Shown here: positions 1-64,000 of the stretch, one piece after another | How positions within the stretch are numbered: position 1 is the first letter of the stretch | Layout of the letters: the number at the start of each line of letters is the position of its first letter | Source of the DNA: Paenibacillus sp. V4I3 | GTDB taxonomy: Bacteria; Bacillota; Bacilli; Paenibacillales; NBRC-103111 | Assembly: GCF_030817215.1 (NCBI RefSeq) | Contig: NZ_JAUSZA010000001.1 | Span: forward strand, 4,190,501 to 4,254,500 | Direction of reading: 5' to 3' | Length of the DNA: 64,000 nt | Notes under the pieces: model-generated | What the model saw: only the letters and a program-made list of their open reading frames with translations | What the model was told of the DNA's origin: nothing | Database searches by the model: none | Program-made: the position numbers and the translations under genes

Positions 1-255
1 CTGGATGAAGCAACAGCTAGTATTGATACGGATACTGAGCTCAAAATTCAGGAAGCTCTCAAAACGCTGCTTGCTGGTCGAACCTCTTTTATCGTCGCGC
101 ACAGACTTTCTACGATTCGGAATGCTGATAAAATCGTAGTGCTCGATCATGGGCGTATGATGGAGATCGGTAATCATGAGGAACTCATGAAAGAACAAAA
201 GATTTACTTTGGACTTATTCAAGCCCAATACAAATTTTTGCAGGATGCGGTTTAA
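1..255 (+). CDS. ABC transporter ATP-binding protein, C-terminal end (partial)
   Basis: The reading frame is open from base 1 and ends with TAA at 253-255, so only the last 84 residues are present. It begins inside the Walker B/D-loop region (LDEATASID) and continues into the H-loop ([20 protein letters not shown]). This is the usual end of the nucleotide-binding domain of exporter-type ABC half-transporters (MdlB/LmrA/BmrA-like), where the membrane domain would lie upstream of the window. The substrate cannot be told. A hairpin terminator follows directly, so this is the last gene of its transcript. Confidence 0.9.
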
Positions 256-264
256 CGTTCCGAG

Positions 265-306
265 AAAAAGCTGTTTAACTGCTGCGGCGGTTAAACGGCT
301 TTTTTC
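265..306 (+). terminator. Rho-independent terminator after the ABC exporter
   Basis: An 11-bp stem (AGCTGTTTAAC pairing with GTTAAACGGCT, one G-T wobble) closes a short GC-rich loop and is followed by TTTTTT. It lies 10 bases after the ABC exporter stop codon. Confidence 0.85.
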
Positions 307-309
307 GGT

Positions 310-653
310 GAATACAGCAAGTTTGTGCACGGAAGTGAATGTCTGGTGTTGATGAAAAAGGCTACTCAGCTTACGCATACCAGCCTCATCATGGTTTTGG
401 TATACAATAGGCTCGGTTTTCGAGCTTATCTCGGTAAACAGCGGGTGAAAGCTCAGTTTCCGAGCCTATGCGCCAATGCATCATTCCTGACTCAACTGAA
501 AGCTCGGATAACATCTTCTCAGCCTACCTTTACCAGTCTAGCCATGGTTTTAGCATACTTTTAGCAGTTTCAGCACCCAATACGGTATCGAACTGCCAAG
601 AGCATCCCAAATGGACGTCTCAGACAGCACTGGCTCTGCCTGATCCGCATTTT
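310..653. other. Non-coding stretch with degenerate repeats
   Basis: No convincing gene is seen between the terminator and the promoter of the SGNH hydrolase. Small open frames occur on both strands but lack ribosome sites and protein-like composition. Two 41-base segments, 365-405 and 518-558, agree at about 31 of 41 positions, and both contain CATGGTTTT followed by a variant of GTATAC. Between them, short GCTCGG/CGAGC palindromic pieces recur around 411-465. This looks like a decayed repeat region. Confidence 0.5.
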
Positions 654-662
654 TGTTATAAT
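654..662 (+). promoter_or_regulatory. Extended -10 promoter for the SGNH hydrolase
   Basis: TGTTATAAT is a perfect TATAAT (657-662) preceded by the TGn extension. No good -35 hexamer lies 17 bases upstream, which is typical of extended -10 promoters. It sits about 160 bases before the likely start codon at 825. Confidence 0.45.
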
Positions 663-824
663 ACAGCCAGCTTTTTTGAAACCAGTATACATTTTCAAAA
701 TAAATGAAAGTGCTAACCCAAAGATCTCTTTTGGGTCCGTTCCGTATTGTAATGTTTGCAAATTTATTCAAGAAGCTATACTCTTAGAGTGAATTATGCC
801 ATTTATTCGCAGGAGGGGACTTCC

Positions 825-1640
825 TTGAGATCATCACGCTTTATGTGGGGCGCAATTGGCCTTACAGCCTCGATATCTACGATTGTTTTCGCAGTAGGCT
901 TTGCTTACGCGGCGAATCAAATATGGTTTCCCAAAGCATCCGGAGACCTCAATCTTGTAGCGACTACACCAAAGAAAGAAACAATGATTGAGAGTAAAAG
1001 TAAGCTTCAGATTGTTGCTCTTGGTGATTCATTGACTGCAGGAACAGGCGACAATACTGGCAAGGGTTACGTAGGACGTGTCCGCGAAAAGCTGGAGAAG
1101 GAAAGCGGTAAGCCGGTATTCGTACTTAATAATCTGGCGATTCCAGGCTATAAGAGTGACCAGCTTCTCTCTGATTTAGCGCTTAAAAAGACGCAGGACG
1201 CACTGGCTCAGGCGGATATCATTTTACTCACGATTGGTGGAAATGATATTTTTGCCGGCGGGGACGGGCTTTTTAAAGGAGAAAATCAGACGGAGTTTAA
1301 CCCCGAGGGTGCGCTGAAACGCGTAGAACCTGCGCTGGCCAAAATGGATAAGGTTATTCAAGCAATTAATAAGGCCAATCCGAATGCAACTGTGTTGTAT
1401 GTTGGCTTATATCATCCTTTTCTTGATTTAGATCCCAAAAAAGAAGGTTCGCTTATTGTACAGCGATGGAATAACAGTGTCTTTGAGATGATGAATCGTT
1501 ATCCTCGAATGGCTATTGTCCCAACCTATGATTTGTTTGAACAAAATTTGATCAAATATTTGTCTTCAGCCGATCATTTTCATCCTAACGGGGACGGCTA
1601 TGAGCGCATTGCCGATCGGATTGTACAAATTCTGAAGTAG
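825..1640 (+). CDS. Membrane-anchored SGNH/GDSL hydrolase
   Basis: This is a 271-aa SGNH-hydrolase-fold esterase or lipase-like protein acting outside the membrane. An N-terminal hydrophobic stretch (about residues 8-28, through AVGFAYAA) acts as signal peptide or anchor. Block I is VALGDSLTAGTGD with the nucleophile Ser, the block III region reads TIGGNDIF, and the C-terminal block V is DHFHPNGDGYERIADRI, carrying the Asp-His pair. The TTG start at 825 is preferred because AGGAGGGG (811-818) lies 6 bases upstream; the frame is open further up to an ATG at 756, but that has no ribosome site. Two ABC export genes follow closely, so the three are probably co-transcribed. The natural ester is unknown. 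Confidence 0.85.
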   Translation: MRSSRFMWGAIGLTASISTIVFAVGFAYAANQIWFPKASGDLNLVATTPKKETMIESKSKLQIVALGDSLTAGTGDNTGKGYVGRVREKLEKESGKPVFVLNNLAIPGYKSDQLLSDLALKKTQDALAQADIILLTIGGNDIFAGGDGLFKGENQTEFNPEGALKRVEPALAKMDKVIQAINKANPNATVLYVGLYHPFLDLDPKKEGSLIVQRWNNSVFEMMNRYPRMAIVPTYDLFEQNLIKYLSSADHFHPNGDGYERIADRIVQILK

Positions 1641-1654
1641 GGGAGGCCAAGCAG

Positions 1655-2617
1655 ATGGCTGTAGCAGCGGTTCCAACAACGGTTTTATCTGTGAAAAATT
1701 TAAAAAAACGAATTAAAAATAAAGAGATTATTAAAGGGATATCATTTGATGTATACGCGGGTGAGATTTTTGGTTTCTTAGGACCCAATGGATCAGGTAA
1801 AACAACGACGATTCGCATGCTCGTTGATTTAATACGTCCGACTGAAGGGTCTATTCAGATTTGTGGGCACGATGTTCGCAAGGAGCATAATCAAGCGATG
1901 CGCCATGTCGGTTGTATCGTCGAGAATCCCGAGCTGTATTCCTATTTGACAGGTTGGGAAAATCTCGAGCATTTTGCAAGAATGCTGCCTAATGTCGATG
2001 AGAAACGGATCCAAGAGGTCGTTGAGATCGTCTCCATGGATCAACGTATTCATGATAAGGTACGTACTTATTCCCTAGGTATGCGTCAACGACTTGGTAT
2101 TGCACAGGCACTGCTTGGACGGCCTAGTTTATTGATATTGGACGAGCCGACGAATGGTCTTGATCCACAAGGGATTAAGGAAATGAGGGAGTTCATTCAG
2201 CGTTTGGCTGCGGGTGGACTTAGCTTGTTCGTGTCCAGTCACTTGCTTAGTGAGATTCAGCAAATGTGCCATCGCGTAGCCATTATTAGTCATGGTGAAG
2301 TTATACAAGTGGGAGCCGTCGATGATTTGGTCGCTCAAGGCGGCAAAGTCGTGTGGACCGTGTCTCCGGCCGACAAGGCCGAGGGGCTTTTAGAGGCGTC
2401 GCCACTCGTGCATGCCATTGAGGAAATTTCTCAAGAAAGTCCAATAGGCTTACCCGTGGCGGTAAAACAAATCGTTACACTGATGGATAAGGAAAACGTC
2501 CCGCAGCTAAGTCAGCATTTGATGGAAGCAGGAATTAGCCTCTTTGCTGTAGAAATCAAAAATCCAACACTGGAAGATTTGTTCTTGAGCCTAACCAAAG
2601 GTGAAAGAATTGAATAG
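1655..2617 (+). CDS. ABC-2 type exporter, ATP-binding subunit
   Basis: A 320-aa ATPase of the CcmA/YtrB/BcrA-like group that powers an ABC-2 membrane partner. Visible motifs are Walker A GPNGSGKTTT (about residue 43), signature SLGMRQRLGIAQAL, Walker B LLILDEPTNGLDP and the switch histidine in VSSHLLSE. The C-terminal 80 residues form the usual accessory domain. The GGGAGG ribosome site overlaps the end of the upstream hydrolase spacer. The next gene, 6 bases downstream, encodes the permease. The substrate is unknown; relatives export antibiotics, peptides or lipids. Confidence 0.93.
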   Translation: MAVAAVPTTVLSVKNLKKRIKNKEIIKGISFDVYAGEIFGFLGPNGSGKTTTIRMLVDLIRPTEGSIQICGHDVRKEHNQAMRHVGCIVENPELYSYLTGWENLEHFARMLPNVDEKRIQEVVEIVSMDQRIHDKVRTYSLGMRQRLGIAQALLGRPSLLILDEPTNGLDPQGIKEMREFIQRLAAGGLSLFVSSHLLSEIQQMCHRVAIISHGEVIQVGAVDDLVAQGGKVVWTVSPADKAEGLLEASPLVHAIEEISQESPIGLPVAVKQIVTLMDKENVPQLSQHLMEAGISLFAVEIKNPTLEDLFLSLTKGERIE

Positions 2618-2623
2618 GGGAAG

Positions 2624-3625
2624 GTGAAAGAATTGCTTACTTTATATGCCCTTGTTAAGAATGAATGTATTAAAATGATTAAGAAAAAACGCTTTTATGT
2701 TATCCTACTTATACTTCTTGCATTAATCCCTATGTTCACTTATGCTCAAATGCGAGTTGCCAAAAATACACAAAAGCAGTTTGGTACGACGGACTGGAAG
2801 GCGGATCAACGGCAGAAAATTGCCGACTGGGAAAAGCGTTTAAGCTCAGCACGAACGCCGGATGAGTGGAAACAACAGCTTAGAGTGCAAATTCAAATCG
2901 CTAACTATTATCTTGAAAAGGATGTAGATCCGAGTACACCGAATGCGGTTACTTTTACACGCGAGTTTGTGAAAAATGCGGTTGGTTTATTCATTCCGCT
3001 CATTATCATGGTCATTTCCGCTGACATCGTATCATCTGAGCATTCTACGGGGACTATTAAATTATTGTTGACAAGACCGGTCCGGCGATGGAAAATCCTA
3101 TTGAGTAAATTAATTACGGTTGTCTTCTTTACTTCGCTAACGGTATTGTCCACTGGCGTCTTATGTTATTTGATTTCTGGGGTTGTTTTCGGCTATAACG
3201 GTTGGACGATGCCGGTATTTACAGGTATTAAGCTGACAGGTACGGAAGTGGATTTCAGTCTTGTACGTGCAGTTGATCAATGGTTCTTTCTTATCATGGA
3301 GTTTGGATTGGTTTGGTTCTCAGCATTAGTCGTAGCACTCATGTCACTAATGCTATCCGTTCTCATTCGTTCCACAGCAGCAGGTATGGGGGTCATGCTT
3401 GCCGTATTAATATCAGGAACCATTCTTTCGAACATGGTGTCGTCTTGGGAAACTGCGAAATATTTGTTTATGGTCAATTTGGACTTAACTAAATATTTAA
3501 CAGGAGGCCTTCCGCCAATTAAAGGGATGGACTTGACCTTCTCACTTAGCGTTTTAAGTGTGTGGGCGATCGCTTCACTTATTGTTTCATTTACGGTATT
3601 TTCACGAAAAGATGTTTTGAATTAA
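2624..3625 (+). CDS. ABC-2 type exporter, permease subunit
   Basis: A 333-aa integral membrane protein. A first hydrophobic helix (about residues 23-41) is followed by an extracytoplasmic region rich in charge, then five further membrane segments, including VGLFIPLIIMVISADIV and the final IASLIVSFTVF. The phrase SSEHSTGTIKLLLTRPV is characteristic of ABC-2 permeases (ABC2_membrane_3-like). The start is ambiguous: GTG at 2624 has GGGG only 3 bases before it, whereas an in-frame TTG at 2633 has AAGGTGA at good spacing. A 15-base direct repeat spans this junction (2598-2612 and 2621-2635). It pairs with the ATPase immediately upstream. Confidence 0.9.
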   Translation: MKELLTLYALVKNECIKMIKKKRFYVILLILLALIPMFTYAQMRVAKNTQKQFGTTDWKADQRQKIADWEKRLSSARTPDEWKQQLRVQIQIANYYLEKDVDPSTPNAVTFTREFVKNAVGLFIPLIIMVISADIVSSEHSTGTIKLLLTRPVRRWKILLSKLITVVFFTSLTVLSTGVLCYLISGVVFGYNGWTMPVFTGIKLTGTEVDFSLVRAVDQWFFLIMEFGLVWFSALVVALMSLMLSVLIRSTAAGMGVMLAVLISGTILSNMVSSWETAKYLFMVNLDLTKYLTGGLPPIKGMDLTFSLSVLSVWAIASLIVSFTVFSRKDVLN

Positions 3626-3653
3626 CGGTTATATTAGATAAAGGAGGGCTTCA

Positions 3654-5621
3654 ATGTCCGAGCAGCTAGAATTTGCGAAAGGAATAGCCCCAACGTCGAA
3701 TTATGAGGCTGATGATATACAAGTCCTGGAAGGGCTTGTAGCGGTTCGTAAAAGACCAGGGATGTATATTGGTAGTACAAGTGCATCGGGTCTACATCAT
3801 CTGATCTGGGAGATCGTGGACAATGCGGTTGACGAGCATCTTGCCAAACATTGTTCCAAGATTAATGTGACGATACATAAAGATCAGTCCATTACGGTTC
3901 AGGATAATGGTAGGGGGATTCCAACCGGAATGCATAAGACCGGCGTGCCAACTCCACAAGTTGTATTTACTATTTTACATGCCGGCGGCAAATTTGGTGG
4001 AACAGGCTATAAGAAGTCTGGCGGACTACATGGTGTTGGCGCATCGGTAACAAATGCTCTATCCGAATGGCTGGAAGTAGAAATTTACCGAGATAGCAAG
4101 GTGCATAAAATGCGCTTTGAATACTGGGTCGACGATTCAGGGATCGAGCACGTGGGTGAACCGGTTACCGGACTTGAGGTCGTAGGAAATACCAATCGCA
4201 CAGGAACGAAAGTAACTTTCAAGCCTGACAAACGCGTATTTCAAGGCGGAACAACCATAAACTACGATACTTTAGCTGAACGTCTGCAAGAAATTGCTTT
4301 CCTCAACTCAGGACTTCTCGTAAACTTGAAAGACGAACGGTCTGATAAGCTAGACACTTTCCAATATGAGGGTGGCGCGAGTCAATTTGTTGAATTCCTG
4401 AATGAGGAGAAAACAGTTCTTCATCCTGTGATTCACTTTGCTTCAGAAAAGGATGAAATCGAAGTAGAGGTAGCCCTGCAATACAATGATGGCTACACGG
4501 AAACGATTGCTTCCTTCGTAAACTCAATCCCTACTCGCGGCGGCGGTACGCATGAGACCGGCTTTAAGACAGCTTATACACGTGTCATGAATGAATATGC
4601 CCGTAAAGGGGGCATTATCAAAGAAAAAGAAAAAAATCTTGATGGTACCGACCTTCGTGAAGGTATGATGGTTGTTATCAATATCAAGATGGGTGATGTC
4701 GAATTCGTTGGTCAAACGAAAGATCAGCTTGGAAGCGCTAATGCAAGAAGTGCAGTGGATGCGGTTGTTTCTGATAAAATGACTGTTTTCTTGGAGGAAA
4801 ATCCGCAAATTGCGCAAATGATGCTGAAGAAGGCTGTACAAGCTTCCAAAGCACGGGAAGCTGCTCGTAAGGCGCGGGAAGAAATTCGCAGCGGTAAAAA
4901 AGGAAAGAGTGAGAGCTCGAACCTGAATGGTAAGCTAACCCCTGCACAATCGAAGGATTTGCAACGCAATGAGTTGTTCATTGTCGAAGGAGATTCCGCC
5001 GGCGGTTCAGCGAAGCAAGGACGTGATTCCAAGCACCAGGCAATACTGCCGCTCAAAGGAAAACCGATGAATCCCGAGAAATCCAAGCTTCTCGATATTA
5101 TGAAAAATGATGAATACAAAGCGATCATCGCCGCCATTGGGGCTGGAGTTGGCTCTGAATTCGAATCCGAAGAGATGAATTACGGCAAAATTATTATTAT
5201 GACAGATGCAGACACAGACGGTGCGCACATTCAGGTCCTGCTTTTGACCTTCTTTTACCGCTATATGAAGCCATTGATCGATCAGGGTAAAGTGTTTATC
5301 GCACAACCACCACTTTATAAAGTGACTAGAAAAGGCAAGAATGGTGGATACAAGTACGCTTGGACCGACGATCAACTACAGGTTGTTGTCAAAGAACTTG
5401 GTAAGAATACCGAGCTGCAGCGTTATAAAGGTCTTGGTGAGATGAATCCGGAGCAGTTGTGGGAAACGACGATGAATCCGGAAAGCCGTACCTTGCTGCA
5501 AGTACAGATTGAAGATCCCGCTAAAGCGGAACGACGAGTAACAACATTGATGGGTGATAAGGTAGATCCACGCAAGCGGTGGATTATCGAGAACGTCGAT
5601 TTTACCGAATATGTAGAGTAG
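3654..5621 (+). CDS. parE: DNA topoisomerase IV subunit B
   Basis: A 655-aa type IIA topoisomerase ATPase subunit that works with ParC to unlink replicated chromosomes. The GHKL ATPase domain shows EIVDNAVDEHLA and DNGRGIP, and the K-loop region reads GGLHGVGASVTNALS. The Toprim domain shows EGDSAGGSAKQGRD and IMTDADTDGAH, and the C-terminus has the RYKGLGEMNPEQLWETTM element. Adjacency to parC, rather than to gyrA and recF, supports ParE over GyrB. The ribosome site AAAGGAGGG lies 6 bases before ATG. An insertion-like basic segment (REEIRSGKKGKSESS) lies between the transducer and Toprim domains, as in other Gram-positive ParE/GyrB. Confidence 0.95.
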   Translation: MSEQLEFAKGIAPTSNYEADDIQVLEGLVAVRKRPGMYIGSTSASGLHHLIWEIVDNAVDEHLAKHCSKINVTIHKDQSITVQDNGRGIPTGMHKTGVPTPQVVFTILHAGGKFGGTGYKKSGGLHGVGASVTNALSEWLEVEIYRDSKVHKMRFEYWVDDSGIEHVGEPVTGLEVVGNTNRTGTKVTFKPDKRVFQGGTTINYDTLAERLQEIAFLNSGLLVNLKDERSDKLDTFQYEGGASQFVEFLNEEKTVLHPVIHFASEKDEIEVEVALQYNDGYTETIASFVNSIPTRGGGTHETGFKTAYTRVMNEYARKGGIIKEKEKNLDGTDLREGMMVVINIKMGDVEFVGQTKDQLGSANARSAVDAVVSDKMTVFLEENPQIAQMMLKKAVQASKAREAARKAREEIRSGKKGKSESSNLNGKLTPAQSKDLQRNELFIVEGDSAGGSAKQGRDSKHQAILPLKGKPMNPEKSKLLDIMKNDEYKAIIAAIGAGVGSEFESEEMNYGKIIIMTDADTDGAHIQVLLLTFFYRYMKPLIDQGKVFIAQPPLYKVTRKGKNGGYKYAWTDDQLQVVVKELGKNTELQRYKGLGEMNPEQLWETTMNPESRTLLQVQIEDPAKAERRVTTLMGDKVDPRKRWIIENVDFTEYVE

Positions 5622-5645
5622 ACCAAAAAGAGTGGTGAATGAAAG

Positions 5646-8087
5646 ATGAACATATTAGAAGAGTTTTTACCTGCCTTTCTGGAGGAGATCGTTGGCGATC
5701 GTTTCGGGCGTTATTCTAAATATATTATTCAGGATCGCGCGATTCCAGATGTAAGGGATGGTTTGAAGCCTGTACAACGACGTGTATTGTACGCGATGTA
5801 CGATTCAGGCAATACCCCTGATAAGCCTTATCGCAAATCGGCCAAAACCGTCGGTGATGTCATGGGGAATTACCATCCGCATGGAGATGCCTCCATTTAT
5901 GATGGTATGGTTCGTATGGCGCAGCCTTGGAAGATGGGCCATACACTTGTGGATGGCCATGGAAACTGGGGATCACTAGATGATGATCCGCCCGCAGCTA
6001 TGCGTTACACAGAGGCTAGACTTTCTGAGATCGCAATGGAACTTCTGCGCGATATTGAGAAACGTACGGTCATGTTCAAGGATAATTTCGATAATTCTAC
6101 GAAGGAGCCTGTCGTGCTCCCTGCGCGGTATCCGAACTTACTCGTGAATGGTGTTAGCGGGATTTCGGCTGGGTTCGCAACGGAAATTCCACCTCATAAT
6201 TTACGTGAAATCATTGATGCCTGCACAGCCATGATCGACAAGCCTGAGATTACAGTCGAAGAATTAATGACGATCGTCAAAGGCCCCGATTTTCCGACTT
6301 CCGGCATTATCATGGGTGAAGATGGCATTCGCGAAGCTTATCGCACGGGGAAAGGCCGTATTTACATACGTTCCAAAACAGCGATAGAAGATATGCGCGG
6401 CGGCAGACAACAGATTGTAATCACGGAAATTCCTTATCAAGTTGTCAAATCTCGACTGGTTACTGCCATGGAGAACATTCGGCTTGAGAAGAAAATCGAA
6501 GGTATTGCCGAAGTACGTGATGAAAGCGGTCGTAATGGGTTACGTATTGTCGTGGAGCTTAAGAAGGAAGCCGATGCCCAGGGTATTTTGGCTTACTTAC
6601 TGAAGAAGACAGACTTGCAAGTGACCTACAATTTCAATATGGTTGCAATTGTGAATAAAGCGCCTCGTCAATTAGGTATTCGTGAAATTCTTGAAGCTTA
6701 CATTGGTCATCAAAAGGAAGTTGTTACGTTCCGTTCTCAATACGAGCTCGAGAAAGCCGAAGACCGCGCACATGTGTTAGAGGGACTTGTCAAAGCTCTT
6801 AACATTCTGGACGAAGTTATCGCAACGATTAAAGCTTCCAAGAATCGGCAAGATGCGCAAAATAACCTTGTTGAGAAGTTTGGATTTTCAGAGCGACAAG
6901 CAGATGCTATTCTTGTTTTGCAATTATACCGATTAACGAATTTAGAAATTACAACGCTTGAAAAAGAGTTGAAAGATGTAGAGAAAACGATTGCCTATTT
7001 ACGTGGTATTCTTGGCAGCTTGAAGAAGTTGTTAGGTGTTATCAAAGATGAAATGGGTGAAATTCGTAAGAAATATGGCATCGACCGCCGCTCGGATATC
7101 CAGGGTGAAGTGGAAGAGTTGAAGGTTAATCTCGAGGTACTTGTGAACGCGGAAGATGTCCTCGTTACGTTATCCAATGAAGGTTACCTGAAACGGACGA
7201 GCAAGCTTTCGTTCACACGATCAGGCGGAGAACTCGAAAATACAGGACTGAAGGAAGGCGATTACTTGCGCTTCCTGCTCGACGTGAATACGATCGAAAG
7301 CTTGCTGATCTTCACGAAGAAGGGGCAATATTACTTGCTGCCTGTCCACCAAGTGCCTGAGTATAAGTGGAAAGAGAACGGCACCGCGATTGTGAATGTC
7401 ATTCCTATTGCCAAGGAAGATCGCATCGTTAACGTTATTCCGGTCAAGGGCTTTGAGGATCCGACCAAGTCGCTTGTATTCGTCACACGCAAAGGACAAG
7501 TGAAGCGTACAGAGCTGAAAGAATATATGACGAACCGCTCAAACGGAATCGTGGCTTGTAAAATCGGTGAGAATGACGAAGTCCTTCAAGTACATCTAAG
7601 TGACAATACGAAGGAAATCTTGCTTGTCACAAAGCAGGGCATGAGTATCCGTTTCCGTGAGGAGGAAGTGAACCCGATGGGCCGTGCGGCCGCTGGTGTG
7701 CGCGGCATCCAACTCAAGGATGACGATGAAGTCGTCTCAGCCGAGTGGATTTATGGGGATGAGGGAGAAGTGTTGGTCATCTCGGACCTCGGGTATGCGA
7801 AGCGTTCCCTAGTCGTGGACTATCCGATCCAAGGACGCGGCGGGAAGGGCATACTTACCTTCGAATTTAAAGAAGGCAAGCGTGTGAGACCTAATGGTTC
7901 AGCGTTAATTCGCACATTTATCGTGAAAATGGATTATCTCATTACTGCCGTCATGAGTAATGGGGAGAAGCTGCGTTTCTCAACAGAGACAGCACCTCTG
8001 GAGGATCGAAAAGCACAAGGTAAACAACTTATACCTGTTTCCAAAACAGATGCGATCGTAGAGATCCTGAGATTCCCTCAATCATAG
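5646..8087 (+). CDS. parC: DNA topoisomerase IV subunit A
   Basis: An 813-aa DNA breakage-reunion subunit. The N-terminal winged-helix region contains GDVMGNYHPHGDASIYDGMVRM, where the quinolone-determining positions keep Ser and Asp (the wild-type, drug-sensitive state). The catalytic Tyr lies in AAMRYTEARL. A long coiled-coil segment follows (about residues 370-500). The C-terminal beta-pinwheel repeats (GYLKRTS, GQVKRTE, GYAKRSL) are shorter than in GyrA and lack a clear GyrA-box, supporting ParC. It starts 24 bases after parE with a weak GTGGTGA ribosome site, consistent with translational coupling. Its last 10 bases overlap an unrecognised minus-strand ORF. Confidence 0.95.
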   Translation: MNILEEFLPAFLEEIVGDRFGRYSKYIIQDRAIPDVRDGLKPVQRRVLYAMYDSGNTPDKPYRKSAKTVGDVMGNYHPHGDASIYDGMVRMAQPWKMGHTLVDGHGNWGSLDDDPPAAMRYTEARLSEIAMELLRDIEKRTVMFKDNFDNSTKEPVVLPARYPNLLVNGVSGISAGFATEIPPHNLREIIDACTAMIDKPEITVEELMTIVKGPDFPTSGIIMGEDGIREAYRTGKGRIYIRSKTAIEDMRGGRQQIVITEIPYQVVKSRLVTAMENIRLEKKIEGIAEVRDESGRNGLRIVVELKKEADAQGILAYLLKKTDLQVTYNFNMVAIVNKAPRQLGIREILEAYIGHQKEVVTFRSQYELEKAEDRAHVLEGLVKALNILDEVIATIKASKNRQDAQNNLVEKFGFSERQADAILVLQLYRLTNLEITTLEKELKDVEKTIAYLRGILGSLKKLLGVIKDEMGEIRKKYGIDRRSDIQGEVEELKVNLEVLVNAEDVLVTLSNEGYLKRTSKLSFTRSGGELENTGLKEGDYLRFLLDVNTIESLLIFTKKGQYYLLPVHQVPEYKWKENGTAIVNVIPIAKEDRIVNVIPVKGFEDPTKSLVFVTRKGQVKRTELKEYMTNRSNGIVACKIGENDEVLQVHLSDNTKEILLVTKQGMSIRFREEEVNPMGRAAAGVRGIQLKDDDEVVSAEWIYGDEGEVLVISDLGYAKRSLVVDYPIQGRGGKGILTFEFKEGKRVRPNGSALIRTFIVKMDYLITAVMSNGEKLRFSTETAPLEDRKAQGKQLIPVSKTDAIVEILRFPQS

Positions 8088-8245
8088 CTGACTGTAGGTG
8101 GATCCAGCTTCTCAATGAGCATAAAAGCTAACTCCAATAGGACCCACAGGGGCATCGGTTCGTCTAATCGATCCAGCCACTGTGGGTCTTTCATTATGCC
8201 AGCCTCCAGTGCCTTTTTGCCAAGCTCTATTTTCCAAGCTTCCAC
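8078..8245 (-). CDS. Small unrecognised protein, 55 aa, convergent with parC
   Basis: A 55-codon frame on the minus strand starts with GTG at 8245 and ends with TGA at 8078. It has a clear AAGGAG ribosome site (8255-8260) 9 bases upstream. The protein begins VEAWKIELGKKALEAG, has a central Trp/Pro-rich stretch (PQWLDRLDEPMPLW), a hydrophobic amphipathic helix (LLELAFMLIEKL) and a DPP turn near the end. Charge and hydrophobic spacing look like a real helical protein. No family is recognised. The gene itself contains a 9-bp inverted repeat (8141-8149 and 8180-8188, GACCCACAG/CTGTGGGTC) that may also slow transcripts leaving parC. Confidence 0.6.
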   Translation of the reverse strand: MEAWKIELGKKALEAGIMKDPQWLDRLDEPMPLWVLLELAFMLIEKLDPPTVSYD

Positions 8246-8262
8246 CTTAAACCACTCCTTTG

Positions 8263-8279
8263 AGTTTTCTAAGAAAACT
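8263..8279. promoter_or_regulatory. 17-bp perfect palindrome upstream of the small minus-strand gene
   Basis: AGTTTTCT-A-AGAAAACT is a perfect 8+8 inverted repeat with a one-base centre. It lies directly upstream of the ribosome site of the 55-aa minus-strand gene. It could be an operator or an mRNA hairpin; nothing else in 8280-8510 explains it. Confidence 0.35.
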
Positions 8280-8515
8280 AGCCTCGTAAGATAGACTTTT
8301 TGTGATAATTACGAAGCCATAGAAACTGTTTTCGTTAGTAAAAAATGTACATACCTGCATCACAGTATATGTAAGAAGTGGGCGAGGTGTTAAAAGAAGT
8401 CGAGAAGCTTGGGCGATTTCTTGTTAATCGGACAAAGTAATGGAGGGATCGACAGCAAGCCACAGCATGTCTCAAACGGTGCAGCTTTTGTCTGAAAATA
8501 TTAATGGCATTAACC

Positions 8516-8550
8516 TTTAAACCAAAGAAAAGGCATGCTATACTTGCCTT
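8516..8550 (+). promoter_or_regulatory. MarR gene promoter with overlapping candidate operator
   Basis: TTTAAA (8516-8521), a 17-base spacer and TATACT (8539-8544) form a plausible sigma-A promoter. The -10 is bracketed by an inverted repeat, AAGGCA (8530-8535) and TGCCTT (8545-8550), a 21-base palindromic site of the size MarR dimers bind. It fits autorepression of the gene starting at 8573. The site would lie inside the gene if an upstream ATG at 8504 were used, which argues for the later start. Confidence 0.45.
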
Positions 8551-8572
8551 AGGAGATGTTGGAAGCGAGTTG

Positions 8573-8983
8573 ATGAGGTTGTATTCCGATGAATTTGGGA
8601 AGCTATGGTTGAAATTGTCTAAGGAATTGAAAAACCAGATGGAGGTAGGTTTAGCACCTACCATTACGGAAGGACAGCTTAACGTGTTAGAGCTGCTTAT
8701 GACGAATGAACGGATGAAGCCTTCTGATTTAATCGAATATTTATCCACAACGCCTGCAGCTGTGACAACACTATTAGATCGGATGGAGAAAAGTGAATTG
8801 ATCGTAAGAGAGCGGGATGAGAAGGACCGCCGTATCGTTTGGGTCAACGTCACGGACAAAGGAAAGGCGGAATGCGAGAGAGGTATGAGAATCCGGGAAC
8901 ATCTTTTGGATTCATACCTGAGCCGCGTTTCCGCCCATAATCAGAAATTGCTTATTTATTTGCTTGGGAAGGTCGCCAATTAA
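8573..8983 (+). CDS. MarR family transcriptional regulator
   Basis: A 136-aa winged-helix regulator. The HTH core reads MKPSDLIEYLSTTPAAVTTLLDRMEKSELIVRERDEKDRR in character, with the recognition helix around TPAAVTTLLDRME and the wing at RERDEKDRRIVWVNVT. The C-terminal helices form the dimer interface. The frame is open from an ATG at 8504, but that start has no ribosome site and would place the promoter and operator inside the gene. ATG at 8573 follows GGAAGCGAG and gives the usual MarR length. It faces the minus-strand RluA gene, and its target beyond itself is not apparent. Confidence 0.88.
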   Translation: MRLYSDEFGKLWLKLSKELKNQMEVGLAPTITEGQLNVLELLMTNERMKPSDLIEYLSTTPAAVTTLLDRMEKSELIVRERDEKDRRIVWVNVTDKGKAECERGMRIREHLLDSYLSRVSAHNQKLLIYLLGKVAN

Positions 8984-9009
8984 TAGCGACCCAAGGGTTT
9001 GAGACGAAT

Positions 9010-9723
9010 TTACAACTCGGGGAGTGTAAATGCGCTCCATGGCCGCTGCATCGGCGGCAGCGACCGAAAGCGCAGCGTCTTTTTGAGCGTTGGATGCTCA
9101 AAGGCAAGAGCCGTGGCCCACAGCGCTAGCTGCTGGCCGGGTTTGTTGACCGCGCTGCCGTAGCGCTGGTCGCCGTAGAGCGTGCAGCCGATGGCTGCCA
9201 GCTGCACGCGGATCTGATGCGGCCGCCCGGTATGCAGCTTGATCTGGATCAAGCTGAGCCCTTCTTGGCTGCCGAGCAGCTTATAGTCCAGCACAGCCTC
9301 CTTGGCGTCCTGCTGGCCTTCTCTGACCACGCTGACGGTATTCGTCCGCGTGTCCTTCCAAAGAAAGTTGCGCAGCGTAGCGGACGGCTGTGGCGGCTTG
9401 CCGTGCACGACGGCGACGTACGTCTTGTCGAGCTGCCTCGATCTTACCGCGTCAGATAGTCGGGACGCGGCTTTTGACGTTTTGGCGAATACCATCACGC
9501 CGCCAACGGGACGATCAAGCCGGTGTACAAGCCCGAGGTATACATTGCCGGGCTTGTTATGACGGTGCTTCAGATCTGCCTTCAGCACATTCAGCAGATC
9601 AGGATCGCGTGAATCGTCTTCCTGCGTAGGCATGTTGACGGGCTTCTCAACCACAAGAATATGGTTGTCTTCGAACAGTATCGGAATTTGTGATGCTCCC
9701 GAGCCATCTCTAGATGCTGCCAC
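9010..9723 (-). CDS. RluA-family pseudouridine synthase
   Basis: A 237-aa enzyme that isomerises uridine to pseudouridine in RNA. The catalytic motif is LVHRLDRPVGGVMVFAKTS, with the Asp in HRLD. Other family segments are ILFEDNHILVVEKPVNMPTQ near the N-terminus, TGRPHQIRVQLA and GDQRYG. There is no S4 domain, so it is the short RluA/YhcT-like type, and the target (23S rRNA or tRNA) cannot be told. The frame extends upstream to 9933 but that part overlaps the methyltransferase gene. GTG at 9723 has GGGAGG 7 bases before it and begins just past the methyltransferase stop, so the two are translationally coupled. Confidence 0.9.
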   Translation of the reverse strand: MAASRDGSGASQIPILFEDNHILVVEKPVNMPTQEDDSRDPDLLNVLKADLKHRHNKPGNVYLGLVHRLDRPVGGVMVFAKTSKAASRLSDAVRSRQLDKTYVAVVHGKPPQPSATLRNFLWKDTRTNTVSVVREGQQDAKEAVLDYKLLGSQEGLSLIQIKLHTGRPHQIRVQLAAIGCTLYGDQRYGSAVNKPGQQLALWATALAFEHPTLKKTLRFRSLPPMQRPWSAFTLPEL

Positions 9724-9725
9724 CG

Positions 9726-10592
9726 TTACGCCTCCCAGCGTCCCAGAATACCGCAAGGGAGCATCAAGCCGGAGTGGGTGATCGGCAGGCCGATTTCGCC
9801 ACTGGAGATCGTGCCGCCATGCTTGGCTTTCATCGCCATGCTTAAAATGTTCTGGAGCACAGTGGCCGAGATACCCGTTGTATAAGAGTTGATCAACAGG
9901 AACAACGGATTGTCCGTCAGAATCGATTGGCAAGTCTCAATGAAAGGGAAGAGGTCATCTTCTAATTTCCAAGTCTCACCATTGGGTCCGCGTCCGTAGG
10001 AGGGAGGATCCATGATAATCGCATCGTATTTGCTTCCGCGGCGCTGTTCTCTTTGTACGAATTTGAATACGTCATCCGTGATAAAACGAACAGGACGGCT
10101 GCCTAGGCCGCTCAGATGCAGATTTTCCTTAGCCCATTGAACGACTCCTTTGGAGGCATCCACATGGCAAACTTCGGCACCTGCGTAAGCGCAGGCCAGT
10201 GAAGCTCCACCTGTATAAGCAAACAGGTTTAGTACCTTGATGGGACGTCCGGCTCCTTGGATTTTGTCCATCATCCATTTCCAGTTGACTGCTTGCTCAG
10301 GGAATAAGCCCGTATGCTTGAAACTGGTTGGCTTAATATAGAAGGACAACTTCTGGTCATAGTTAATCGTCCAGCGCTCAGGAAGCTCTGCGTGCTGCTC
10401 CCATTGTCCGCCGCCACTGGAGCTGCGATGATAATGGGCGTCAGCTTGACGCCATGCCGGCGTTTCTTTTTGTAACGGCCAAATGATTTGTGGGTCTGGC
10501 CTTCTCAGGACGATCGTGCCCCATCGCTCGAGCTTTTCGCCGCCGCCTGTATCGAGGAGCTCATAATCAACCCAGTCTTTTGCATAAAACAT
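9726..10592 (-). CDS. Class I SAM-dependent methyltransferase (RlmI/RlmK-like)
   Basis: A 288-aa Rossmann-fold methyltransferase. Motif I is VLNLFAYTGGASLACAYAGA, the acidic end of the second strand is VCHVDASKGVVQWAKEN, and the catalytic-type motif is IIMDPPSYGRGPNGETW, as in rRNA m5C/m2G enzymes. RNA methylation is inferred from this motif and from the co-transcribed pseudouridine synthase. The frame has two start candidates, ATG at 10604 and 10592. The second gives MFYAKDWVDYELLDTG and better spacing from GAAGGATGG, so it is preferred. It follows the PPIase gene by about 54 bases on the same strand. Confidence 0.85.
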   Translation of the reverse strand: MFYAKDWVDYELLDTGGGEKLERWGTIVLRRPDPQIIWPLQKETPAWRQADAHYHRSSSGGGQWEQHAELPERWTINYDQKLSFYIKPTSFKHTGLFPEQAVNWKWMMDKIQGAGRPIKVLNLFAYTGGASLACAYAGAEVCHVDASKGVVQWAKENLHLSGLGSRPVRFITDDVFKFVQREQRRGSKYDAIIMDPPSYGRGPNGETWKLEDDLFPFIETCQSILTDNPLFLLINSYTTGISATVLQNILSMAMKAKHGGTISSGEIGLPITHSGLMLPCGILGRWEA

Positions 10593-10646
10593 GCTGCATT
10601 CCATCCTTCAACTTGTATACTTTAACAAACATTCATTGTACACCAT

Positions 10647-11777
10647 TTATTGACCTAAATCGATCTTTTCAATCAAATCATTCAGTTCTTTTTCTGCAAA
10701 TTGTTGAAATTGCTGTTGTTCAAGCGCAGCTTTCAGCTGTTCTTTCACAGAATCAAAAGATTTAACGGATCTGGCTTCTACTTTAATAACGTGATAGCCG
10801 AAATCTGTCGCGATGGGGTCACCAATTGTTCCGATCGTTTGCTCGATAGCTGCTTTCTTAAACTCGGGTACCCACTGACTTACATCGGCATCCGCATAAA
10901 GACCACCAGCATCTTTAGAACCTGGGTCATCTGAGAATTCTTTGGCCAGTTTGGCGAAATCTTCACCGTTCTTTAATTTCTGTTGAACTTCTTTAGCACG
11001 TTTAAGTGCTTCCTCTTTCGTACGAAGAACTTTGTTATCTGAGCTTGATGGGTCATTCAATCCAATCAAAATGTGACGCACGGAGGCAATGGTATAAGCA
11101 TCTTTATCTACTTTGAGTGTTTCATCATATTTAGTTTTTAACTGGGCATCGGAAATACTGGACTTGATGTAATTTTGTGCACCGATGCTGCCCACTAAAA
11201 AGTACTGAAGATCCGATTCCTTTACATTCACCTTTTTCAAATCATCCTGAAACTTCGCTTCGCCAAATTGGTTTTTCCAAGCAGCGATTTGCTTAACAGC
11301 ACCGTCTTTGGCAGCGTTCTGGTCTGCCTCAGATGCTTTACCGAAAAGAATTCGGTTTTGAATGAGTTGTCTTATCACACTTTTTTGGTACTCTGGGTCA
11401 TCTTTAGAGGCAGCATGGCCTCCATTGAAGAGCGCTTGCAAAGCAAAGAAAGTATCAAATTCACCCTTGGTCACGATTCCACCCTTGTAGTTTGCAACCA
11501 CATGCCTAGGATTGTTGCCGATCCAAATGGTTTCATTTTCTTCGTCCCACTCAACCTTTTTCCCAAGAGCTTCACTTACAAATCTAAGGGGTACATAGGT
11601 AGAACCTTCATAAATAAATCCTTTAGCTTCGGAAGGCGCTTTCTCAACACCGTCAAACATATACTTAAGACTTCGGAATGCTACTTCAATTTGACTGTTT
11701 GCTGCGAATGCTACGGTTCCGCTTAATACGGAACCGATCGTTAGACCAACGATAAGTCCCTTTACTTTATCTTTCAT
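10647..11777 (-). CDS. Secreted PpiC-type peptidyl-prolyl isomerase with copper-amine-oxidase-like domain
   Basis: A 376-aa exported foldase. It has a signal peptide (MKDKVKGLIVGLTIGSV, then LSGTVAFAANS, cleavage near residue 26). A stalk domain of the copper amine oxidase N-terminal type follows (YVPLRFVSEALGKKVEWDEENETIWIGN, about residues 50-90), common in Paenibacillus secreted proteins. Then come a SurA_N-like helical region and a parvulin domain (RHILIGLNDP to GYHVIKVEAR, about 240-350). There is no lipobox Cys, so unlike PrsA it is not a lipoprotein. The start at 11777 has GAGGTGG upstream; the longer frame to 11825 lacks support. It diverges from glgB. Confidence 0.9.
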   Translation of the reverse strand: MKDKVKGLIVGLTIGSVLSGTVAFAANSQIEVAFRSLKYMFDGVEKAPSEAKGFIYEGSTYVPLRFVSEALGKKVEWDEENETIWIGNNPRHVVANYKGGIVTKGEFDTFFALQALFNGGHAASKDDPEYQKSVIRQLIQNRILFGKASEADQNAAKDGAVKQIAAWKNQFGEAKFQDDLKKVNVKESDLQYFLVGSIGAQNYIKSSISDAQLKTKYDETLKVDKDAYTIASVRHILIGLNDPSSSDNKVLRTKEEALKRAKEVQQKLKNGEDFAKLAKEFSDDPGSKDAGGLYADADVSQWVPEFKKAAIEQTIGTIGDPIATDFGYHVIKVEARSVKSFDSVKEQLKAALEQQQFQQFAEKELNDLIEKIDLGQ

Positions 11778-11796
11778 TATTAGTGTTCCACCTCTC

Positions 11797-11825
11797 GATA
11801 TAATGTCCCTCAAATAATTCACCAA
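11797..11825 (-). promoter_or_regulatory. Promoter of the PPIase gene
   Basis: On the minus strand TTGGTG (11820-11825) and TATATC (11797-11802) are separated by exactly 17 bases, just upstream of the GAGGTGG ribosome site. Both hexamers are imperfect. Confidence 0.4.
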
Positions 11826-11883
11826 CGGTTGAGTAATTTCCTTTTTTTTTTAATGTAAAAATGAAGGATTCTTTGCTTGCTTG

Positions 11884-11912
11884 TTGTATTTGTTACGTAA
11901 GGTGATTATAAG
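11884..11912 (+). promoter_or_regulatory. Promoter of the glycogen operon
   Basis: TTGTAT (11884-11889), a 17-base spacer and TATAAG (11907-11912) lie about 47 bases before the glgB start. Match to the sigma-A consensus is 4/6 and 5/6. Confidence 0.5.
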
Positions 11913-11958
11913 TAAAATCCAGTTTTGACGAAATCAGGTCGATTTAAGGAGGGATAAC

Positions 11959-13965
11959 GTGGGGGCAAATGTTGGTATACCTAGCTCAGAAGATTTGTTT
12001 CTGCTTCATGAAGGATCCCTTTACCACAGTTATCGCATCTTAGGGGCGCATGTAAGCAAAACAAAAGGGCAAGAGGGAGTTCGTTTTGCCGTATGGGCAC
12101 CTCATGCCAAACAGGTTTACTTGCTTGGTGATTTCAACAGTTGGCAATCTGGGACACATCGTTTGGAGAAGTTTAGTACACTTGGCGTATGGATATTGTT
12201 CGTTCCAGAAGCAAGTGAAGGCGATTATTACAAGTTTGAAATTCATAGCGAGACAGGCCAGATTTTGTTGAAAGCAGACCCATATGCCTTTTATTCGGAG
12301 TTACGTCCGGGTACCGCATCGCGTGTTGTTGATCTAGAAGGTTACGAATGGAAGGATCAGGCATGGCAGCAGCAGAAAAAGGAAAGTCCCGCTTACAATA
12401 AGCCACTATCCATTTATGAGGTTCATCTGGGTACGTGGCGCAAAAAGGACCGACATAGTGAAGATTTATATACCTATGATCAGCTTTCTGAAGAGCTAGT
12501 GGATTACGCAGTTGAAATGGGGTATACGCACATTGAATTAATGCCGTTGGCGGAGCATCCGTTTGACCGCTCTTGGGGCTATCAAGCAACAGGCTATTTC
12601 TCCGTAACCAGCCGCCACGGTACTCCGAAGGAATTCATGCATTTCGTTGATCGGTGTCATCAGAAGGGTATCGGGGTCATAATGGATTGGGTCCCTGGCC
12701 ATTTCTGTAAGGACAGTCATGGACTCAGGCAGTTTGATGGGAAGCCGCTGTATGAATATGAAGACCCTCGCAAAGCTGAGAAGCTGGAATGGGGTACACT
12801 TACTTTCGATTTTGGTCGACCCGAGGTTCAAAGTTTCTTAATCTCAAATGCTGTATTTTGGATGGACATGTATCATATTGATGGGATTAGAGTAGATGCT
12901 GTGGCTTCTATGCTGCATTTGAATTTTGGCAGATGGAGCGAGGAACCGATCAAGAATCAATGGGGTGGGGATGACAATCCCGAAGCGATCGCATTCCTGC
13001 GCAAGCTGAATCAGGCCGTCTTCTCCTTCTACCCTGATGCGCTGATGATGGCTGAGGATTCTACCGATTGGCCGCTCGTTACTGCGCCTGTCCACGATGG
13101 AGGACTCGGATTTAATTATAAGTGGAATATGGGCTGGATGAACGATATGCTGCGTTATATGAAATTAGATCCGATTAACCGCAAGTATCATCACAAGCTG
13201 ATCACGTTCTCATTCATGTATGCCTTTAGTGAAAATTATGTACTGCCGCTTTCGCACGACGAAGTGGTGCATGGTAAACGTTCACTCCTTCATAAGATGC
13301 CAGGCGATTATTGGCAGAAATTTGCTAACCTGCGCGTTCTATATGGGTATATGACAGGTCACCCTGGTAAAAAGCTGCTGTTTATGGGCAGTGAATTCGG
13401 GCAATTCGACGAATGGAAGGATCTAGAGGAGCTTGACTGGTTTTTACTTGAAGGATACGAAAAACATAGTCAAATGCATCATTATGTAAAGACACTTAAT
13501 CAATTTTATTTGGACCAACCGGCGTTGTGGCAGTTGGATCATCATCAGGATGGGTTCGAGTGGATCAACCCTCATGATGAGAGCCAGAGCGTTGTGACCT
13601 TTATGCGCAAAGGGAAATTGCCTGAGGATGACTTGATTCTCGTCTGTAATTTCACCCCTGTGGTACACCCGGATTACCGAATTGGTGTTCCGCGGCATGG
13701 TGTGTACGAAGTCGTATTTAACAGCGATGCACCCGAGTTTGGCGGTTCTGGACAAGGTAACTCAGAGCCTATATCCAGTGAAAAGCGTTCATGGCACGGG
13801 CAGCCGAATAGTTTAGCGTTGTGTATTCCGCCGCTTGCGGCTGTTTATATAAAATGTGTGAGTGAATTCCAAACTGTGATTGACGAAGTTGAAGGGGGAA
13901 ATCAGATATGCGCAGTAAAGAATGTGTTGCCATGCTCCTTGCTGGAGGAGAAGGACGAAGATTAG
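11959..13965 (+). CDS. glgB: 1,4-alpha-glucan branching enzyme
   Basis: A 668-aa GH13 enzyme that adds alpha-1,6 branches to glycogen. A CBM48 domain (about residues 40-125, [22 protein letters not shown]) precedes the catalytic barrel. GH13 motifs are [19 protein letters not shown] (nucleophile Asp), [10 protein letters not shown] (acid Glu) and [13 protein letters not shown]. The beta-sandwich C-domain ends near [12 protein letters not shown] start with AAGGAGGG 6 bases upstream. Its last 58 bases overlap glgC, so the final 35 or so residues (rich in E, C and D) may be a read-on of no structural importance. Confidence 0.95.
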
Positions 13966-15056
13966 GCGTTCTGACGAACAATTTAGCCAAGCCAGCCGTT
14001 CATTTTGGCGGGAAGTATCGTATCATTGATTTTACCCTCAGCAATTGTACGAATTCAGGGATCGACACCGTTGGTGTTCTAACGCAGTATCAACCTCTCG
14101 TACTCAATACGTATATTGGGATTGGAAGCTCGTGGGACCTTGACCGCAAATATGGCGGTGTGACGGTGTTGCCTCCGTTCATGGAACAAAAAGGCGGGGA
14201 TTGGTATAAAGGAACCGCGAATGCCATTTATCGCAATATCGGCTTTATTGAGCAATATGATCCCGAATATGTTTTGGTCATCTCGGGTGATCACATTTAT
14301 AAAATGGACTATGATCTGATGCTGTCTTACCACAAAGAGAAGAAAGCCGACGCAACGATTGCTGTCATTGAAGTTAAATGGGAGGAAACGAACCGATTCG
14401 GTATCATGAGCGTCAATGACAAACAAGAAATAACTGAATTTGCAGAAAAACCGAAAGAAGCGAACAGTAACTTGGCTTCGATGGGCATTTATATTTTTAA
14501 TTGGAGCGTATTGAAGTCTTATCTGCTCGAGGATGAAGAAAATCCTAACTCCAGCAAAGATTTTGGTAAAGATATTATTCCAATGATGCTGAAAGATGAG
14601 GCGAGAATGTTCGCTTATCCATTTGATGGCTACTGGAAAGATGTAGGTACGATCGATAGTCTGTGGGAAGCGAACATGGACCTGTTGGACGACAATAATG
14701 AGCTTAATTTAAATGATAAGGACTGGCGGGTATACTCCCAAAATCCTTACCAGCCGGCTCAGTATGTGGCGCCAACTGCGAATATAAAGCGTTCCCTCGT
14801 GAATGAAGGCTGCGCGATATTCGGGGATGTCGATCATTCCGTTTTGTTCTTCGGTGTACAGGTTGGCGAAGGAAGCCAGATTCGCGATTCCGTCATTATG
14901 CCTAATGCCAAAATTGGTAATAACGTAACAATTAATAAAGCGATTATTGGCGAAAACACGGTCGTTGAAGACGGTGCTGTGGTAGATGGCAAAGGGGAAA
15001 TTGTACTTATTGGTGGCAATGAGCGGATATCAGGGAATGCCAATCAGAAGGGATGA
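13908..15056 (+). CDS. glgC: Glucose-1-phosphate adenylyltransferase, catalytic subunit
   Basis: A 382-aa ADP-glucose pyrophosphorylase, the committed step of glycogen synthesis. The nucleotidyltransferase signature [27 protein letters not shown] is intact at the N-terminus. [12 protein letters not shown] carries a metal-binding Asp, and the glucose-1-P region reads EFAEKPKEA. The C-terminal left-handed beta-helix (about 290-375) shows hexapeptide repeats such as [28 protein letters not shown] lies upstream of ATG. It partners with the non-catalytic GlgD encoded next, as in other Bacillus-type operons. Confidence 0.95.
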
Positions 15057-15062
15057 TGTCGA

Positions 15063-16172
15063 GTGAAACATGTGATGGGTGTCATTAATTTAGTGAATGA
15101 ACCGGATGATTTGGAGGAACTGACCTACTTTCGTTGCCCAGCATCCGTGCCGTTCGGCGGCCGGTATCGATTAATTGATTTTACATTGTCCAATATGGTG
15201 AATTCCGGCATTGATAATGTTGCAGTATTCACTCAACATAAATATCGTTCACTCATGGATCATTTGGGTTCTGGGAAAGAATGGGATTTGGACCGGAAGC
15301 GTGGCGGCTTGTTCGTGCTTCCATCTGTGCTCAATGAACCAACAGGCATTTCACGTGGTGATTTATACCAATTCTATAGCCATAGAGATTATTTCTATCG
15401 TGGTAAAGAAGAGCTTGTTATTATTTCACGAAGCCACATGGTATGCAACCTTGATCTGCGTGACGCTGTACGTTATCACGAGGATACACAAGCAGACATT
15501 ACGGTTATCTATAAGCAAACAGATGAGGATATTCAAGGGAAATTCCGTCGGTTAGCGGTCAAGGATAGCGGGCAAGTGACTCTCATGGAGGATCACACAG
15601 GTAGATTGCGTACAAACAACATTTCAATGGAAATGTACATCATGAGCAAAGCGCTGCTGCTGGATATGGTTGAATCTTGCTTAGCGCAAGGTTACGATCA
15701 TTTGGTCCGCGATGGCATTATGAAAAACATTGATAAGCTCAGTGTGTATGGATACAAATTCGAAGGTCATGTAGGGATTGTAAACTCGATTCAAGGCTAC
15801 TACAAGCACAGTATGCAGCTGCTTAATCCGGCGATTTGGAGAGAGCTCTTCTTCCAGAAAAACCTGATTTACACGAAGGTTAAAGATGAACCGCCTGCGA
15901 AGTACTTGGATACCGCAGCAGCTAAAAACGCGCTCATCGCAAACGGCTGCGTCATCGAAGGTAAAGTGGAAAACAGTATCCTGTTCCGTGGTGTGAAGAT
16001 CCGTAAAGGCGCGTACGTGAAGAACAGCATCATTCTCCAAAACTGTGAGATTGAGGAGAATGTGATCATTGAGAATGCAATCCTGGATAAGGATGTCTTC
16101 ATTAGTCGTGGACGTGTCTTAACTGGAGATAACAAAGCACCATTCATTGCTGCGAAAACAAAAGTGATCTAG
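15063..16172 (+). CDS. glgD: GlgD regulatory subunit of ADP-glucose pyrophosphorylase
   Basis: A 369-aa homologue of GlgC whose N-terminal nucleotide loop is lost: where GlgC has GGEGRRLG, this protein reads VNEPDDLEELTYFRCPASV. The glycine/arginine residues for pyrophosphate binding are therefore absent, as in known GlgD proteins, which tune GlgC rather than catalyse. PFGGRYRLIDFTLSNMVNSGI and the C-terminal beta-helix (IRKGAYVKNSIILQNCEI region) are kept. GTG start 6 bases after glgC. It is followed by an unusual 159-base spacer before glgA. Confidence 0.93.
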   Translation: MKHVMGVINLVNEPDDLEELTYFRCPASVPFGGRYRLIDFTLSNMVNSGIDNVAVFTQHKYRSLMDHLGSGKEWDLDRKRGGLFVLPSVLNEPTGISRGDLYQFYSHRDYFYRGKEELVIISRSHMVCNLDLRDAVRYHEDTQADITVIYKQTDEDIQGKFRRLAVKDSGQVTLMEDHTGRLRTNNISMEMYIMSKALLLDMVESCLAQGYDHLVRDGIMKNIDKLSVYGYKFEGHVGIVNSIQGYYKHSMQLLNPAIWRELFFQKNLIYTKVKDEPPAKYLDTAAAKNALIANGCVIEGKVENSILFRGVKIRKGAYVKNSIILQNCEIEENVIIENAILDKDVFISRGRVLTGDNKAPFIAAKTKVI

Positions 16173-16183
16173 ATCAAATAAAA

Positions 16184-16308
16184 TTGAAAAGTCAGCTTTC
16201 AGAAGCCTAGAAGCTTGAACGATTACCTGAGTTCCTGGCATTTGTTCGAGCTTCGACACCGACCAATCATTCTGAATAAGCTTCGTTTTGCATAAGGTGG
16301 CTTTTCAA
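16184..16308 (+). promoter_or_regulatory. Structured spacer RNA between glgD and glgA
   Basis: An outer pairing (TTGAAAAGTCA at 16184-16194 with TGGCTTTTCAA at 16298-16308) encloses a stem of GAAGCTTGAAC (16210-16220) with GTTCGAGCTTC (16244-16254). The 5' arm of that inner stem can also pair with AAGCTTC (16278-16284). The two alternatives exclude one another, as in attenuators or riboswitches. The ribosome site of glgA (GGAGGAG) starts just after the outer arm. No known riboswitch class is recognised. Confidence 0.4.
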
Positions 16309-16331
16309 ACATCCATTGGAGGAGTAGGAAG

Positions 16332-17771
16332 ATGAAAGTACTATTTGCCGCATCTGAGGCTGTTCCTTTTATTAAAACAGGCGGTCTAGCTGACGTAATT
16401 GGCTCGTTGCCTAAGGAGCTTACTCGTCAAGGACTGGATGTACGGGTTATTTTACCTAAGTATGGCGATATCCCTGCTGTTTATCGGGAAGCAATGACGA
16501 AGGTAGTCGCATTTGATGTCTACATCGGTTGGAGAAAGCAATACATCGGAATAGAGATGCTTCAACTTGATGGAGTCACCTTTTACTTCGTGGATAATGA
16601 GTTTTATTTCAAGCGTCCAGGCATTTATGGTTACGGTGACGAGGCGGAGCGTTTTGGGTTCTTCTGCAGAGGGATTATTGAGGCGCTCCCGTTACTTGAT
16701 TTCCAGCCGGATGTGATTCATTGCCATGATTGGCAAACAGGTATGATTCCTGTGCTGCTGAAGGCACATTATCAACATCTCCCTTTCTATAGCGAGATGA
16801 AGACGATGTCTACCGTTCATAACTTGAAATACCAAGGTGTGTTTGATCAATCCTTATTAAAAGATTTGTTCGGTTTATCAGACGATCATTTCTCAGGAAC
16901 TGCGCTTGAATTGCATGGTGGCGCAAGCTTTCTCAAAGGCGGGCTCCTCTATTCAGATCAAATAACAACGGTAAGTCAGACCTATGCGGAGGAAATTCAA
17001 ACACCTTTTTATGGTGAATTTCTGGACAGCCTGCTGCGTCATCGCAAAGATCAGTTAACGGGCATCGTGAATGGCATTGATTATGATGTGTTCGATCCAA
17101 TGACTGATTCACATCTAGTTGTGAATTATCGAGATTCCTTACCGAAGAAGCAGCAGAATAAGTTAGCTCTGCAGGAGCGCTTGGGTCTGCCTGTCAATGC
17201 AGATGTACCGATGATTGCGTTGGTCACTCGCTTGGTGCAGCAAAAAGGGCTTGATCTCATCCAGCATGTCATTTCAGAGATTCTCGCTTTGGATATTCAA
17301 CTCGTCGTTCTCGGTACTGGTGACTATGGGTATGAGCAAATGTTCCGTTATGCGGCTCAGACACATCCAGATAAGGTGTCTGCTCAAATCTACTTCGATG
17401 AATCATTAGCACATCAAATCTATGCCGCATCTGACTTATTCTTGATGCCGTCACAATTCGAGCCTTGTGGGATTGGGCAGTTGATAGCACTTCGTTATCG
17501 ATCTGTACCTATTGTCAGAGAAACAGGCGGACTGAAGGATACCGTGCAGCCTTACAATGAGTTCACGGGTGAGGGAACCGGATTCACATTCAGCAACTAT
17601 AACGCGCATGACATGCTGCATATCATTCGCCGTGCTGTATTTTTCTACAAGAATGATAGAGATGCATGGCTGAAAATTCAGCAAAATATGAAAAAATGCG
17701 ATTTCAGCTGGAAAAAGTCAGCCCAGCAGTATATTGCACTTTATAAAGAAATGGTTAGTAGCAACGATTAA
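16332..17771 (+). CDS. glgA: Glycogen synthase (ADP-glucose)
   Basis: A 479-aa GT5 retaining glycosyltransferase that extends alpha-1,4-glucan from ADP-glucose. The N-terminal KTGGLADVIGSLPKEL is the ADP-glucose-binding loop. HCHDWQTG and VSTVHNLKYQG-like segments belong to the first Rossmann domain. The second domain holds RLVQQKGLDLI and the catalytic PSQFEPCGIGQLIALRYRSV followed by ETGGLKDTV. GGAGGAG precedes ATG by 7 bases. A hairpin follows the stop codon, so the operon ends here; glgP, often next in Bacillus-type operons, is not present. Confidence 0.95.
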   Translation: MKVLFAASEAVPFIKTGGLADVIGSLPKELTRQGLDVRVILPKYGDIPAVYREAMTKVVAFDVYIGWRKQYIGIEMLQLDGVTFYFVDNEFYFKRPGIYGYGDEAERFGFFCRGIIEALPLLDFQPDVIHCHDWQTGMIPVLLKAHYQHLPFYSEMKTMSTVHNLKYQGVFDQSLLKDLFGLSDDHFSGTALELHGGASFLKGGLLYSDQITTVSQTYAEEIQTPFYGEFLDSLLRHRKDQLTGIVNGIDYDVFDPMTDSHLVVNYRDSLPKKQQNKLALQERLGLPVNADVPMIALVTRLVQQKGLDLIQHVISEILALDIQLVVLGTGDYGYEQMFRYAAQTHPDKVSAQIYFDESLAHQIYAASDLFLMPSQFEPCGIGQLIALRYRSVPIVRETGGLKDTVQPYNEFTGEGTGFTFSNYNAHDMLHIIRRAVFFYKNDRDAWLKIQQNMKKCDFSWKKSAQQYIALYKEMVSSND

Positions 17772-17774
17772 AAG

Positions 17775-17806
17775 GAGACTGGAGGCATGATGCTTCCAGT
17801 CTCTTC
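17775..17806 (+). terminator. Terminator after glgA
   Basis: A 13-bp stem (GAGACTGGAGGCA with TGCTTCCAGTCTC, one wobble) around a 3-base loop lies 4 bases after the stop codon. The following run is only moderately T-rich (TTCTATC). Confidence 0.7.
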
Positions 17807-17882
17807 TATCTAGTTCCTCTTCATTTTATCTCTAATCGTGTCGATAAAGACATTACCGGGTGAAATTTTTTAGGAGAGGCAG

Positions 17883-18086
17883 TTGTTCATAATGAGCCGG
17901 ACTGAGGTATGTTTAACGGATGCAGATATGTACCACTGCATGTTGTTTCAAACACCTGTAGAGGTGTGGTTTGATGGTGAATTGGAAGATGCAGGTTCAT
18001 TGATCGAAGCTTATTCGGATGATGTCATTAAAGTGGGCGGCGTTTATTATTTGCGAAAACTGTGCCTAATTAAGAAAATAGCATAA
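17883..18086 (+). CDS. Small protein, 67 aa, unknown
   Basis: The TTG start at 17883 has AGGAG 6 bases upstream; an in-frame ATG at 17892 is an alternative. The protein has an acidic centre and a basic end (LRKLCLIKKIA). The segment VEVWFDGELEDAGSLIEAYSDDVIKVGGVYYLR alternates as short beta strands with turns and recalls a small beta-barrel (Sm/SH3-like) layout; this is an inference from pattern only. A good terminator follows, so it is a single-gene transcript between glgA and cls. No family is recognised. Confidence 0.65.
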   Translation: MFIMSRTEVCLTDADMYHCMLFQTPVEVWFDGELEDAGSLIEAYSDDVIKVGGVYYLRKLCLIKKIA

Positions 18087-18102
18087 AGGATAGCTTGTAA
18101 AT

Positions 18103-18139
18103 GACCTCTTATTCACCTCGTGAATAGGGGGTCTTTTCC
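18103..18139 (+). terminator. Terminator after the 67-aa protein
   Basis: GACCTCTTATTCAC pairs with GTGAATAGGGGGTC around a 3-base loop and is followed by TTTTCC. Confidence 0.75.
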
Positions 18140-18200
18140 TAATTTGTCGAAATTCAGGTATAATAGTGAAGAGCTGATATAAATGGTTTGGAGTGGTGTT

Positions 18201-19655
18201 ATGGACTGGCTATCGCATGTACTAACTGTCGTTTTTGTGATCAATATTTTACTCGCCATAACGGTTGTGTTCTTAGAACGCCGAAATGTGGCGGCAACTT
18301 GGTCATGGCTCATGGTGCTCTTATTCATTCCGATTCTCGGATTCCTGCTCTACGTGATGCTCGGACAAAATTTGAGCCGCAGAAAGCTTTATAAATGGAA
18401 CCGCCGTATGCTGGAAAGAGTGCAAACCGTCATTTCAGAGCAGCGGGAACAGCTGATCGACGGGACGCTGCCCTATATTGATCCAATGGTAAGTCAATAT
18501 CGAGATTTGATTTATCTGAATGTCGCAACGAATGATGCGTTCCTCACGCAAGATAATGGCGTACATATTTTCACAGACGGTGTGGCTAAATTCAGTGATT
18601 TACTGATGAAAATAGAAGCTGCTGAGTCCCATATACATATGCAGTATTATATCGTTAAGAATGATTCGTTGGGTCAGAAGATCATGGAAGCTCTCACGAG
18701 GAAAGCGGAGCAGGGTGTCCATGTTAAATTCTTATATGACGATATTGGCTCAAGGTCCTTGAAGGATTCCTTTTTTCGTGATTTCCTAAAGGCTGGCGGG
18801 CAAAAAGCCGCATTTTTCCCATCGCGAATTCCATTTCTTAACTATCGGGTAAATTATCGCAATCATCGTAAATTGGTCATCATTGATGGACAGATTGGCT
18901 ACATGGGTGGATTCAATGTTGGTAATGAATATCTGGGTTTAGACCCGAGATTTGGGTACTGGCGAGATACACACCTTCGTTTAACTGGAAGCGTTGTTCG
19001 CGCTTTGCAGTCTAGATTTATTCTGGATTGGAACTTAGCATCCGTGCAGCAAATGGAAGTTGAACCGGAGTATTTTCCCGATAATACGGAAGCCAATAGC
19101 CTGGAACAGGTGCCCATGCAAATTGTGGCAAGTGGACCCAATGAAGCATGGCCGCATTTCGTGTATACATTCCTAAAAATGATTCACATGGCGAAGTGCA
19201 GAATCCTCTTGCAGACTCCTTATTTTATCCCTGAAGAAAGTATGTTGAATGCGCTGCGCATTGCTGCTCTATCAGGCATTGACGTTAGAATCATGATCCC
19301 TGAGAAAGCAGATCATTTGTTTGTTCATTGGGCTTCTTTGTATTATGTAGGAGAATTGCTGCGAGCTGGAGTGAAATGCTACTTATATGATCAAGGCTTT
19401 CTTCATGCGAAAACGATCATCGTCGATGGGCAGGTTGCCTCTGTTGGGACGGCCAACTTCGATATTCGCAGCCTCCGGCTTAATTTCGAGACTAACGCCT
19501 TGATGTATCATGCGGAGACGGCGAAGAAGCTGGAAAATACGTTCTGGAAGGATATGGAGGGCTGTATGGAGTTGACGTTAGAGGAATATGATAAGCGTTC
19601 CTTACGGATTCGGTTTCTGGAGTCCATATCGAAATTGGTTTCTCCCATATTGTAA
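18201..19655 (+). CDS. cls: Cardiolipin synthase
   Basis: A 484-aa phospholipase D superfamily enzyme that joins two phosphatidylglycerols into cardiolipin. Two N-terminal membrane helices (about residues 3-23 and 32-54) are followed by two HKD motifs: HRKLVIIDGQIGYMGGFN and HAKTIIVDGQVASVGTANFD. ATG at 18201 is preferred over 18183 because GGAGTGG lies 5-8 bases before it, and it gives the length usual for Bacillus Cls. A TATAAT (18159-18164) lies upstream but without a good -35. A bidirectional terminator follows. Confidence 0.93.
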   Translation: MDWLSHVLTVVFVINILLAITVVFLERRNVAATWSWLMVLLFIPILGFLLYVMLGQNLSRRKLYKWNRRMLERVQTVISEQREQLIDGTLPYIDPMVSQYRDLIYLNVATNDAFLTQDNGVHIFTDGVAKFSDLLMKIEAAESHIHMQYYIVKNDSLGQKIMEALTRKAEQGVHVKFLYDDIGSRSLKDSFFRDFLKAGGQKAAFFPSRIPFLNYRVNYRNHRKLVIIDGQIGYMGGFNVGNEYLGLDPRFGYWRDTHLRLTGSVVRALQSRFILDWNLASVQQMEVEPEYFPDNTEANSLEQVPMQIVASGPNEAWPHFVYTFLKMIHMAKCRILLQTPYFIPEESMLNALRIAALSGIDVRIMIPEKADHLFVHWASLYYVGELLRAGVKCYLYDQGFLHAKTIIVDGQVASVGTANFDIRSLRLNFETNALMYHAETAKKLENTFWKDMEGCMELTLEEYDKRSLRIRFLESISKLVSPIL

Positions 19656-19675
19656 GTGAAGGCGTAGCCTATGAA

Positions 19676-19727
19676 AAAAAAGGATATCCAATCATTTCTT
19701 GAGAAAGAAAGATTGAATATCCTTTTT
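19676..19727. terminator. Bidirectional terminator between cls and the VOC gene
   Basis: AAAAAGGATATCCAATC pairs with GATTGAATATCCTTTTT (one wobble), with a secondary hairpin in the loop. A-run and T-run on opposite sides allow it to serve both converging genes. Confidence 0.8.
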
Positions 19728-19746
19728 GTATTGTTAAAAAGGTTAA

Positions 19747-20175
19747 TTAATAAACCGATTCACCATTGTCATAGTTAAACTGCCATTGAATGCCGAATTT
19801 ATCCTCTAGGCTGCCGTAGCATTTGCTCCAGAATGTTTCTTGAAGTTCCATGCCTACTTTGCCGCCTTCTTTCAACTTATGGAAGGCTGACTTCACTTCA
19901 TCGATATCCTTACTCACTAAGGAAAGGCTAATGTTGTTACCAGCAACGAAAGGCATTCCCGGGAAAACATCGGAGAACATAACTGTACTTCCAGAAATGC
20001 TAAGGCGTGCATGCATAACTAAATTTTTGGCTTCCTCAGGAAGAGGAAAGGATGGGTCGGGTGGAGTATCTCCAAAGGTCATGATTTGTGGCTTGTCTAG
20101 TCCAAATACTTCTGCGTAATACTCAATGACTTCACGAGTGTTTCCATTAAAATTAAGATATACATCAATAGCCAT
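19747..20175 (-). CDS. VOC (glyoxalase-fold) family protein, PhnB-like
   Basis: A 142-aa protein of the vicinal oxygen chelate superfamily, PhnB/3-demethylubiquinone-methyltransferase-like group. It shows a beta-alpha-beta-beta-beta pattern twice: AIDVYLNFNGNTREVIEYYAEVFG at the start and ISLSLVSKDIDEVKSAFHKLKEGG in the second half, with the typical ending YGSLEDKFGIQWQFNY. The metal ligands of true glyoxalase I are not evident, so no reaction is assigned. Start ATG at 20175 has AAGGAG 8 bases upstream; the longer frame to 20184 overlaps that ribosome site. Confidence 0.88.
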   Translation of the reverse strand: MAIDVYLNFNGNTREVIEYYAEVFGLDKPQIMTFGDTPPDPSFPLPEEAKNLVMHARLSISGSTVMFSDVFPGMPFVAGNNISLSLVSKDIDEVKSAFHKLKEGGKVGMELQETFWSKCYGSLEDKFGIQWQFNYDNGESVY

Positions 20176-20363
20176 TAAATTCACTCCTTAGATTAAGTGG
20201 TCTATCATTTCCATATTGTAACATTTAGCTGTTCTAAAACCAATATACCTGCGGATGAACAAATATAAAAATTATATGAATGAAATGGTTTGATGTATTC
20301 GAAGTTCTAATAGGTTATGGAGCAAAGTAGGAAGTAAAAAAAAATTAAAGGAGATGAGATTAT

Positions 20364-20396
20364 TTGACAACTATTTTGATAATGATTATCATAATC
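20364..20396 (+). promoter_or_regulatory. Fur-box-controlled promoter
   Basis: A perfect TTGACA (20364-20369), 17-base spacer and TATCAT (20387-20392) form a strong promoter. GATAATGATTATCATAATC (20378-20396) matches the classic 19-bp Fur consensus at 17 of 19 positions and covers the spacer end and the -10. This is the expected design for iron repression. The gene it drives is a broken FhuF-like remnant. Confidence 0.8.
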
Positions 20397-20433
20397 AATA
20401 GAATCTTATCCTAAACGTCAGGAGATCGTGCAT

Positions 20434-20711
20434 ATGTTCGCCTTTGATCCAAGCATTATGCAAAACCGCCATCGTATTTGGCAGGGGACGACAGTCAGGA
20501 ATCCCAATACTTATGGTTCGGAGAGAAAGCGGAAAATCCGCTTATTTGCCGTTTTCGTCAGGTCAAAATTCCGATGCATGACGACCGGCATATTTTGCTG
20601 CGTGAAAAATGCTGTCTGAATTACTGCTTACCCGGCGGTGATCGATACTGCTACACCTGTCCGCTAATTACAGACGAGCGCCGTATCGAGAAATATTTAG
20701 CAGCGCATTAG
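20434..20711 (+). pseudogene. FhuF-like siderophore iron reductase, truncated and frameshifted remnant
   Basis: The 3' part encodes ENPLICRFRQVKIPM, then REKCCLNYCLPGGDRYCYTCP, the C-terminal CC-x10-C-x2-C-type cysteine motif that binds the 2Fe-2S cluster in FhuF-like ferric-siderophore reductases. An ATG at 20434 with AGGAG upstream opens a different frame (MFAFDPSIMQNRHRIWQG). Reading must shift between about 20480 and 20515 to join it to the cysteine part, where the second frame gives SQYLWFGEKAENP. Even joined, only about 90 residues exist against roughly 250 in intact family members. A sequencing error could explain the frameshift but not the missing N-terminal domain. Confidence 0.7.
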
Positions 20712-20767
20712 GCAGAGAAAAGCTTACATATGCTCGCTCAGGAAAACTTAACTGAAAGCAGATTGAG

Positions 20768-20800
20768 GAGAGAAACTGACGCAAGTCGTTCTCTTTTTTT
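20768..20800 (+). terminator. Terminator after the FhuF remnant
   Basis: An imperfect GAGAGAA...TTCTCT stem with a GAC-GCAA-GTC top is followed by seven T. Confidence 0.7.
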
Positions 20801-20837
20801 GTGCGTGCTGATACTTAGTTTTAATTAATAATAACTT

Positions 20838-20988
20838 TATAGTGCCACGGCCTTTATCTGCTATGCGCACTGTTCAAGAATATCGTTTATTTGCAAAATC
20901 ACGATATGAAACAGGGGATTACACACACATCGGATTATATGATAAGAATTAAGAAGGGAAACCACATCGCAAGAAGATGTGGTTTTTT
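20838..20988 (+). ncRNA. Possible small RNA ending in an orphan terminator
   Basis: AACCACATC-GCAAGAA-GATGTGGTT followed by TTTT (20959-20988) is a textbook terminator with no gene in front of it; the previous terminator lies only 170 bases upstream. A TATAGT (20838-20843) with a weak TTAGTT 17 bases before could start a transcript of about 140 bases. No open frame of merit lies inside. The rest of 20712-21080 shows nothing else recognisable. Confidence 0.3.
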
Positions 20989-21090
20989 CGCAGCATATAT
21001 CTATTCTCATACAAATTATTGTGAAAGATTGTCGATCATTACCGTTCTGAGCGAAAAACGGAATCCGGCTAAGCTGCGGAAATGAGTTTA

Positions 21091-21119
21091 TTGCGGGAGT
21101 TTCTCCGCCTCATTATAGT
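21091..21119 (+). promoter_or_regulatory. Promoter of the beta-helix gene, duplicated block copy 1
   Basis: TTGCGG (21091-21096), 17 bases, TATAGT (21114-21119). The preceding block 21053-21090 (ACGGAAT, then TAAGC, then GAAATGAGTTTATTGC) is nearly repeated at 25752-25790 before the transporter operon. Confidence 0.6.
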
Positions 21120-21199
21120 GTATATGTTGAAGGAGTGATGTTAGTCAGCAGTGAAATGACAGCGCATTCAATGAAACAAATACGGAGGAGGAAGATTGA

Positions 21200-24100
21200 A
21201 TGAAGTATATGCGCAGCAAGGGAAGAAAGAGTTGGGTCTCGGCCATCGTGACAGCCGTTATGTTACTCGGCATATGGCTCCCCCTGCTTCCGGCTCCTGT
21301 CGCTAAGGCGGCTGTGGGTTTAGGAACGACTTATTACGTCGATGCGACCTTAGGTGACGACAGTCATTCCGGAACGAGTGAAGGCGCAGCCTGGAAGACG
21401 CTGGAGAAGGTAAATGTCACCGTATTTCAGCCGGGAGATAACGTCCTGCTGAAGGCTGGTGACAGTTGGGACGGCCAGTTGTGGCCCAAAGGCTCGGGGA
21501 GTGGAGGACAGCCGATTGTTATTGACAAATACGGGGCCGGAAGCAAGCCGAAAATTAATGGTAAAGGCTTGATAAATGATGCGGTTCGTCTGTTCAATCA
21601 GTCCTACTGGGAAGTTCACAATTTGGATATCTCCAACGCGAAGCCGTCTACCGCCACACCAGGCGAAAATTTGGGCGATTATCGCGGAATTCATGTATCT
21701 GGGGATCTGGGCGGAGAGCTTCACTATTTTCGCATCATCGGTGTTGATGTTCATGATGTGACCGGCGAAATCAACTGGATCAGCGGAACACAGCCAAACC
21801 CGCCGGAGCCGGGCATCCGCTTTAAAACGGGCTGGGACGGGTCAAAAAAAACAGGCGGAATCGTATTTGATACAACGGTACCGGATCTGTTGAATCCGCC
21901 AGGTCAAGCGACGGTGATCAATGACGTCATCATTGAAAACTCAACGATCAAAAATACGTCGTTTGCAGGCATCATTTTTAAACAATATACCGGTGACGAT
22001 AAAGATGAGAATGGAAACAGTATGGCGACGGCCACCGGTTGGGGGACGAGGGTGAACGCCTCTGATCCTAAATTTACGCCACATACGAATATTGTGATCC
22101 GGAATAATTTCATTACCCAGGAGGGTACCGCTTTTGGCTGCAATGGTATGTACTTGACCAATATTCGTGGCGGCGTCGTGGAGAAAAATGTCGTATACCG
22201 AACAGGAACCTCAGGGATTGAGGCCTATTATGCGGACGATATTGTCATTCAATACAATGAAGTATATGAAACGCAGCAGAAGGCTGGCGGCGCCGACTCG
22301 AACGGAATCGATCCGGACAAAGGCACGACCAACATCCTCATCCAATATAACTATGTCCACGATAACGGCGACGGCATTCTCATCTGCCAATTTGTTTTCG
22401 GAAATACGGTAATCCGTTATAACGTTATTAAAAGCAATACCCGTTATCCGATCTATTTGCATTCGGATACGGCCGCCGTTGCGGAGGTGTATAACAATAC
22501 GATTTACAACGATAAAAGCAATTACTTGATTTATGGCTACGGCAGTTCGCTAAATGCGAAATATCATATACGGAATAACAACATATTTTCAACGCGGTCC
22601 AGTGCCACGCTGACGACAAGCAGCACCATTAATTACGAAAATAACAACTACTATGGAGCGTCATTGCAAATTCCAGCGAGCGATACATTGGCGCTTCAGG
22701 TGGACCCGAAGTTCGTCAGTACGACTGTAGGCCCTTCCGGAACGGTTGAATCAGGGCCAAGGCTAGACTCGGCGCTAGGATTCCGTTCACAATCGGGCGC
22801 CATGACGATCAACTCAGGCCTACCGATGGCTAATCACGGGGGGAAGGATTACACGGGAAATGAGCTATATAACGGACAGTCGGATATTGGAGCTTTCGAG
22901 TACTATACATCGGAAGGCTCTCTGACAGAATCCGTGAACGGAAAGGTAAAGGACGGAGCCGGCAAGCCCGTGGCGGGGGCCACCATAACCTTGATGAGCA
23001 GCGGAATGACTTATACGGCCTTGAGTGATGCCAAAGGGTACTACTTTATATCCAATCTTCCGTTTGGGAACAATTTAACGCTTACTGCGGAAAAGCATGG
23101 TTACAGCGCCGGATCGGCGATTATCTCCATACAACCGCCAAGTACGACGACACAAGACTTAATCATAACCTCGGCAAGTCCGTTTGGCGGGCTAACGGGA
23201 CAAATACTTGATGAACGGGCGAACCCGTTAGTGGCAGCGGCGGTTATCGTCAAGTATGGAACGGAAACGATCGCATCCGGCATATCCGGCAGCGACGGAG
23301 TCTTCCAAATCGACCAAGTTCCAATTGGAGAAAATTATACCGTCATCATCTCCAGGACAGACTACCGAAATACGGAACGAAAGAATGTTAGCGTTTCGCC
23401 AGCCAGCGTGACTGACCTGAAAAAGCTGCTTGTGGCAAGCAACACGATCGATGTTCTGCACGATCATACGTTTAATCTCCTGGCGACAGGAGCGATGATT
23501 CCGGGAGACAGCCTAACCGTAAGCACTAGCGGTGGCAAGGTCGAAGTAGTCGAGCTTCCCAGCGCAGAAGATAAGAGTGTGAAGCTGACACGAACGACAA
23601 ACAGCGGCAGCACCAGTCTGGCGCAAACCTTTGCCGCTCCGCTGAAAGGGTTCGTGACCATCGAGGCGGATGTCATGCGAAACGATCCTTACGTCTCCGG
23701 CAACAACTGGTTTGGCGTGCCGTATGTATACGGCAGCACCAGCAGCACTAGTCCAGGTATCAGTGCTGCTCTCAGTAAAAACAAAATCAGGGCATACAAA
23801 GGAACATCCGACACCGAGCTCATGGATTATGCCCTTGGCCGATGGTATAACATCCGGATGGTCGTCAATACCGTCAATCAGACCTTTGATTTGTATATCG
23901 ACGGGATTCTCAAGTTCGACGATGCTAATTTCCGCCGAGATATGCCGGACATTACCAGAGTTGATTTCTATGCGAACAGCTCCAACTATGGCAGCGTTCA
24001 TATCGATAACGTACGTATTACTCAAGGTATCGGTTATGCCAAAAATGATGCGTCCTTGGTTACGCTGACGAGCAGCGGAAGCGTATTAAACCGTTTGAAC

Positions 24101-25666
24101 GAAACGGAATTTGCTGTCGAAGTCCCAAGCGCTGTGGAAAGCGTGACGCTCACGCCAACGGCGAGCAGTCCTTTCGCAAGGTCAATCCTGGTCAATGGAA
24201 TCCCTACGGCCAGCGGAACATCATCGGCTGAGATTCACTTAACTGGTGATCAGACCATCATCCCAGTAGTCGTCACGGCGGAAGATGGAGCGACGAAGCT
24301 ATCCTATAAAGTCACAGTCAACCGATTTTCGCCTGCAATGGATTCTTCGTTAAAGCAGCTGACTGTCAGTTCCGGCACGTTAACGCCTTCATTTGATAAA
24401 GACGTAACCAGTTACTCGGTAAGTGCTGCTTATGAAACGGAATATGTAACCGTCACGCCAACAGCTAGCTACGAGTTTGCGGACATTACCATAAAGGGCC
24501 GTTCCGTTAGCAGCGGTCAACCAGCGGCACCGATTGCCATTGCCGAGGGGGATAATGCCATTGAGGTCGTCGTTTTTTCGGCGGACGGGACAGCCATCAC
24601 CACGTATACCGTGATCGTGAAGCGGGCGTTAAATCCTTACGGCCAGCTGACCGGCATCGTAAAAGATTCGGAGGGTCGCATTCTTTCCGGGGCTGAGGTC
24701 GTGCTAAACTCCGGAGACGGCAGTTTGCGCAGTACGACGTCCGATCAGAATGGAATCTATTTGTTTGGCGACGTAATACCGGCGACAAATTATTCGGTTA
24801 CCGCATCTAAACCGGGTTACGACAGCGCTGCGGTTAGCGGGATTGCGGTAGCCCGCGCTCAATCGACGACAGTAAGCGTCTTGACGCTGGCCAGCCCTCC
24901 GCCCGTGCTCACGGTGGATCAAAGCGGCGGTACCATCCGTTCAGCATCGATTGACATTTCCGGTAAGCTGGATAGCCCGGCTGCCGTTACGATCAATGGC
25001 ATCATCGTTCCTGTAGCGGCAGACCTGAGCTTCACATCTGCGCTTGAGCTGCAGCAGGGAGCTAATCCGATTGTGATCGAGGCGATCGCCGCTTCCGGAA
25101 AGAAGGCCGTTCCGATTGTACTGAATTACTTCGTCGATTCGATCGTCCCGGTTGTCAAACTGAATCAAACAAGCGGTACGGTTAGGGAAGCAGTATATGT
25201 TCTCTCAGGTGCTGTCAGCGAGCTATCCACCATAAAGCTTAATGGTGTAGAGTTGGTCGTTACGGGTGAATTGAGCTTTGAAACCAACGTCACACTTCAT
25301 CCCGGAGATAACACATTCGTGATTCAAGCGGTAGACCTTGTCGGAAATACCTCCGAAGTAGTGATCCTTCATCTCGTTCTGGATACAGCCCCGCCTGTCA
25401 TTGTACTAAATATGCCTGGCCCCAAAACGGGCAACCATTATAACATAGATAAGAGCCTACTAACGGTCACTGGCCGGATTAACGAACCAGGAGCCGTCTA
25501 TGTGAACGGGATGCGCGCTGTGGTTCAGGCAGATCTCACATTTACCGCCAGCGTTCCGCTGAAACCGGGTATGAATCAAATTCAGGTAACAGTTTACGAT
25601 TTGGCAGGGAATGCAGCAGATCCCGTTGGCTATAACGTAGTTCCCTCGAACGGAAAGCCTGAATAA
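21200..25666 (+). CDS. Large secreted beta-helix protein with carboxypeptidase-regulatory and Ig-like repeats
   Basis: A 1488-aa exported protein. A signal peptide with AVMLLGIWLPLLPAP core ends near AKAA (about residue 38). Residues 45-570 form a right-handed parallel beta-helix, opening with TTYYVDATLGDDSHSGTSEGAAW as in PL9/GH-like polysaccharide enzymes and rich in N-V-I-x-N coils. Carboxypeptidase-regulatory-like domains follow (VNGKVKDGAGKPVAGATITL, LTGQILDERANPLVAAAVIV and one near residue 1150), with a LamG-like concanavalin domain between (about 755-940). Two cadherin-like sandwich domains (around LKQLTVSSGTLTPSFD) come next. Three Ig-like repeats with VTINGI/IKLNGV/VYVNGM cores end the protein. 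No SLH or LPXTG anchor is seen. The substrate is probably a plant polysaccharide; catalytic residues could not be fixed. Confidence 0.88.
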   Translation: MKYMRSKGRKSWVSAIVTAVMLLGIWLPLLPAPVAKAAVGLGTTYYVDATLGDDSHSGTSEGAAWKTLEKVNVTVFQPGDNVLLKAGDSWDGQLWPKGSGSGGQPIVIDKYGAGSKPKINGKGLINDAVRLFNQSYWEVHNLDISNAKPSTATPGENLGDYRGIHVSGDLGGELHYFRIIGVDVHDVTGEINWISGTQPNPPEPGIRFKTGWDGSKKTGGIVFDTTVPDLLNPPGQATVINDVIIENSTIKNTSFAGIIFKQYTGDDKDENGNSMATATGWGTRVNASDPKFTPHTNIVIRNNFITQEGTAFGCNGMYLTNIRGGVVEKNVVYRTGTSGIEAYYADDIVIQYNEVYETQQKAGGADSNGIDPDKGTTNILIQYNYVHDNGDGILICQFVFGNTVIRYNVIKSNTRYPIYLHSDTAAVAEVYNNTIYNDKSNYLIYGYGSSLNAKYHIRNNNIFSTRSSATLTTSSTINYENNNYYGASLQIPASDTLALQVDPKFVSTTVGPSGTVESGPRLDSALGFRSQSGAMTINSGLPMANHGGKDYTGNELYNGQSDIGAFEYYTSEGSLTESVNGKVKDGAGKPVAGATITLMSSGMTYTALSDAKGYYFISNLPFGNNLTLTAEKHGYSAGSAIISIQPPSTTTQDLIITSASPFGGLTGQILDERANPLVAAAVIVKYGTETIASGISGSDGVFQIDQVPIGENYTVIISRTDYRNTERKNVSVSPASVTDLKKLLVASNTIDVLHDHTFNLLATGAMIPGDSLTVSTSGGKVEVVELPSAEDKSVKLTRTTNSGSTSLAQTFAAPLKGFVTIEADVMRNDPYVSGNNWFGVPYVYGSTSSTSPGISAALSKNKIRAYKGTSDTELMDYALGRWYNIRMVVNTVNQTFDLYIDGILKFDDANFRRDMPDITRVDFYANSSNYGSVHIDNVRITQGIGYAKNDASLVTLTSSGSVLNRLNETEFAVEVPSAVESVTLTPTASSPFARSILVNGIPTASGTSSAEIHLTGDQTIIPVVVTAEDGATKLSYKVTVNRFSPAMDSSLKQLTVSSGTLTPSFDKDVTSYSVSAAYETEYVTVTPTASYEFADITIKGRSVSSGQPAAPIAIAEGDNAIEVVVFSADGTAITTYTVIVKRALNPYGQLTGIVKDSEGRILSGAEVVLNSGDGSLRSTTSDQNGIYLFGDVIPATNYSVTASKPGYDSAAVSGIAVARAQSTTVSVLTLASPPPVLTVDQSGGTIRSASIDISGKLDSPAAVTINGIIVPVAADLSFTSALELQQGANPIVIEAIAASGKKAVPIVLNYFVDSIVPVVKLNQTSGTVREAVYVLSGAVSELSTIKLNGVELVVTGELSFETNVTLHPGDNTFVIQAVDLVGNTSEVVILHLVLDTAPPVIVLNMPGPKTGNHYNIDKSLLTVTGRINEPGAVYVNGMRAVVQADLTFTASVPLKPGMNQIQVTVYDLAGNAADPVGYNVVPSNGKPE

Positions 25667-25680
25667 CTATGCTCCTTATG

Positions 25681-25718
25681 AAGAATGCCCGGATACTTTT
25701 TCCGGGCGTTCTTTTTTG
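25681..25718 (+). terminator. Terminator after the beta-helix gene
   Basis: AAGAATGCCCGGA pairs with TCCGGGCGTTCTT around ACTTTT and is followed by a T run. Confidence 0.85.
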
Positions 25719-25786
25719 CTTGATGCCTCAAAAAAGCCCGTCAGTTCAAGGAAACGGAATGAGGTTAAGCAGCTGAAATGAGTTTA

Positions 25787-25815
25787 TTGCAGGTCTCTAC
25801 ATGCCTCGGTATAGT
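25787..25815 (+). promoter_or_regulatory. Promoter of the first CUT1 transporter operon, duplicated block copy 2
   Basis: TTGCAG (25787-25792), 17 bases, TATAGT (25810-25815). The upstream block ACGGAATGAGGTTAAGC...GAAATGAGTTTATTGC repeats the block before the beta-helix gene, so one regulator probably controls both. Confidence 0.6.
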
Positions 25816-25900
25816 GTTGTTGACCGACCCGAAAGACAAGGGCAATGGGGACGGAAGCTGCAGCGACCGCCCGAGAAAGACACCGAAGGAAGTGATGCAT

Positions 25901-26860
25901 ATGGAGAGGAACCCAGCTCAAACGACAGCCTCGCAGCCAAGTCGGGCGCTGGTTAAACGACGGCGGATATCCGGATTGTTGCAGGATTACCAGCTGTATT
26001 TACTGATGCTACTGCCGATTTTGTATTTTATTATCTTTAAATACGTTCCGATGTACGGAGTGGCAATCGCATTCAAAGACTTTAACATTTTTCAAGGCAT
26101 CCTTGGGAGTGAATGGGTGGGGTTCGATAACTTTCGCCAGCTGTTTGCGATGAGCCAGTTTTATCAGGTCGTCCGCAATACGCTGCTGCTCAATTTACTA
26201 GACCTCGCGTTTTCGTTTCCGGCACCGATCATCCTCGCGATTTTACTTAACGAGCTTCGGGTTGCCTGGTTTAAAAAAGCGGCACAAACGATTTTGTACT
26301 TGCCGCACTTTATTTCCTGGGTCATTATCGGCGGACTTGTTTATCAGATGTTTTCCAACACGGGCGGACTCGTCAACAACCTGGTCAATTCCCTCGGGTT
26401 CGAGTCGATCCCGTTCTTGACAGATAAAAACAACTGGGTGCTCGTCTACCTAGGTACAGGAATTTGGCAAAGTGCTGGCTGGGGTACGATCATTTACCTC
26501 GCTGCACTAACCGGAATTAACAAAGAGCTTTATGAAGCGTCAGACGTGGATGGAGCAGGGCGGCTCAAAAAAATATGGCACATTACGCTGCCGGGAATTC
26601 GTTCGACCATCGTGGTCATGCTGATCATGCAGCTCGGACATATTATGACCATCGGCTTCGAACGGCCTTTCGTGATGGGCAACCCGCTAGTAATGGATTA
26701 TGCAGAAGTCATCAGTACGTTTGTTTATAAGGCCGGTCTCCAATCGGCGCAATTCTCGATTGCGACTGCGATGGGCTTGTTCCAAGCCTTAGTCGGACTG
26801 ATCTTCGTCATTGGGGCGAACACGATCGCGAAGCGCTTCGGTGAGCAAGGCATATGGTAA
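25901..26860 (+). CDS. CUT1 sugar ABC transporter permease (LplB-like)
   Basis: A 319-aa inner-membrane permease for oligosaccharide import. After a basic N-terminus (LVKRRRISGLLQDYQLYLLMLLP) there are six membrane helices. The EAA loop that contacts the ATPase is EASDVDGAGRLKKIWHITLPGI. The opening sequence and KYVPMYGVAIAFKDFN identify the LplB/YtcP-type subgroup typical of Paenibacillus. ATG at 25901 has AAGGAAG 8 bases upstream; the frame is open back to 25778, but that part covers the promoter. It pairs with the next permease. No ATPase gene is nearby, so a shared MsmX-type ATPase is inferred. Confidence 0.92.
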   Translation: MERNPAQTTASQPSRALVKRRRISGLLQDYQLYLLMLLPILYFIIFKYVPMYGVAIAFKDFNIFQGILGSEWVGFDNFRQLFAMSQFYQVVRNTLLLNLLDLAFSFPAPIILAILLNELRVAWFKKAAQTILYLPHFISWVIIGGLVYQMFSNTGGLVNNLVNSLGFESIPFLTDKNNWVLVYLGTGIWQSAGWGTIIYLAALTGINKELYEASDVDGAGRLKKIWHITLPGIRSTIVVMLIMQLGHIMTIGFERPFVMGNPLVMDYAEVISTFVYKAGLQSAQFSIATAMGLFQALVGLIFVIGANTIAKRFGEQGIW

Positions 26861-26873
26861 GGAGGAAGCCGGC

Positions 26874-27749
26874 ATGACAAAAGGAATATTGCAGCAGAGG
26901 GTCACGGATGTCGTCATCATGTTGATCGTAGGAATCGTATTAATCGTATGTCTCGTACCTTTCCTGCATATCGTATCGATCTCATTAAGCTCAAAACAAG
27001 CCGTATTATCGAATATAGTCACGATTTTCCCGCGTGGATTCGATCTGGAGGCGTACCGTATCGTTTTTCTGGATGCCGGAATGCTTAGATCGATGGGACT
27101 GACGATCATACTCACAGTCACGTTTACTTTAATTAGTATGCTAATGAGCATCTGCGCGGCTTATCCGCTGACGAAAGAGCGGCTAAAGGGAAGAACCTTA
27201 TTTATGCTGCTGATCGTCTTCACGATGTTTTTCAGCGGGGGATTAATCCCCGAGTATTTCTTGGTGAAAGAGCTTGGACTCCTGAATAGCTTATTGGCTC
27301 TCATTGTTCCGGGCATGATTAGCGCGTTCAACCTGATTATTCTGAAAACGTTCTTTTCCACGATTCCGTCTAGCTTGGAGGAATCTGCCTATCTCGACGG
27401 TTGCTCGCATATCGGCATTCTGACGCGGATCGTGCTCCCGCTCTCACTTCCGGTACTGGCAACCTTGAGCCTCTTCTATGCAGTTTCCCGCTGGAACGGT
27501 TTCATGGATGCACTGTTTTACATCACCGATTCGCAGCTGTATCCGATTCAACTCAAGCTTTACCAAATCGTCATGAACAGCATGGTGACGGATTTGACTG
27601 CTCAGGAAGGGTCTTCGCAGACGGAGGTCGTTCCCGAAGGGCTTAAAGCGGCTAGCATCATGTTTGCAACCACGCCGATTTTGATTGTATATCCGTGGCT
27701 TCAGAGGTATTTTGTTTCCGGTGTCATGATCGGAGCAGTTAAAGGATGA
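26874..27749 (+). CDS. CUT1 sugar ABC transporter permease (YtcP-like)
   Basis: A 291-aa MalG-type permease, the second half of the import channel. Six membrane helices are visible, with PFLHIVSISLSSKQAVLSN after the first and the EAA loop ESAYLDGCSHIGILTRIVLPLS. The C-terminal PWLQRYFVSGVMIGAVKG is characteristic of this family. Start ATG at 26874 has AAGGAGG 8 bases upstream; the longer frame from 26811 overlaps the first permease. The binding-protein gene follows after 58 bases. Confidence 0.92.
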   Translation: MTKGILQQRVTDVVIMLIVGIVLIVCLVPFLHIVSISLSSKQAVLSNIVTIFPRGFDLEAYRIVFLDAGMLRSMGLTIILTVTFTLISMLMSICAAYPLTKERLKGRTLFMLLIVFTMFFSGGLIPEYFLVKELGLLNSLLALIVPGMISAFNLIILKTFFSTIPSSLEESAYLDGCSHIGILTRIVLPLSLPVLATLSLFYAVSRWNGFMDALFYITDSQLYPIQLKLYQIVMNSMVTDLTAQEGSSQTEVVPEGLKAASIMFATTPILIVYPWLQRYFVSGVMIGAVKG

Positions 27750-27807
27750 TAGCTGATCTCTTAATTGAGCTATATAATGATAATGATAAGGATAAGGGGT
27801 GCTTTAA

Positions 27808-29412
27808 ATGAAACAAACAAAAATGAAATGGATCGGTTTATCGGTAGCAGCATGCTTGCTGACCGGATCGTTAGCCGCTTGCTCAAGCCCTGCGAAGGAG
27901 AGTGCATCGGGAGGCGCTTCCAGCAGTACCGTGCCTAAGGAAGCAGTGACACTGAAGGTCGAAATGTTCGACCGAGGTAATACGCCTTCCGGCGCCGGGC
28001 CTGTGGACAATAACTATTGGACGCAGTGGATTCAGAAAGAATTCGGCGATAAAAACAACATCAAGCTGCAATTCATTCCGGTGCCACGCAATCAGGAGGT
28101 CGATAAGCTGAACGTGCTCATGACGACCGGTGATGCTCCTGACATCGTGTTTACGTATGATATGAATACCATTTTCAACTATGTGAAAAGCGGCGGTTTG
28201 ACTGACCTTGGCAAGCTGGTTGACGAGCATGGACCAAACCTGAAAAAGTTCCTCGGCCAAGAAACGCTCGCCTATGGCGTGTTCAGCAGCAAGCAGTACA
28301 CCATTCCCGCGAAGCGGACGCTGCAGTTCGCCCATGCCTCGATGATCCGCAAGGATTGGTTGGATAAGTTAGGGCTGCCAGTACCGAAAACGAAGGAAGA
28401 ATTTTACGCTGCGATGAAAATGTTTAAGGAAAAGGATCCGGGAAAAACCGGAGGCAAGGTCGTGCCTTACGGTTTCGCTGCGATGAACGGAAGCAACTAC
28501 GTTAGCTCATCTCAGTTCTTGGGCTCCTTCATTAAAAAGACGTCGGAGGAGGATTTCTTTGCTTTTAAACCCTCCTGGTCTGATATACTAATGCCAGGTT
28601 ATAAAGACGGCGTTCAATTTTTAAACAAAATGAATCAAGAAGGTCTCATTAGTCCTGATTTTGCGCTCGATAAAGATATGAAAAAGTTTGAGGCCGATGT
28701 GGCTAATGGTTATGTTGGAGCATTTACATCGATTGCCGCGCATCAGAACCTGATGCTGCCCGGTAACGTTTTCGATACAATGAAGAAGAATGTTCCGGGA
28801 GCTGAGTATATCTCAATGGATGCGTTCACGAACGAAGAAGGCAAACGTCCGAAACAAATTTATGAACCAACCGGACTCCATATGATGATTCCAAAATCAA
28901 GCAAGCACGCCGTTGAGGCCATTAAATATTTAGACTGGATGTCCCAAAATGACGTGCTGTTCAAGTTGTCGAATGGGGTTGAAGGCCAGCACTATACGAT
29001 GGAAAACAGCTTTCCGAAGCCAATCACGACGGATGAAGCTAAGAAGACGTTCTACAATAACGCGGATATCGCGATTGTCGTGAACGGTAAGGATTTCAGC
29101 AGCAAAGAGAAAAATATCGAGGTCGCAGCGCTGACTTATTCGAACTACAAGGAGCTTGCTAAGCAAAATATTATCAATGCACTGGTAGATGGTTATACTC
29201 TGCCGAGATTCGACCGTCCGATCGACGCGGACATCAAGTACGGCAAAACACTTGAAGCGAAGGCGCAGGAGACAGTCGTTAAAAGTATCTTGGCTAAGCC
29301 AGCGGATTTCAATAAAATATTTGACGATGGTGTGGCTGAGTATTTAAAAATCGGCGGACAGCAGGTCGTTGATGAGCGGAAAGCGGCTTACAAGGAAATG
29401 AAGAAAAAGTAA
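27808..29412 (+). CDS. Extracellular solute-binding lipoprotein (LipO/LplA-like)
   Basis: A 534-aa substrate receptor of the CUT1 importer, tethered outside the membrane. The signal peptide MKQTKMKWIGLSVAACLLTG ends in the lipobox LAAC, with Cys about residue 25. It is larger than maltose-type receptors, as is normal for the LplA subgroup that pairs with LplB/YtcP. Typical phrases are LMTTGDAPDIVFTYD and SGGLTDLGKLVDEHGPNLKK near the N-lobe. A hairpin after the stop lowers transcription into the regulator gene, a common arrangement. The bound sugar is unknown. Confidence 0.92.
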   Translation: MKQTKMKWIGLSVAACLLTGSLAACSSPAKESASGGASSSTVPKEAVTLKVEMFDRGNTPSGAGPVDNNYWTQWIQKEFGDKNNIKLQFIPVPRNQEVDKLNVLMTTGDAPDIVFTYDMNTIFNYVKSGGLTDLGKLVDEHGPNLKKFLGQETLAYGVFSSKQYTIPAKRTLQFAHASMIRKDWLDKLGLPVPKTKEEFYAAMKMFKEKDPGKTGGKVVPYGFAAMNGSNYVSSSQFLGSFIKKTSEEDFFAFKPSWSDILMPGYKDGVQFLNKMNQEGLISPDFALDKDMKKFEADVANGYVGAFTSIAAHQNLMLPGNVFDTMKKNVPGAEYISMDAFTNEEGKRPKQIYEPTGLHMMIPKSSKHAVEAIKYLDWMSQNDVLFKLSNGVEGQHYTMENSFPKPITTDEAKKTFYNNADIAIVVNGKDFSSKEKNIEVAALTYSNYKELAKQNIINALVDGYTLPRFDRPIDADIKYGKTLEAKAQETVVKSILAKPADFNKIFDDGVAEYLKIGGQQVVDERKAAYKEMKKK

Positions 29413-29424
29413 CAGATGGCAAGT

Positions 29425-29455
29425 CAAACCCCTAACTAATTCAAGGGGTTTGTCT
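29425..29455 (+). terminator. Hairpin between binding protein and regulator
   Basis: CAAACCCCT and AGGGGTTTG form a 9-bp stem. The T run is weak, so this is likely an attenuator or 3'-end stabiliser rather than a full stop. Confidence 0.55.
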
Positions 29456-29482
29456 ACATTTTCAAGGGCAGGAGGCGAGACA

Positions 29483-31693
29483 ATGAAAACGAACAATTAC
29501 AACACGAGGATGCTGCTTTCGTATCTCCCCATCCTGTTCTTGACGATCAGTGCCCTGATTTTCATTTTTTTCGCGATGATGAATGAATTGAACGTCCGCA
29601 ATGCGATAAAGGCGAACAAGATAACCACTGAATATATGGCTAACATGTTGGATAGCACACTAAAAAGCATTGACGTCGATTCGCGTAAACTGATCCAGAC
29701 AAGCGTGGAACTGCAGCAATTTCTGGATGGGCCACCGGACCGGATGCTGGATTTCGCCGCTTCCAATGCACTTAGCGGTTTGATGGTCCAGTACAGTTTT
29801 ATCGATTCGATCTATTTGTATCGGGCAAAGGACCGGAGAGTACTCGATCAAAGCACTCTCCGTCTGATCGAAGAGTTTCCTGACCGCTCGTATGTTCAAA
29901 AAGCTTTGGAGCGGCCTATCAACGGCAATTGGACTTCCCCACGAAGCAAGGAGGGAGAACAGAGTGCGGATGCTGGAGGGAAGGTCGTCTCATTGGGAAG
30001 GAACATTCCACTCGATACAGGGAGCCTCGGATACTTGGTCATTAATGTTCGGGTTACCTCCATTGAAAAGTTTATGGATCAGATGGTTGACCGAAAGGTA
30101 ACGGAAGCGCAGTTGTTCGACGCGGGGGGGAAACCGTTCTTTCAAGAGAGTCAAGAATCTTCGGTAGAGCAAGGGCTGCATGCCGGTATCGTTTCAGATT
30201 ATACGGGCTGGACGTACCGGACGGTCATCAAGGGCGGTAGGCTGTTCAGCATTCTTTTTCAGGGGGGTGTCATGTGGATCATGCTGGGTCTCGGCGCCAT
30301 CGTGTTCGCCATTGGCTCCACGTTCTATGTGACTCGCCGCAGCTACAAGCCAATTGAAGCGATCATCCATCGGATTAACCGGTTTTCATCGACCGTAAAA
30401 GAAAACGAGCTCAGGGAAGATAAGAACGAATTCGCTTTCATCGATCAGGCGATTGAGAAGCTCATCACCAACAATATGGAGTTTCAGGAAAAACAGCAGG
30501 AACATCTATTTATTCGTCGACAGCAATTTCTGCAGAGCCTCTTGAGCGGAGATTATGTAGCGGATGGGAAAACGTGGGAGCAGGAAAGGCATCACTTTGG
30601 ACTCTCGGATGGTCGTTTTATCGTGGCTCTGCTGGAGATCGATCACTATGTTCAATTTGGATTGACATATAATCAGAAGGATCAGTCCTTATTCAAGTTT
30701 GTTGTCAGCAGCGTAGCGGTTGAAATCGCTCAGCAAATCAGCCAGCAGGTCATTGTCGAGTGGATCACCAAAAATCAGCTCATACTTCTGCTTAACTCCG
30801 GCAGCGGAAACGATCTTGAGCATTACTTGCTTAAGCTGTCCGAGCAAATACGCGCTTGGATTGAATCTCATTTGGACTTCACGGTAACTATTGGCATTGG
30901 AACAGCGGTTGAAGAGGTGGCTGGCATCAGCCGTTCTTTCGAGGAGGCGGCGGAGGCGGTAAGTCATAAGGTTACGCTCGGCGTCAATCAGATCATCGAT
31001 GCGGTAGAAGTCAAGGGAAATACGTCCGGCGAGTGGTTCCTATATCTGCAGTTGATGCAGAACGCCGTTCGTCATCTTCGAATGGGCGAATTGGAATGGA
31101 AAAACGACTTTGAGCGGTTGTTTAGCAACATGGTTGTGCATAGGCTGCAAAAGGACGATGTCGATCGATTGCTCCATTATTTCATTTTTCATTTGGAACG
31201 GGAGCTCGAAGGTTGGTTACCTGAAGCAGCGAAGTTTTGGAAGCAAACTGTAAAGCCTGAATTGCTTGAAACGCTCGATAAAAACGACACGTTGGCAGAG
31301 TTGGAGGATTGTTTTTGCCTTACGTTTGAGCAATTGACGGACCATCTTCTAGTGGCTGGACAAAATCGCAGGCACAACGTTCTGATGAAGGAGATTCGGG
31401 ATTACATAGCTGAGCATTTTACGGATCCTAACCTTTCGCTCACGCTGCTTAGCGACCTGTTTCAAGTCAATCCGAAATATTTAAGCCAATTGTTTAAAGA
31501 GGAAATCGGCGAAAATTTCAGTGATTTCGTGATCACGCTGCGAATCAACTACGCCAAAAAGCTGCTGAAGGAAACAAACGAGACCGTGCAGGATATATCT
31601 GAAAAAACAGGTTATGCCAATGCCATTTCGTTTAGCCGTATCTTTAAAAAGATGGTTGGGATCTCGCCGGGGCAATACCGGGAGTCATCCTAA
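29483..31693 (+). CDS. Membrane-spanning AraC-family transcriptional regulator
   Basis: A 736-aa one-component sensor. A first membrane helix (about residues 13-33, LPILFLTISALIFIFFAMM) and a second (about 262-285, IMLGLGAIVFAIGSTFYV) flank an extracytoplasmic sensor domain. A linker and GGDEF-degenerate-like middle region follow. The C-terminal two HTH units carry LTLLSDLFQVNPKYLSQLFKEE and VQDISEKTGYANAISFSRIFKKMVGISPGQYR, the AraC hallmark. It probably senses a sugar outside the cell and activates the promoters at 21091 and 25787. GGAGG lies 7-8 bases before ATG at 29483. Confidence 0.9.
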   Translation: MKTNNYNTRMLLSYLPILFLTISALIFIFFAMMNELNVRNAIKANKITTEYMANMLDSTLKSIDVDSRKLIQTSVELQQFLDGPPDRMLDFAASNALSGLMVQYSFIDSIYLYRAKDRRVLDQSTLRLIEEFPDRSYVQKALERPINGNWTSPRSKEGEQSADAGGKVVSLGRNIPLDTGSLGYLVINVRVTSIEKFMDQMVDRKVTEAQLFDAGGKPFFQESQESSVEQGLHAGIVSDYTGWTYRTVIKGGRLFSILFQGGVMWIMLGLGAIVFAIGSTFYVTRRSYKPIEAIIHRINRFSSTVKENELREDKNEFAFIDQAIEKLITNNMEFQEKQQEHLFIRRQQFLQSLLSGDYVADGKTWEQERHHFGLSDGRFIVALLEIDHYVQFGLTYNQKDQSLFKFVVSSVAVEIAQQISQQVIVEWITKNQLILLLNSGSGNDLEHYLLKLSEQIRAWIESHLDFTVTIGIGTAVEEVAGISRSFEEAAEAVSHKVTLGVNQIIDAVEVKGNTSGEWFLYLQLMQNAVRHLRMGELEWKNDFERLFSNMVVHRLQKDDVDRLLHYFIFHLERELEGWLPEAAKFWKQTVKPELLETLDKNDTLAELEDCFCLTFEQLTDHLLVAGQNRRHNVLMKEIRDYIAEHFTDPNLSLTLLSDLFQVNPKYLSQLFKEEIGENFSDFVITLRINYAKKLLKETNETVQDISEKTGYANAISFSRIFKKMVGISPGQYRESS

Positions 31694-31720
31694 TGCGTAC
31701 GAAGGAAAGGAGCATGAAAA

Positions 31721-33814
31721 GTGGAGGGAAAGAAGGTAAATCAATTGCGGCTCAGCAGGGAAATCCGTATTCAGGTTTCTGAGTCGCTAAGTTCCCCGGT
31801 GGAGCATGCGCTGCGTTTCCTGCTAAGAGATTGGTCAAACGTTATGCAGGCGGTTCCATTTCTGACAACGCAGGTGGAGGAGGCTGTGGACCTTATCATC
31901 CGTTATGCTAGAGCGGAAGATGGCTGGGAGAACCGACCCGAAGCTTATGGCTTTCGGTTCCGTGGCGCCGATGGTCAGCAGACACATATGGAGATCATTG
32001 GAGTCGACGATCTGGGACTTATTTACGGCATTCTGGAGTTTAGCAGGCGATATTTAGGCATCGACCCGTTTTGGTTTTGGGCGGATCAGCCGATCAACAA
32101 GCTGCCCGAGCTTATTATCCCCATTGAGGATTACAATTCGCCTTTGCCTGTGATCAGATTCCGGGGCTGGTTCGTCAATGATGAGGTAAACCTCATCGGA
32201 TGGAAGGAGCCGTATCCGCCTTCCCGTGAGGTGTGGGAGCCTGTTTTCGAGGCGCTGCTTCGCTGCGGGGGCAACATGGTCATTCCAGGAACGGATTTAC
32301 CGAAGAGCGGCGTTCATGCCGAAGTTGCCGCTGAGATGGGCTTGTGGGTGACGCATCACCATGCCGAGCCGCTAGGGGCGGAGATGTTCCTGCGCGCGTA
32401 TCCCGGACGGATCGCCAGTTACCAGCAGGAGCCAGAGCTGTTCGAAGCATTATGGCAGCAGGCGATCGATAAGCAAAAGGATAAAAACATCGTCTGGGTA
32501 CTTTCATTCCGTGGGCAGGGCGACAGGCCGTTCTGGGAAAACGATCCTTCGTTTGATACGTCGGAAAAGCGCGGAGCGATGATCAGCAGGGTTGTCCAAA
32601 GGCAATACGATATGATCGGCGCTTCGGTAGAACGGCCGGTCTGTTGCGTGGCACTGTATGGGGAAATAGCGGAGCTATATAAAGGCGGCTATATTGACCT
32701 GCCGGAAGATGTGATCAAAATATGGGCGGATAACGGCTATGGCAAAATGGTTTCACGAAGACATGGCAGTATCAATCTCAGGGTGCCAGCGCTGCCTGAG
32801 CCGAGGGATACTGGAAAGCACGGCATCTATTATCACGTCACGTTTCATGACCTGCAGGCATCGAATCACCTGACGATGTTCCCAGGTTCGGCATCATTTA
32901 TCAAGGAAGAAGTGGAGCAAGCGATCAAGGCTGGAGCAAACGAATATGTTCTGCTTAACTGTGGCAACATCCGTCCACATGTCTATATGTTGGATTTGAT
33001 TCGAGAGCTGTGGTCAAAGGGGATGGTAGATACCCGTAAGCATTTGAATGAATTTGTCTGCAGGTATTTTCCCTCCCATCATGAGGAAATCGCTGAGCTG
33101 TACCGCTCGTATACGGAAGCAGCCATTCCATACGGCCCTCACGGGGATGATTTGGCGGGGGACGAGTTCTACCATCATCCTGCTAGGAAAATCGTCGGGC
33201 ACTGGCTTCAGGGGAAGGGGCAGCAATCCCATCGAGGCTTAGTTTGGGCTACAGGAGAGGTACCATTTATCCAGCAGGTCTCTTTCTTTAAGAAGTGCTG
33301 CGAAGAGGGACTGGAAGGCTGGAATCAATGGCTGCACCGATGCGACGAGCTCTTGTCCAAGCTGAACAATGCGGAGGACCGACAGCGTGTCATCGATCAG
33401 CTTCGCTTTCACGGAATTCTGAACCGCACAGGCTGCGAGGGCTTCCTCTGGTTGTGCCGTGCGTACGAGGCGTACGTTGAGGGGCAGTATCCGCAGGCGT
33501 TTGTATATGCGTCACAGTCCATGTGGTGCTATCAAGAGGGAATTCAGGCGCTGCGGGAATCGGAGCAGGGCAAATGGGAAAACTTTTACAAGGCCGATTG
33601 GCTGACCAACATCGAGAGTACGGTCCAAAATGTGGACACGTTAAGACGGTTTCTTCGGATGCATGGAGATAGTCCGGACTTTTTCTTATGGTATAAGGAA
33701 TTCCTCATGCCTGAAACGGAAAAACATATTTATTTGGAAAATACGCACCGTAATCCGCTCTCAGACGACGAACTGGCCGCCAAATTAAAGCGAAAATTTA
33801 GCGAATCATTTTAG
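31721..33814 (+). CDS. GH115-like alpha-glucuronidase
   Basis: A 697-aa protein without signal peptide, so cytoplasmic. The N-terminal domain includes GLIYGILEFSRRYLGIDPFWFWAD, then FRGWFVNDEVNLIGW. The barrel has NMVIPGTD, THHHAEPLG, VLSFRGQGDRPFW, CVALYGEIAELYKGG, IIKIWADNGYGK-type and YYHVTFHD segments, matching the order seen in GH115 xylan/arabinogalactan alpha-1,2-glucuronidases. It is shorter than most GH115 enzymes and lacks the usual C-terminal sandwich domain. GTG start with AAAGGAG 8 bases upstream. It would remove glucuronic acid from imported oligosaccharides. Family assignment is by pattern, not by search. Confidence 0.75.
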   Translation: MEGKKVNQLRLSREIRIQVSESLSSPVEHALRFLLRDWSNVMQAVPFLTTQVEEAVDLIIRYARAEDGWENRPEAYGFRFRGADGQQTHMEIIGVDDLGLIYGILEFSRRYLGIDPFWFWADQPINKLPELIIPIEDYNSPLPVIRFRGWFVNDEVNLIGWKEPYPPSREVWEPVFEALLRCGGNMVIPGTDLPKSGVHAEVAAEMGLWVTHHHAEPLGAEMFLRAYPGRIASYQQEPELFEALWQQAIDKQKDKNIVWVLSFRGQGDRPFWENDPSFDTSEKRGAMISRVVQRQYDMIGASVERPVCCVALYGEIAELYKGGYIDLPEDVIKIWADNGYGKMVSRRHGSINLRVPALPEPRDTGKHGIYYHVTFHDLQASNHLTMFPGSASFIKEEVEQAIKAGANEYVLLNCGNIRPHVYMLDLIRELWSKGMVDTRKHLNEFVCRYFPSHHEEIAELYRSYTEAAIPYGPHGDDLAGDEFYHHPARKIVGHWLQGKGQQSHRGLVWATGEVPFIQQVSFFKKCCEEGLEGWNQWLHRCDELLSKLNNAEDRQRVIDQLRFHGILNRTGCEGFLWLCRAYEAYVEGQYPQAFVYASQSMWCYQEGIQALRESEQGKWENFYKADWLTNIESTVQNVDTLRRFLRMHGDSPDFFLWYKEFLMPETEKHIYLENTHRNPLSDDELAAKLKRKFSESF

Positions 33815-33833
33815 GTGATTTTTCTTAGTTAAT

Positions 33834-33865
33834 GGCAGCCCTATAATGGGCTGCCAATTATTTTT
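33834..33865 (+). terminator. Terminator after the GH115-like gene
   Basis: A perfect 8-bp stem GGCAGCCC/GGGCTGCC around TATAAT, followed by AATTATTTTT. Confidence 0.8.
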
Positions 33866-33996
33866 AGGTCGGTTGAAGCAAGTGTACGGGCAGGGACTCC
33901 AAACTCGAAGTCATCCAGCTTTTTTTTGTTTATGGGAAAAGTTAAGAATTAATATAAAAAGAACTGAAATAAACCTACTCCAATCAAAGAGGTGTA

Positions 33997-34005
33997 TGGT
34001 AGAAT
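33997..34005 (+). promoter_or_regulatory. Extended -10 promoter of the sensor kinase gene
   Basis: TGGTAGAAT carries the TGn extension and a 5/6 -10 hexamer (34000-34005), about 47 bases before the ATG. No -35 is evident. Confidence 0.4.
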
Positions 34006-34051
34006 ATTCCCAATCCTGGTTGATACGTTTAGTGGAGGGTAGGTCAGTCTC

Positions 34052-35887
34052 ATGCGTGGAAGTAATCTATGGGTGGTTTTCGGGAAAATCCGATCCTTAT
34101 TTTCCAAAATCCGAATCATGCTTCTCTTCAGTTATTTCATTATTATTCTTATATGCATAGCATCGGTAGGAGCTATTTCCTTCTATATTTCTTATCGCTC
34201 CGTGTTGGAGCAGGTAGAGTCGTCAAGTTTTCAAATCGTTCGACAAATAGAAAAAAACATGGATAATGATTTTCAAAACAAACGGAACCTTCTGCTGGCC
34301 CCTTATTACAGTACGGAATATATAGATGGGATTAATGCTTATGCGACAATGGATGAACAGGATCAATTCCAGTTTAGGCAAAAGCTTGAAAACTTATTTC
34401 TGAAAAGCTTCAACATCACACCAATCAGGGATTTTATCCGATTTCAAATTTATTACAGTAACGGAGAAATGTTGAATGCATCGGATAATCAGAAGTCTTG
34501 GAATGCCGAAGAAGTGCAGCAATCCGACTGGTTCCGCAAGACGGTAGACAATGATGGCCGTGTGCATTTTAACGGTCCGACTAAGGAAGCGATTTCTGGA
34601 AGCGATAATACCGCTTATTCATCGTCCATTTTAATTCGAGATTTTGCTAATCCCGACTATTTTATTGTTGTACGCGCGGAATACAATGCTGAATTGTTTC
34701 ATCTAATTGGTCAGAATGATAGTCTTTCCACGAACAGCAAATTGCTTGTTTTAGATCAAAATAATCAACCCATATACGCCTCTTTTGAGCAGTCTGAGCC
34801 TGTTCTCCCTAAAGAGATACTATCACGTATCACAAACGGCAGTGGAAAGTTCTGGTATGGTGGCGAGCAGGACAACTTGCTTGTTACGTATACACAGTCG
34901 GATTATTCCAATTGGAAAGTCGTACTTGTTATGCCTAAGAAGGAAATATTCGGTTCTCTGGATCGAATCAAAACGGCAACACTACTTACAGCGCTGATAG
35001 CCTTTTTAGTCACTATTTTTATTTCCTTTTTGTTCGGACAACGAATTACTAATCCAATACTGGACTTATATAAAACGATCAATCGAGTGAAAAGAGGCGA
35101 CTTCTCGGTTCGTGTCCAAGTTACGAGAAGCGATGAAATCGGAAGAATCGCGATGAACTTTAATGACATGCAGGTAGAACTTCAAAAGCTAATAGAATCC
35201 AAATATATATACCAAATTAAGCTTCAGCAAGTCGAGCTTGCTATGCTCTATTCACAAATTAATCCGCATTTTCTATACAATACGTTAGATAGCATTAAGG
35301 CAATGGCCGATTATTACGAGGTCGAGAAAATCGGAGACATGGCTCAGTCACTAGCAGATATGTTCCGCTACAATATCAAAAATAAGGATGAAATGGTTAC
35401 CCTACGTGAAGAGTTGGAACAAATTGATTCTTATATGAAGATTCAGGGAATCCGTTTCGAGGACAAAATTACCTATATCCAGGAAATTGAGGACGAGTTG
35501 CTCGATTACCCGCTGTTGAAAATGACGCTGCAGCCTATTGTGGAGAATGCCGTGTTCCATGGCGTGGAGCCGAAGATTGGGAAAAGCACGATTCGATTGA
35601 TTGCTCACAAAGAAGGTGAATCTTTACTCATTACAGTAAGTGATGATGGGGTCGGTATTTCGGCAGAGAGACTGAAGGCGTTGAGAAACGAGCTGAAAAA
35701 GCAGCGATTGTCAGAAGATATGCCTGTTTCTGCTGCGGGCGGAGGCATTGGTATTCGCAATGTGTACGCCAGGTATGCAATCCGTTTAGGCGAGCAATTC
35801 GAATGTAAAATAGAGAGTGAAGCGGGAAAAGGGACCCGTGTAACCCTCATGATTTCATCATGGAACTTGTTGAGGACGAATAATTAA
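34052..35887 (+). CDS. Sensor histidine kinase, YesM-like
   Basis: A 611-aa two-component sensor. Membrane helix 1 (about residues 23-45, MLLFSYFIIILICIASVGAI) and helix 2 (about 305-327, TALIAFLVTIFISFLFG) flank a Cache-like extracellular domain. A HAMP linker (RITNPILDLYKTINRVKRGDF) follows. The His_kinase domain holds the phosphoacceptor in INPHFLYNTLDSIKAM, and the HATPase has LQPIVENAVFHGV and SDDGVGIS. The ribosome site GGAGGG is 12 bases upstream, a little far. Its partner is surely the response regulator at 39113, with the importer between them. Confidence 0.93.
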   Translation: MRGSNLWVVFGKIRSLFSKIRIMLLFSYFIIILICIASVGAISFYISYRSVLEQVESSSFQIVRQIEKNMDNDFQNKRNLLLAPYYSTEYIDGINAYATMDEQDQFQFRQKLENLFLKSFNITPIRDFIRFQIYYSNGEMLNASDNQKSWNAEEVQQSDWFRKTVDNDGRVHFNGPTKEAISGSDNTAYSSSILIRDFANPDYFIVVRAEYNAELFHLIGQNDSLSTNSKLLVLDQNNQPIYASFEQSEPVLPKEILSRITNGSGKFWYGGEQDNLLVTYTQSDYSNWKVVLVMPKKEIFGSLDRIKTATLLTALIAFLVTIFISFLFGQRITNPILDLYKTINRVKRGDFSVRVQVTRSDEIGRIAMNFNDMQVELQKLIESKYIYQIKLQQVELAMLYSQINPHFLYNTLDSIKAMADYYEVEKIGDMAQSLADMFRYNIKNKDEMVTLREELEQIDSYMKIQGIRFEDKITYIQEIEDELLDYPLLKMTLQPIVENAVFHGVEPKIGKSTIRLIAHKEGESLLITVSDDGVGISAERLKALRNELKKQRLSEDMPVSAAGGGIGIRNVYARYAIRLGEQFECKIESEAGKGTRVTLMISSWNLLRTNN

Positions 35888-35942
35888 AACTCTCAGGGTA
35901 AGAAAATTAAACATTTTTAGTCGAAATCGTGAATAGTGTCAT

Positions 35943-35962
35943 GGAAAGCGTTTTCATATAAT
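35943..35962 (+). promoter_or_regulatory. cre-like CcpA site abutting a TATAAT promoter
   Basis: GGAAAGCGTTTTCA (35943-35956) agrees with the catabolite-repression consensus TGNAANCGNWWNCA at 13 of 14 positions. It lies directly against a perfect -10 TATAAT (35957-35962); the -35 is poor. Binding of CcpA here would block the operon starting at 36002 when preferred sugars are present. Confidence 0.6.
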
Positions 35963-36001
35963 TATCTTGTAAGCGATTCCTAAAGGAGGGTACTACAAAA
36001 A

Positions 36002-37363
36002 ATGAGAAAAATGAAAACGGCTTTGTCCATGTTAACGGTTTGTCTGGCAGCTAGTTCATTTACAGGATGCAGTAGTAACAGTGGCACTATAGGAACACCA
36101 GAAGCAAGCAAATCAGCAGCAGCGACGAACACGCCAATTAGCACAGCAGCTCCGACGAAAGATCCTGTCACTCTTACGTTTGTAATTCCCAATACAGTGG
36201 ATGCTGTTCCTTTTAACAAAATATTCGAAGCTTATCAAAAGCAAACTGGCAATAAGGTCGAATTACAAGCTTTACCTGGTGGGGACTTCGATAATATGAT
36301 GAAAACGCGGTTTTCAACAGGCGATTTCCCTGATTTATTTTTGATGCAGCCAGGTACGAAGCAGAACGTCAAATTAAGGGCCGAGGAAACGCTTCATGAA
36401 TGGAGTGCAGATACAACTGTATGGGATCGAATCATTCCATCGATGAAAGAATTCCAAACAACGCCGGACAAAAAGATATATGGGGTTCCATTCGGGGCTA
36501 CGGGGATGATGGGGGTTTATTACAACAAAGATGTATTTGGTAAGGTTGGCGTTCAGCCGCCTAAAAACTATGCAGATTTAATTGAGACAGCCAAGAAGAT
36601 AAAAGCTACAGGCGTGACACCTTTCTATGAAGGAGTGAAGGATGGATGGCCGGCGCAAATCTTTTATTTGACAGGTTGGGTATCGGGCGTAGATCCGGCT
36701 ATTGGCGATGAAGGCGTTCAGAAACTGGAAAAAAATCAACTCGGTCTTGCGGATATTCCGCAGGTGAAAGATTTATTTGCAAAGCAGAAAGAATTGAAAG
36801 ATCTCGGCTTATATCAAGATAATTTGATGGCGGGAACGTATGACGAAATGCAAAGCAAGATAGGTGATGGTAAAGTAGCCATGGTGTTTATGCTCGATGG
36901 TATTATTCCACAACTGGAGAAAAAATTCAGCAAAGATTTTGTGAAAGATCACATGGGGTTCTTTCCATTCCCTTCGGCGAATGATGCAGGTACAGCATTG
37001 ATCACGCCTCCGAACCAATTAATGGTGCCTGAGAAAGCGAAACATTCGAAAGAGGCTGTCGATTTGATCAAGTTCATGGTTACTCCGGATATGGTCAATT
37101 TGTACTACCAAATAGCGCCTGGTATTCCGATCTTTAAAGATGCTAAAAGTGAATTGTATCCTGTGCAACAAACGGTAAAAGGCTTAATTGATACTGGAAA
37201 AGCAAAAATCAACGTCCAAAACCGTCTAACGCCAACATTTGCTGATTTCCAAAAAACGCTGCAAAACTTCTTCATTAATGGCAATGTAGATGCGGCAGTA
37301 AAGGAATTCGATGCCAATTATAAAAAAGACGGTAAGTCCAAACGTTTAGCAGGATTCGAATAA
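36002..37363 (+). CDS. Extracellular solute-binding lipoprotein (CUT1, MalE-like)
   Basis: A 453-aa sugar receptor. Signal peptide MRKMKTALSMLTVCLAASS with lipobox FTGC, Cys about residue 23. The N-lobe phrase NKIFEAYQKQTGNKVELQALPGGDFDNMMKTRF and the hinge region VPFGATGMMGVYYNKDVFGKVG are typical of family-1 solute-binding proteins. It belongs to a different subgroup from the receptor at 27808, so the two importers are not recent duplicates. AAAGGAGGG precedes ATG. Expression is probably set by the cre-like site and the flanking YesM/YesN pair. Confidence 0.92.
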   Translation: MRKMKTALSMLTVCLAASSFTGCSSNSGTIGTPEASKSAAATNTPISTAAPTKDPVTLTFVIPNTVDAVPFNKIFEAYQKQTGNKVELQALPGGDFDNMMKTRFSTGDFPDLFLMQPGTKQNVKLRAEETLHEWSADTTVWDRIIPSMKEFQTTPDKKIYGVPFGATGMMGVYYNKDVFGKVGVQPPKNYADLIETAKKIKATGVTPFYEGVKDGWPAQIFYLTGWVSGVDPAIGDEGVQKLEKNQLGLADIPQVKDLFAKQKELKDLGLYQDNLMAGTYDEMQSKIGDGKVAMVFMLDGIIPQLEKKFSKDFVKDHMGFFPFPSANDAGTALITPPNQLMVPEKAKHSKEAVDLIKFMVTPDMVNLYYQIAPGIPIFKDAKSELYPVQQTVKGLIDTGKAKINVQNRLTPTFADFQKTLQNFFINGNVDAAVKEFDANYKKDGKSKRLAGFE

Positions 37364-37388
37364 CGCCAATTTTAAGGAGGGGGAGGCA

Positions 37389-38258
37389 TTGGGGAAAAGC
37401 AAGTATCCACTCTATTTTTCATTTCCTGCTCTGGCTGTTTTTCTGGTGTTTTTTATAACTCCAACCCTCATTGGGTTTTATTACAGCTTCACCGATTGGA
37501 ACATCAATGCCAAGGATATTCGGTTTATAGGCTTTCAAAACTATGCGGCGATCTTTCAAGAGCCGAGACTTACAACCGCTTTGTTCAATACGTTAATCTT
37601 TGCGGCTGCTGTAACGGTACTGCAGAACGTATGTGGTCTTGGCTTAGCGCTCATTCTCAATGAAGCTCTTGTGCTGCGCAATGTGCTGCGGATGATATTT
37701 TTCCTTCCTTATGTGATAGCTCCGATCATCATTGGTTATATTTTTCGTGCTATTTATCATCCTGAGCATGGGATTGTGAATCAGATTCTTGAGCAGGTTG
37801 GGCTTGCCGCACTTGCGCATGATTGGCTGAACGATCCGAAGTATGCGCTGTTTTCCATTATTGTGACGGATATATGGCGTGTAGCTGGATTTTCTATGGT
37901 CGTCTATTTGGCGGGACTTCAGTTCATTCCGAAAGATTTAACGGAAAGCGCTTCGATGGATGGAGCGCAATACTGGAGTCGGTTCCGACATATTATTTTC
38001 CCGCTGCTGGCACCAGCTTTTACCGTTAATGTATTACTTTCCATGATTGGTTCTATGAAAGTGTTTGAAATGGTTATGGTACTTACAGAAGGTGGACCGG
38101 GATATACGACAGAAGTGTTTTACACTTATATTCGCAGTATGTTCAGTTCAGGAGAGTTCGGTTATGCGACAACGGTTAACGTCGTGTTGTTCATCTTAGT
38201 TACTTGTATCGGTGTGCCGGTACTGATGAAGATGAAGAAACGGGAGGTGGAGATGTGA
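37389..38258 (+). CDS. CUT1 sugar ABC transporter permease (MalF/UgpA-like)
   Basis: A 289-aa permease with six membrane helices, opening FSFPALAVFLVFFITPTLIGFYYSFTDWN. The EAA loop is ESASMDGAQYWSRFRHIIFPLL. The C-terminal half contains VFEMVMVLTEGGPGYTTEVFYTYI, very typical of UgpA-like subunits. TTG start with GGAGGGGGAGG upstream. Its stop overlaps the start of the next permease by four bases (GTGA). Confidence 0.92.
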   Translation: MGKSKYPLYFSFPALAVFLVFFITPTLIGFYYSFTDWNINAKDIRFIGFQNYAAIFQEPRLTTALFNTLIFAAAVTVLQNVCGLGLALILNEALVLRNVLRMIFFLPYVIAPIIIGYIFRAIYHPEHGIVNQILEQVGLAALAHDWLNDPKYALFSIIVTDIWRVAGFSMVVYLAGLQFIPKDLTESASMDGAQYWSRFRHIIFPLLAPAFTVNVLLSMIGSMKVFEMVMVLTEGGPGYTTEVFYTYIRSMFSSGEFGYATTVNVVLFILVTCIGVPVLMKMKKREVEM

Positions 38259-39076
38259 GACAACGGCGCAACATGCTTATTGAGCTCGAATTGGTGGCTA
38301 TCTGTTTGGCACTGATGATCCTCATCCCCTTTCTGATGATCCTCGTCAACTCGTTCAAAGATATCCGCGAATCAGCGCTGTTTGGTTTATCCCTCCCACG
38401 AGAGTGGCACTTCAGCAATTATAAGGAAATCTTTGTTCAGGCGCATATTGTACGCGGGTTCATGAACAGCTTCCTGATTTCGGGCTGCGTGGTGCTTTCA
38501 GTTAATGTGTTTGCATCTATGGCTGCTTTCATTATTCAACGAAGAGACGACCGTTTTTTGCGTACGGCGTACTATTTATTCATCATGGGCCTAATCGTGC
38601 CTGTTTCCATCGTACCGACCATCAAGCTAATGGGTGATTTGCACATTCGAGGAACGTACTTCAGCCTAATCATGTACTACACGGCCGTATTGCTCCCCTT
38701 TGCAGTATTTCTGCTAGTAGGATTCATGAAGTCAATCCCACGAGAGCTGGACGAAGCGGCGCTTCTGGAGGGCTGCGGTTATTTCCGATTGTATGTTCAA
38801 ATCATTCTTCCGCTCATTATTACTGTGCTTGTAACGGTCGCGATCGTTGTCATGGTATCGGTTTGGAACGATTTTTTCGGCCCTTTCTATTTGATGACAG
38901 ACAGCACGAAGTGGACGATTGTGCTCCAAATTTTTAATTTTGTTACGATGTACAGCACGAATTGGGGCGTTGTGTTCGCTTTTATGGTCGTCGTCGTAGC
39001 TCCGATATTACTTATTTATTTGTTTCTGCAAAGGTACATTATTGATGGTTTGACTGCTGGTTCTCTGAAGGGATAA
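38255..39076 (+). CDS. CUT1 sugar ABC transporter permease (MalG/UgpE-like)
   Basis: A 273-aa partner permease. Helices are seen from ELVAICLALMILIPFLMILVNS onward, with PREWHFSNYKEIF after the first and the EAA loop EAALLEGCGYFRLYVQIILPLI. It ends FLQRYIIDGLTAGSLKG. The GTG start at 38255 overlaps the previous stop and has GGGAGGTGG upstream; the frame open from 38204 is within the other permease. As with the first importer, no ATPase gene is nearby. Confidence 0.92.
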   Translation: MRQRRNMLIELELVAICLALMILIPFLMILVNSFKDIRESALFGLSLPREWHFSNYKEIFVQAHIVRGFMNSFLISGCVVLSVNVFASMAAFIIQRRDDRFLRTAYYLFIMGLIVPVSIVPTIKLMGDLHIRGTYFSLIMYYTAVLLPFAVFLLVGFMKSIPRELDEAALLEGCGYFRLYVQIILPLIITVLVTVAIVVMVSVWNDFFGPFYLMTDSTKWTIVLQIFNFVTMYSTNWGVVFAFMVVVVAPILLIYLFLQRYIIDGLTAGSLKG

Positions 39077-39112
39077 CAATAGGTGTAATCAAGTATCGGG
39101 AGGGTTTGGTCC

Positions 39113-40702
39113 ATGCGAAAGGTAGTCATTGTCGACGATGAAATATGGATCCGCAGAGGACTTATTCAATCTATACCCTGGGATCGTTTCGGTCTCAGGC
39201 TTGTTGGAGAGGCAGGAGACGGGGAAGAGGCGCACACGATCGCGCTTGCCGAGAAACCGGATCTTCTTTTTCTGGATATGCGAATGCCTGGACTGGACGG
39301 CAAACAACTGCTCGGAATGCTGCATCGTGATTTACCGGATTTATTAACGATCGTCGTAAGCGGGTATTCCGACTTTGAATATACGAAAGAAGCTATCCGA
39401 CAGAAAGCATTTGATTATTTATTGAAACCAGTTAAAAAAGATGAGCTAGTCTCTGTGCTGGAGAGGGCAGTAGCAAAGATGAAACAGCAGGAAAAAAAGA
39501 AGAGCACATGGCAGTTTGACAGTAAGGAAGACTGGCTTCAACGAGTTTTGTACCATGCGGTCACAGATGTAGAAGCTCATGAGAATGAGGAAGAAATTCC
39601 TCTTCCTGAAGGTTGGTCTTGCGGCGAAACCTATGTGATGGTCGGGCAGCGCGATACATTTCGAGATGGATGCGAGTCAAACAAACTTGTTGGGCAACTG
39701 CGGGAACTGTTAAACCGGAACAAACCATTCTTGTTCGGGGGAGAATGGAACTTCGTCGTAACAACCTCACCGGAAGCAAATTGGGAATTCGTTATCACTA
39801 TCGTCGGTGAGCGACTGCAGTTAGAGGAAATGAATAAACTATGTCAGCTCGTCCAAAGGTTGCTCAAACAATTGGAAATGGGCAGCTACAGCTTGGGCAT
39901 CGGCTTGAAAAAAAAGGATGCCCACTATTTACGGCGTGCTTATCTGGAGGCCGGGCAAGCACTGAAAAAGAAAAGGCTGGGTGTGTCAGGTACCGTCCTT
40001 TGGGCTGATAATGACATGAGTAAGCAACGGGTTAATTATCCTCAGGAGAAGGAAAATGCTTTTCTCCGTTCCCTTCAAATGGGCAATAAGGAAGGGGCTC
40101 AGCAAGAATCAGACATGCTGTTTGCCGCAATTAGTGAGGATTCAATGACTGTAGATCATTTGCAGAGGAGCGCCTTTTTGCTCGTCCACTCTATCGAGAA
40201 ACAGCTTCGAGGAACGGAAAATCGGCTAGAGGAAGTATGCGGTAAAAATCCGCAAATGTATACAGAGATGATCCAGCACCGGAACGATGCGGCATCCGTA
40301 AAACGGATTTTCGATGAAGAGATCATTCCCTCTGTGCTCGCGTACTACAAACGTTCGCGTGAAAAGCAGGGCAAGAAGATTGTCCGTATGATTCAGAATA
40401 TGATAGAAAATAACTATGATCAGCCGCTTTCCCTTCATCAGATTGCTGAAAGTCATTACATGAACACGGATTATGTAAGCCGTTTATTTAAAAAAACGAC
40501 AGGTCACAATTTTGTTGATTATATGACGGATTTCCGGATTAATAAATCGAAAGAACTGATGAAATTGTCTACCTATAAAAATTACGAGATTGCGCAAATG
40601 GTTGGCTACGAGGACTACCGATATTTTAGTCAAATCTTTAAGAAAAAAACAGGCATGACCATTGGTAAATATCGGATAGCCGCCGAAACTGCTAATCATT
40701 GA
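39113..40702 (+). CDS. Response regulator, YesN-like (REC plus AraC HTH)
   Basis: A 529-aa regulator. The receiver domain (1-120) shows VVIVDDEIWIRRGL, phosphoacceptor Asp in LLFLDMRMPGLDG, VSGYSDFEY and LLKPVKKDEL. A long linker region without clear family follows. The C-terminal AraC-type HTHs are LSLHQIAESHYMNTDYVSRLFKK and EIAQMVGYEDYRYFSQIFKKKTGMTIGKYR. It pairs with the kinase at 34052 and probably activates the operon it lies in, sensing an extracellular glycan fragment. Confidence 0.93.
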   Translation: MRKVVIVDDEIWIRRGLIQSIPWDRFGLRLVGEAGDGEEAHTIALAEKPDLLFLDMRMPGLDGKQLLGMLHRDLPDLLTIVVSGYSDFEYTKEAIRQKAFDYLLKPVKKDELVSVLERAVAKMKQQEKKKSTWQFDSKEDWLQRVLYHAVTDVEAHENEEEIPLPEGWSCGETYVMVGQRDTFRDGCESNKLVGQLRELLNRNKPFLFGGEWNFVVTTSPEANWEFVITIVGERLQLEEMNKLCQLVQRLLKQLEMGSYSLGIGLKKKDAHYLRRAYLEAGQALKKKRLGVSGTVLWADNDMSKQRVNYPQEKENAFLRSLQMGNKEGAQQESDMLFAAISEDSMTVDHLQRSAFLLVHSIEKQLRGTENRLEEVCGKNPQMYTEMIQHRNDAASVKRIFDEEIIPSVLAYYKRSREKQGKKIVRMIQNMIENNYDQPLSLHQIAESHYMNTDYVSRLFKKTTGHNFVDYMTDFRINKSKELMKLSTYKNYEIAQMVGYEDYRYFSQIFKKKTGMTIGKYRIAAETANH

Positions 40703-40722
40703 TGACTAAGGAGTGAATGTAG

Positions 40723-42447
40723 ATGGTAAGACGACTTATTCCCGATACTCTGATGCTGGAAGAACGAGCAGGACATGCTATTAATGCCATGGTGGGGATG
40801 GCTGACAAGGATCACAATTATATTCCGTTCTTTAATGCGGATCTGTTACACAAGCCTGCTTTTATGACACATGGTGATTGGGATTACGGCTCTTCGCATG
40901 GCAGGATGATTGATGGCTTGATTCTTGCAAGGCATATGTCGGGGGAAACATTCGGTAAGGATGTAGAGGAGCATTACCGTGCTAACTTGCTCTCCTTCTT
41001 TAAAGAGGATGGCATGAGCTACCGCCAAAGCAATCCCACCCGTAATTGGGAGCCAAACGCTAATCTGATCGATCAACGTGCCGTTATTTTATCTTTGACG
41101 ACATGGTTTATGGAAACAGGTGACCCGAAAGTAAAGGAAGCAGCAGACCGTCATGTGGCAGCGCTGAAAAGAATTGCTATCAAAGAGCGCGATGTTTGGT
41201 ACTATCCGGCATCCGAATACAAAGAAACAGGTTGGCCTTCCGCTAATGGCGTGCAGCTGAGGCTCGCTCCAGATCCGGCTGCGTTCTGTGGCCGATTGGT
41301 CATGCCGCTCTTGAAATATCACGAATTGACAGGGAATCAGGATGCTTATGATTTGTGTCAGTTTTTCACGGCTCTGATCATAGAGCGCAGCGGCGTCTTT
41401 CATCCGGATGGCAGCTTTAACGATTCGTTGGCTTACCGCAGCGGTCATTTCCATACGCGTCTGGGCACACTCGATGCAATTGCCCGATTCGGTACCTTCA
41501 CGGGCGATGCGGCGATGATCAGTTGGGTGAAGAAGTGCTACGATTGGGCGCTAACCAAATGCACGGCGTTTGGCTGGACGCCTGGAGATTTGCATGAACA
41601 AGCTTATGAGCATGAAACTTGCTCCCTTGTGGATTTGATTGCGACAGGAATAACCCTGGCTAAGAGCGGTTACGTGGAGTACTGGGGAACGGTAGAGCGC
41701 TTCCTGCGCAACCATTTGACGGAATCACAGCTTCTGGATTTGGATTGGGTTGAACAGACAGATGATAAATCGAATGACATTCCAGCTAACAAGTCATTTT
41801 ACAAAGTGGCCGAGCGTACACGGGGATCTTTTGCCGGCTATTCAGCTCCTAACGATTTCATAAGCGATGTAAATGAAGGCCGGGGACATACGAGCGATTT
41901 GCAATTATGCTGTCTCGGTTCAGGCACGCGCGGACTGTTCATGGGCTGGAGTAACAGCATCACCGAGAAAAATGGGGCAATCAGCATCAACTTCCTCCTG
42001 AACCGAGGCTCCAAATGGCTTGATGTGAGCAGTTATTTGCCGCATGAAGGCAAAGTCATTATTGATGTTCATATGGATGTGCCACGACTTCAAATTCGGA
42101 TTCCGGAATGGGCCGGTTTTACGAAAATCCGCTTTACTCGCGAGGTTCATGGTCAGGTTACGGAAGGAAAAGGTAGCGAGGAGAGCAGATGGGTCAATAA
42201 GCATTTCCTACTGCTAGGTCCAGCAACTGCCGGGGAAAAAATTACGGTAACTTTCCCTCTCAGCTTCCGCAAAACATTGGAAAACGCCGTGGGTCAGACG
42301 TTCGAAGCGGAATGGCGCGGTGATGATGTCGTGAATATTACGCCAAAAGGCGAGAAGAAGCCGCTCTACAGTGGTCGTAAAGTATACAATGAGGCACCGA
42401 TGCGTGAAGGCGATTACCGCAGGTTGGAGAAAGAATTTGTGTGGTAG
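40723..42447 (+). CDS. GH127/DUF1680-like (alpha/alpha)6-barrel protein
   Basis: A 574-aa cytoplasmic protein. The N-terminal two thirds are helical repeats with conserved aromatic pockets (HGDWDYGSSHGRMIDGLILARHM, RNWEPNANLIDQRAVI, EYWGTVERFLRNHL). A beta-sandwich follows, with LQLCCLGSGTRGLF, then IRIPEWAGF. The order helix barrel, CC-containing strand, then RIPEW-type strand matches DUF1680/GH127 beta-L-arabinofuranosidases, but the match is distant and the zinc-Cys set of GH127 is not fully apparent. It sits between the regulator and the acid-sugar genes, in the same operon. Function is open. Confidence 0.6.
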   Translation: MVRRLIPDTLMLEERAGHAINAMVGMADKDHNYIPFFNADLLHKPAFMTHGDWDYGSSHGRMIDGLILARHMSGETFGKDVEEHYRANLLSFFKEDGMSYRQSNPTRNWEPNANLIDQRAVILSLTTWFMETGDPKVKEAADRHVAALKRIAIKERDVWYYPASEYKETGWPSANGVQLRLAPDPAAFCGRLVMPLLKYHELTGNQDAYDLCQFFTALIIERSGVFHPDGSFNDSLAYRSGHFHTRLGTLDAIARFGTFTGDAAMISWVKKCYDWALTKCTAFGWTPGDLHEQAYEHETCSLVDLIATGITLAKSGYVEYWGTVERFLRNHLTESQLLDLDWVEQTDDKSNDIPANKSFYKVAERTRGSFAGYSAPNDFISDVNEGRGHTSDLQLCCLGSGTRGLFMGWSNSITEKNGAISINFLLNRGSKWLDVSSYLPHEGKVIIDVHMDVPRLQIRIPEWAGFTKIRFTREVHGQVTEGKGSEESRWVNKHFLLLGPATAGEKITVTFPLSFRKTLENAVGQTFEAEWRGDDVVNITPKGEKKPLYSGRKVYNEAPMREGDYRRLEKEFVW

Positions 42448-42474
42448 AGGTTGTATTTTAGAGGAGGAAGAATG

Positions 42475-43131
42475 ATGAAGACTGTTGTAGCTGTCTATAC
42501 CGGCCAAGGTTTGGCCGACCCGCTCAAAGCGGTGTTTAAGGAACTGCTCCCGGATTGCAGGCTTGTGAACATTATCGATGATAGCCTGATTGGCGATGTG
42601 GTGCAAGCAGGGCATGTTCCGCCGGGAGTGGCACGAAGATTAATCCAGTATTTTCATCATGGAGAAGAAATTGGAGCCGATGTGATCCTGAATACATGCT
42701 CCTCCGTAGGCGAAGTTGTTGATGATGCGCGCCGACTCATCGGTGTACCCATTGTGAAAATTGATGAATCCATGGCAGCAGCGGCTGTTAGCTATGATCG
42801 TATCGCAGTGCTGGCGACTCTGCCATCAACATTGGAACCTACGATGCGGCTCATACAGAAGCAAGCAGAGGCAGCTGACCGACAAGTGACGCTCGTCAAT
42901 GGACTTGCTGAAGGCGCATTTGATGCGCTTGTTGGCGGTAAACCTGAGGAACACGACCGCATTTTGTTGGAGACGGCAAAGCGGATTGCAGATGCGGCTG
43001 ACGTGCTTGTACTAGCACAGGGTTCGATGGCACGCATGGAACAGAAACTCAAAGAATTAACCGGTAAACCGGTGCTCTCTTCTCCTCGAATGGGCGTTGA
43101 AGCAGTTAAAGCTTTGCTGGAAAAAGCATAA
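42475..43131 (+). CDS. Aspartate/glutamate racemase-superfamily protein with one catalytic cysteine
   Basis: A 218-aa protein with the two-domain racemase fold. The first active-site Cys is present in ILNTCSSVGEV (Cys75). The second, which true racemases place in a VLACT/AQCS-type turn, is Gly183 in VLVLAQGSMARM. A two-base racemisation is therefore unlikely; relatives with one Cys are decarboxylases, isomerases or of unknown role. Two adjacent ATGs (42472, 42475) follow GAGGAGG; the second has better spacing. It is immediately upstream of the RuBisCO-like gene, suggesting a step in the same acid-sugar route. Confidence 0.75.
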   Translation: MKTVVAVYTGQGLADPLKAVFKELLPDCRLVNIIDDSLIGDVVQAGHVPPGVARRLIQYFHHGEEIGADVILNTCSSVGEVVDDARRLIGVPIVKIDESMAAAAVSYDRIAVLATLPSTLEPTMRLIQKQAEAADRQVTLVNGLAEGAFDALVGGKPEEHDRILLETAKRIADAADVLVLAQGSMARMEQKLKELTGKPVLSSPRMGVEAVKALLEKA

Positions 43132-43163
43132 CAGTAGCAAGCATAGCAGAGGGGAGAGGCAGG

Positions 43164-44423
43164 ATGAATCAAGAACGTGTTAGGGCTACCTATCTGGTAG
43201 AAACGCCATATTCTTTAGAACGTGCAGCAGCGACGATTGCTGGGGAACAATCAACGGGTACCTTTACATCTGTCCCAGGGGAAACGGATGAATTAAAAGC
43301 GAAGTACGGCGTAATTGTTGAACATATAGAACAGCTTGCAGAAGTAGATATACCTTCCTTACCGGGAGCGAAGCCGCCCGCTGGGCATGACGGCAAGTAC
43401 CGTCAAGGGCGCGTAACGGTCTCATTTCCGCTGCATAATTTTGGCCCTTCGATTCCTAACTTGCTTGCAGCGGTAGCCGGAAATCTGTATGAACTCCAGG
43501 AACTCTCAGGACTACGTCTATTGGATCTGGATTTACCGCAATCGTTTACGACCCGCTATCCTGGACCGAAGTTTGGCATTGCAGGCACTAGAAAGCTGAC
43601 TGGGGTGTATGATCGACCCATTCTAGGCACAATTATTAAGCCAAGTATAGGGTTATCTACGGAACAATTGTCAGAACTCGTAAAGAAGCTTGCTCTAGCA
43701 GGGATGGATTTTATCAAAGATGACGAGTTGAATGCAAATCCTCCGTGTGCTCCCTTGGAGCAAAAAGTAAAAGCGGTTATGGAAGCCGTCGAACGAGCTG
43801 CGGACGCTACCGGTAAGAAGATGATGTATGCTTTTAATATTACAGGTGACATTGACGAGCTTCGCCGAAATCATGATCTCGTCGTGAAATCAGGAGGCAC
43901 ATGCGTTATGGTCAGCATATTGAGTGTGGGACTGAGCGGCCTTGCTTACTTGAACCAGTACAGTGAAGTGCCGATTCATGGTCATCGTAATCAATGGGGG
44001 ATGCTGACAAGGAGCCCCCTGCTCGGCATAGAATTTACCGCATATCAAAAATTATGCCGTCTGGCAGGTGCCGACCATCTTCATGTCAATGGCTTTAACA
44101 GCAAATTCTATGAAAGCAACGAATCCGTATTGCGTTCTATTCAAGCTTGCACATCGCCGTTATTAGGCGGGTATCATTCGATGCCTGTCATTTCGTCTAT
44201 GCAGTGGGCGGGGACAGCTCCAGTCACCTATGAGGCTACACGTTCCGTTGATGTGATGCACTTGGCCGGTGGCGGCATGCTCGCACATCCAGATGGTCCA
44301 GCAGCAGGATTTGAGAGCATGAAGCTCGGCTGGGAGGCCGCTGTACAAGGATTTTCTCTTGACAGCTATGCTAAGCAGCACCCGCCGCTTCAACGTGCGA
44401 TAGAGAAATACGGGAGAGGTTGA
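43164..44423 (+). CDS. RuBisCO-like protein (form IV), probable acid-sugar phosphate enzyme
   Basis: A 419-aa homologue of the RuBisCO large subunit. The carbamylated-lysine/metal motif is intact, GMDFIKDDELNAN (Lys185, Asp187, Glu188), and Lys159 in GTIIKPSIGLS corresponds to RuBisCO Lys175. The next catalytic lysine (Lys177 in spinach numbering) is Ser161, so CO2 fixation is excluded in practice. Loop-6-like NGFNSKFYES keeps a Lys (314), and the phosphate loop LAGGGMLAHPDGPAAG is recognisable. Adjacency to a DUF1537 kinase is a known signature of 3-oxo-isoapionate-4-phosphate enzymes (OiaX/OiaT) of D-apiose catabolism. That role is inferred; MtnW-type methionine salvage is less likely here. 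Confidence 0.85.
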   Translation: MNQERVRATYLVETPYSLERAAATIAGEQSTGTFTSVPGETDELKAKYGVIVEHIEQLAEVDIPSLPGAKPPAGHDGKYRQGRVTVSFPLHNFGPSIPNLLAAVAGNLYELQELSGLRLLDLDLPQSFTTRYPGPKFGIAGTRKLTGVYDRPILGTIIKPSIGLSTEQLSELVKKLALAGMDFIKDDELNANPPCAPLEQKVKAVMEAVERAADATGKKMMYAFNITGDIDELRRNHDLVVKSGGTCVMVSILSVGLSGLAYLNQYSEVPIHGHRNQWGMLTRSPLLGIEFTAYQKLCRLAGADHLHVNGFNSKFYESNESVLRSIQACTSPLLGGYHSMPVISSMQWAGTAPVTYEATRSVDVMHLAGGGMLAHPDGPAAGFESMKLGWEAAVQGFSLDSYAKQHPPLQRAIEKYGRG

Positions 44424-44430
44424 AGCGCCT

Positions 44431-45849
44431 ATGAACGGGATGAAGCTAGTCGATAATCAGGATCAGGCTCAAGATCAGATTAAGCGATTGTTATGTTATT
44501 ATGGTGACGATTTTACCGGGTCAACTGATGTACTCGAAGCTTTGTTTCAGGCAGGGTTGAAAACGATCTTGTTTCTGGAGCCACCTTCACCGGAAATGCT
44601 GCGGGAGCAGTTTCGAGACGTGGATTGTTATGGGGTGGCGGGTGTGGGACGGTCTTTATCACATGAAGAGATGGAGAAGGAATTACGTCCGTTGTTTACA
44701 ACGATGAAGATGACCGGAGCGGTTGTTGTGCATTATAAGATATGCTCAACGTTTGATTCTTCACCTGATATCGGAAGTATCGGAAAAGCGATGGAGATCG
44801 GCAGGGATGTATTCGGTGGACGTTATGTGCCTTTATTAGTGGGCGTGCCCTATTTACGAAGGTATACACTCTTTGGCAATCATTTTGCGGCAGCAGGAGA
44901 GCGCATACATAGGCTCGACCGCCATCCTACGATGTCGCAGCATCCCGTGACTCCGATGGTAGAAGCGGATATACGGAAGCATTTGCAAAAGCAAACGAAA
45001 ATGCAAACTTCATTGTTTGATATTTTAGCGCTTGAAGGACCCGATGTAGAGGTGCATGGGAAATTAGAGCAATTAATTGAAAACGAACGGCCTGATGTCG
45101 TGTTATTCGATGTTCTGGATGAGCCTCGATTAGAAAAAGCAGGCCGTTCGATCTGGCAGGAAGCGAATGATGGCGAGGGATTGTTTGTAGTCGGCTCATC
45201 AGGTGTTGAATACGCGCTCAATGCTTGCTGGAAAGCAGATGGTATCTTACCACCCGCAGAGCAAGATGTAGTTGCGGTTGAATCTGTCGATCGTCTTTTA
45301 GTGGTGTCGGGCAGCTGCTCACCAGTTACAGATAAACAAATTCAGCGTGCTTTGGAGGCAGGATTCACCGGAATTCGGGTTCCGATGAATGAATTGATCC
45401 AACCGGAGCTGGCTCAGGAAGCGCAGTTGCGATTGCAGCAAGAGGCGCGATCGGTGCTGGAGAGCGGTCGAAGTGTGGTACTGTATACAGCCTCGGGACC
45501 ACAAGACCAGACGATTGCTCTCATTCGTGAAACGCTTGCTGCACAAGGGCTTAAGGCCGAAGACAGCGGGCGTCTGCTGGGCAAGGCGCTTGGTATGCTG
45601 ACCAGAGAATTAGTGGTAGAGACAGGTCTTTCTCGCATTCTTATCGCTGGCGGGGATACATCAGGCTATATAACCCGTGAGTTGGGTATTTATGCACTAG
45701 CCTGTAAGGCGGCGCTGGAGCCTGGTGGACCTTTATGCCGTGCATATTCGACAGAGGCGCAGTTTGACGGTCTGGAGCTTGTACTGAAAGGCGGTCAAGT
45801 CGGTGGTGAGAATTTTTTTGAGAAGGTAAGAGTTGGCACGTCATTGTAA
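44431..45849 (+). CDS. DUF1537 four-carbon acid-sugar kinase family protein (OiaK/OtnK-like)
   Basis: A 472-aa two-domain kinase. The N-terminal substrate domain opens [20 protein letters not shown], where the DDFTGS loop binds the sugar acid. The C-terminal nucleotide domain holds [21 protein letters not shown] and the [14 protein letters not shown] glycine-rich loop. The family phosphorylates acids such as threonate, erythronate, 3-oxo-tetronates or 3-oxo-isoapionate. The start lies 7 bases after the RuBisCO-like gene, so they are co-translated. It is longer and clearly different from the second DUF1537 gene at 54116, indicating distinct substrates. Confidence 0.88.
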
Positions 45850-45926
45850 AAAATTGTGCATGGCTATGCGATATGACGTTCGGGTGGCGAAGGTCGTGGT
45901 ATTGCATAAATACTTGGGAGGTATTC

Positions 45927-48209
45927 ATGGATAAAATTTGGTTTCGGCAGCCGGCTGCCGAATGGAACGAAGCGCTGCCGATTGGGAATGGCAGGCTGGG
46001 GGGCATGATTTTTGGCAAGGTTGCCAAGGAAAAAATTCAGCTGAACGAGGATTCGGTTTGGTATGGGGGACCGAAGGAACGCGACAATCCGGATGCCCTG
46101 CAGCATCTTCCGCAAATCCGTCAATGGATCGCGGAAGGGCAAATCCGCAAAGCGGAGCAGCTTGCGGTAATGGCGCTTTCTGGCGTCCCGGAGGGGCAGC
46201 GCCACTATATGCCGCTCGCCGATTTGACGCTGGCGTTTACCGGTCACGAAGATGAGGTCGAAGATTATCTGAGGGAGCTTGACTTAAGTACTGGCATCGC
46301 ATCCGTATCTTACCGAACGGGCGGTGTTCGTTATAAACGCGAGATGCTTTCAAGTCACATCGATCAGGTGTTGGCGGTTCGGCTGGAGGCTGACAGGCCT
46401 GGCGCCTTATCGTTAACCGCGCGTCTGATGCGGGGCGAGAAAAATAAGTATGCAGAACAAATAGGCAGGCTGTCCGATCACAGTATTGCGATCCGAGGCA
46501 ATTGCGGCGGCGGTGGTTCCGAATTTTGTGCCGTATTGTTTGCGGAGGCTCAAGGAGGCGCCGTCAGCGTTATCGGTGAACATTTGATCGTGGATCGAGC
46601 CGACAGTTTGACACTCTACATAGCGGCAGCCACCTCATTCCGTTACGAAGATCCGGAGGCAGTATGCGTCAGACGGGTAGAGGAAGCGGTATCGAAAACG
46701 TACCCGCGGTTGAAGGACGACCATCAGGAAGACTTCGGACGTCTGTTTGACCGAGTTTCCTTTAAGCTGGAACCCCCTTCGGAAGAAGCTAAGGATTTAC
46801 CAACAGATAAGAGGCTTGAGCGGGTTCGCGAGGGCGGCGAAGATTCAGGGATCATCCCGCTCTATTTTCAATATGGTCGGTATTTGCTCATATCCAGCAG
46901 CCGTCCAGGCTCCTTGCCTGCCAACTTGCAGGGTATTTGGAATGATAAAATTGAGCCGCCGTGGGACAGCAAATATACGATCAATATTAATGCTCAGATG
47001 AATTATTGGCCTGCGGAAACATGTAATTTGTCGGAGTGCCACGAGCCACTGTTCGACCTGATCGAGCGGATGCGCGAGCGCGGACGGAAGACCGCACAAA
47101 TCATGTACGGCTGCCGAGGATTCGTTGCGCATCACAATACGGATATTTGGGGCGATACTTCTCCGCAGGACATATATATTCCGGCAACGTACTGGCCGAT
47201 GGGCGCTGCATGGCTTTGTTTGCACCTGTGGGAGCATTTCGAATTTGGCGGCGACCGCGAATTTTTGCTGCGAGCTTATGAAACGATGAAAGAATCGGCA
47301 TTGTTCTTTCTTGACTATTTAATAGAAACTCCGGACGGCAGGCTGGTGACCTGCCCATCCGTATCGCCGGAAAATACGTACGTGCTGCCAAATGGGGAAA
47401 GAGGCTGCCTCACTATGGGACCGGCGATGGATAATCAAATCTTACATGCTTTGTTCTCAGGATGTATTCGGGCAAGCGAATTGTTGGAAGCGGATGAAGC
47501 GCTGCGGGAAGAGTGGATTCATGTCCGCAGTCGGCTTCCGGAGCCGAAAATCGGCCGTTACGGCCAACTGCAGGAATGGCTCGAGGATTACGAAGAGAAG
47601 AAGGCCGGACACCGGCATATTTCCCATCTGTTCGGACTTCATCCCGGCAGTCAAATTAACGTTCGGGAAACACCGGCATTGGCCGAGGCAGCGCGCAAAA
47701 CGTTGGAGCGCAGACTTGCACACGGAGGCGGGCATACCGGTTGGAGCCGGGCGTGGATCATCAATTTCTGGGCTCGTCTGGAAGACGGAGAGGCCGCATA
47801 TGAGAACGTCATGGCTCTGCTAAGCAAATCGACACTGCCGAATCTGCTTGATAACCACCCTCCGTTTCAAATCGATGGCAACTTCGGGGGAACTGCGGGC
47901 ATCGCCGAAATGCTGCTGCAAAGCCATGCCGGAGAACTTCACTTGCTGCCGGCGCTGCCAATGGCATGGTCGGACGGAGAAGTGAAGGGACTGAGGGCAC
48001 GAGGGGGCTTTGAGGTGGATATCAAATGGAGGAGCGGAAAACTCGAAACGGCCGAGGTACGATCGCAGCTCGGTGGTATTTGTCGTCTTCGAACGAGTGT
48101 CGAAGTTCGTATAGTTGGAACTGAACTCTTAAAAGATTATTCGTTATTGGATCAAGTGGTGTGGTTTAAGACGGTCCCCGGAATGGCTTATGTCATCGAG
48201 TCGGTCTAA
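45927..48209 (+). CDS. GH95 alpha-L-fucosidase/alpha-L-galactosidase
   Basis: A 760-aa inverting glycosidase. It has the N-terminal sandwich ([28 protein letters not shown]), the helical barrel and a C-terminal sandwich. Active-site features are [12 protein letters not shown], containing both catalytic Asn, the general-acid region around SPENTY, and the base-type Asp in [18 protein letters not shown]. No signal peptide is present, so it acts on imported oligosaccharides. ATG at 45927 has GGGAGG 6 bases upstream; the longer frame from 45873 lacks support. GH95 members act on fucose or, with small changes, L-galactose, as in rhamnogalacturonan-II. Confidence 0.92.
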
Positions 48210-48230
48210 ATCGTGATCCAATGTAAGTAG

Positions 48231-48282
48231 AAAAAGAGCTGTCCACCTTGTAGTCCTACACTGGTCGAAAGCTCTTTTTTTT
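48231..48282 (+). terminator. Terminator after GH95
   Basis: AAAGAGCT and AGCTCTTT close a 30-base loop and are followed by a long T run, 20 bases after the stop. Confidence 0.65.
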
Positions 48283-48284
48283 GT

Positions 48285-48557
48285 TGTTGAAGGTTCCCAA
48301 AAGTAATATAACGGTTGAAATTGTCCATTTGAAGCGAAATCGACACGAAACATTGTACTTTTGAGACTGTCGATCAATATAAGTCTCAAAAAAGCTTTTT
48401 AAATATGTCGAATTAATTGATTTTCAGCGAGATTTATAGAATAAGAGCCTCTTTATAAGGTTGTTTTTCATCGTTCCAGATGCTTGGGAAAGCGGAAGCG
48501 GGTTTGTAACGATGTTTTTCAATCTTACAGACGAGAAAAGAGCGGACCTGTAAAATG
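48285..48557. other. Intergenic stretch between converging GH95 and GH78 genes
   Basis: No gene is seen. At 48418-48468 lies one copy of the AATAAGAGCCTC repeat described at 53719-53910, preceded by TGATTTTCAGCGA, which agrees at 12 of 13 positions with 53801-53813. It may act as 3'-end structure for the minus-strand GH78 transcript. Confidence 0.5.
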
Positions 48558-51224
48558 TTATATTTCGCTATTAAAACAGTACTGTCCCGAAGATACGCGA
48601 AGGACGGCATACCCGGCTTCATAACCGATGATCTCGACGCACGGTACTTTCTCAATCATAGATCCGTTTTCTGTAATCGCGTCCATGGATATCGCCGGGA
48701 CGTATACATCTCCTGAACAGTTTGCAGGAATGACCACGTTTAACGTCAACTGATTATGATCAGTTCGCTTCCAAACTACACGCAAACATCCAATTGGCAG
48801 CTGGTGCTCAGCCTTGACTTCTTCCAATCCTTGGGGGAATGCCGGTTTAATCGTCACCTTATAACTTTCAAAGTCAGGGTCATATCGATAATCGATTCCA
48901 GCCAAACCGGCGTATAACCATTCCTCCAAGTGACCGAGCATAAAATGGTTTTGCGATTTGCCAACGGTCGGACCGTCCCACGCTTCCGTCAACGTCGTCG
49001 CACCGTGTGCGATTTGATATCCGTAGCTCGGATGATCAGTTTGTCGAGTCATTTCGTAGATGATGTCCGAACGGCCATTCAGCGCGAGTGCAAGCAGCAC
49101 ATAACGATGCCCGACATCGCCCGCTGTCGTATGATAACCATGCAGACGAATGTCTTCGATCACTCGGGATAGTACGGTTTCCTTATACGGCTCATCGACA
49201 AGCCCCAATACAAGCGGCATGGCGTTCGAGGTTTGACTGCCTGTCGCATAACGGGATGTTTCCCGTTCAAAAAATGCGTCATTAAACGCCGATTTGATCT
49301 TCTCCCGCAGGGCTGCGTAGTTGACGGCGTCCTGGCTGTTGTTTAACAAGCTTGCGATTTGTGCGAAAATATCTACGATATGGTAAAACATCGCTGTTTC
49401 AGTATGAGAGACTGGTGTCTTTTGTGCGAACCCGGGTCCTTTTTCCCCGACATCATACCAATCACCAAGCCCTTGACTGACGATTAAATGATCGGAGCCT
49501 TCTGTCACGTAATCGATGTACGCTTTCATACCCTCATAATGCTCGGCCAAAATCCGAGTGTTGCCGTACATACGAAATAGGTTCCATCCTGTCAGCACAT
49601 ACGCACCGCCCCACGAAACGGAATCGCGGAAACAGCGCCACTTATCGGAAAACACGACATATTCGGGTGCCGTCGTTGGCACCATCCCACTGGGCAGTTG
49701 GGCATCTCTGATGTCTTCCATCGTTTTCGTTAACAAGGGTTCAATCTGATAATTGAATGCTACGGCAGAGCCCATCAGATGGACTTGTTCCAACCATCCG
49801 AGCTTTTCTCGATGGGGACAATCCGTAAACAGGCTTTTCATGTTGCTAAGAATCGCTTGATTAATAATCTTGTGCGTCCGGTTCAGCATAGTATCCGAGC
49901 TTTCGAACCTTCCTAAAAATTTCGTATCTGGGTAGATCATCTGTCCTTCAATGGTGACAAGAACGGGGTAATCCGTAGGGGACCCGGACGAATCTGCGGG
50001 AATAGCGCCTTCGATTTGTACATAACGAAAACCGTAATAGCTGAACCGAGGCGACCAGATTTCTTCTCCGTTTCCTTTCAGGATGTAGGAAAATCTGTAT
50101 GGGGAACCGGTCCATTTTTGATTGGCCGTACCGTCATCCTTCAATAGTTCTGCTGGGGATAGGGTGATCTTGGAACCTTCCTGACCAACAACGGATATTT
50201 CAACCCATCCTGAAAAGTTTTGCCCGAAATCGGCGACATACACGCCTGGTGTAGGTTGCGATATGCTCACTGGTTTGAAGGTCTGCATGACTTTCAAAGG
50301 AGAAAGCGCTTGTGATTTCAGCTTTCCAACAGGCGGGGCAACCTCGGCAGCGTATCCCCAGGCTTCGCGTTCCGTGAAACCGGGCAAATCCCAACCCGCT
50401 TGCACACGGCGTGCGTCAAAGTCCTCGCCTCCATATATGCATGAAAAGGTGATCGGTCCCGCAGAGGTTTCCCAGTCCTGATTACTGGCAATCGTGACGG
50501 TCGTTCCATCGGTATGCGTGATTTCGAGCTGGATCAGACATCTCGGGGTACCAAAGGAATGTTTGAATTTGCTGTAACGGCCGCCCGTCACGTTGAAAAA
50601 TCCATTCCCGAGCATAACGCCCACCGCGTTAGCGCCATTTTTCACTTCGTCAGTCACATCGTAAACGCAGTAGAGACAAGTTTTGTCAAAGTTAGTCCAT
50701 CCGGGCGTAAGCACATGATCGCTGACCTTGTTTCCATTTAACCGAAGCTCGTATTGTCCCAAACCGCATATGTAAGCTCTTGCTCTTTCCACAGATTTAT
50801 CTAGGTTGAATTCATATCGGAACAAAGGAAGCGAAGCACGTTCCTGCGGCTCTCCGTCAGGTTCACCAATCCAACGGGCTGCCCAATCATTCTCGTTTAA
50901 AAGTCCCATTTCCCACCATGATACCGGACTTTCCGACATCTGATCGTTTTGATCCCAAAACTGAAGCTTCCAATAGTAGCGAGTGCGGGACTGTAGCGGA
51001 GGGCCTTCATATAGAATATGTACGTTTTTCCTGCTGGCCATTTTCCTGCTATCCCATAGGAAGCGCTGCACACATTCCTCTTCGGTTGACACCACGATCC
51101 GGTAGGCTGTTTGCATTTGTGAGCGAATGAGACCGGATTTGTAGCTCCAGCCGAAAGCAGGGCGTGTGACATCGACGCCAATAGGGCATATTTTGCTTTC
51201 AACAAACATTTCATCCAGGTGCAT
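48558..51224 (-). CDS. GH78 alpha-L-rhamnosidase (first copy)
   Basis: An 888-aa enzyme that removes terminal alpha-L-rhamnose. Domain order is an N-terminal fibronectin-like domain (MHLDEMFVESK, YYWKLQFWD), Bac_rhamnosid_N (RARAYICGLGQYELRLNGNKV), a CBM67-like sandwich, the six-hairpin barrel, and a C-terminal sandwich. The acidic motif is DCPHREKLGWLEQVH, and the second catalytic Glu is in TTLTEAWDGP. There is no signal peptide. ATG at 51224 has AAGGAG 10 bases upstream. It is the second gene of a minus-strand pair with the propeller glycosidase, and belongs to a different GH78 clade from the copy at 59196. Confidence 0.93.
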   Translation of the reverse strand: MHLDEMFVESKICPIGVDVTRPAFGWSYKSGLIRSQMQTAYRIVVSTEEECVQRFLWDSRKMASRKNVHILYEGPPLQSRTRYYWKLQFWDQNDQMSESPVSWWEMGLLNENDWAARWIGEPDGEPQERASLPLFRYEFNLDKSVERARAYICGLGQYELRLNGNKVSDHVLTPGWTNFDKTCLYCVYDVTDEVKNGANAVGVMLGNGFFNVTGGRYSKFKHSFGTPRCLIQLEITHTDGTTVTIASNQDWETSAGPITFSCIYGGEDFDARRVQAGWDLPGFTEREAWGYAAEVAPPVGKLKSQALSPLKVMQTFKPVSISQPTPGVYVADFGQNFSGWVEISVVGQEGSKITLSPAELLKDDGTANQKWTGSPYRFSYILKGNGEEIWSPRFSYYGFRYVQIEGAIPADSSGSPTDYPVLVTIEGQMIYPDTKFLGRFESSDTMLNRTHKIINQAILSNMKSLFTDCPHREKLGWLEQVHLMGSAVAFNYQIEPLLTKTMEDIRDAQLPSGMVPTTAPEYVVFSDKWRCFRDSVSWGGAYVLTGWNLFRMYGNTRILAEHYEGMKAYIDYVTEGSDHLIVSQGLGDWYDVGEKGPGFAQKTPVSHTETAMFYHIVDIFAQIASLLNNSQDAVNYAALREKIKSAFNDAFFERETSRYATGSQTSNAMPLVLGLVDEPYKETVLSRVIEDIRLHGYHTTAGDVGHRYVLLALALNGRSDIIYEMTRQTDHPSYGYQIAHGATTLTEAWDGPTVGKSQNHFMLGHLEEWLYAGLAGIDYRYDPDFESYKVTIKPAFPQGLEEVKAEHQLPIGCLRVVWKRTDHNQLTLNVVIPANCSGDVYVPAISMDAITENGSMIEKVPCVEIIGYEAGYAVLRVSSGQYCFNSEI

Positions 51225-51262
51225 CGGTTTGAGTCTCCTTTTAACCATCCTCTAATAGGAAT

Positions 51263-52267
51263 TCATTGACGAAAGACATCTTGCGAGGCGGCCACACTAA
51301 TCGTTCGGAACTCTTTAGCGTAATTTTTTGTCGGATCGCCATCCTTATAGGGTCTGCAGGAGCAATAGAAGTGATATAGCACGCCATTATGCGTAATGAC
51401 GGAAGGCTTATGGGCAAAAATGGAGTCGATGGTTCCCTCTTCTCCAACGTGAATGATCGGATCGGGATATTTGTCCCAATGTAAAAGATCCTTCGAAAGC
51501 GCAATCCCTTCTTGTGCTTGCTTGTAATTATAGCCAAAGAAATACATAACCCATTGGTCTTTATCCTGTAAAACACAAGGGTCGCTGACAAAACCAGAGT
51601 CCCATCTTTCCGGAGAGACACATAATATGGGGTTTTGCTCGTATCTTTGCCAATGCATCAGGTCAGTGGAGAGAGCAACGCCTGTCTGTTCGATCCATTT
51701 CCCCTTATTCGTGTTTTTGGCATTATAAAACAAATAGAAAGTGTCATCATGTTCAATTAGGCATTCCTTGTATAAACCGCCTTTTTCCCAATCCGCACCT
51801 GCCTCCGGGGTTAGAATCGGATCAGAGTATCTGTGCCACTCCAGCAGCTGTTCATCTTCCGTCCATGCGATTCCGATTTTTGCCGAACCTTCTTCGTACC
51901 CGAACTCAGGATAGGCGTGATAGAGCAGCCAGTATTTGTTGTTCCATTTCTTGAGCAATGGTGGAGCATCGATCTGATTTTCCTTCAAGATCCATGTTCC
52001 TGCTATATTTTTCGAATCCCAGCCTGAACCTTCATCTCGTCGTAAAATCACACTTAGGTGATCCCAGTGTAACAGGTCTTTGCTTGTGGCCAAGGCTGTT
52101 TGATAACCCGTACCGTCAAACCCTACATACATCATGTAAAACTTATCGTTATGCTGAAAGACAAAGGGGCAATCAACAGCACGTTCATCAAAATGACCGG
52201 GGACGCCGGATCCGACAAGCACCGGTCTACCCAATTTATATGGTGTTACATAGGGCCCAATATTCAT
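51263..52267 (-). CDS. Five-bladed beta-propeller glycosidase-like protein (GH43/GH32/GH130 fold)
   Basis: A 334-aa protein built of repeated blades, each with an F/Y-Y-M/L-F/Y strand and a SKDLLHWD hairpin: DKFYMMYVGF...ATSKDLLHWDHL, KYWLLYHAYPEF, TFYLFYNAKN...STDLMHWQRY, QWVMYFFGYN...SKDLLHWDKY. Acidic residues near the blade starts (DERAVDCPF, DAPPLLKK, DSGFVSDPCV) could be the catalytic set, as in GH43/GH32, but the family is not certain. Start at 52267 has GAGGAG 10 bases upstream. Co-transcription with GH78 suggests removal of an arabinose, xylose or galactose unit next to rhamnose. Confidence 0.75.
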   Translation of the reverse strand: MNIGPYVTPYKLGRPVLVGSGVPGHFDERAVDCPFVFQHNDKFYMMYVGFDGTGYQTALATSKDLLHWDHLSVILRRDEGSGWDSKNIAGTWILKENQIDAPPLLKKWNNKYWLLYHAYPEFGYEEGSAKIGIAWTEDEQLLEWHRYSDPILTPEAGADWEKGGLYKECLIEHDDTFYLFYNAKNTNKGKWIEQTGVALSTDLMHWQRYEQNPILCVSPERWDSGFVSDPCVLQDKDQWVMYFFGYNYKQAQEGIALSKDLLHWDKYPDPIIHVGEEGTIDSIFAHKPSVITHNGVLYHFYCSCRPYKDGDPTKNYAKEFRTISVAASQDVFRQ

Positions 52268-52356
52268 CGTTTTCACACTCCTCAACTGTGGTTAGAACTT
52301 GTGACAGATGTAACTTATTTTAAGATTACTATCATACATCTTCCTACTGAGGGGGG

Positions 52357-52387
52357 GATTGAATCCGATATATAGGGCGATTGAATC
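52357..52387. promoter_or_regulatory. Direct-repeat operator candidate in the divergent control region
   Basis: GATTGAATC occurs at 52357-52365 and 52379-52387, exactly 22 bases (two helical turns) apart, a spacing used by AraC-type activators. Between them lies TATAGGGCGA, which in the sense of the minus-strand GH78 unit reads TCGCCCTATA. The same ten bases, in the same sense, occur at 59111-59120 before the second GH78 gene. Confidence 0.45.
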
Positions 52388-52404
52388 TTCAACTTACAGC
52401 TGCA

Positions 52405-52433
52405 TTGACATCGCCTGTAAGCGGGCGTAGGAT
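52405..52433 (+). promoter_or_regulatory. Promoter of the alcohol dehydrogenase gene
   Basis: Perfect TTGACA (52405-52410), 17-base spacer, TAGGAT (52428-52433, 4/6), just before the ribosome site of the dehydrogenase gene. Confidence 0.45.
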
Positions 52434-52474
52434 GAGGGGGAATTGTGGAAGTTTCGTTCGGAAGGGGGACTACA

Positions 52475-53659
52475 GTGAAAGCCGATTATGTATCCAATCC
52501 GTACATGTTTCAGACAGCTGGCAGCATTGTCGCCGGACGTAATACCATCGCCCAACTGATTCCGCGAATCAAGTTGCTCGGCGAATTTCGGCATGCGGTG
52601 ATCGTTACACAGCCTTCTATAGTAGCGCTGGGGGTTATCGAGCAAATCGGCGTCGAGCTCAAGCAAGCGGGTATATCCAGCCATTGTATAACAGAGGTGA
52701 AGCCGGAACCGACGGTTGACAATATACGCGCAGTATTCGCTAATATATCCGCAGAACCTGTGGATTTGTTGATAGGTATTGGTGGAGGAAGCGTTCTCGA
52801 TGCTACGAAAATATTTTCCGTTTTGCTGACTAATCCAACGGACGTGCAGAGTTTGATCGGCACCGATCTCGTTTCGCAACCGGGCATCCCGACAGTTCTA
52901 GTGCCGACGACTTCGGGCACCGGTTCCGAAGTGACGCCCAATGCGATTGTAACCGTTCCCGAAGAACAGTTGAAGGTCGGTGTAATTAGCAGGCATTTGC
53001 TACCCAAGCTGGTCATTATCGATCCAGTTTTGACGGTAAGCCTGCCGCAACCGATTACGGCAGCAACGGGAATGGATGCTTTTACGCATGCCTTGGAATC
53101 GTATATATCCATCAAAGCCAATCCAGTTAGCAACATGTTTGCCTTGGAATCAATACGCTTGATTGCAGACAGTCTGGTTCATGCCTATCATAATGGCTCG
53201 GATCTCGGAGCGAGGGAGAAAATGCTGCTCGGGTCGATGTACGGCGGCATGGCATTGAGTGCGGCAGGCACAGCAGCCGTACATGCGCTCGCTTATCCGC
53301 TCGGGGGCAAGTTCAACATTTCGCACGGAGTTGCCAATTCAATGCTGCTGCCGCATGTCATGGCCTATAATATGGATGCCATATCTGGGCGGCTTGGAAA
53401 CGTAGCCCATGCCATGGGACTACAGGTGGAAAAAGGGGGAGGGAAGGACTCATCTGAACGGGTGATCGAGCAGATTTTTGAGTGGACTTCAGAGATGCAT
53501 ATCCCGCAAAATTTGCGTGAATTCGGCATTACGGATCAGGATGTGGATGATTTGGCGATCGCAGCATCAAAGGTCACCAGGCTTTTAAATAATAATCCGA
53601 AGCCGATGGACTTGGAATCGATTAAGTCTGTTTACCGGAAACTGTTCCCAAAATTATAA
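52475..53659 (+). CDS. Iron-containing alcohol dehydrogenase
   Basis: A 394-aa group III dehydrogenase. NAD(P) loop GGGSVLDATK, the following PTTSGTGSEVTPNAI, and metal ligands in MDAFTHALESYIS and HGVANSMLLPHVMAYN are intact. Family members act on 1,2-propanediol/lactaldehyde (FucO), other alcohols or hydroxy acids. With fucose- and rhamnose-releasing enzymes around it, lactaldehyde reduction or sugar-acid oxidation are both plausible. Two starts are possible: GTG 52445 (GAGGGGG, 4 bases) and GTG 52475 (AAGGGGG, 7 bases); the second is preferred. Confidence 0.88.
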   Translation: MKADYVSNPYMFQTAGSIVAGRNTIAQLIPRIKLLGEFRHAVIVTQPSIVALGVIEQIGVELKQAGISSHCITEVKPEPTVDNIRAVFANISAEPVDLLIGIGGGSVLDATKIFSVLLTNPTDVQSLIGTDLVSQPGIPTVLVPTTSGTGSEVTPNAIVTVPEEQLKVGVISRHLLPKLVIIDPVLTVSLPQPITAATGMDAFTHALESYISIKANPVSNMFALESIRLIADSLVHAYHNGSDLGAREKMLLGSMYGGMALSAAGTAAVHALAYPLGGKFNISHGVANSMLLPHVMAYNMDAISGRLGNVAHAMGLQVEKGGGKDSSERVIEQIFEWTSEMHIPQNLREFGITDQDVDDLAIAASKVTRLLNNNPKPMDLESIKSVYRKLFPKL

Positions 53660-53718
53660 AACGAGTACTATATACATCAACATCAAAGCGAGATGAGCGG
53701 ATGAGCCATCGTTCAATA

Positions 53719-53910
53719 AATAAGAGCTTCCAGGGACTTCTAATTCTTTGTCATAAGATCGAATCCTTAAAATAGCAGTCTCCAAAGACCTTTATCTGTT
53801 TGATTTTCACCGAAATGAAGAAAAGCCTTAAGAATAAGAGCCTCTACGGGCTCCTATTTCCACTAAATGCGATAAAATTGACAAATTAACAGCCTCTAAA
53901 GACTCTTATT
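53719..53910. repeat. Cluster of four imperfect palindromic repeats
   Basis: Units at 53719-53745, 53771-53794, 53833-53859 and 53884-53910 are variants of AATAAGAGCCTC-loop-GACTCTTATT, about 24-27 bases each and roughly palindromic. The clearest hairpin is the third (AATAAGAGCC with GGGCTCCTATT, nine of ten paired). A relative lies at 48440-48468. No reading frame spans them. Confidence 0.6.
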
Positions 53911-53977
53911 CGCAAGAATGCCCCTCACCAGATAAAATTTGTTTAGAAAGCGTTCTAGTTGTTGGTCGTTGGTCGTT

Positions 53978-54097
53978 TCTGAGCGAATGCTTACGAAGCA
54001 AGTTTTGATAAGAAAAGGTCAGTGAGTGCTTACGTAGTAGGTTTTCTAGTGAAAACTCAGCTAATTCTTACGAAGTAAGTTTTGCTAAAGCAAAACG
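53978..54097 (+). repeat. Three tandem two-hairpin leader repeats before the second acid-sugar kinase
   Basis: Copies at 53978-54018, 54019-54056 and 54057-54097 share TCAG, then CTTACGAAGTAAG, then TTTTGCTAAAGCAAAA with substitutions. Each copy folds as two small hairpins (CTTAC/GTAAG and TTTTGCT/AGCAAAA). The third copy is perfect and ends three bases before AAGGAGG (54100-54106). The position suggests an effect on translation start or mRNA stability. Confidence 0.65.
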
Positions 54098-54115
54098 CTA
54101 AGGAGGAAACCGCAA

Positions 54116-55417
54116 TTGAAAATTGCCGTCATAGCTGATGACCTTACGGGAGCGGGGGATACTGGCGTACAGTTTGCCAAACGTGGGCTGCAAGTATCCG
54201 TGCTCCTGCAATTTGTGTCCGAGTCATGCGCGGTGTCAGAGCGGGATGTGCTCGTACTGGATACCGACAGCCGTTCCCTAGATGCCGAATCGGCATACCA
54301 AAGAGCTGCGGAGGCATCGAGGTGCGCTCAGGCTTTCGAGGCGGATGTTGTGTTTAAAAAAATCGATTCCACCTTGCGTGGGAACCTTGGGTCCGAAATT
54401 GACGCCGTTTACGACACATTTCGTCCCGATTTCGTCGTCATCGCCCCTGCCTATCCGGAAACCGGCCGTCTGGTTCGGGAAGGCAGATTGTATGTTCATG
54501 GAAAACCGCTGCATGAAACCGAGTTCGCAAACGATCCGAAAACGCCGGTCACCGAATCATATATCCCCGAATTGCTGCGGCACCAGACGAAGCAACCTTT
54601 TGAAGTCATCCCATCCGGGATATTAGCGGAAGGGAAAAGCTCTATAGAACTGGTTTTGCAAAGCTGCATGTCTCGGGGAGTCAGCTACTTACTAGTAGAT
54701 TCGGCCGATGATGAAGACCTGCGGCGTATCGTTTCCTTGATCGGGGAGACGACTTACGCTGTCGTTTGGGTCGGTTCAGCCGGCTTGGCGCGACAACTGG
54801 CTATTCAACATTCGTCTTTAACACAGCCCTCGCCACAGGAATGTCGCAAAACGGACGGACCAATACTTATCGTGATTGGCAGCGTCAGTCCTCGGTCGCG
54901 TCGCCAATTGGATGTCCTTCTCAGTAATCCGGAAGTACGGGGCATCCGGATGGAGGCTTACCAGCTCGTATCGGGCAAAACCGAAAGGGAGCAGGAATTG
55001 GCGAAAGCGGAGGAAGAAGCAGCGTTGACCTTAAGCGCAAACCTTCATACGGTGTTATATTCGTCAGGTGACCGGGAAGCCATACGACTCGCTCAGGATG
55101 CTGGAGTACGAAATGGCATGGATGCGCAAAAAGTCAGCAACGCGGTATCGCAAGCTTTGGGGGAATCCGTGTCCCGTGTACTGAGACGAGTTAGGGTTGG
55201 AGGGATCGTCATGACTGGAGGCGATACTGCAAAACATGTTTGCTCAGCTCTCCAAGCGATCGAATTCCGTGTGTTTGACGAGGTGGAAAGCGGTGTGCCG
55301 ATTGGACTGCTCATGATGGACGAACCGCTTCCGGCGGTCACCAAAGCGGGAGGATTTGGATCGGATCAAGTGCTGCTGCGAGCGTTGGAGTCATTGAATG
55401 GAGGAATCGGGATATGA
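54116..55417 (+). CDS. DUF1537 four-carbon acid-sugar kinase (DtnK-like)
   Basis: A 433-aa kinase of the same superfamily as 44431 but of the shorter type. It opens IAVIADDLTGAGDTGVQFAK with the substrate loop DDLTGAGD, continues with VFKKIDSTLRGNLG and APAYPETGR (acid-sugar contacts), and ends with MTGGDTAKHVCSAL and KAGGFGSDQVLLRAL for ATP. TTG start with AAGGAGG 9 bases upstream. It overlaps pdxA2 by 4 bases. DUF1537-PdxA2 pairs are known to convert D-threonate (or an isomer) to dihydroxyacetone phosphate by 4-phosphorylation and oxidative decarboxylation. Confidence 0.92.
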   Translation: MKIAVIADDLTGAGDTGVQFAKRGLQVSVLLQFVSESCAVSERDVLVLDTDSRSLDAESAYQRAAEASRCAQAFEADVVFKKIDSTLRGNLGSEIDAVYDTFRPDFVVIAPAYPETGRLVREGRLYVHGKPLHETEFANDPKTPVTESYIPELLRHQTKQPFEVIPSGILAEGKSSIELVLQSCMSRGVSYLLVDSADDEDLRRIVSLIGETTYAVVWVGSAGLARQLAIQHSSLTQPSPQECRKTDGPILIVIGSVSPRSRRQLDVLLSNPEVRGIRMEAYQLVSGKTEREQELAKAEEEAALTLSANLHTVLYSSGDREAIRLAQDAGVRNGMDAQKVSNAVSQALGESVSRVLRRVRVGGIVMTGGDTAKHVCSALQAIEFRVFDEVESGVPIGLLMMDEPLPAVTKAGGFGSDQVLLRALESLNGGIGI

Positions 55418-56433
55418 AACCAATTATTGGAATTACAATGGGCGATGCATCAGGCATCGGACCTGAAATAATCGTGAAAGCGCTGCATCATGCTCCGGTA
55501 TACGAAACCTGCCGTCCGCTCGTGATTGGCGACCCCGTTATGTTGAAACGGGCTCTTCAGATCGTGGGAGGTTCGGCTTCCATACATACAGTGTCAGGAC
55601 CACCAGAGGGGCGTTACGAATACGGCAGCATCGATTGCTTGGATATACGTCTGCTCCCACCGAATCTTCCATTCGGTAAAGTATCCGCCGATGCGGGACA
55701 CGCCGCTTATAAGTTCGTTGAGAAAGCAGTGGAATTGGCGTTAGCCAGGCAAATTGACGCCATATGCACCGCCCCGTTAAACAAGGAGGCTCTGCATAAG
55801 GGTGGTCACCTATATCCGGGTCATACGGAAATATTGGCAGGATTGACGAGTACCGAAGACTATTGCATGATGCTCACTGCCCCGAAGCTGAAGGTCATAC
55901 ATTTGACTACACACGTCGGATTAATTCAGGCGATCGAGATGATCGACCCGGAGCGGACATACAAAGTGATTAAGCTGGCGCATGAAACGTTACGGAGGGC
56001 TGGAAATGATAGACCGCGTATCGCCGTTTGCGGGATTAATCCGCATGCAGGGGAGAATGGCTTGTTTGGGAACGGGGAGGAAGAACAGAAACTGATTCCC
56101 GGCATCATGCAGGCAGCGGAAGAAGGTGTGGACGTTACCGGCCCTTATCCAGCGGATACACTATTTTATCGGGCTGTTTGCGGGGATTTTGACATTGTAG
56201 TGGCTTGTTATCATGATCAAGGACATGTTCCGATCAAAGTGCTCGGCATTGAAGCAGGCGTGAATATCACGATCGGGTTGAACGGAGGCATCATCCGCAC
56301 CTCAGTCGATCATGGAACGGCCTTTGACATTGCCGGTACAGGTAAAGCGGATGAACGAAGTATGTTGGCAGCGATCCGCTCTGCGATTGAGCTTGCGCCC
56401 AAACGGATTGACAACCTTTCACAAAACATATAA
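55414..56433 (+). CDS. pdxA2: PdxA2-type 4-phospho-acid dehydrogenase
   Basis: A 339-aa metal- and NAD-dependent beta-decarboxylating dehydrogenase, homologous to 4-hydroxythreonine-4-phosphate dehydrogenase. GITMGDASGIGPEI opens the protein. The three metal histidines lie in YPGHTEIL, LTTHVGLIQAIE and ACYHDQGHVPIKVLG, and FVTVGLN-type binding is seen in NITIGLNGGIIRTSVDHGTAFDIAG. The ATGA overlap with the DUF1537 kinase fixes its role as sugar-acid phosphate dehydrogenase rather than vitamin B6 synthesis. Confidence 0.9.
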   Translation: MKPIIGITMGDASGIGPEIIVKALHHAPVYETCRPLVIGDPVMLKRALQIVGGSASIHTVSGPPEGRYEYGSIDCLDIRLLPPNLPFGKVSADAGHAAYKFVEKAVELALARQIDAICTAPLNKEALHKGGHLYPGHTEILAGLTSTEDYCMMLTAPKLKVIHLTTHVGLIQAIEMIDPERTYKVIKLAHETLRRAGNDRPRIAVCGINPHAGENGLFGNGEEEQKLIPGIMQAAEEGVDVTGPYPADTLFYRAVCGDFDIVVACYHDQGHVPIKVLGIEAGVNITIGLNGGIIRTSVDHGTAFDIAGTGKADERSMLAAIRSAIELAPKRIDNLSQNI

Positions 56434-56474
56434 CCGATGCATTCTACTATCCGATCCATACAAGGAGAGATACG

Positions 56475-57368
56475 ATGTTAAAGCCCGCCGGCATTATTCC
56501 CGCTATGATTACCCCTTTTGACGAAACTCAAAACATCAATGAGTCCGCATTACGACAATTAGTCCGCAGGTTCATCGATGCAAGCGTTCACGGTCTGTTT
56601 TGCCTCGGTACCAATGGGGAGTTCTTTGCTTTGACGATCGAAGAAAAGTTGCGAGTTGCCGAGATCGTCATAGAGGAAGCGCAAGGCAGGCTTCCGATTT
56701 ATGTGGGCGCAGGGTGTGTCGGAACGAAGGAAACGGCCCAGTTGGCCGCAAGCCTGGAACAAATGGGAGCCGATGCGTTATCTATTATAACTCCCTATTT
56801 TTTGGCGTTTACGCAGCAGGAGCTGATCGAGCATTTCCGTACGGTTGCGGAAGCGACGGCACTACCTATTATTTTGTATAACATTCCGGCGCGGACTGGC
56901 AACTCTCTTTTACCTCGGACGGTCATGGAGTTAAGTAAAGTGCCTAACATTGTTGGAATCAAAGACAGCAGCGGAAGCTTTGATAACATTTTGCAAATTC
57001 TAGAGCTGTGCGAGCCGGATTTTGCCGTATTGGCAGGGACAGACTCGCTCATATTGCCTACACTAATGGCTGGAGGACACGGAGCCATCGCAGCAACAGC
57101 CAATGTATTCCCGGAGGTCGTCAGCTCCATTTACGATTTATGGATGCAGGGTAAACCGGAAGAAGCCGAATTGTCACAGCGAAAGCTGCGCGCTCTGCGC
57201 AGTGCGTTCTCGCTGGGAACCCTGCCGTCCGTTCTGAAGGAAGTGATGAACATGATCGGTTTGCCTGCGGGAGAACCGCGACTGCCGGTTCAATCGCTCA
57301 CTCCATCAGCCAAAGGGGAGCTGAGAATTGTGATGGATCGATATATGGGCGAAGGCGTCATAAAATAA
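56475..57368 (+). CDS. DapA-family (class I aldolase/lyase) protein, copy 1
   Basis: A 297-aa TIM barrel of the dihydrodipicolinate synthase/N-acetylneuraminate lyase family. The pyruvate carboxylate loop reads GTNGEFFAL (canonical GTTGE), the Tyr is in ILYNIPARTGN, and the Schiff-base Lys in IVGIKDSSGSF. All core residues are thus present. Given the sugar-acid setting, a 2-keto-3-deoxy-acid aldolase or dehydratase fits better than lysine synthesis. AAGGAGAG precedes ATG. It is followed by a divergent paralogue. Confidence 0.88.
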   Translation: MLKPAGIIPAMITPFDETQNINESALRQLVRRFIDASVHGLFCLGTNGEFFALTIEEKLRVAEIVIEEAQGRLPIYVGAGCVGTKETAQLAASLEQMGADALSIITPYFLAFTQQELIEHFRTVAEATALPIILYNIPARTGNSLLPRTVMELSKVPNIVGIKDSSGSFDNILQILELCEPDFAVLAGTDSLILPTLMAGGHGAIAATANVFPEVVSSIYDLWMQGKPEEAELSQRKLRALRSAFSLGTLPSVLKEVMNMIGLPAGEPRLPVQSLTPSAKGELRIVMDRYMGEGVIK

Positions 57369-57387
57369 TCAGGATGAGGTGTTGAAG

Positions 57388-58329
57388 ATGAAGGATGTAA
57401 ACATTCCGAATGGAGTTTGGCCAACGATGCTGACCCCGTTCACAAATTCCAACGAAGTGGACTATGGCGCATTAGGGCAACTAGTCGAATGGTATATTGC
57501 CCAAGGCGTTCACGGCCTGTTCGCGGTCTGCCAATCGAGTGAAATGTTTTACTTGTCTTTGGAGGAGAGAGTAGGGATCGCGCGGTTCGTTAAGGAGAAG
57601 GCTTCTGGCCGTGTGCCAGTGATCGCTTCTGGCCATATCTCAGACAGATTCGATAAACAGGTGGAAGAGCTTCAGCGGATGGCTGACACGGGAGTTGATG
57701 CGGTCGTGTTGGTCAGCAACCGGCTAGCCGGGCCGGAAGAATCGGACGAGATATGGTTGACCCGTGCAATGGAGCTGCTGGATCGAGTGCCGGGTGTGCT
57801 TTTTGGTATTTACGAATGCCCATATCCTTATAAAAGGCTGATGACCCCGAAGCTGCTCAAATGGTGCGCGGATACGGGCAGGTTTGGGTTTCTCAAGGAC
57901 ACGAGCTGCGATCTTAAGCATATTGCCGAGAAGCTCGATGCGGTAAAAGGAAGTCCATTGAAAATATTCAATGCTAATTCCGCAACACTGCTTGAATCGT
58001 TACGTTTGGGCGCGGCCGGCTTCAGCGGCGTAATGGCCAATTTTCATCCCGAGCTGTATGTACGTTTGATGGAGCGTTGGAATATAGAGACCAATACGGC
58101 CGAAATGATACAAGCGTTTGCCGGACCAGCGTCCTTGATCGAACTGCAGATGTATCCCGTCAATGCGAAATATCATCTGCGAAAAATAGGCCTACCCCTA
58201 GCAATACACTGCCGCACCAGAGATTCTAGTGCTTTCAGAGAAAACCAAAGGTTTGAAGTGGAGCAGCTGGGTTCGCTGTATCAATTGTTCAAGCAGCAGT
58301 TTATAACAAAATCGAATGTAAGCGTTTGA
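57388..58329 (+). CDS. DapA-family (class I aldolase/lyase) protein, copy 2
   Basis: A 313-aa relative of the previous gene but strongly diverged. The Schiff-base Lys is kept (FGFLKDTSCDL) and the Tyr in FGIYECPYPYKR, but the GTTGE loop has become VCQSSEMFYL, so the carboxylate-binding site differs. The substrate is therefore unlikely to be the same as for copy 1. ATG at 57388 with GAGGTG 7 bases upstream. The last codons overlap a cre-like TGTAAGCGTTTGAG that was judged too weak to call. Confidence 0.85.
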   Translation: MKDVNIPNGVWPTMLTPFTNSNEVDYGALGQLVEWYIAQGVHGLFAVCQSSEMFYLSLEERVGIARFVKEKASGRVPVIASGHISDRFDKQVEELQRMADTGVDAVVLVSNRLAGPEESDEIWLTRAMELLDRVPGVLFGIYECPYPYKRLMTPKLLKWCADTGRFGFLKDTSCDLKHIAEKLDAVKGSPLKIFNANSATLLESLRLGAAGFSGVMANFHPELYVRLMERWNIETNTAEMIQAFAGPASLIELQMYPVNAKYHLRKIGLPLAIHCRTRDSSAFRENQRFEVEQLGSLYQLFKQQFITKSNVSV

Positions 58330-58359
58330 GCAGAGTGAAAATACGAGGGGGGCGTTACA

Positions 58360-58998
58360 GTGCCATTTAAAGCAAAGGACAAAATCGTATTTATCGGTGA
58401 CAGTATAACGGACAAGGGAAGAAAAAAGGACCCCTTAAAGCTGGGCTCGGGTTATGTTCGGCTGCTGCACGATTATCTCACTGCGGTATATCCGAAGCTG
58501 TCGTTGAAAATAATCAATGAAGGTGTATCCGGAAACCGCGTCATTGATTTGGAGAGAAGATGGAGAATCGATGTACTGGATCACCAACCGCAGTGGATTT
58601 CGATTTCTATCGGTATCAATGACGTATGGCGGCAATTGGATTCGCCAGATGCGGAACAAGTATACCCCGACAAGTTCGAAGCGGTGTATCGCAGCCTGCT
58701 GGAACAAGCAAAACAATTACCCAATTGTCGTGCGATTCTCATGCAGCCTACGGTAATCAAGGAGTATCCTGATTCTACAGGGACCCAGTTACTGAAACCT
58801 TACGTGGATATTGTTAACCGTCTGACGGAAGAATTTAATGGCATCCTTGTGCCGACGCATGAAGCATTTATCGATTTCTTACAGTGTGAAACAGGTCAGG
58901 ACTTAACGACCGATGGCGTTCACATGAACACGCTTGGAGATATGCTGATGGCCACAACTTGGCTGAAGGCGGTTACGGGCACCCCCAATAGGAATTAG
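58360..58998 (+). CDS. SGNH hydrolase, rhamnogalacturonan-acetylesterase-like
   Basis: A 212-aa cytoplasmic esterase. Block I is IVFIGDSITDKGR with nucleophile Ser, block II Gly in GVSGNRV, block III SIGINDVWRQ with Asn, and block V DGVHMNTLGDMLMA with Asp and His. Small SGNH esterases in glycan loci usually remove acetyl groups. GTG start with GAGGGGGG upstream. It is the last gene before a terminator in the dehydrogenase-kinase-lyase series. Confidence 0.9.
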   Translation: MPFKAKDKIVFIGDSITDKGRKKDPLKLGSGYVRLLHDYLTAVYPKLSLKIINEGVSGNRVIDLERRWRIDVLDHQPQWISISIGINDVWRQLDSPDAEQVYPDKFEAVYRSLLEQAKQLPNCRAILMQPTVIKEYPDSTGTQLLKPYVDIVNRLTEEFNGILVPTHEAFIDFLQCETGQDLTTDGVHMNTLGDMLMATTWLKAVTGTPNRN

Positions 58999-59011
58999 TA
59001 TTGGCTATTAT

Positions 59012-59049
59012 TCAGACTGCATGCCATTCACGATGGATGCAGTCTTTTT
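59012..59049 (+). terminator. Terminator after the SGNH esterase
   Basis: GACTGCAT (59015-59022) pairs with ATGCAGTC (59037-59044), followed by TTTTTC. Confidence 0.8.
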
Positions 59050-59105
59050 CATGACTTTTTTCAAGAGATTCATGGAGAGGTGGAAGGCGTCGCCTATAAA
59101 ATAGG

Positions 59106-59170
59106 TGAATTCGCCCTATAAACGAAAGTTGAATTTTAGATACACTTGACTCAAGCATCCCGGTGAAGGG
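59106..59170 (+). promoter_or_regulatory. Control region of the second GH78 gene
   Basis: It contains TGAATT at 59106 and 59130, the shared TCGCCCTATA block (59111-59120), TTGACT (59146-59151), and a hairpin GACTC...CCC-loop-GGGAGTC ending near 59172 just before the AGGAGG ribosome site. Confidence 0.4.
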
Positions 59171-59195
59171 AGTCTGTCTATAGGAGGAGAGGACT

Positions 59196-61916
59196 ATGAA
59201 AGTTTCTGATCTAAAAACGGAATACATCGAAAATCCGTTAGGTATCGTTACAACCGTTCCCCGCTTAAGCTGGATCATGGAATCGGAAGAATACGGTCAG
59301 GTCCAGTCGGCCTATCACGTATTGGTAGCATCTCGTCCGGAGCTGTTGAATGAGAATAAGGGCGATCTATGGGACAGTGGAAAGGTTCAGTCCGACCAAT
59401 CTATCCATATCTCTTACGAAGGAGCACCTCTAGAATCTAAGCGGGTTTATTATTGGAGGGTCAGGGTTTGGGATAAACGCGATATGGTGTCTGAATGGAG
59501 CAGGTCAGCTCACTGGTCGATGGGATTTCTAAACCAAAACGAATGGCAAGCACGTTGGATTGGCAGAACCAATCCTCAGAATACGGAGCTTTTGCCTTCT
59601 CCCTATATGAGAAAAACATTTCGAATCGAAAAGCCGGTCCGCCAGGCTTTCATTTACGCAACTGCATTGGGCTTGTACGAACTGCATATTAACGGTGAAA
59701 GGGTAGGACGAGATTATTTTGCCCCCGGATGGACAGATTACAACATTAGGGTACAGGTTCAGACCTACGACGTAACGGCGCATCTGGGTACCGGAAGTTT
59801 CGGAAGTATGGCTTTGGGAGCGATCCTAGGCACTGGTTGGTATGCCGGTCACGTGGGCATGTTCGGTTCGAACAGGTACGGAGACAACCCTTACTTGCTC
59901 CTTGAACTGCATATCGAATATGAGGACGGTTCCTCTGACATTATTGTGACCGATGAATCATGGAAAGCGTTTGCAGGTCCTATCCTGTACTCGGATTTAC
60001 TAAAAGGCGAAAGTTTTGACGCCCGTCTGGAACCGAAGGGATGGAGCCTGCCTGGATTTGACGATGACTCTTGGGAGACGCCTGTTGTTTTGGAACGCTA
60101 CGATGGGGTCCTGACGGCACAAGTAGATCCTCCTGTTCAAGTCATGAAGGAACTGCTGCCGATCAGCATGAAGAAAACACCGCGAGGCTCTTACCTATTT
60201 GACATGGGACAAAATATGGTTGGCTGGGTTCGTCTTCAAGTTGAAGACGGGCAAGAAGGTCAGAAAGTTACCGTCAGCTGCGCGGAAATGTTGAATGACG
60301 ATAATACGTCGTTATACACCATAAATCTGCGCGAAGCCGTTCAGCAGGAGACCTACATCCTAAGTGGTGAAAGGGAGGAATGTCTGGAACCTCACTTTAC
60401 TTTTCACGGGTTCCGGTATGTGGAAGTAACGGGATTGATGAATTCACCCACGCTGCAAACGGTCATCGGTAGAGTGGTTCATTCGGCGACGCCGCAAACG
60501 GGTTGGTTAGAAACTTCCAATGTCATGCTGAATAAGCTTCTAAGCAATATTGAGTGGGGACAACGCGGCAATTTTCTCAGCGTGCCGACGGACTGTCCGC
60601 AGCGTGACGAACGGTTAGGTTGGACGGGAGACGCGCAAATTTTCGCTCGTACGGCCAGTTTTAATATGGATGTCGGACGCTTTTTCAATAAGTATATGAT
60701 CGACGTTATCGATGCCCAACGGCCCTCCGGAGCTTTTCCAGATGTGGCGCCGGATTCCGGCTGGGAAGCGTTTAAGCATAATCATGCGGAACTTAACTGG
60801 CATGCTCCCGACAATGGCGGATGGGGTGATGCGGGGGTTATTATTCCTTGGACCGTTTACCAGGTGTATGGCGACCACAGAAATTTGGAGGAATGCTATC
60901 CGGCGATGGTCAGATGGGTGGAGTATTTGCAAGCGAACACGGTGGACTTGATCCGACCGGGTTACTCGAATTATGGGGATTGGCTCTCCATCCATGCGGA
61001 CACGCCAAAGGACGTGCTCGATACTGCTTATTTCGCTTACAGCACCTTACTGTTGTCCAAATCTGCGAAGGCACTCGGCAAGGAAGAAGATACACGTAAA
61101 TACGCGGATTTGTTTGAAAAGATCAAACAAGCTTTCGAGGATGCGTTTGTGGATGAGGCCGGACGGATCAAAGGAGATACGCAGACCGTATACGTGCTTG
61201 CACTGAAGATGAACCTGCTGACAGAAGAGCAGCGCAAACTTGCGGTTCGACATTTGGCGGGGAATATCCAGCTGCACGGCAATCATTTGACGACAGGTTT
61301 TCTCGGCGTCGGGTATTTACTTCCTGCTTTAACCGAAGGGGGGAGAGAAGATCTTGCTTACACCTTGCTCAATCAAGGTACTTTCCCTTCTTGGCTTTAT
61401 TCCATCAAGCATGGAGCTACGACCATTTGGGAACGGTGGGACGCCTGGACAGAAACAAACGGATTCCAGAATCCGGGTATGAATTCGTTTAATCATTACT
61501 CGTTGGGTTCAGTTGGCGAGTGGATGTATCAAAATATTATGGGGATCAACACAGACGAGGACAGACCGGGATATAAGCATATCGTGATTCATCCCCGTCC
61601 AGGGGGCGGGCTCCATTTCGCCAAGGGCGAATTTCATTCTGTTTACGGCAGGATCCGAGTAGAGTGGAAATTGGAGCGGTCGTGGTTCGTTTTGAAAGTC
61701 CAAATTCCTGTGAACACAACTGCCACGATCTATGTGCCAGGTGCCGTCCTGAATGAGGATGGGCACGTAACCGAGGGATTGCATTATGTAGGAATGGAAA
61801 ACAATAAATCCATTTACAGCGCTGGTTCAGGAAGTTACACATTCGTTTCTCGGTGGACAGATGTCGGATTGTGTCTGGGAGCGGAGACAAATGTCACGCA
61901 TGAGATTGGAGCGTAA
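59196..61916 (+). CDS. GH78 alpha-L-rhamnosidase (second copy)
   Basis: A 906-aa enzyme of the RhaB/RhaL-like GH78 clade. Domains in order: MKVSDLKTEYIENPLGI with fibronectin-like fold, Bac_rhamnosid_N (RQAFIYATALGLYELHINGERV), CBM67-like sandwich, six-hairpin catalytic barrel, and C-terminal sandwich. The catalytic motif is DCPQRDERLGWTGDAQIF, and the second Glu lies in GATTIWERWDAW. No signal peptide. AGGAGG lies upstream of ATG. Its end overlaps the SDR gene by 26 bases. Two GH78 clades imply two rhamnosyl linkages. Confidence 0.95.
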   Translation: MKVSDLKTEYIENPLGIVTTVPRLSWIMESEEYGQVQSAYHVLVASRPELLNENKGDLWDSGKVQSDQSIHISYEGAPLESKRVYYWRVRVWDKRDMVSEWSRSAHWSMGFLNQNEWQARWIGRTNPQNTELLPSPYMRKTFRIEKPVRQAFIYATALGLYELHINGERVGRDYFAPGWTDYNIRVQVQTYDVTAHLGTGSFGSMALGAILGTGWYAGHVGMFGSNRYGDNPYLLLELHIEYEDGSSDIIVTDESWKAFAGPILYSDLLKGESFDARLEPKGWSLPGFDDDSWETPVVLERYDGVLTAQVDPPVQVMKELLPISMKKTPRGSYLFDMGQNMVGWVRLQVEDGQEGQKVTVSCAEMLNDDNTSLYTINLREAVQQETYILSGEREECLEPHFTFHGFRYVEVTGLMNSPTLQTVIGRVVHSATPQTGWLETSNVMLNKLLSNIEWGQRGNFLSVPTDCPQRDERLGWTGDAQIFARTASFNMDVGRFFNKYMIDVIDAQRPSGAFPDVAPDSGWEAFKHNHAELNWHAPDNGGWGDAGVIIPWTVYQVYGDHRNLEECYPAMVRWVEYLQANTVDLIRPGYSNYGDWLSIHADTPKDVLDTAYFAYSTLLLSKSAKALGKEEDTRKYADLFEKIKQAFEDAFVDEAGRIKGDTQTVYVLALKMNLLTEEQRKLAVRHLAGNIQLHGNHLTTGFLGVGYLLPALTEGGREDLAYTLLNQGTFPSWLYSIKHGATTIWERWDAWTETNGFQNPGMNSFNHYSLGSVGEWMYQNIMGINTDEDRPGYKHIVIHPRPGGGLHFAKGEFHSVYGRIRVEWKLERSWFVLKVQIPVNTTATIYVPGAVLNEDGHVTEGLHYVGMENNKSIYSAGSGSYTFVSRWTDVGLCLGAETNVTHEIGA

Positions 61917-62670
61917 AGTAGCTGTTATTACCGGTGCAGCTTCCGGTATTGGAGAGGCTGTTGCACGGCGATTCGCCGAAGAGGGAGCCTGCGTTATCGT
62001 CAATGACATTTCCGAAGAGGGAGTTCGGGTCGTCGAAGAGATCGTAGAGGCAGGTGGGAACGCCTTGTTTGTCCACGCAGATATTCGCGCCGAAAACAGC
62101 GTAATTGCATTGATGGAAGCTGCCAAAACATATTTCGGCGCCCTGCATATTCTCGTTAACAACGCCGGGGTTACTTGTAGTGCGAACGTCGTGACAGCTG
62201 ACGAAGCAGCTTGGGATCACGTGATGAATTTGAATTTGAAAAGCGCTTGGTACTGCTGCAAGCACGCCATTCCGTTCATGATGGAACAGGGTGGTGGCAG
62301 CATAGTCAACATCGGCTCGACTCATGTTATCCGTACGCAGCGAAATCATTTCCCTTATCACTCTTCCAAGGCAGGCATGCTTGCGATGGCGCAAGGGATA
62401 TGTGTCGATTTCGGAGGTCAGGGAATCCGTGCAAATACCATTAGCCCGGGGTTTATTGAAACCCCGCTTGCCGAGACCTACATGCAGTCCTATCCAAACC
62501 GGGAACAGAAACGCAATGCCATGCTGGCAACACACCCTGTCGGGCGATTCGGTAAGCCGGAAGACGTGGCGAATGCGGCCGTTTTTCTTGCATCTGATGA
62601 AGCCGGATTCATTGCTGGAGCAAATCTCGTTGTGGACGGAGGCAGGTCTGTTCTGCAGGTCTTCGATTAA
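61891..62670 (+). CDS. Short-chain dehydrogenase/reductase (SDR)
   Basis: A 259-aa NAD(P)-dependent classical SDR. Cofactor loop TGAASGIGEAVA, an acidic residue after strand 2 (VNDISEE) suggesting NAD, NNAG in ILVNNAGVT, catalytic Ser in NIGSTHV and Tyr-x3-Lys in PYHSSKAG. Sugar or sugar-acid oxidation (for example of L-rhamnose or L-fucose at C1) is plausible here. ATG at 61891 has GGAG nearby; the frame opens at 61861 inside the GH78 gene. Confidence 0.88.
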   Translation: MSRMRLERKVAVITGAASGIGEAVARRFAEEGACVIVNDISEEGVRVVEEIVEAGGNALFVHADIRAENSVIALMEAAKTYFGALHILVNNAGVTCSANVVTADEAAWDHVMNLNLKSAWYCCKHAIPFMMEQGGGSIVNIGSTHVIRTQRNHFPYHSSKAGMLAMAQGICVDFGGQGIRANTISPGFIETPLAETYMQSYPNREQKRNAMLATHPVGRFGKPEDVANAAVFLASDEAGFIAGANLVVDGGRSVLQVFD

Positions 62671-62706
62671 AGATCGAACGGTTAATCATAACAAGGGAGA
62701 GAGACT

Positions 62707-64000
62707 ATGACATTCGAAGTTGAGAAAACCGCAGGCGACAGTGAATGGTTTACACATGACCGATTCGGCATGTTTATCCATTGGGGACTATATTCACTTG
62801 CAGCGAGGCATGAATGGCTGCAATCCCGGGAAAAATTGAGCGGGGAACAGTACAGGCAAAAATATTTCAAACGATTCGATCCGGATTTGTACGATCCCGA
62901 TCTTTGGGCACAACTCGCCTCCGACGCAGGCATGAAGTACTTCGTGGTGACGACGAAGCACCATGAGGGTTTTTGCTTATGGGACAGCAAGCTTACCGAT
63001 TATAAAGCGACGAATTCTCCGGCTGGGCGAGATGTGCTAAGACCTATGGTAGATGCGTTTCGTAAACGCGATATGAAGGTTGGTTTATATTATTCCCTGC
63101 TAGATTGGCATCATCCCCATTATTCGGTCGATCCTAAACATCCGCTTCGCTTTGATCCCAATCATATTGCCGGGAATACACAATTAGACTTCACCAACTA
63201 CCGGAACTATTTGTATGGACAAACGAAGGAATTGCTGACGGATTTCGGTCAAGTAGATCTGTTATTTTATGATTTTTCGTTCCCGGAAGAAAATGGTTTG
63301 GCGGGCAAAGGCAAGGAAGATTGGGGCAGTGAAGAGCTAGTCAAAATGATCCGCACCTTACAGCCGAACATTTTATTGAACGACCGCTTGCAGGTGGGTG
63401 GCGATATCACAACCCCTGAACAGTATATGCCGACCAAATGGGTCCAGGTAAACGGAAAGCGCGTCGTATGGGAAACTTGCCATACCTTCAGTGGTTCATG
63501 GGGCTATCACCGGGAAGAAGAGTCATGGAAAAGCGTCGAATTGCTGATCAAAATGATGATTGATACCGTGAGTAAGGGTGGCAATCTATTATTGAATGTC
63601 GGCCCAACCGGACGCGGTGAATTCGACGAGCGTGCCGTAGACCGATTGAAGGGAATGGGGGAATGGATGAAGCGGCACAACCGCTCCATCTACGGATGCA
63701 CACAAGCTCCGGATACATTCGTTTGCCCCGATGATTGTCGGTTAACTTACAATCCGCAGTTGAATCGCATTTACGTGCATGTGTACAGCTGGCCTTTCAA
63801 AAATATCCATCTTCACGGATTCGCCGGAAAAGTGGAGTATGCCCAATTCCTAAACGACGCATCGGAAATCAGATTTAAAGAAGGCTATGTGCCAAGCGGT
63901 ATTGAAAACGGAGCTTTCAAGGAAGGGCGAGATGACCATACAGTGACTTTATCGCTTCCAGTCAAGAAACCAAATGTTACGGTGCCGGTCATTGAACTGT
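62707..64000 (+). CDS. GH29 alpha-L-fucosidase-like protein (cut by window end)
   Basis: The first 431 residues are present with no stop codon up to base 64000. GH29 features are WFTHDRFGMFIHWGLYSL, FVVTTKHHEGFCLWDS, KVGLYYSLLDWHH and VDLLFYDFSFPEE, where the Asp is the likely nucleophile, then LLLNVGPTGRGEFDERAVDRL. No signal peptide, so it works on imported oligosaccharides. AAGGGAGAG precedes ATG. It probably continues the SDR operon beyond the window. Confidence 0.9.
   Translation, partial: MTFEVEKTAGDSEWFTHDRFGMFIHWGLYSLAARHEWLQSREKLSGEQYRQKYFKRFDPDLYDPDLWAQLASDAGMKYFVVTTKHHEGFCLWDSKLTDYKATNSPAGRDVLRPMVDAFRKRDMKVGLYYSLLDWHHPHYSVDPKHPLRFDPNHIAGNTQLDFTNYRNYLYGQTKELLTDFGQVDLLFYDFSFPEENGLAGKGKEDWGSEELVKMIRTLQPNILLNDRLQVGGDITTPEQYMPTKWVQVNGKRVVWETCHTFSGSWGYHREEESWKSVELLIKMMIDTVSKGGNLLLNVGPTGRGEFDERAVDRLKGMGEWMKRHNRSIYGCTQAPDTFVCPDDCRLTYNPQLNRIYVHVYSWPFKNIHLHGFAGKVEYAQFLNDASEIRFKEGYVPSGIENGAFKEGRDDHTVTLSLPVKKPNVTVPVIEL

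What the first reader, a model, noticed from the sequence alone, without database searches (positions are those of the whole stretch)
42475..45849. RuBisCO-like protein, DUF1537 kinase and one-Cys racemase-fold protein in one operon
The three genes are contiguous in a regulated glycan-uptake operon. The RuBisCO-like protein keeps the carbamyl-Lys/Asp/Glu metal site but has Ser in place of the Lys177-type base. DUF1537 kinases next to RuBisCO-like proteins are known from D-apiose/apionate breakdown (3-oxo-isoapionate kinase with OiaX/OiaT). Neither the apionate oxidoisomerase nor lactonase is in the window, and the racemase-fold protein takes a position where an isomerase would be needed. This may be a variant or new acid-sugar pathway in Firmicutes.
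Basis: partly seen in the sequence, partly recalled or inferred. Interest (0 to 1): 0.78.

Follow-up and report, generated by a model that had tools for sequence, protein, structure and literature searches.

The report
Candidate aceric acid breakdown operon
Soil bacteria carry a conserved four-gene unit, including a relative of the carbon-fixing enzyme RuBisCO, that most likely releases and breaks down aceric acid, a rare branched acid sugar of the plant pectin RG-II; nothing has been assayed yet.

Summary
The trio is real: racemase-fold protein (42475-43131), RuBisCO-like protein (RLP, 43164-44423) and DUF1537 kinase (44431-45849). The unit has a fourth member just upstream (40723-42447), a divergent GH127-like glycosidase keeping the E-x-C...CC zinc/cysteine site. 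All four occur in 22 of 22 Paenibacillus/Cohnella loci of this RLP clade. RLP and kinase resemble OiaX and OiaK but miss both NCBIfam cut-offs; ApnO and ApnL are absent and were found in none of 36 loci with the racemase. In Bacteroidota/Verrucomicrobia, 9 of 9 genomes with a related RLP carry a GH127 like BT_1003, the RG-II aceric acid hydrolase. RG-II-type GH137 genes accompany the module. Best reading: aceric acid is released, isomerised to a ketose acid by the one-cysteine racemase fold, phosphorylated on C1 and decarboxylated by the RLP to a 5-deoxypentulose 1-phosphate, which an aldolase would split.

The parts
34052..35887 (+). sensor histidine kinase, probably sensing the glycan fragment
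   Evidence: ORF; homologues (cluster 6) in 17 of 41 sources clustered; function inferred from sequence, no family scan run
36002..39076 (+). sugar ABC transporter: binding protein 36002-37363 and two permeases (37389-38258, 38204-39076)
   Evidence: only the binding protein was scanned; ligand unknown
39113..40702 (+). response regulator with AraC-type DNA-binding domain
   Evidence: Pfam Response_reg, HTH_18
40723..42447 (+). divergent GH127-like glycosidase, proposed aceric acid hydrolase
   Evidence: no Pfam hit; Foldseek top 11 hits of a low-confidence model are all GH127; profile alignment E 3e-5, probability 73.5%, ETC and CC motifs aligned; E298, C300, C396, C397 invariant in 21 of 21
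42475..43131 (+). Asp/Glu-racemase-fold protein with one conserved Cys, proposed aldose-ketose isomerase
   Evidence: Pfam PF01177; fold model pLDDT 94; C75 invariant; chemistry inferred
43164..44423 (+). RuBisCO-like protein of the OiaX-like clan, proposed decarboxylase
   Evidence: NCBIfam OiaX 456.8 bits, cut-off 700; tree; KDDE and Ser at the 177 position
44431..45849 (+). DUF1537 kinase of OiaK-like type, proposed to phosphorylate the C1 hydroxyl of the ketose acid
   Evidence: NCBIfam OiaK 500.1 bits, cut-off 700
45927..48209 (+). GH95 glycosidase, same strand, 77 nt downstream if the ATG at 45927 is the start (start uncertain); optional neighbour
   Evidence: Pfam GH95 (scanned from 45918); cluster 19 in 4 of 41 sources
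51263..52285 (-). GH137-like enzyme, RG-II chain B type beta-L-arabinofuranosidase
   Evidence: NF049877 178 bits, below its cut-off of 1800, which is set for a 1400-aa two-domain protein; PDB 5mt2/5mui 109 bits; co-occurrence

Best explanation
The operon is a salvage route for aceric acid (recalled structure: 3-C-carboxy-5-deoxy-L-xylose), the branched acid sugar of RG-II side chain B (position recalled). Proposed steps: (1) the GH127-like enzyme hydrolyses the aceric acid linkage; (2) the one-Cys racemase-fold protein moves the carbonyl from C1 to C2 (aldose to ketose), a single acid/base Cys being enough for a same-face proton shift; the product is a beta-keto acid; (3) the DUF1537 kinase phosphorylates the C1 hydroxyl; (4) the RLP decarboxylates CH2OP-CO-C(OH)(COO-)-CHOH-CH3 through a Mg-bound enediolate to a 5-deoxypentulose 1-phosphate. 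That substrate differs from the OiaX substrate 3-oxo-isoapionate 4-phosphate (structure recalled) only by CHOH-CH3 in place of CH2OH; (5) a class II aldolase encoded elsewhere gives DHAP and acetaldehyde. Shown by sequence: gene conservation, family relations, active-site residues, co-occurrence. Inferred: every reaction, the substrate and the order of steps.
For: Four genes in 22 of 22 clade A loci. In 104 family genomes the glycosidase occurs in 34, all among the 38 with an OiaX-like RLP and in none of the 66 without; 38 of 38 glycosidase loci have the RLP within 16 kb. Clade C (Bacteroidota/Verrucomicrobia): a GH127 within the fetched stretch in 6 of 9 loci and elsewhere in the genome in the other 3. 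The one of L048 is closest among solved structures to 5mqo = BT_1003 (812.9 bits, next 386), an aceric acid hydrolase (figure legend in PMC10850190); the other eight are 47-97% identical to it, and all nine share with 5mqo a Gln at the acid/base position and an SPDG insertion, while nine other GH127s fetched in that search have Glu. In 291 genomes of one order, 8 of 8 with the clade C-like RLP have this GH127 against 17 of 283 others, p 9.3e-10. GH137-like genes go with the module. Racemase and ApnO/ApnL in one locus: 0 of 55 loci compared. In three Bacillota genomes with the glycosidase, the racemase (53-56% identical) sits beside a GH137-like gene and split transketolases, with no RLP in the stretch fetched, which fits the racemase as the first step before two different endings.
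Against: No assay. Pfam does not place the window glycosidase in GH127; its model has mean pLDDT 55, and VIA-align ranks other alpha6-barrels first. Racemase-superfamily enzymes normally act next to a carboxylate; aldose-ketose isomerisation would be new for them to my knowledge. The BT_1020-like RG-II family (PF24067) is absent from the window's genus, 0 of 30, and its link to the RLP across the family is weak (8 of 38 against 5 of 66, p 0.047; counting also six weak matches 9 of 38 against 10 of 66). Kinase not found within the stretch in 4 of 9 clade C loci, racemase not in 1 of 9. No aldolase in the operon. 17 of 283 genomes have the BT_1003-type GH127 without this RLP. Clade C RLPs group with apionate-type RLPs rather than with clade A, so a shared substrate would need convergence or gene exchange. 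Outside these loci the racemase family often has neither RLP nor DUF1537 kinase nearby (8 of 12 Bacillota loci; 3 of 4 plasmid loci).
Confidence: 0.55

Rival explanations
1. A D-apiose/D-apionate variant: the RLP and kinase are OiaX and OiaK and the racemase-fold protein replaces ApnO in making 3-oxo-isoapionate.
For: Best NCBIfam hits are OiaX and OiaK; apiose is also in RG-II (PMC12282258 passage).
Against: Both scores far below cut-off, though that cut-off is narrow; no lactonase or oxidoisomerase; ApnO does an oxidation plus a group shift (recalled), which a cofactor-free racemase fold should not do; five loci carry a sugar isomerase, split transketolase and FGGY kinase beside the module that match what I recall of the apulose 4-phosphate transketolase route for apiose; the GH127 link has no place in this reading.
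Confidence: 0.12
2. A linear sugar acid route: the racemase-fold protein turns a 2-oxo acid into a 3-oxo acid (the OtnI role, recalled), the kinase phosphorylates it and the RLP decarboxylates it.
For: Outside RLP loci the racemase family is found near DUF1537 kinases in a Deinococcus plasmid, in the own genome at 3.745 Mb and in 4 of 12 Bacillota loci fetched, some with aldolases, so a general 'oxo-acid isomerase before a DUF1537 kinase' role is plausible.
Against: No dehydrogenase is part of the conserved four-gene unit; the tight link to a GH127-type glycosidase is unexplained.
Confidence: 0.15
3. Same substrate, but the RLP splits the phosphorylated keto acid (transcarboxylase/hydrolase, like the enzyme I recall as OiaT) instead of decarboxylating it.
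For: An RLP with transcarboxylation/hydrolysis activity on 3-oxo-isoapionate 4-phosphate is reported in PMC6302742 (passage); no such sequence was available for the tree.
Against: Closest curated model is OiaX.
Confidence: 0.1

Closest known systems
OiaX / OiaK of D-apionate breakdown (Carter et al. 2018, recalled; cited in PMC6302742)
   Same: RLP plus DUF1537 kinase side by side; KDDE site, Ser at the 177 position; a phosphorylated beta-keto acid is the expected substrate
   Different: about 42-44% identity to the RLPs that listed plasmid records label oiaX; below both NCBIfam cut-offs; no ApnL or ApnO; racemase-fold protein and GH127-type glycosidase instead
BT_1003, GH127 aceric acid hydrolase of Bacteroides thetaiotaomicron
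   Same: closest solved relative of the L048 GH127 of clade C; shared Gln at the acid/base position and insertion
   Different: the window enzyme is a far more distant GH127-like protein of 574 aa without a Pfam match
Asp/Glu/hydantoin racemase superfamily
   Same: fold and first catalytic Cys segment
   Different: second Cys position is Gln; no racemase substrate expected; found with sugar-acid kinases
3-oxo-tetronate route (OtnI, OtnK, OtnC; recalled)
   Same: isomerase, DUF1537 kinase, decarboxylase logic
   Different: RLP in place of OtnC, racemase fold in place of OtnI, branched substrate proposed
MtnW (methionine salvage RLP)
   Same: RLP fold
   Different: separate branch of the tree; the genome's other RLP (4158118-4159290, taken as MtnW from its neighbours, not scanned) is 33% identical

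Membership tests
OiaX (NF042437) | score above curated cut-off 700 | tested here: not met
   456.8 bits; six relatives tested, 455-519 bits
OiaX (NF042437) | decarboxylates 3-oxo-isoapionate 4-phosphate | not testable with these tools
   needs assay
OiaK (NF042436) | score above curated cut-off 700 | tested here: not met
   500.1 bits
D-apionate pathway | ApnL and ApnO encoded with OiaX/OiaK | tested here: not met
   no tblastn hit in the window or in 22 clade A loci
RuBisCO-like proteins | RuBisCO large-chain domains with metal site kept and a key catalytic lysine replaced | tested here: met
   Pfam; KDDE, Ser at the 177 position
MtnW | above the MtnW cut-off / falls with MtnW in a tree | tested here: not met
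   TIGR03332 184 bits, cut-off 513.6; tree with one candidate MtnW
OiaT | groups with OiaT in a tree | not tested
   no OiaT sequence at hand
GH127 (window 40723-42447) | Pfam PF07944 match | tested here: not met
   no family at E 0.001
GH127 (window 40723-42447) | Zn-binding Glu and three Cys including the nucleophile | tested here: met
   invariant in 21 of 21, aligned to the GH127 motifs
GH127 (window 40723-42447) | alpha6-barrel plus beta domains as in GH127 | tested here: inconclusive
   Foldseek top 11 are GH127, E 1e-11 to 6e-9, but pLDDT 55 and VIA-align lists other barrels first
BT_1003-type aceric acid hydrolase (clade C GH127s) | closest to BT_1003, with its sequence marks | tested here: met
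   L048 protein against the PDB; the others by identity to L048 and by the motif
BT_1003-type aceric acid hydrolase (clade C GH127s) | releases aceric acid | not testable with these tools
   needs assay
Asp/Glu racemase superfamily | Pfam PF01177 and fold | tested here: met
   71.6 bits, cut-off 31
two-Cys racemases | two catalytic Cys | tested here: not met
   one conserved Cys
GH137 (window 51263-52285) | similarity to the BT0996 GH137 domain | tested here: met
   109.5 bits to 5mt2, labelled Beta-galactosidase; that 5mt2/5mui are the BT0996 domain is recalled; NF049877 match below its cut-off

The most novel reading that the evidence does not exclude
This is the first catabolic pathway for aceric acid, and it contains two enzyme functions not on record to my knowledge: a one-cysteine racemase-fold aldose-ketose isomerase and an RLP that decarboxylates a 5-deoxy branched keto acid phosphate; some other Bacillota use the same isomerase but finish with a dedicated split transketolase that cleaves the ketose acid to 3-hydroxy-2-oxobutanoate and a two-carbon unit.
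Probability: 0.4. Interest if true: 0.85.

Novelty: new variant of a known kind. Interest (0 to 1): 0.72.

Why it matters
RG-II is among the most complex plant polysaccharides, and aceric acid occurs, as far as I know, only there; how bacteria use it is to my knowledge an open question. The module gives a concrete, testable enzyme set, a new reaction for the RuBisCO superfamily, a possible new chemistry for the Asp/Glu racemase fold, and a divergent cysteine-nucleophile glycosidase family without a Pfam match.

Tried and rejected
MtnW: rejected by cut-off and tree. Plain OiaX/OiaK: not met by cut-offs, although the OiaX cut-off is narrow: even L043, which carries ApnL-like and ApnO-like genes, scores 519. 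The first profile comparison of the glycosidase with GH127, on shallow alignments, gave probability 1.4% over 42 columns; deeper alignments (24 and 24 rows, some near-duplicates) gave 73.5%, E 3e-5. VIA-align does not list GH127 among its 50 rows. BT_1020-like enzyme as an RG-II marker: weak association; six of the 19 matching genomes, all over the curated cut-off but with short matches of E 1e-7 to 1e-5, were dropped before that count; with them it is 9 of 38 against 10 of 66. The GH137-like count uses a cut (best match 67% identity or more) chosen after seeing the gap; of all 36 matching genomes 28 carry the glycosidase and 8 do not. The 52% cut for BT_1003-type GH127 was likewise chosen at a gap (25 of 35 listed genomes); with all 35 the overlap with the clade C-like RLP is still 8 of 8. 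In one search, two of the 20 fetched GH127-like loci (L125, L126) did not match the motif pattern and were not scored. Aldolase: five Aldolase_II genes in the genome, none in the operon. Papers: no held paper joins 'RuBisCO-like protein' and 'aceric'; other searches, read as listings except the passages cited; Carter 2018 and Ndeh 2017 are not held, so absence in print is not shown.
Full report
OBSERVATION. The window is 4190501-4254500 of an 8.17-Mb single-contig genome; the locus with 97% RLP identity is a Paenibacillus. The gene immediately upstream, 40723-42447, ends 27 nt before the racemase start.

FAMILIES. The RLP scores best against the NCBIfam model OiaX (456.8 bits, cut-off 700) and the kinase against OiaK (500.1, cut-off 700). 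Neither is met, so I do not file them as OiaX/OiaK. RLPs that listed plasmid records label oiaX are about 42-44% identical over nearly the whole length (40 of 366 records listed). In a tree of 57 rows the window clade (A, 23 rows), a second Paenibacillus clade (B, 6) and a Bacteroidota/Verrucomicrobia clade (C, 9) are each one clade with 100/100 support, apart from the genome's other RLP (taken as MtnW from its neighbours) and from two archaeal RLPs. The order among A, B and the rest is partly unresolved, and C lies with apionate-type rows. The metal site KDDE is present in all 53 OiaX-like rows; the residue at the Lys177 position is Ser in 44, Asn in 8 and Ala in 1.

CONSERVATION. One genome-contig scan gave 40 loci. 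By tblastn over 55 loci, 22 of 22 clade A loci carry glycosidase, racemase, RLP and kinase. For clade B, 6 of 6 carry racemase, RLP and kinase (one kinase split). For clade C, racemase in 8 of 9, kinase in 5 of 9 and GH127 in 6 of 9 within the fetched stretch. In the other 18 loci the racemase was found in 0; ApnO or ApnL homologues were found in 8 of these 18 and in none of the 36 with the racemase. So the apionate enzymes and the racemase-fold protein seem to replace each other beside OiaX-like RLPs. The loci were picked by RLP similarity and are not a random sample.

THE GLYCOSIDASE. The 574-aa protein has no Pfam match and no significant PDB sequence match (best E 0.73). Its AlphaFold model is poor (mean pLDDT 55), but Foldseek's first 11 hits are all GH127 entries, including BT_1003 (E 1e-11 to 6e-9; next 4e-4). 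VIA-align instead ranks N-acylglucosamine 2-epimerase-like and other alpha6-barrels first. A profile comparison of 24 against 24 sequences aligns the E-T-C and C-C motifs of both (probability 73.5%, E 3e-5). E298, C300, C396 and C397 are invariant in 21 of 21. PMC10850190 (passages) says that one Glu and three Cys bind zinc in clan GH-P and that a Cys is the nucleophile.

LINK TO ACERIC ACID. Near or elsewhere in the genomes of the clade C loci is a GH127 of one type. The L048 protein is closest to PDB 5mqo (812.9 bits; next 386), whose title is Glycoside hydrolase BT_1003; a figure legend in PMC10850190 names BT1003 as aceric acid hydrolase. All 9 of 9 clade C genomes have it (47-100% identity to the L048 protein). 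At the acid/base position (Glu322 of HypBA1, confirmed by the E322Q mutant chain 7exu in the same alignment) 5mqo and these nine have Gln, while nine other GH127s fetched in the same search, seven of them from clade C genomes, have Glu. In 291 genomes of one order, 11 have an RLP at E 1e-100 or better. Of these, 8 are clade C-like (66% identity or more), and 8 of 8 have the BT_1003-type GH127 (52% or more), against 17 of the other 283 (p 9.3e-10); the three less similar RLPs have none.

In 104 genomes of the window's family, the glycosidase is in 34, the RLP in 38, both in 34; all 38 glycosidase loci have an RLP within 16 kb, and five of 43 RLP loci have no glycosidase on the contig. Genomes are related, so these p-values overstate independence.

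RG-II SETTING. Window 51263-52285 matches NF049877, the two-domain glucuronidase/arabinofuranosidase model (178 bits, below its cut-off), and PDB 5mt2/5mui. PMC9843283 (abstract and introduction passages) says that the GH137 module of BT0996 removes arabinose from RG-II chain B. The close form of this gene is in 28 of 104 family genomes, all 28 with the glycosidase (post hoc cut). In L047-L049 a BT_1020-like gene stands directly after the RLP, and in G097 one lies about 19 kb away; that this family acts on RG-II is recalled. In the window's own genus it is absent, 0 of 30. Five loci carry a sugar isomerase, split transketolase and FGGY kinase near the module, and L057 three of these four; I recall this as the pattern of the apulose 4-phosphate transketolase route for apiose.

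THE RACEMASE FOLD. The model is confident (pLDDT 94) and matches hydantoin, allantoin and aspartate racemases. One Cys column is conserved in 29 of 29; the second Cys of allantoin racemase aligns with Gln182, and Gln182 and Ser184 are invariant in 22 of 22. The family also occurs without RLP: in a Deinococcus plasmid between an oxidoreductase and a DUF1537 kinase followed by a class II aldolase, but with no such kinase annotated in three other plasmid loci; in the own genome at 3.745 Mb with aldolases and a DUF1537 kinase. Of 12 Bacillota loci fetched, from 18 matching genomes of 398, four (L155, L156, L159, L160) have a DUF1537 homologue in the stretch and eight do not. In three Bacillota genomes (G165, G238, G268), the only ones besides the own genome among 299 to have the glycosidase, the racemase is 53-56% identical and lies in a cluster with a GH137-like gene (58-59%) and two split transketolases, one pair 58-63% identical to the type in the Paenibacillus loci and one more distant (35-44%) next to the racemase; no kinase or RLP was matched in the 18 kb fetched. 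The glycosidase lies on another contig there, and those genomes were not searched whole for an RLP. The simplest reading is that the racemase makes the ketose acid, after which either kinase plus RLP or a transketolase takes over.

CHEMISTRY (inferred, structures recalled). Aceric acid as ketose carries its carboxylate beta to the ketone, with a CH2OH on the other side, the arrangement of 3-oxo-isoapionate. Phosphorylation and decarboxylation give a 5-deoxypentulose 1-phosphate; splitting of such a compound to acetaldehyde and DHAP is proposed for 5-deoxyribulose 1-phosphate in PMC6302742 (passage). Five Aldolase_II genes exist in the genome; which serves is unknown.

VERDICT. Observation confirmed; interpretation partly supported and extended. 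I rate the RG-II acid-sugar role as likely, aceric acid as the best single candidate (0.55), and the isomerase role of the racemase fold as the least certain step.

Noticed in passing
window 54116-58329: A second, different DUF1537 kinase followed by a PdxA homologue and two DHDPS-family genes, like the D-threonate kinase/PdxA2 arrangement (recalled); Pfam.
   Followed up: partly
G000 3745277-3745927 (L127): A second racemase-fold paralogue in the own genome beside a class II aldolase, a GH38-like gene, an Aldolase_II gene and a DUF1537 kinase (GH38 named from sequence, not scanned).
   Followed up: partly
L107-L115: BT_1003-type GH127s have Gln where other GH127s have the acid/base Glu, plus an insertion; how acid catalysis works there is a puzzle.
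   Followed up: partly
L061-L066: Second Paenibacillus module (clade B, RLP 58-60% identical, Asn at the 177 position) with an alpha/beta hydrolase, a Gfo/Idh oxidoreductase, and its own copy of the glycosidase 10-16 kb away.
   Followed up: partly
L152-L154: Racemase in RG-II-like clusters with two split transketolases and a transaldolase-like gene and no RLP or kinase nearby.
   Followed up: partly
L047, L048, L049, L056: No DUF1537 kinase matched within 10 kb of these RLPs although GH127 is there, and the racemase in three of the four.
   Followed up: no
L040, L041: OiaX-like RLP and kinase with a PhyH dioxygenase and TRAP transporter, a further context of unknown substrate.
   Followed up: no
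window 31721-33814: GH115-domain protein (697 aa) just upstream of the sensor kinase.
   Followed up: no
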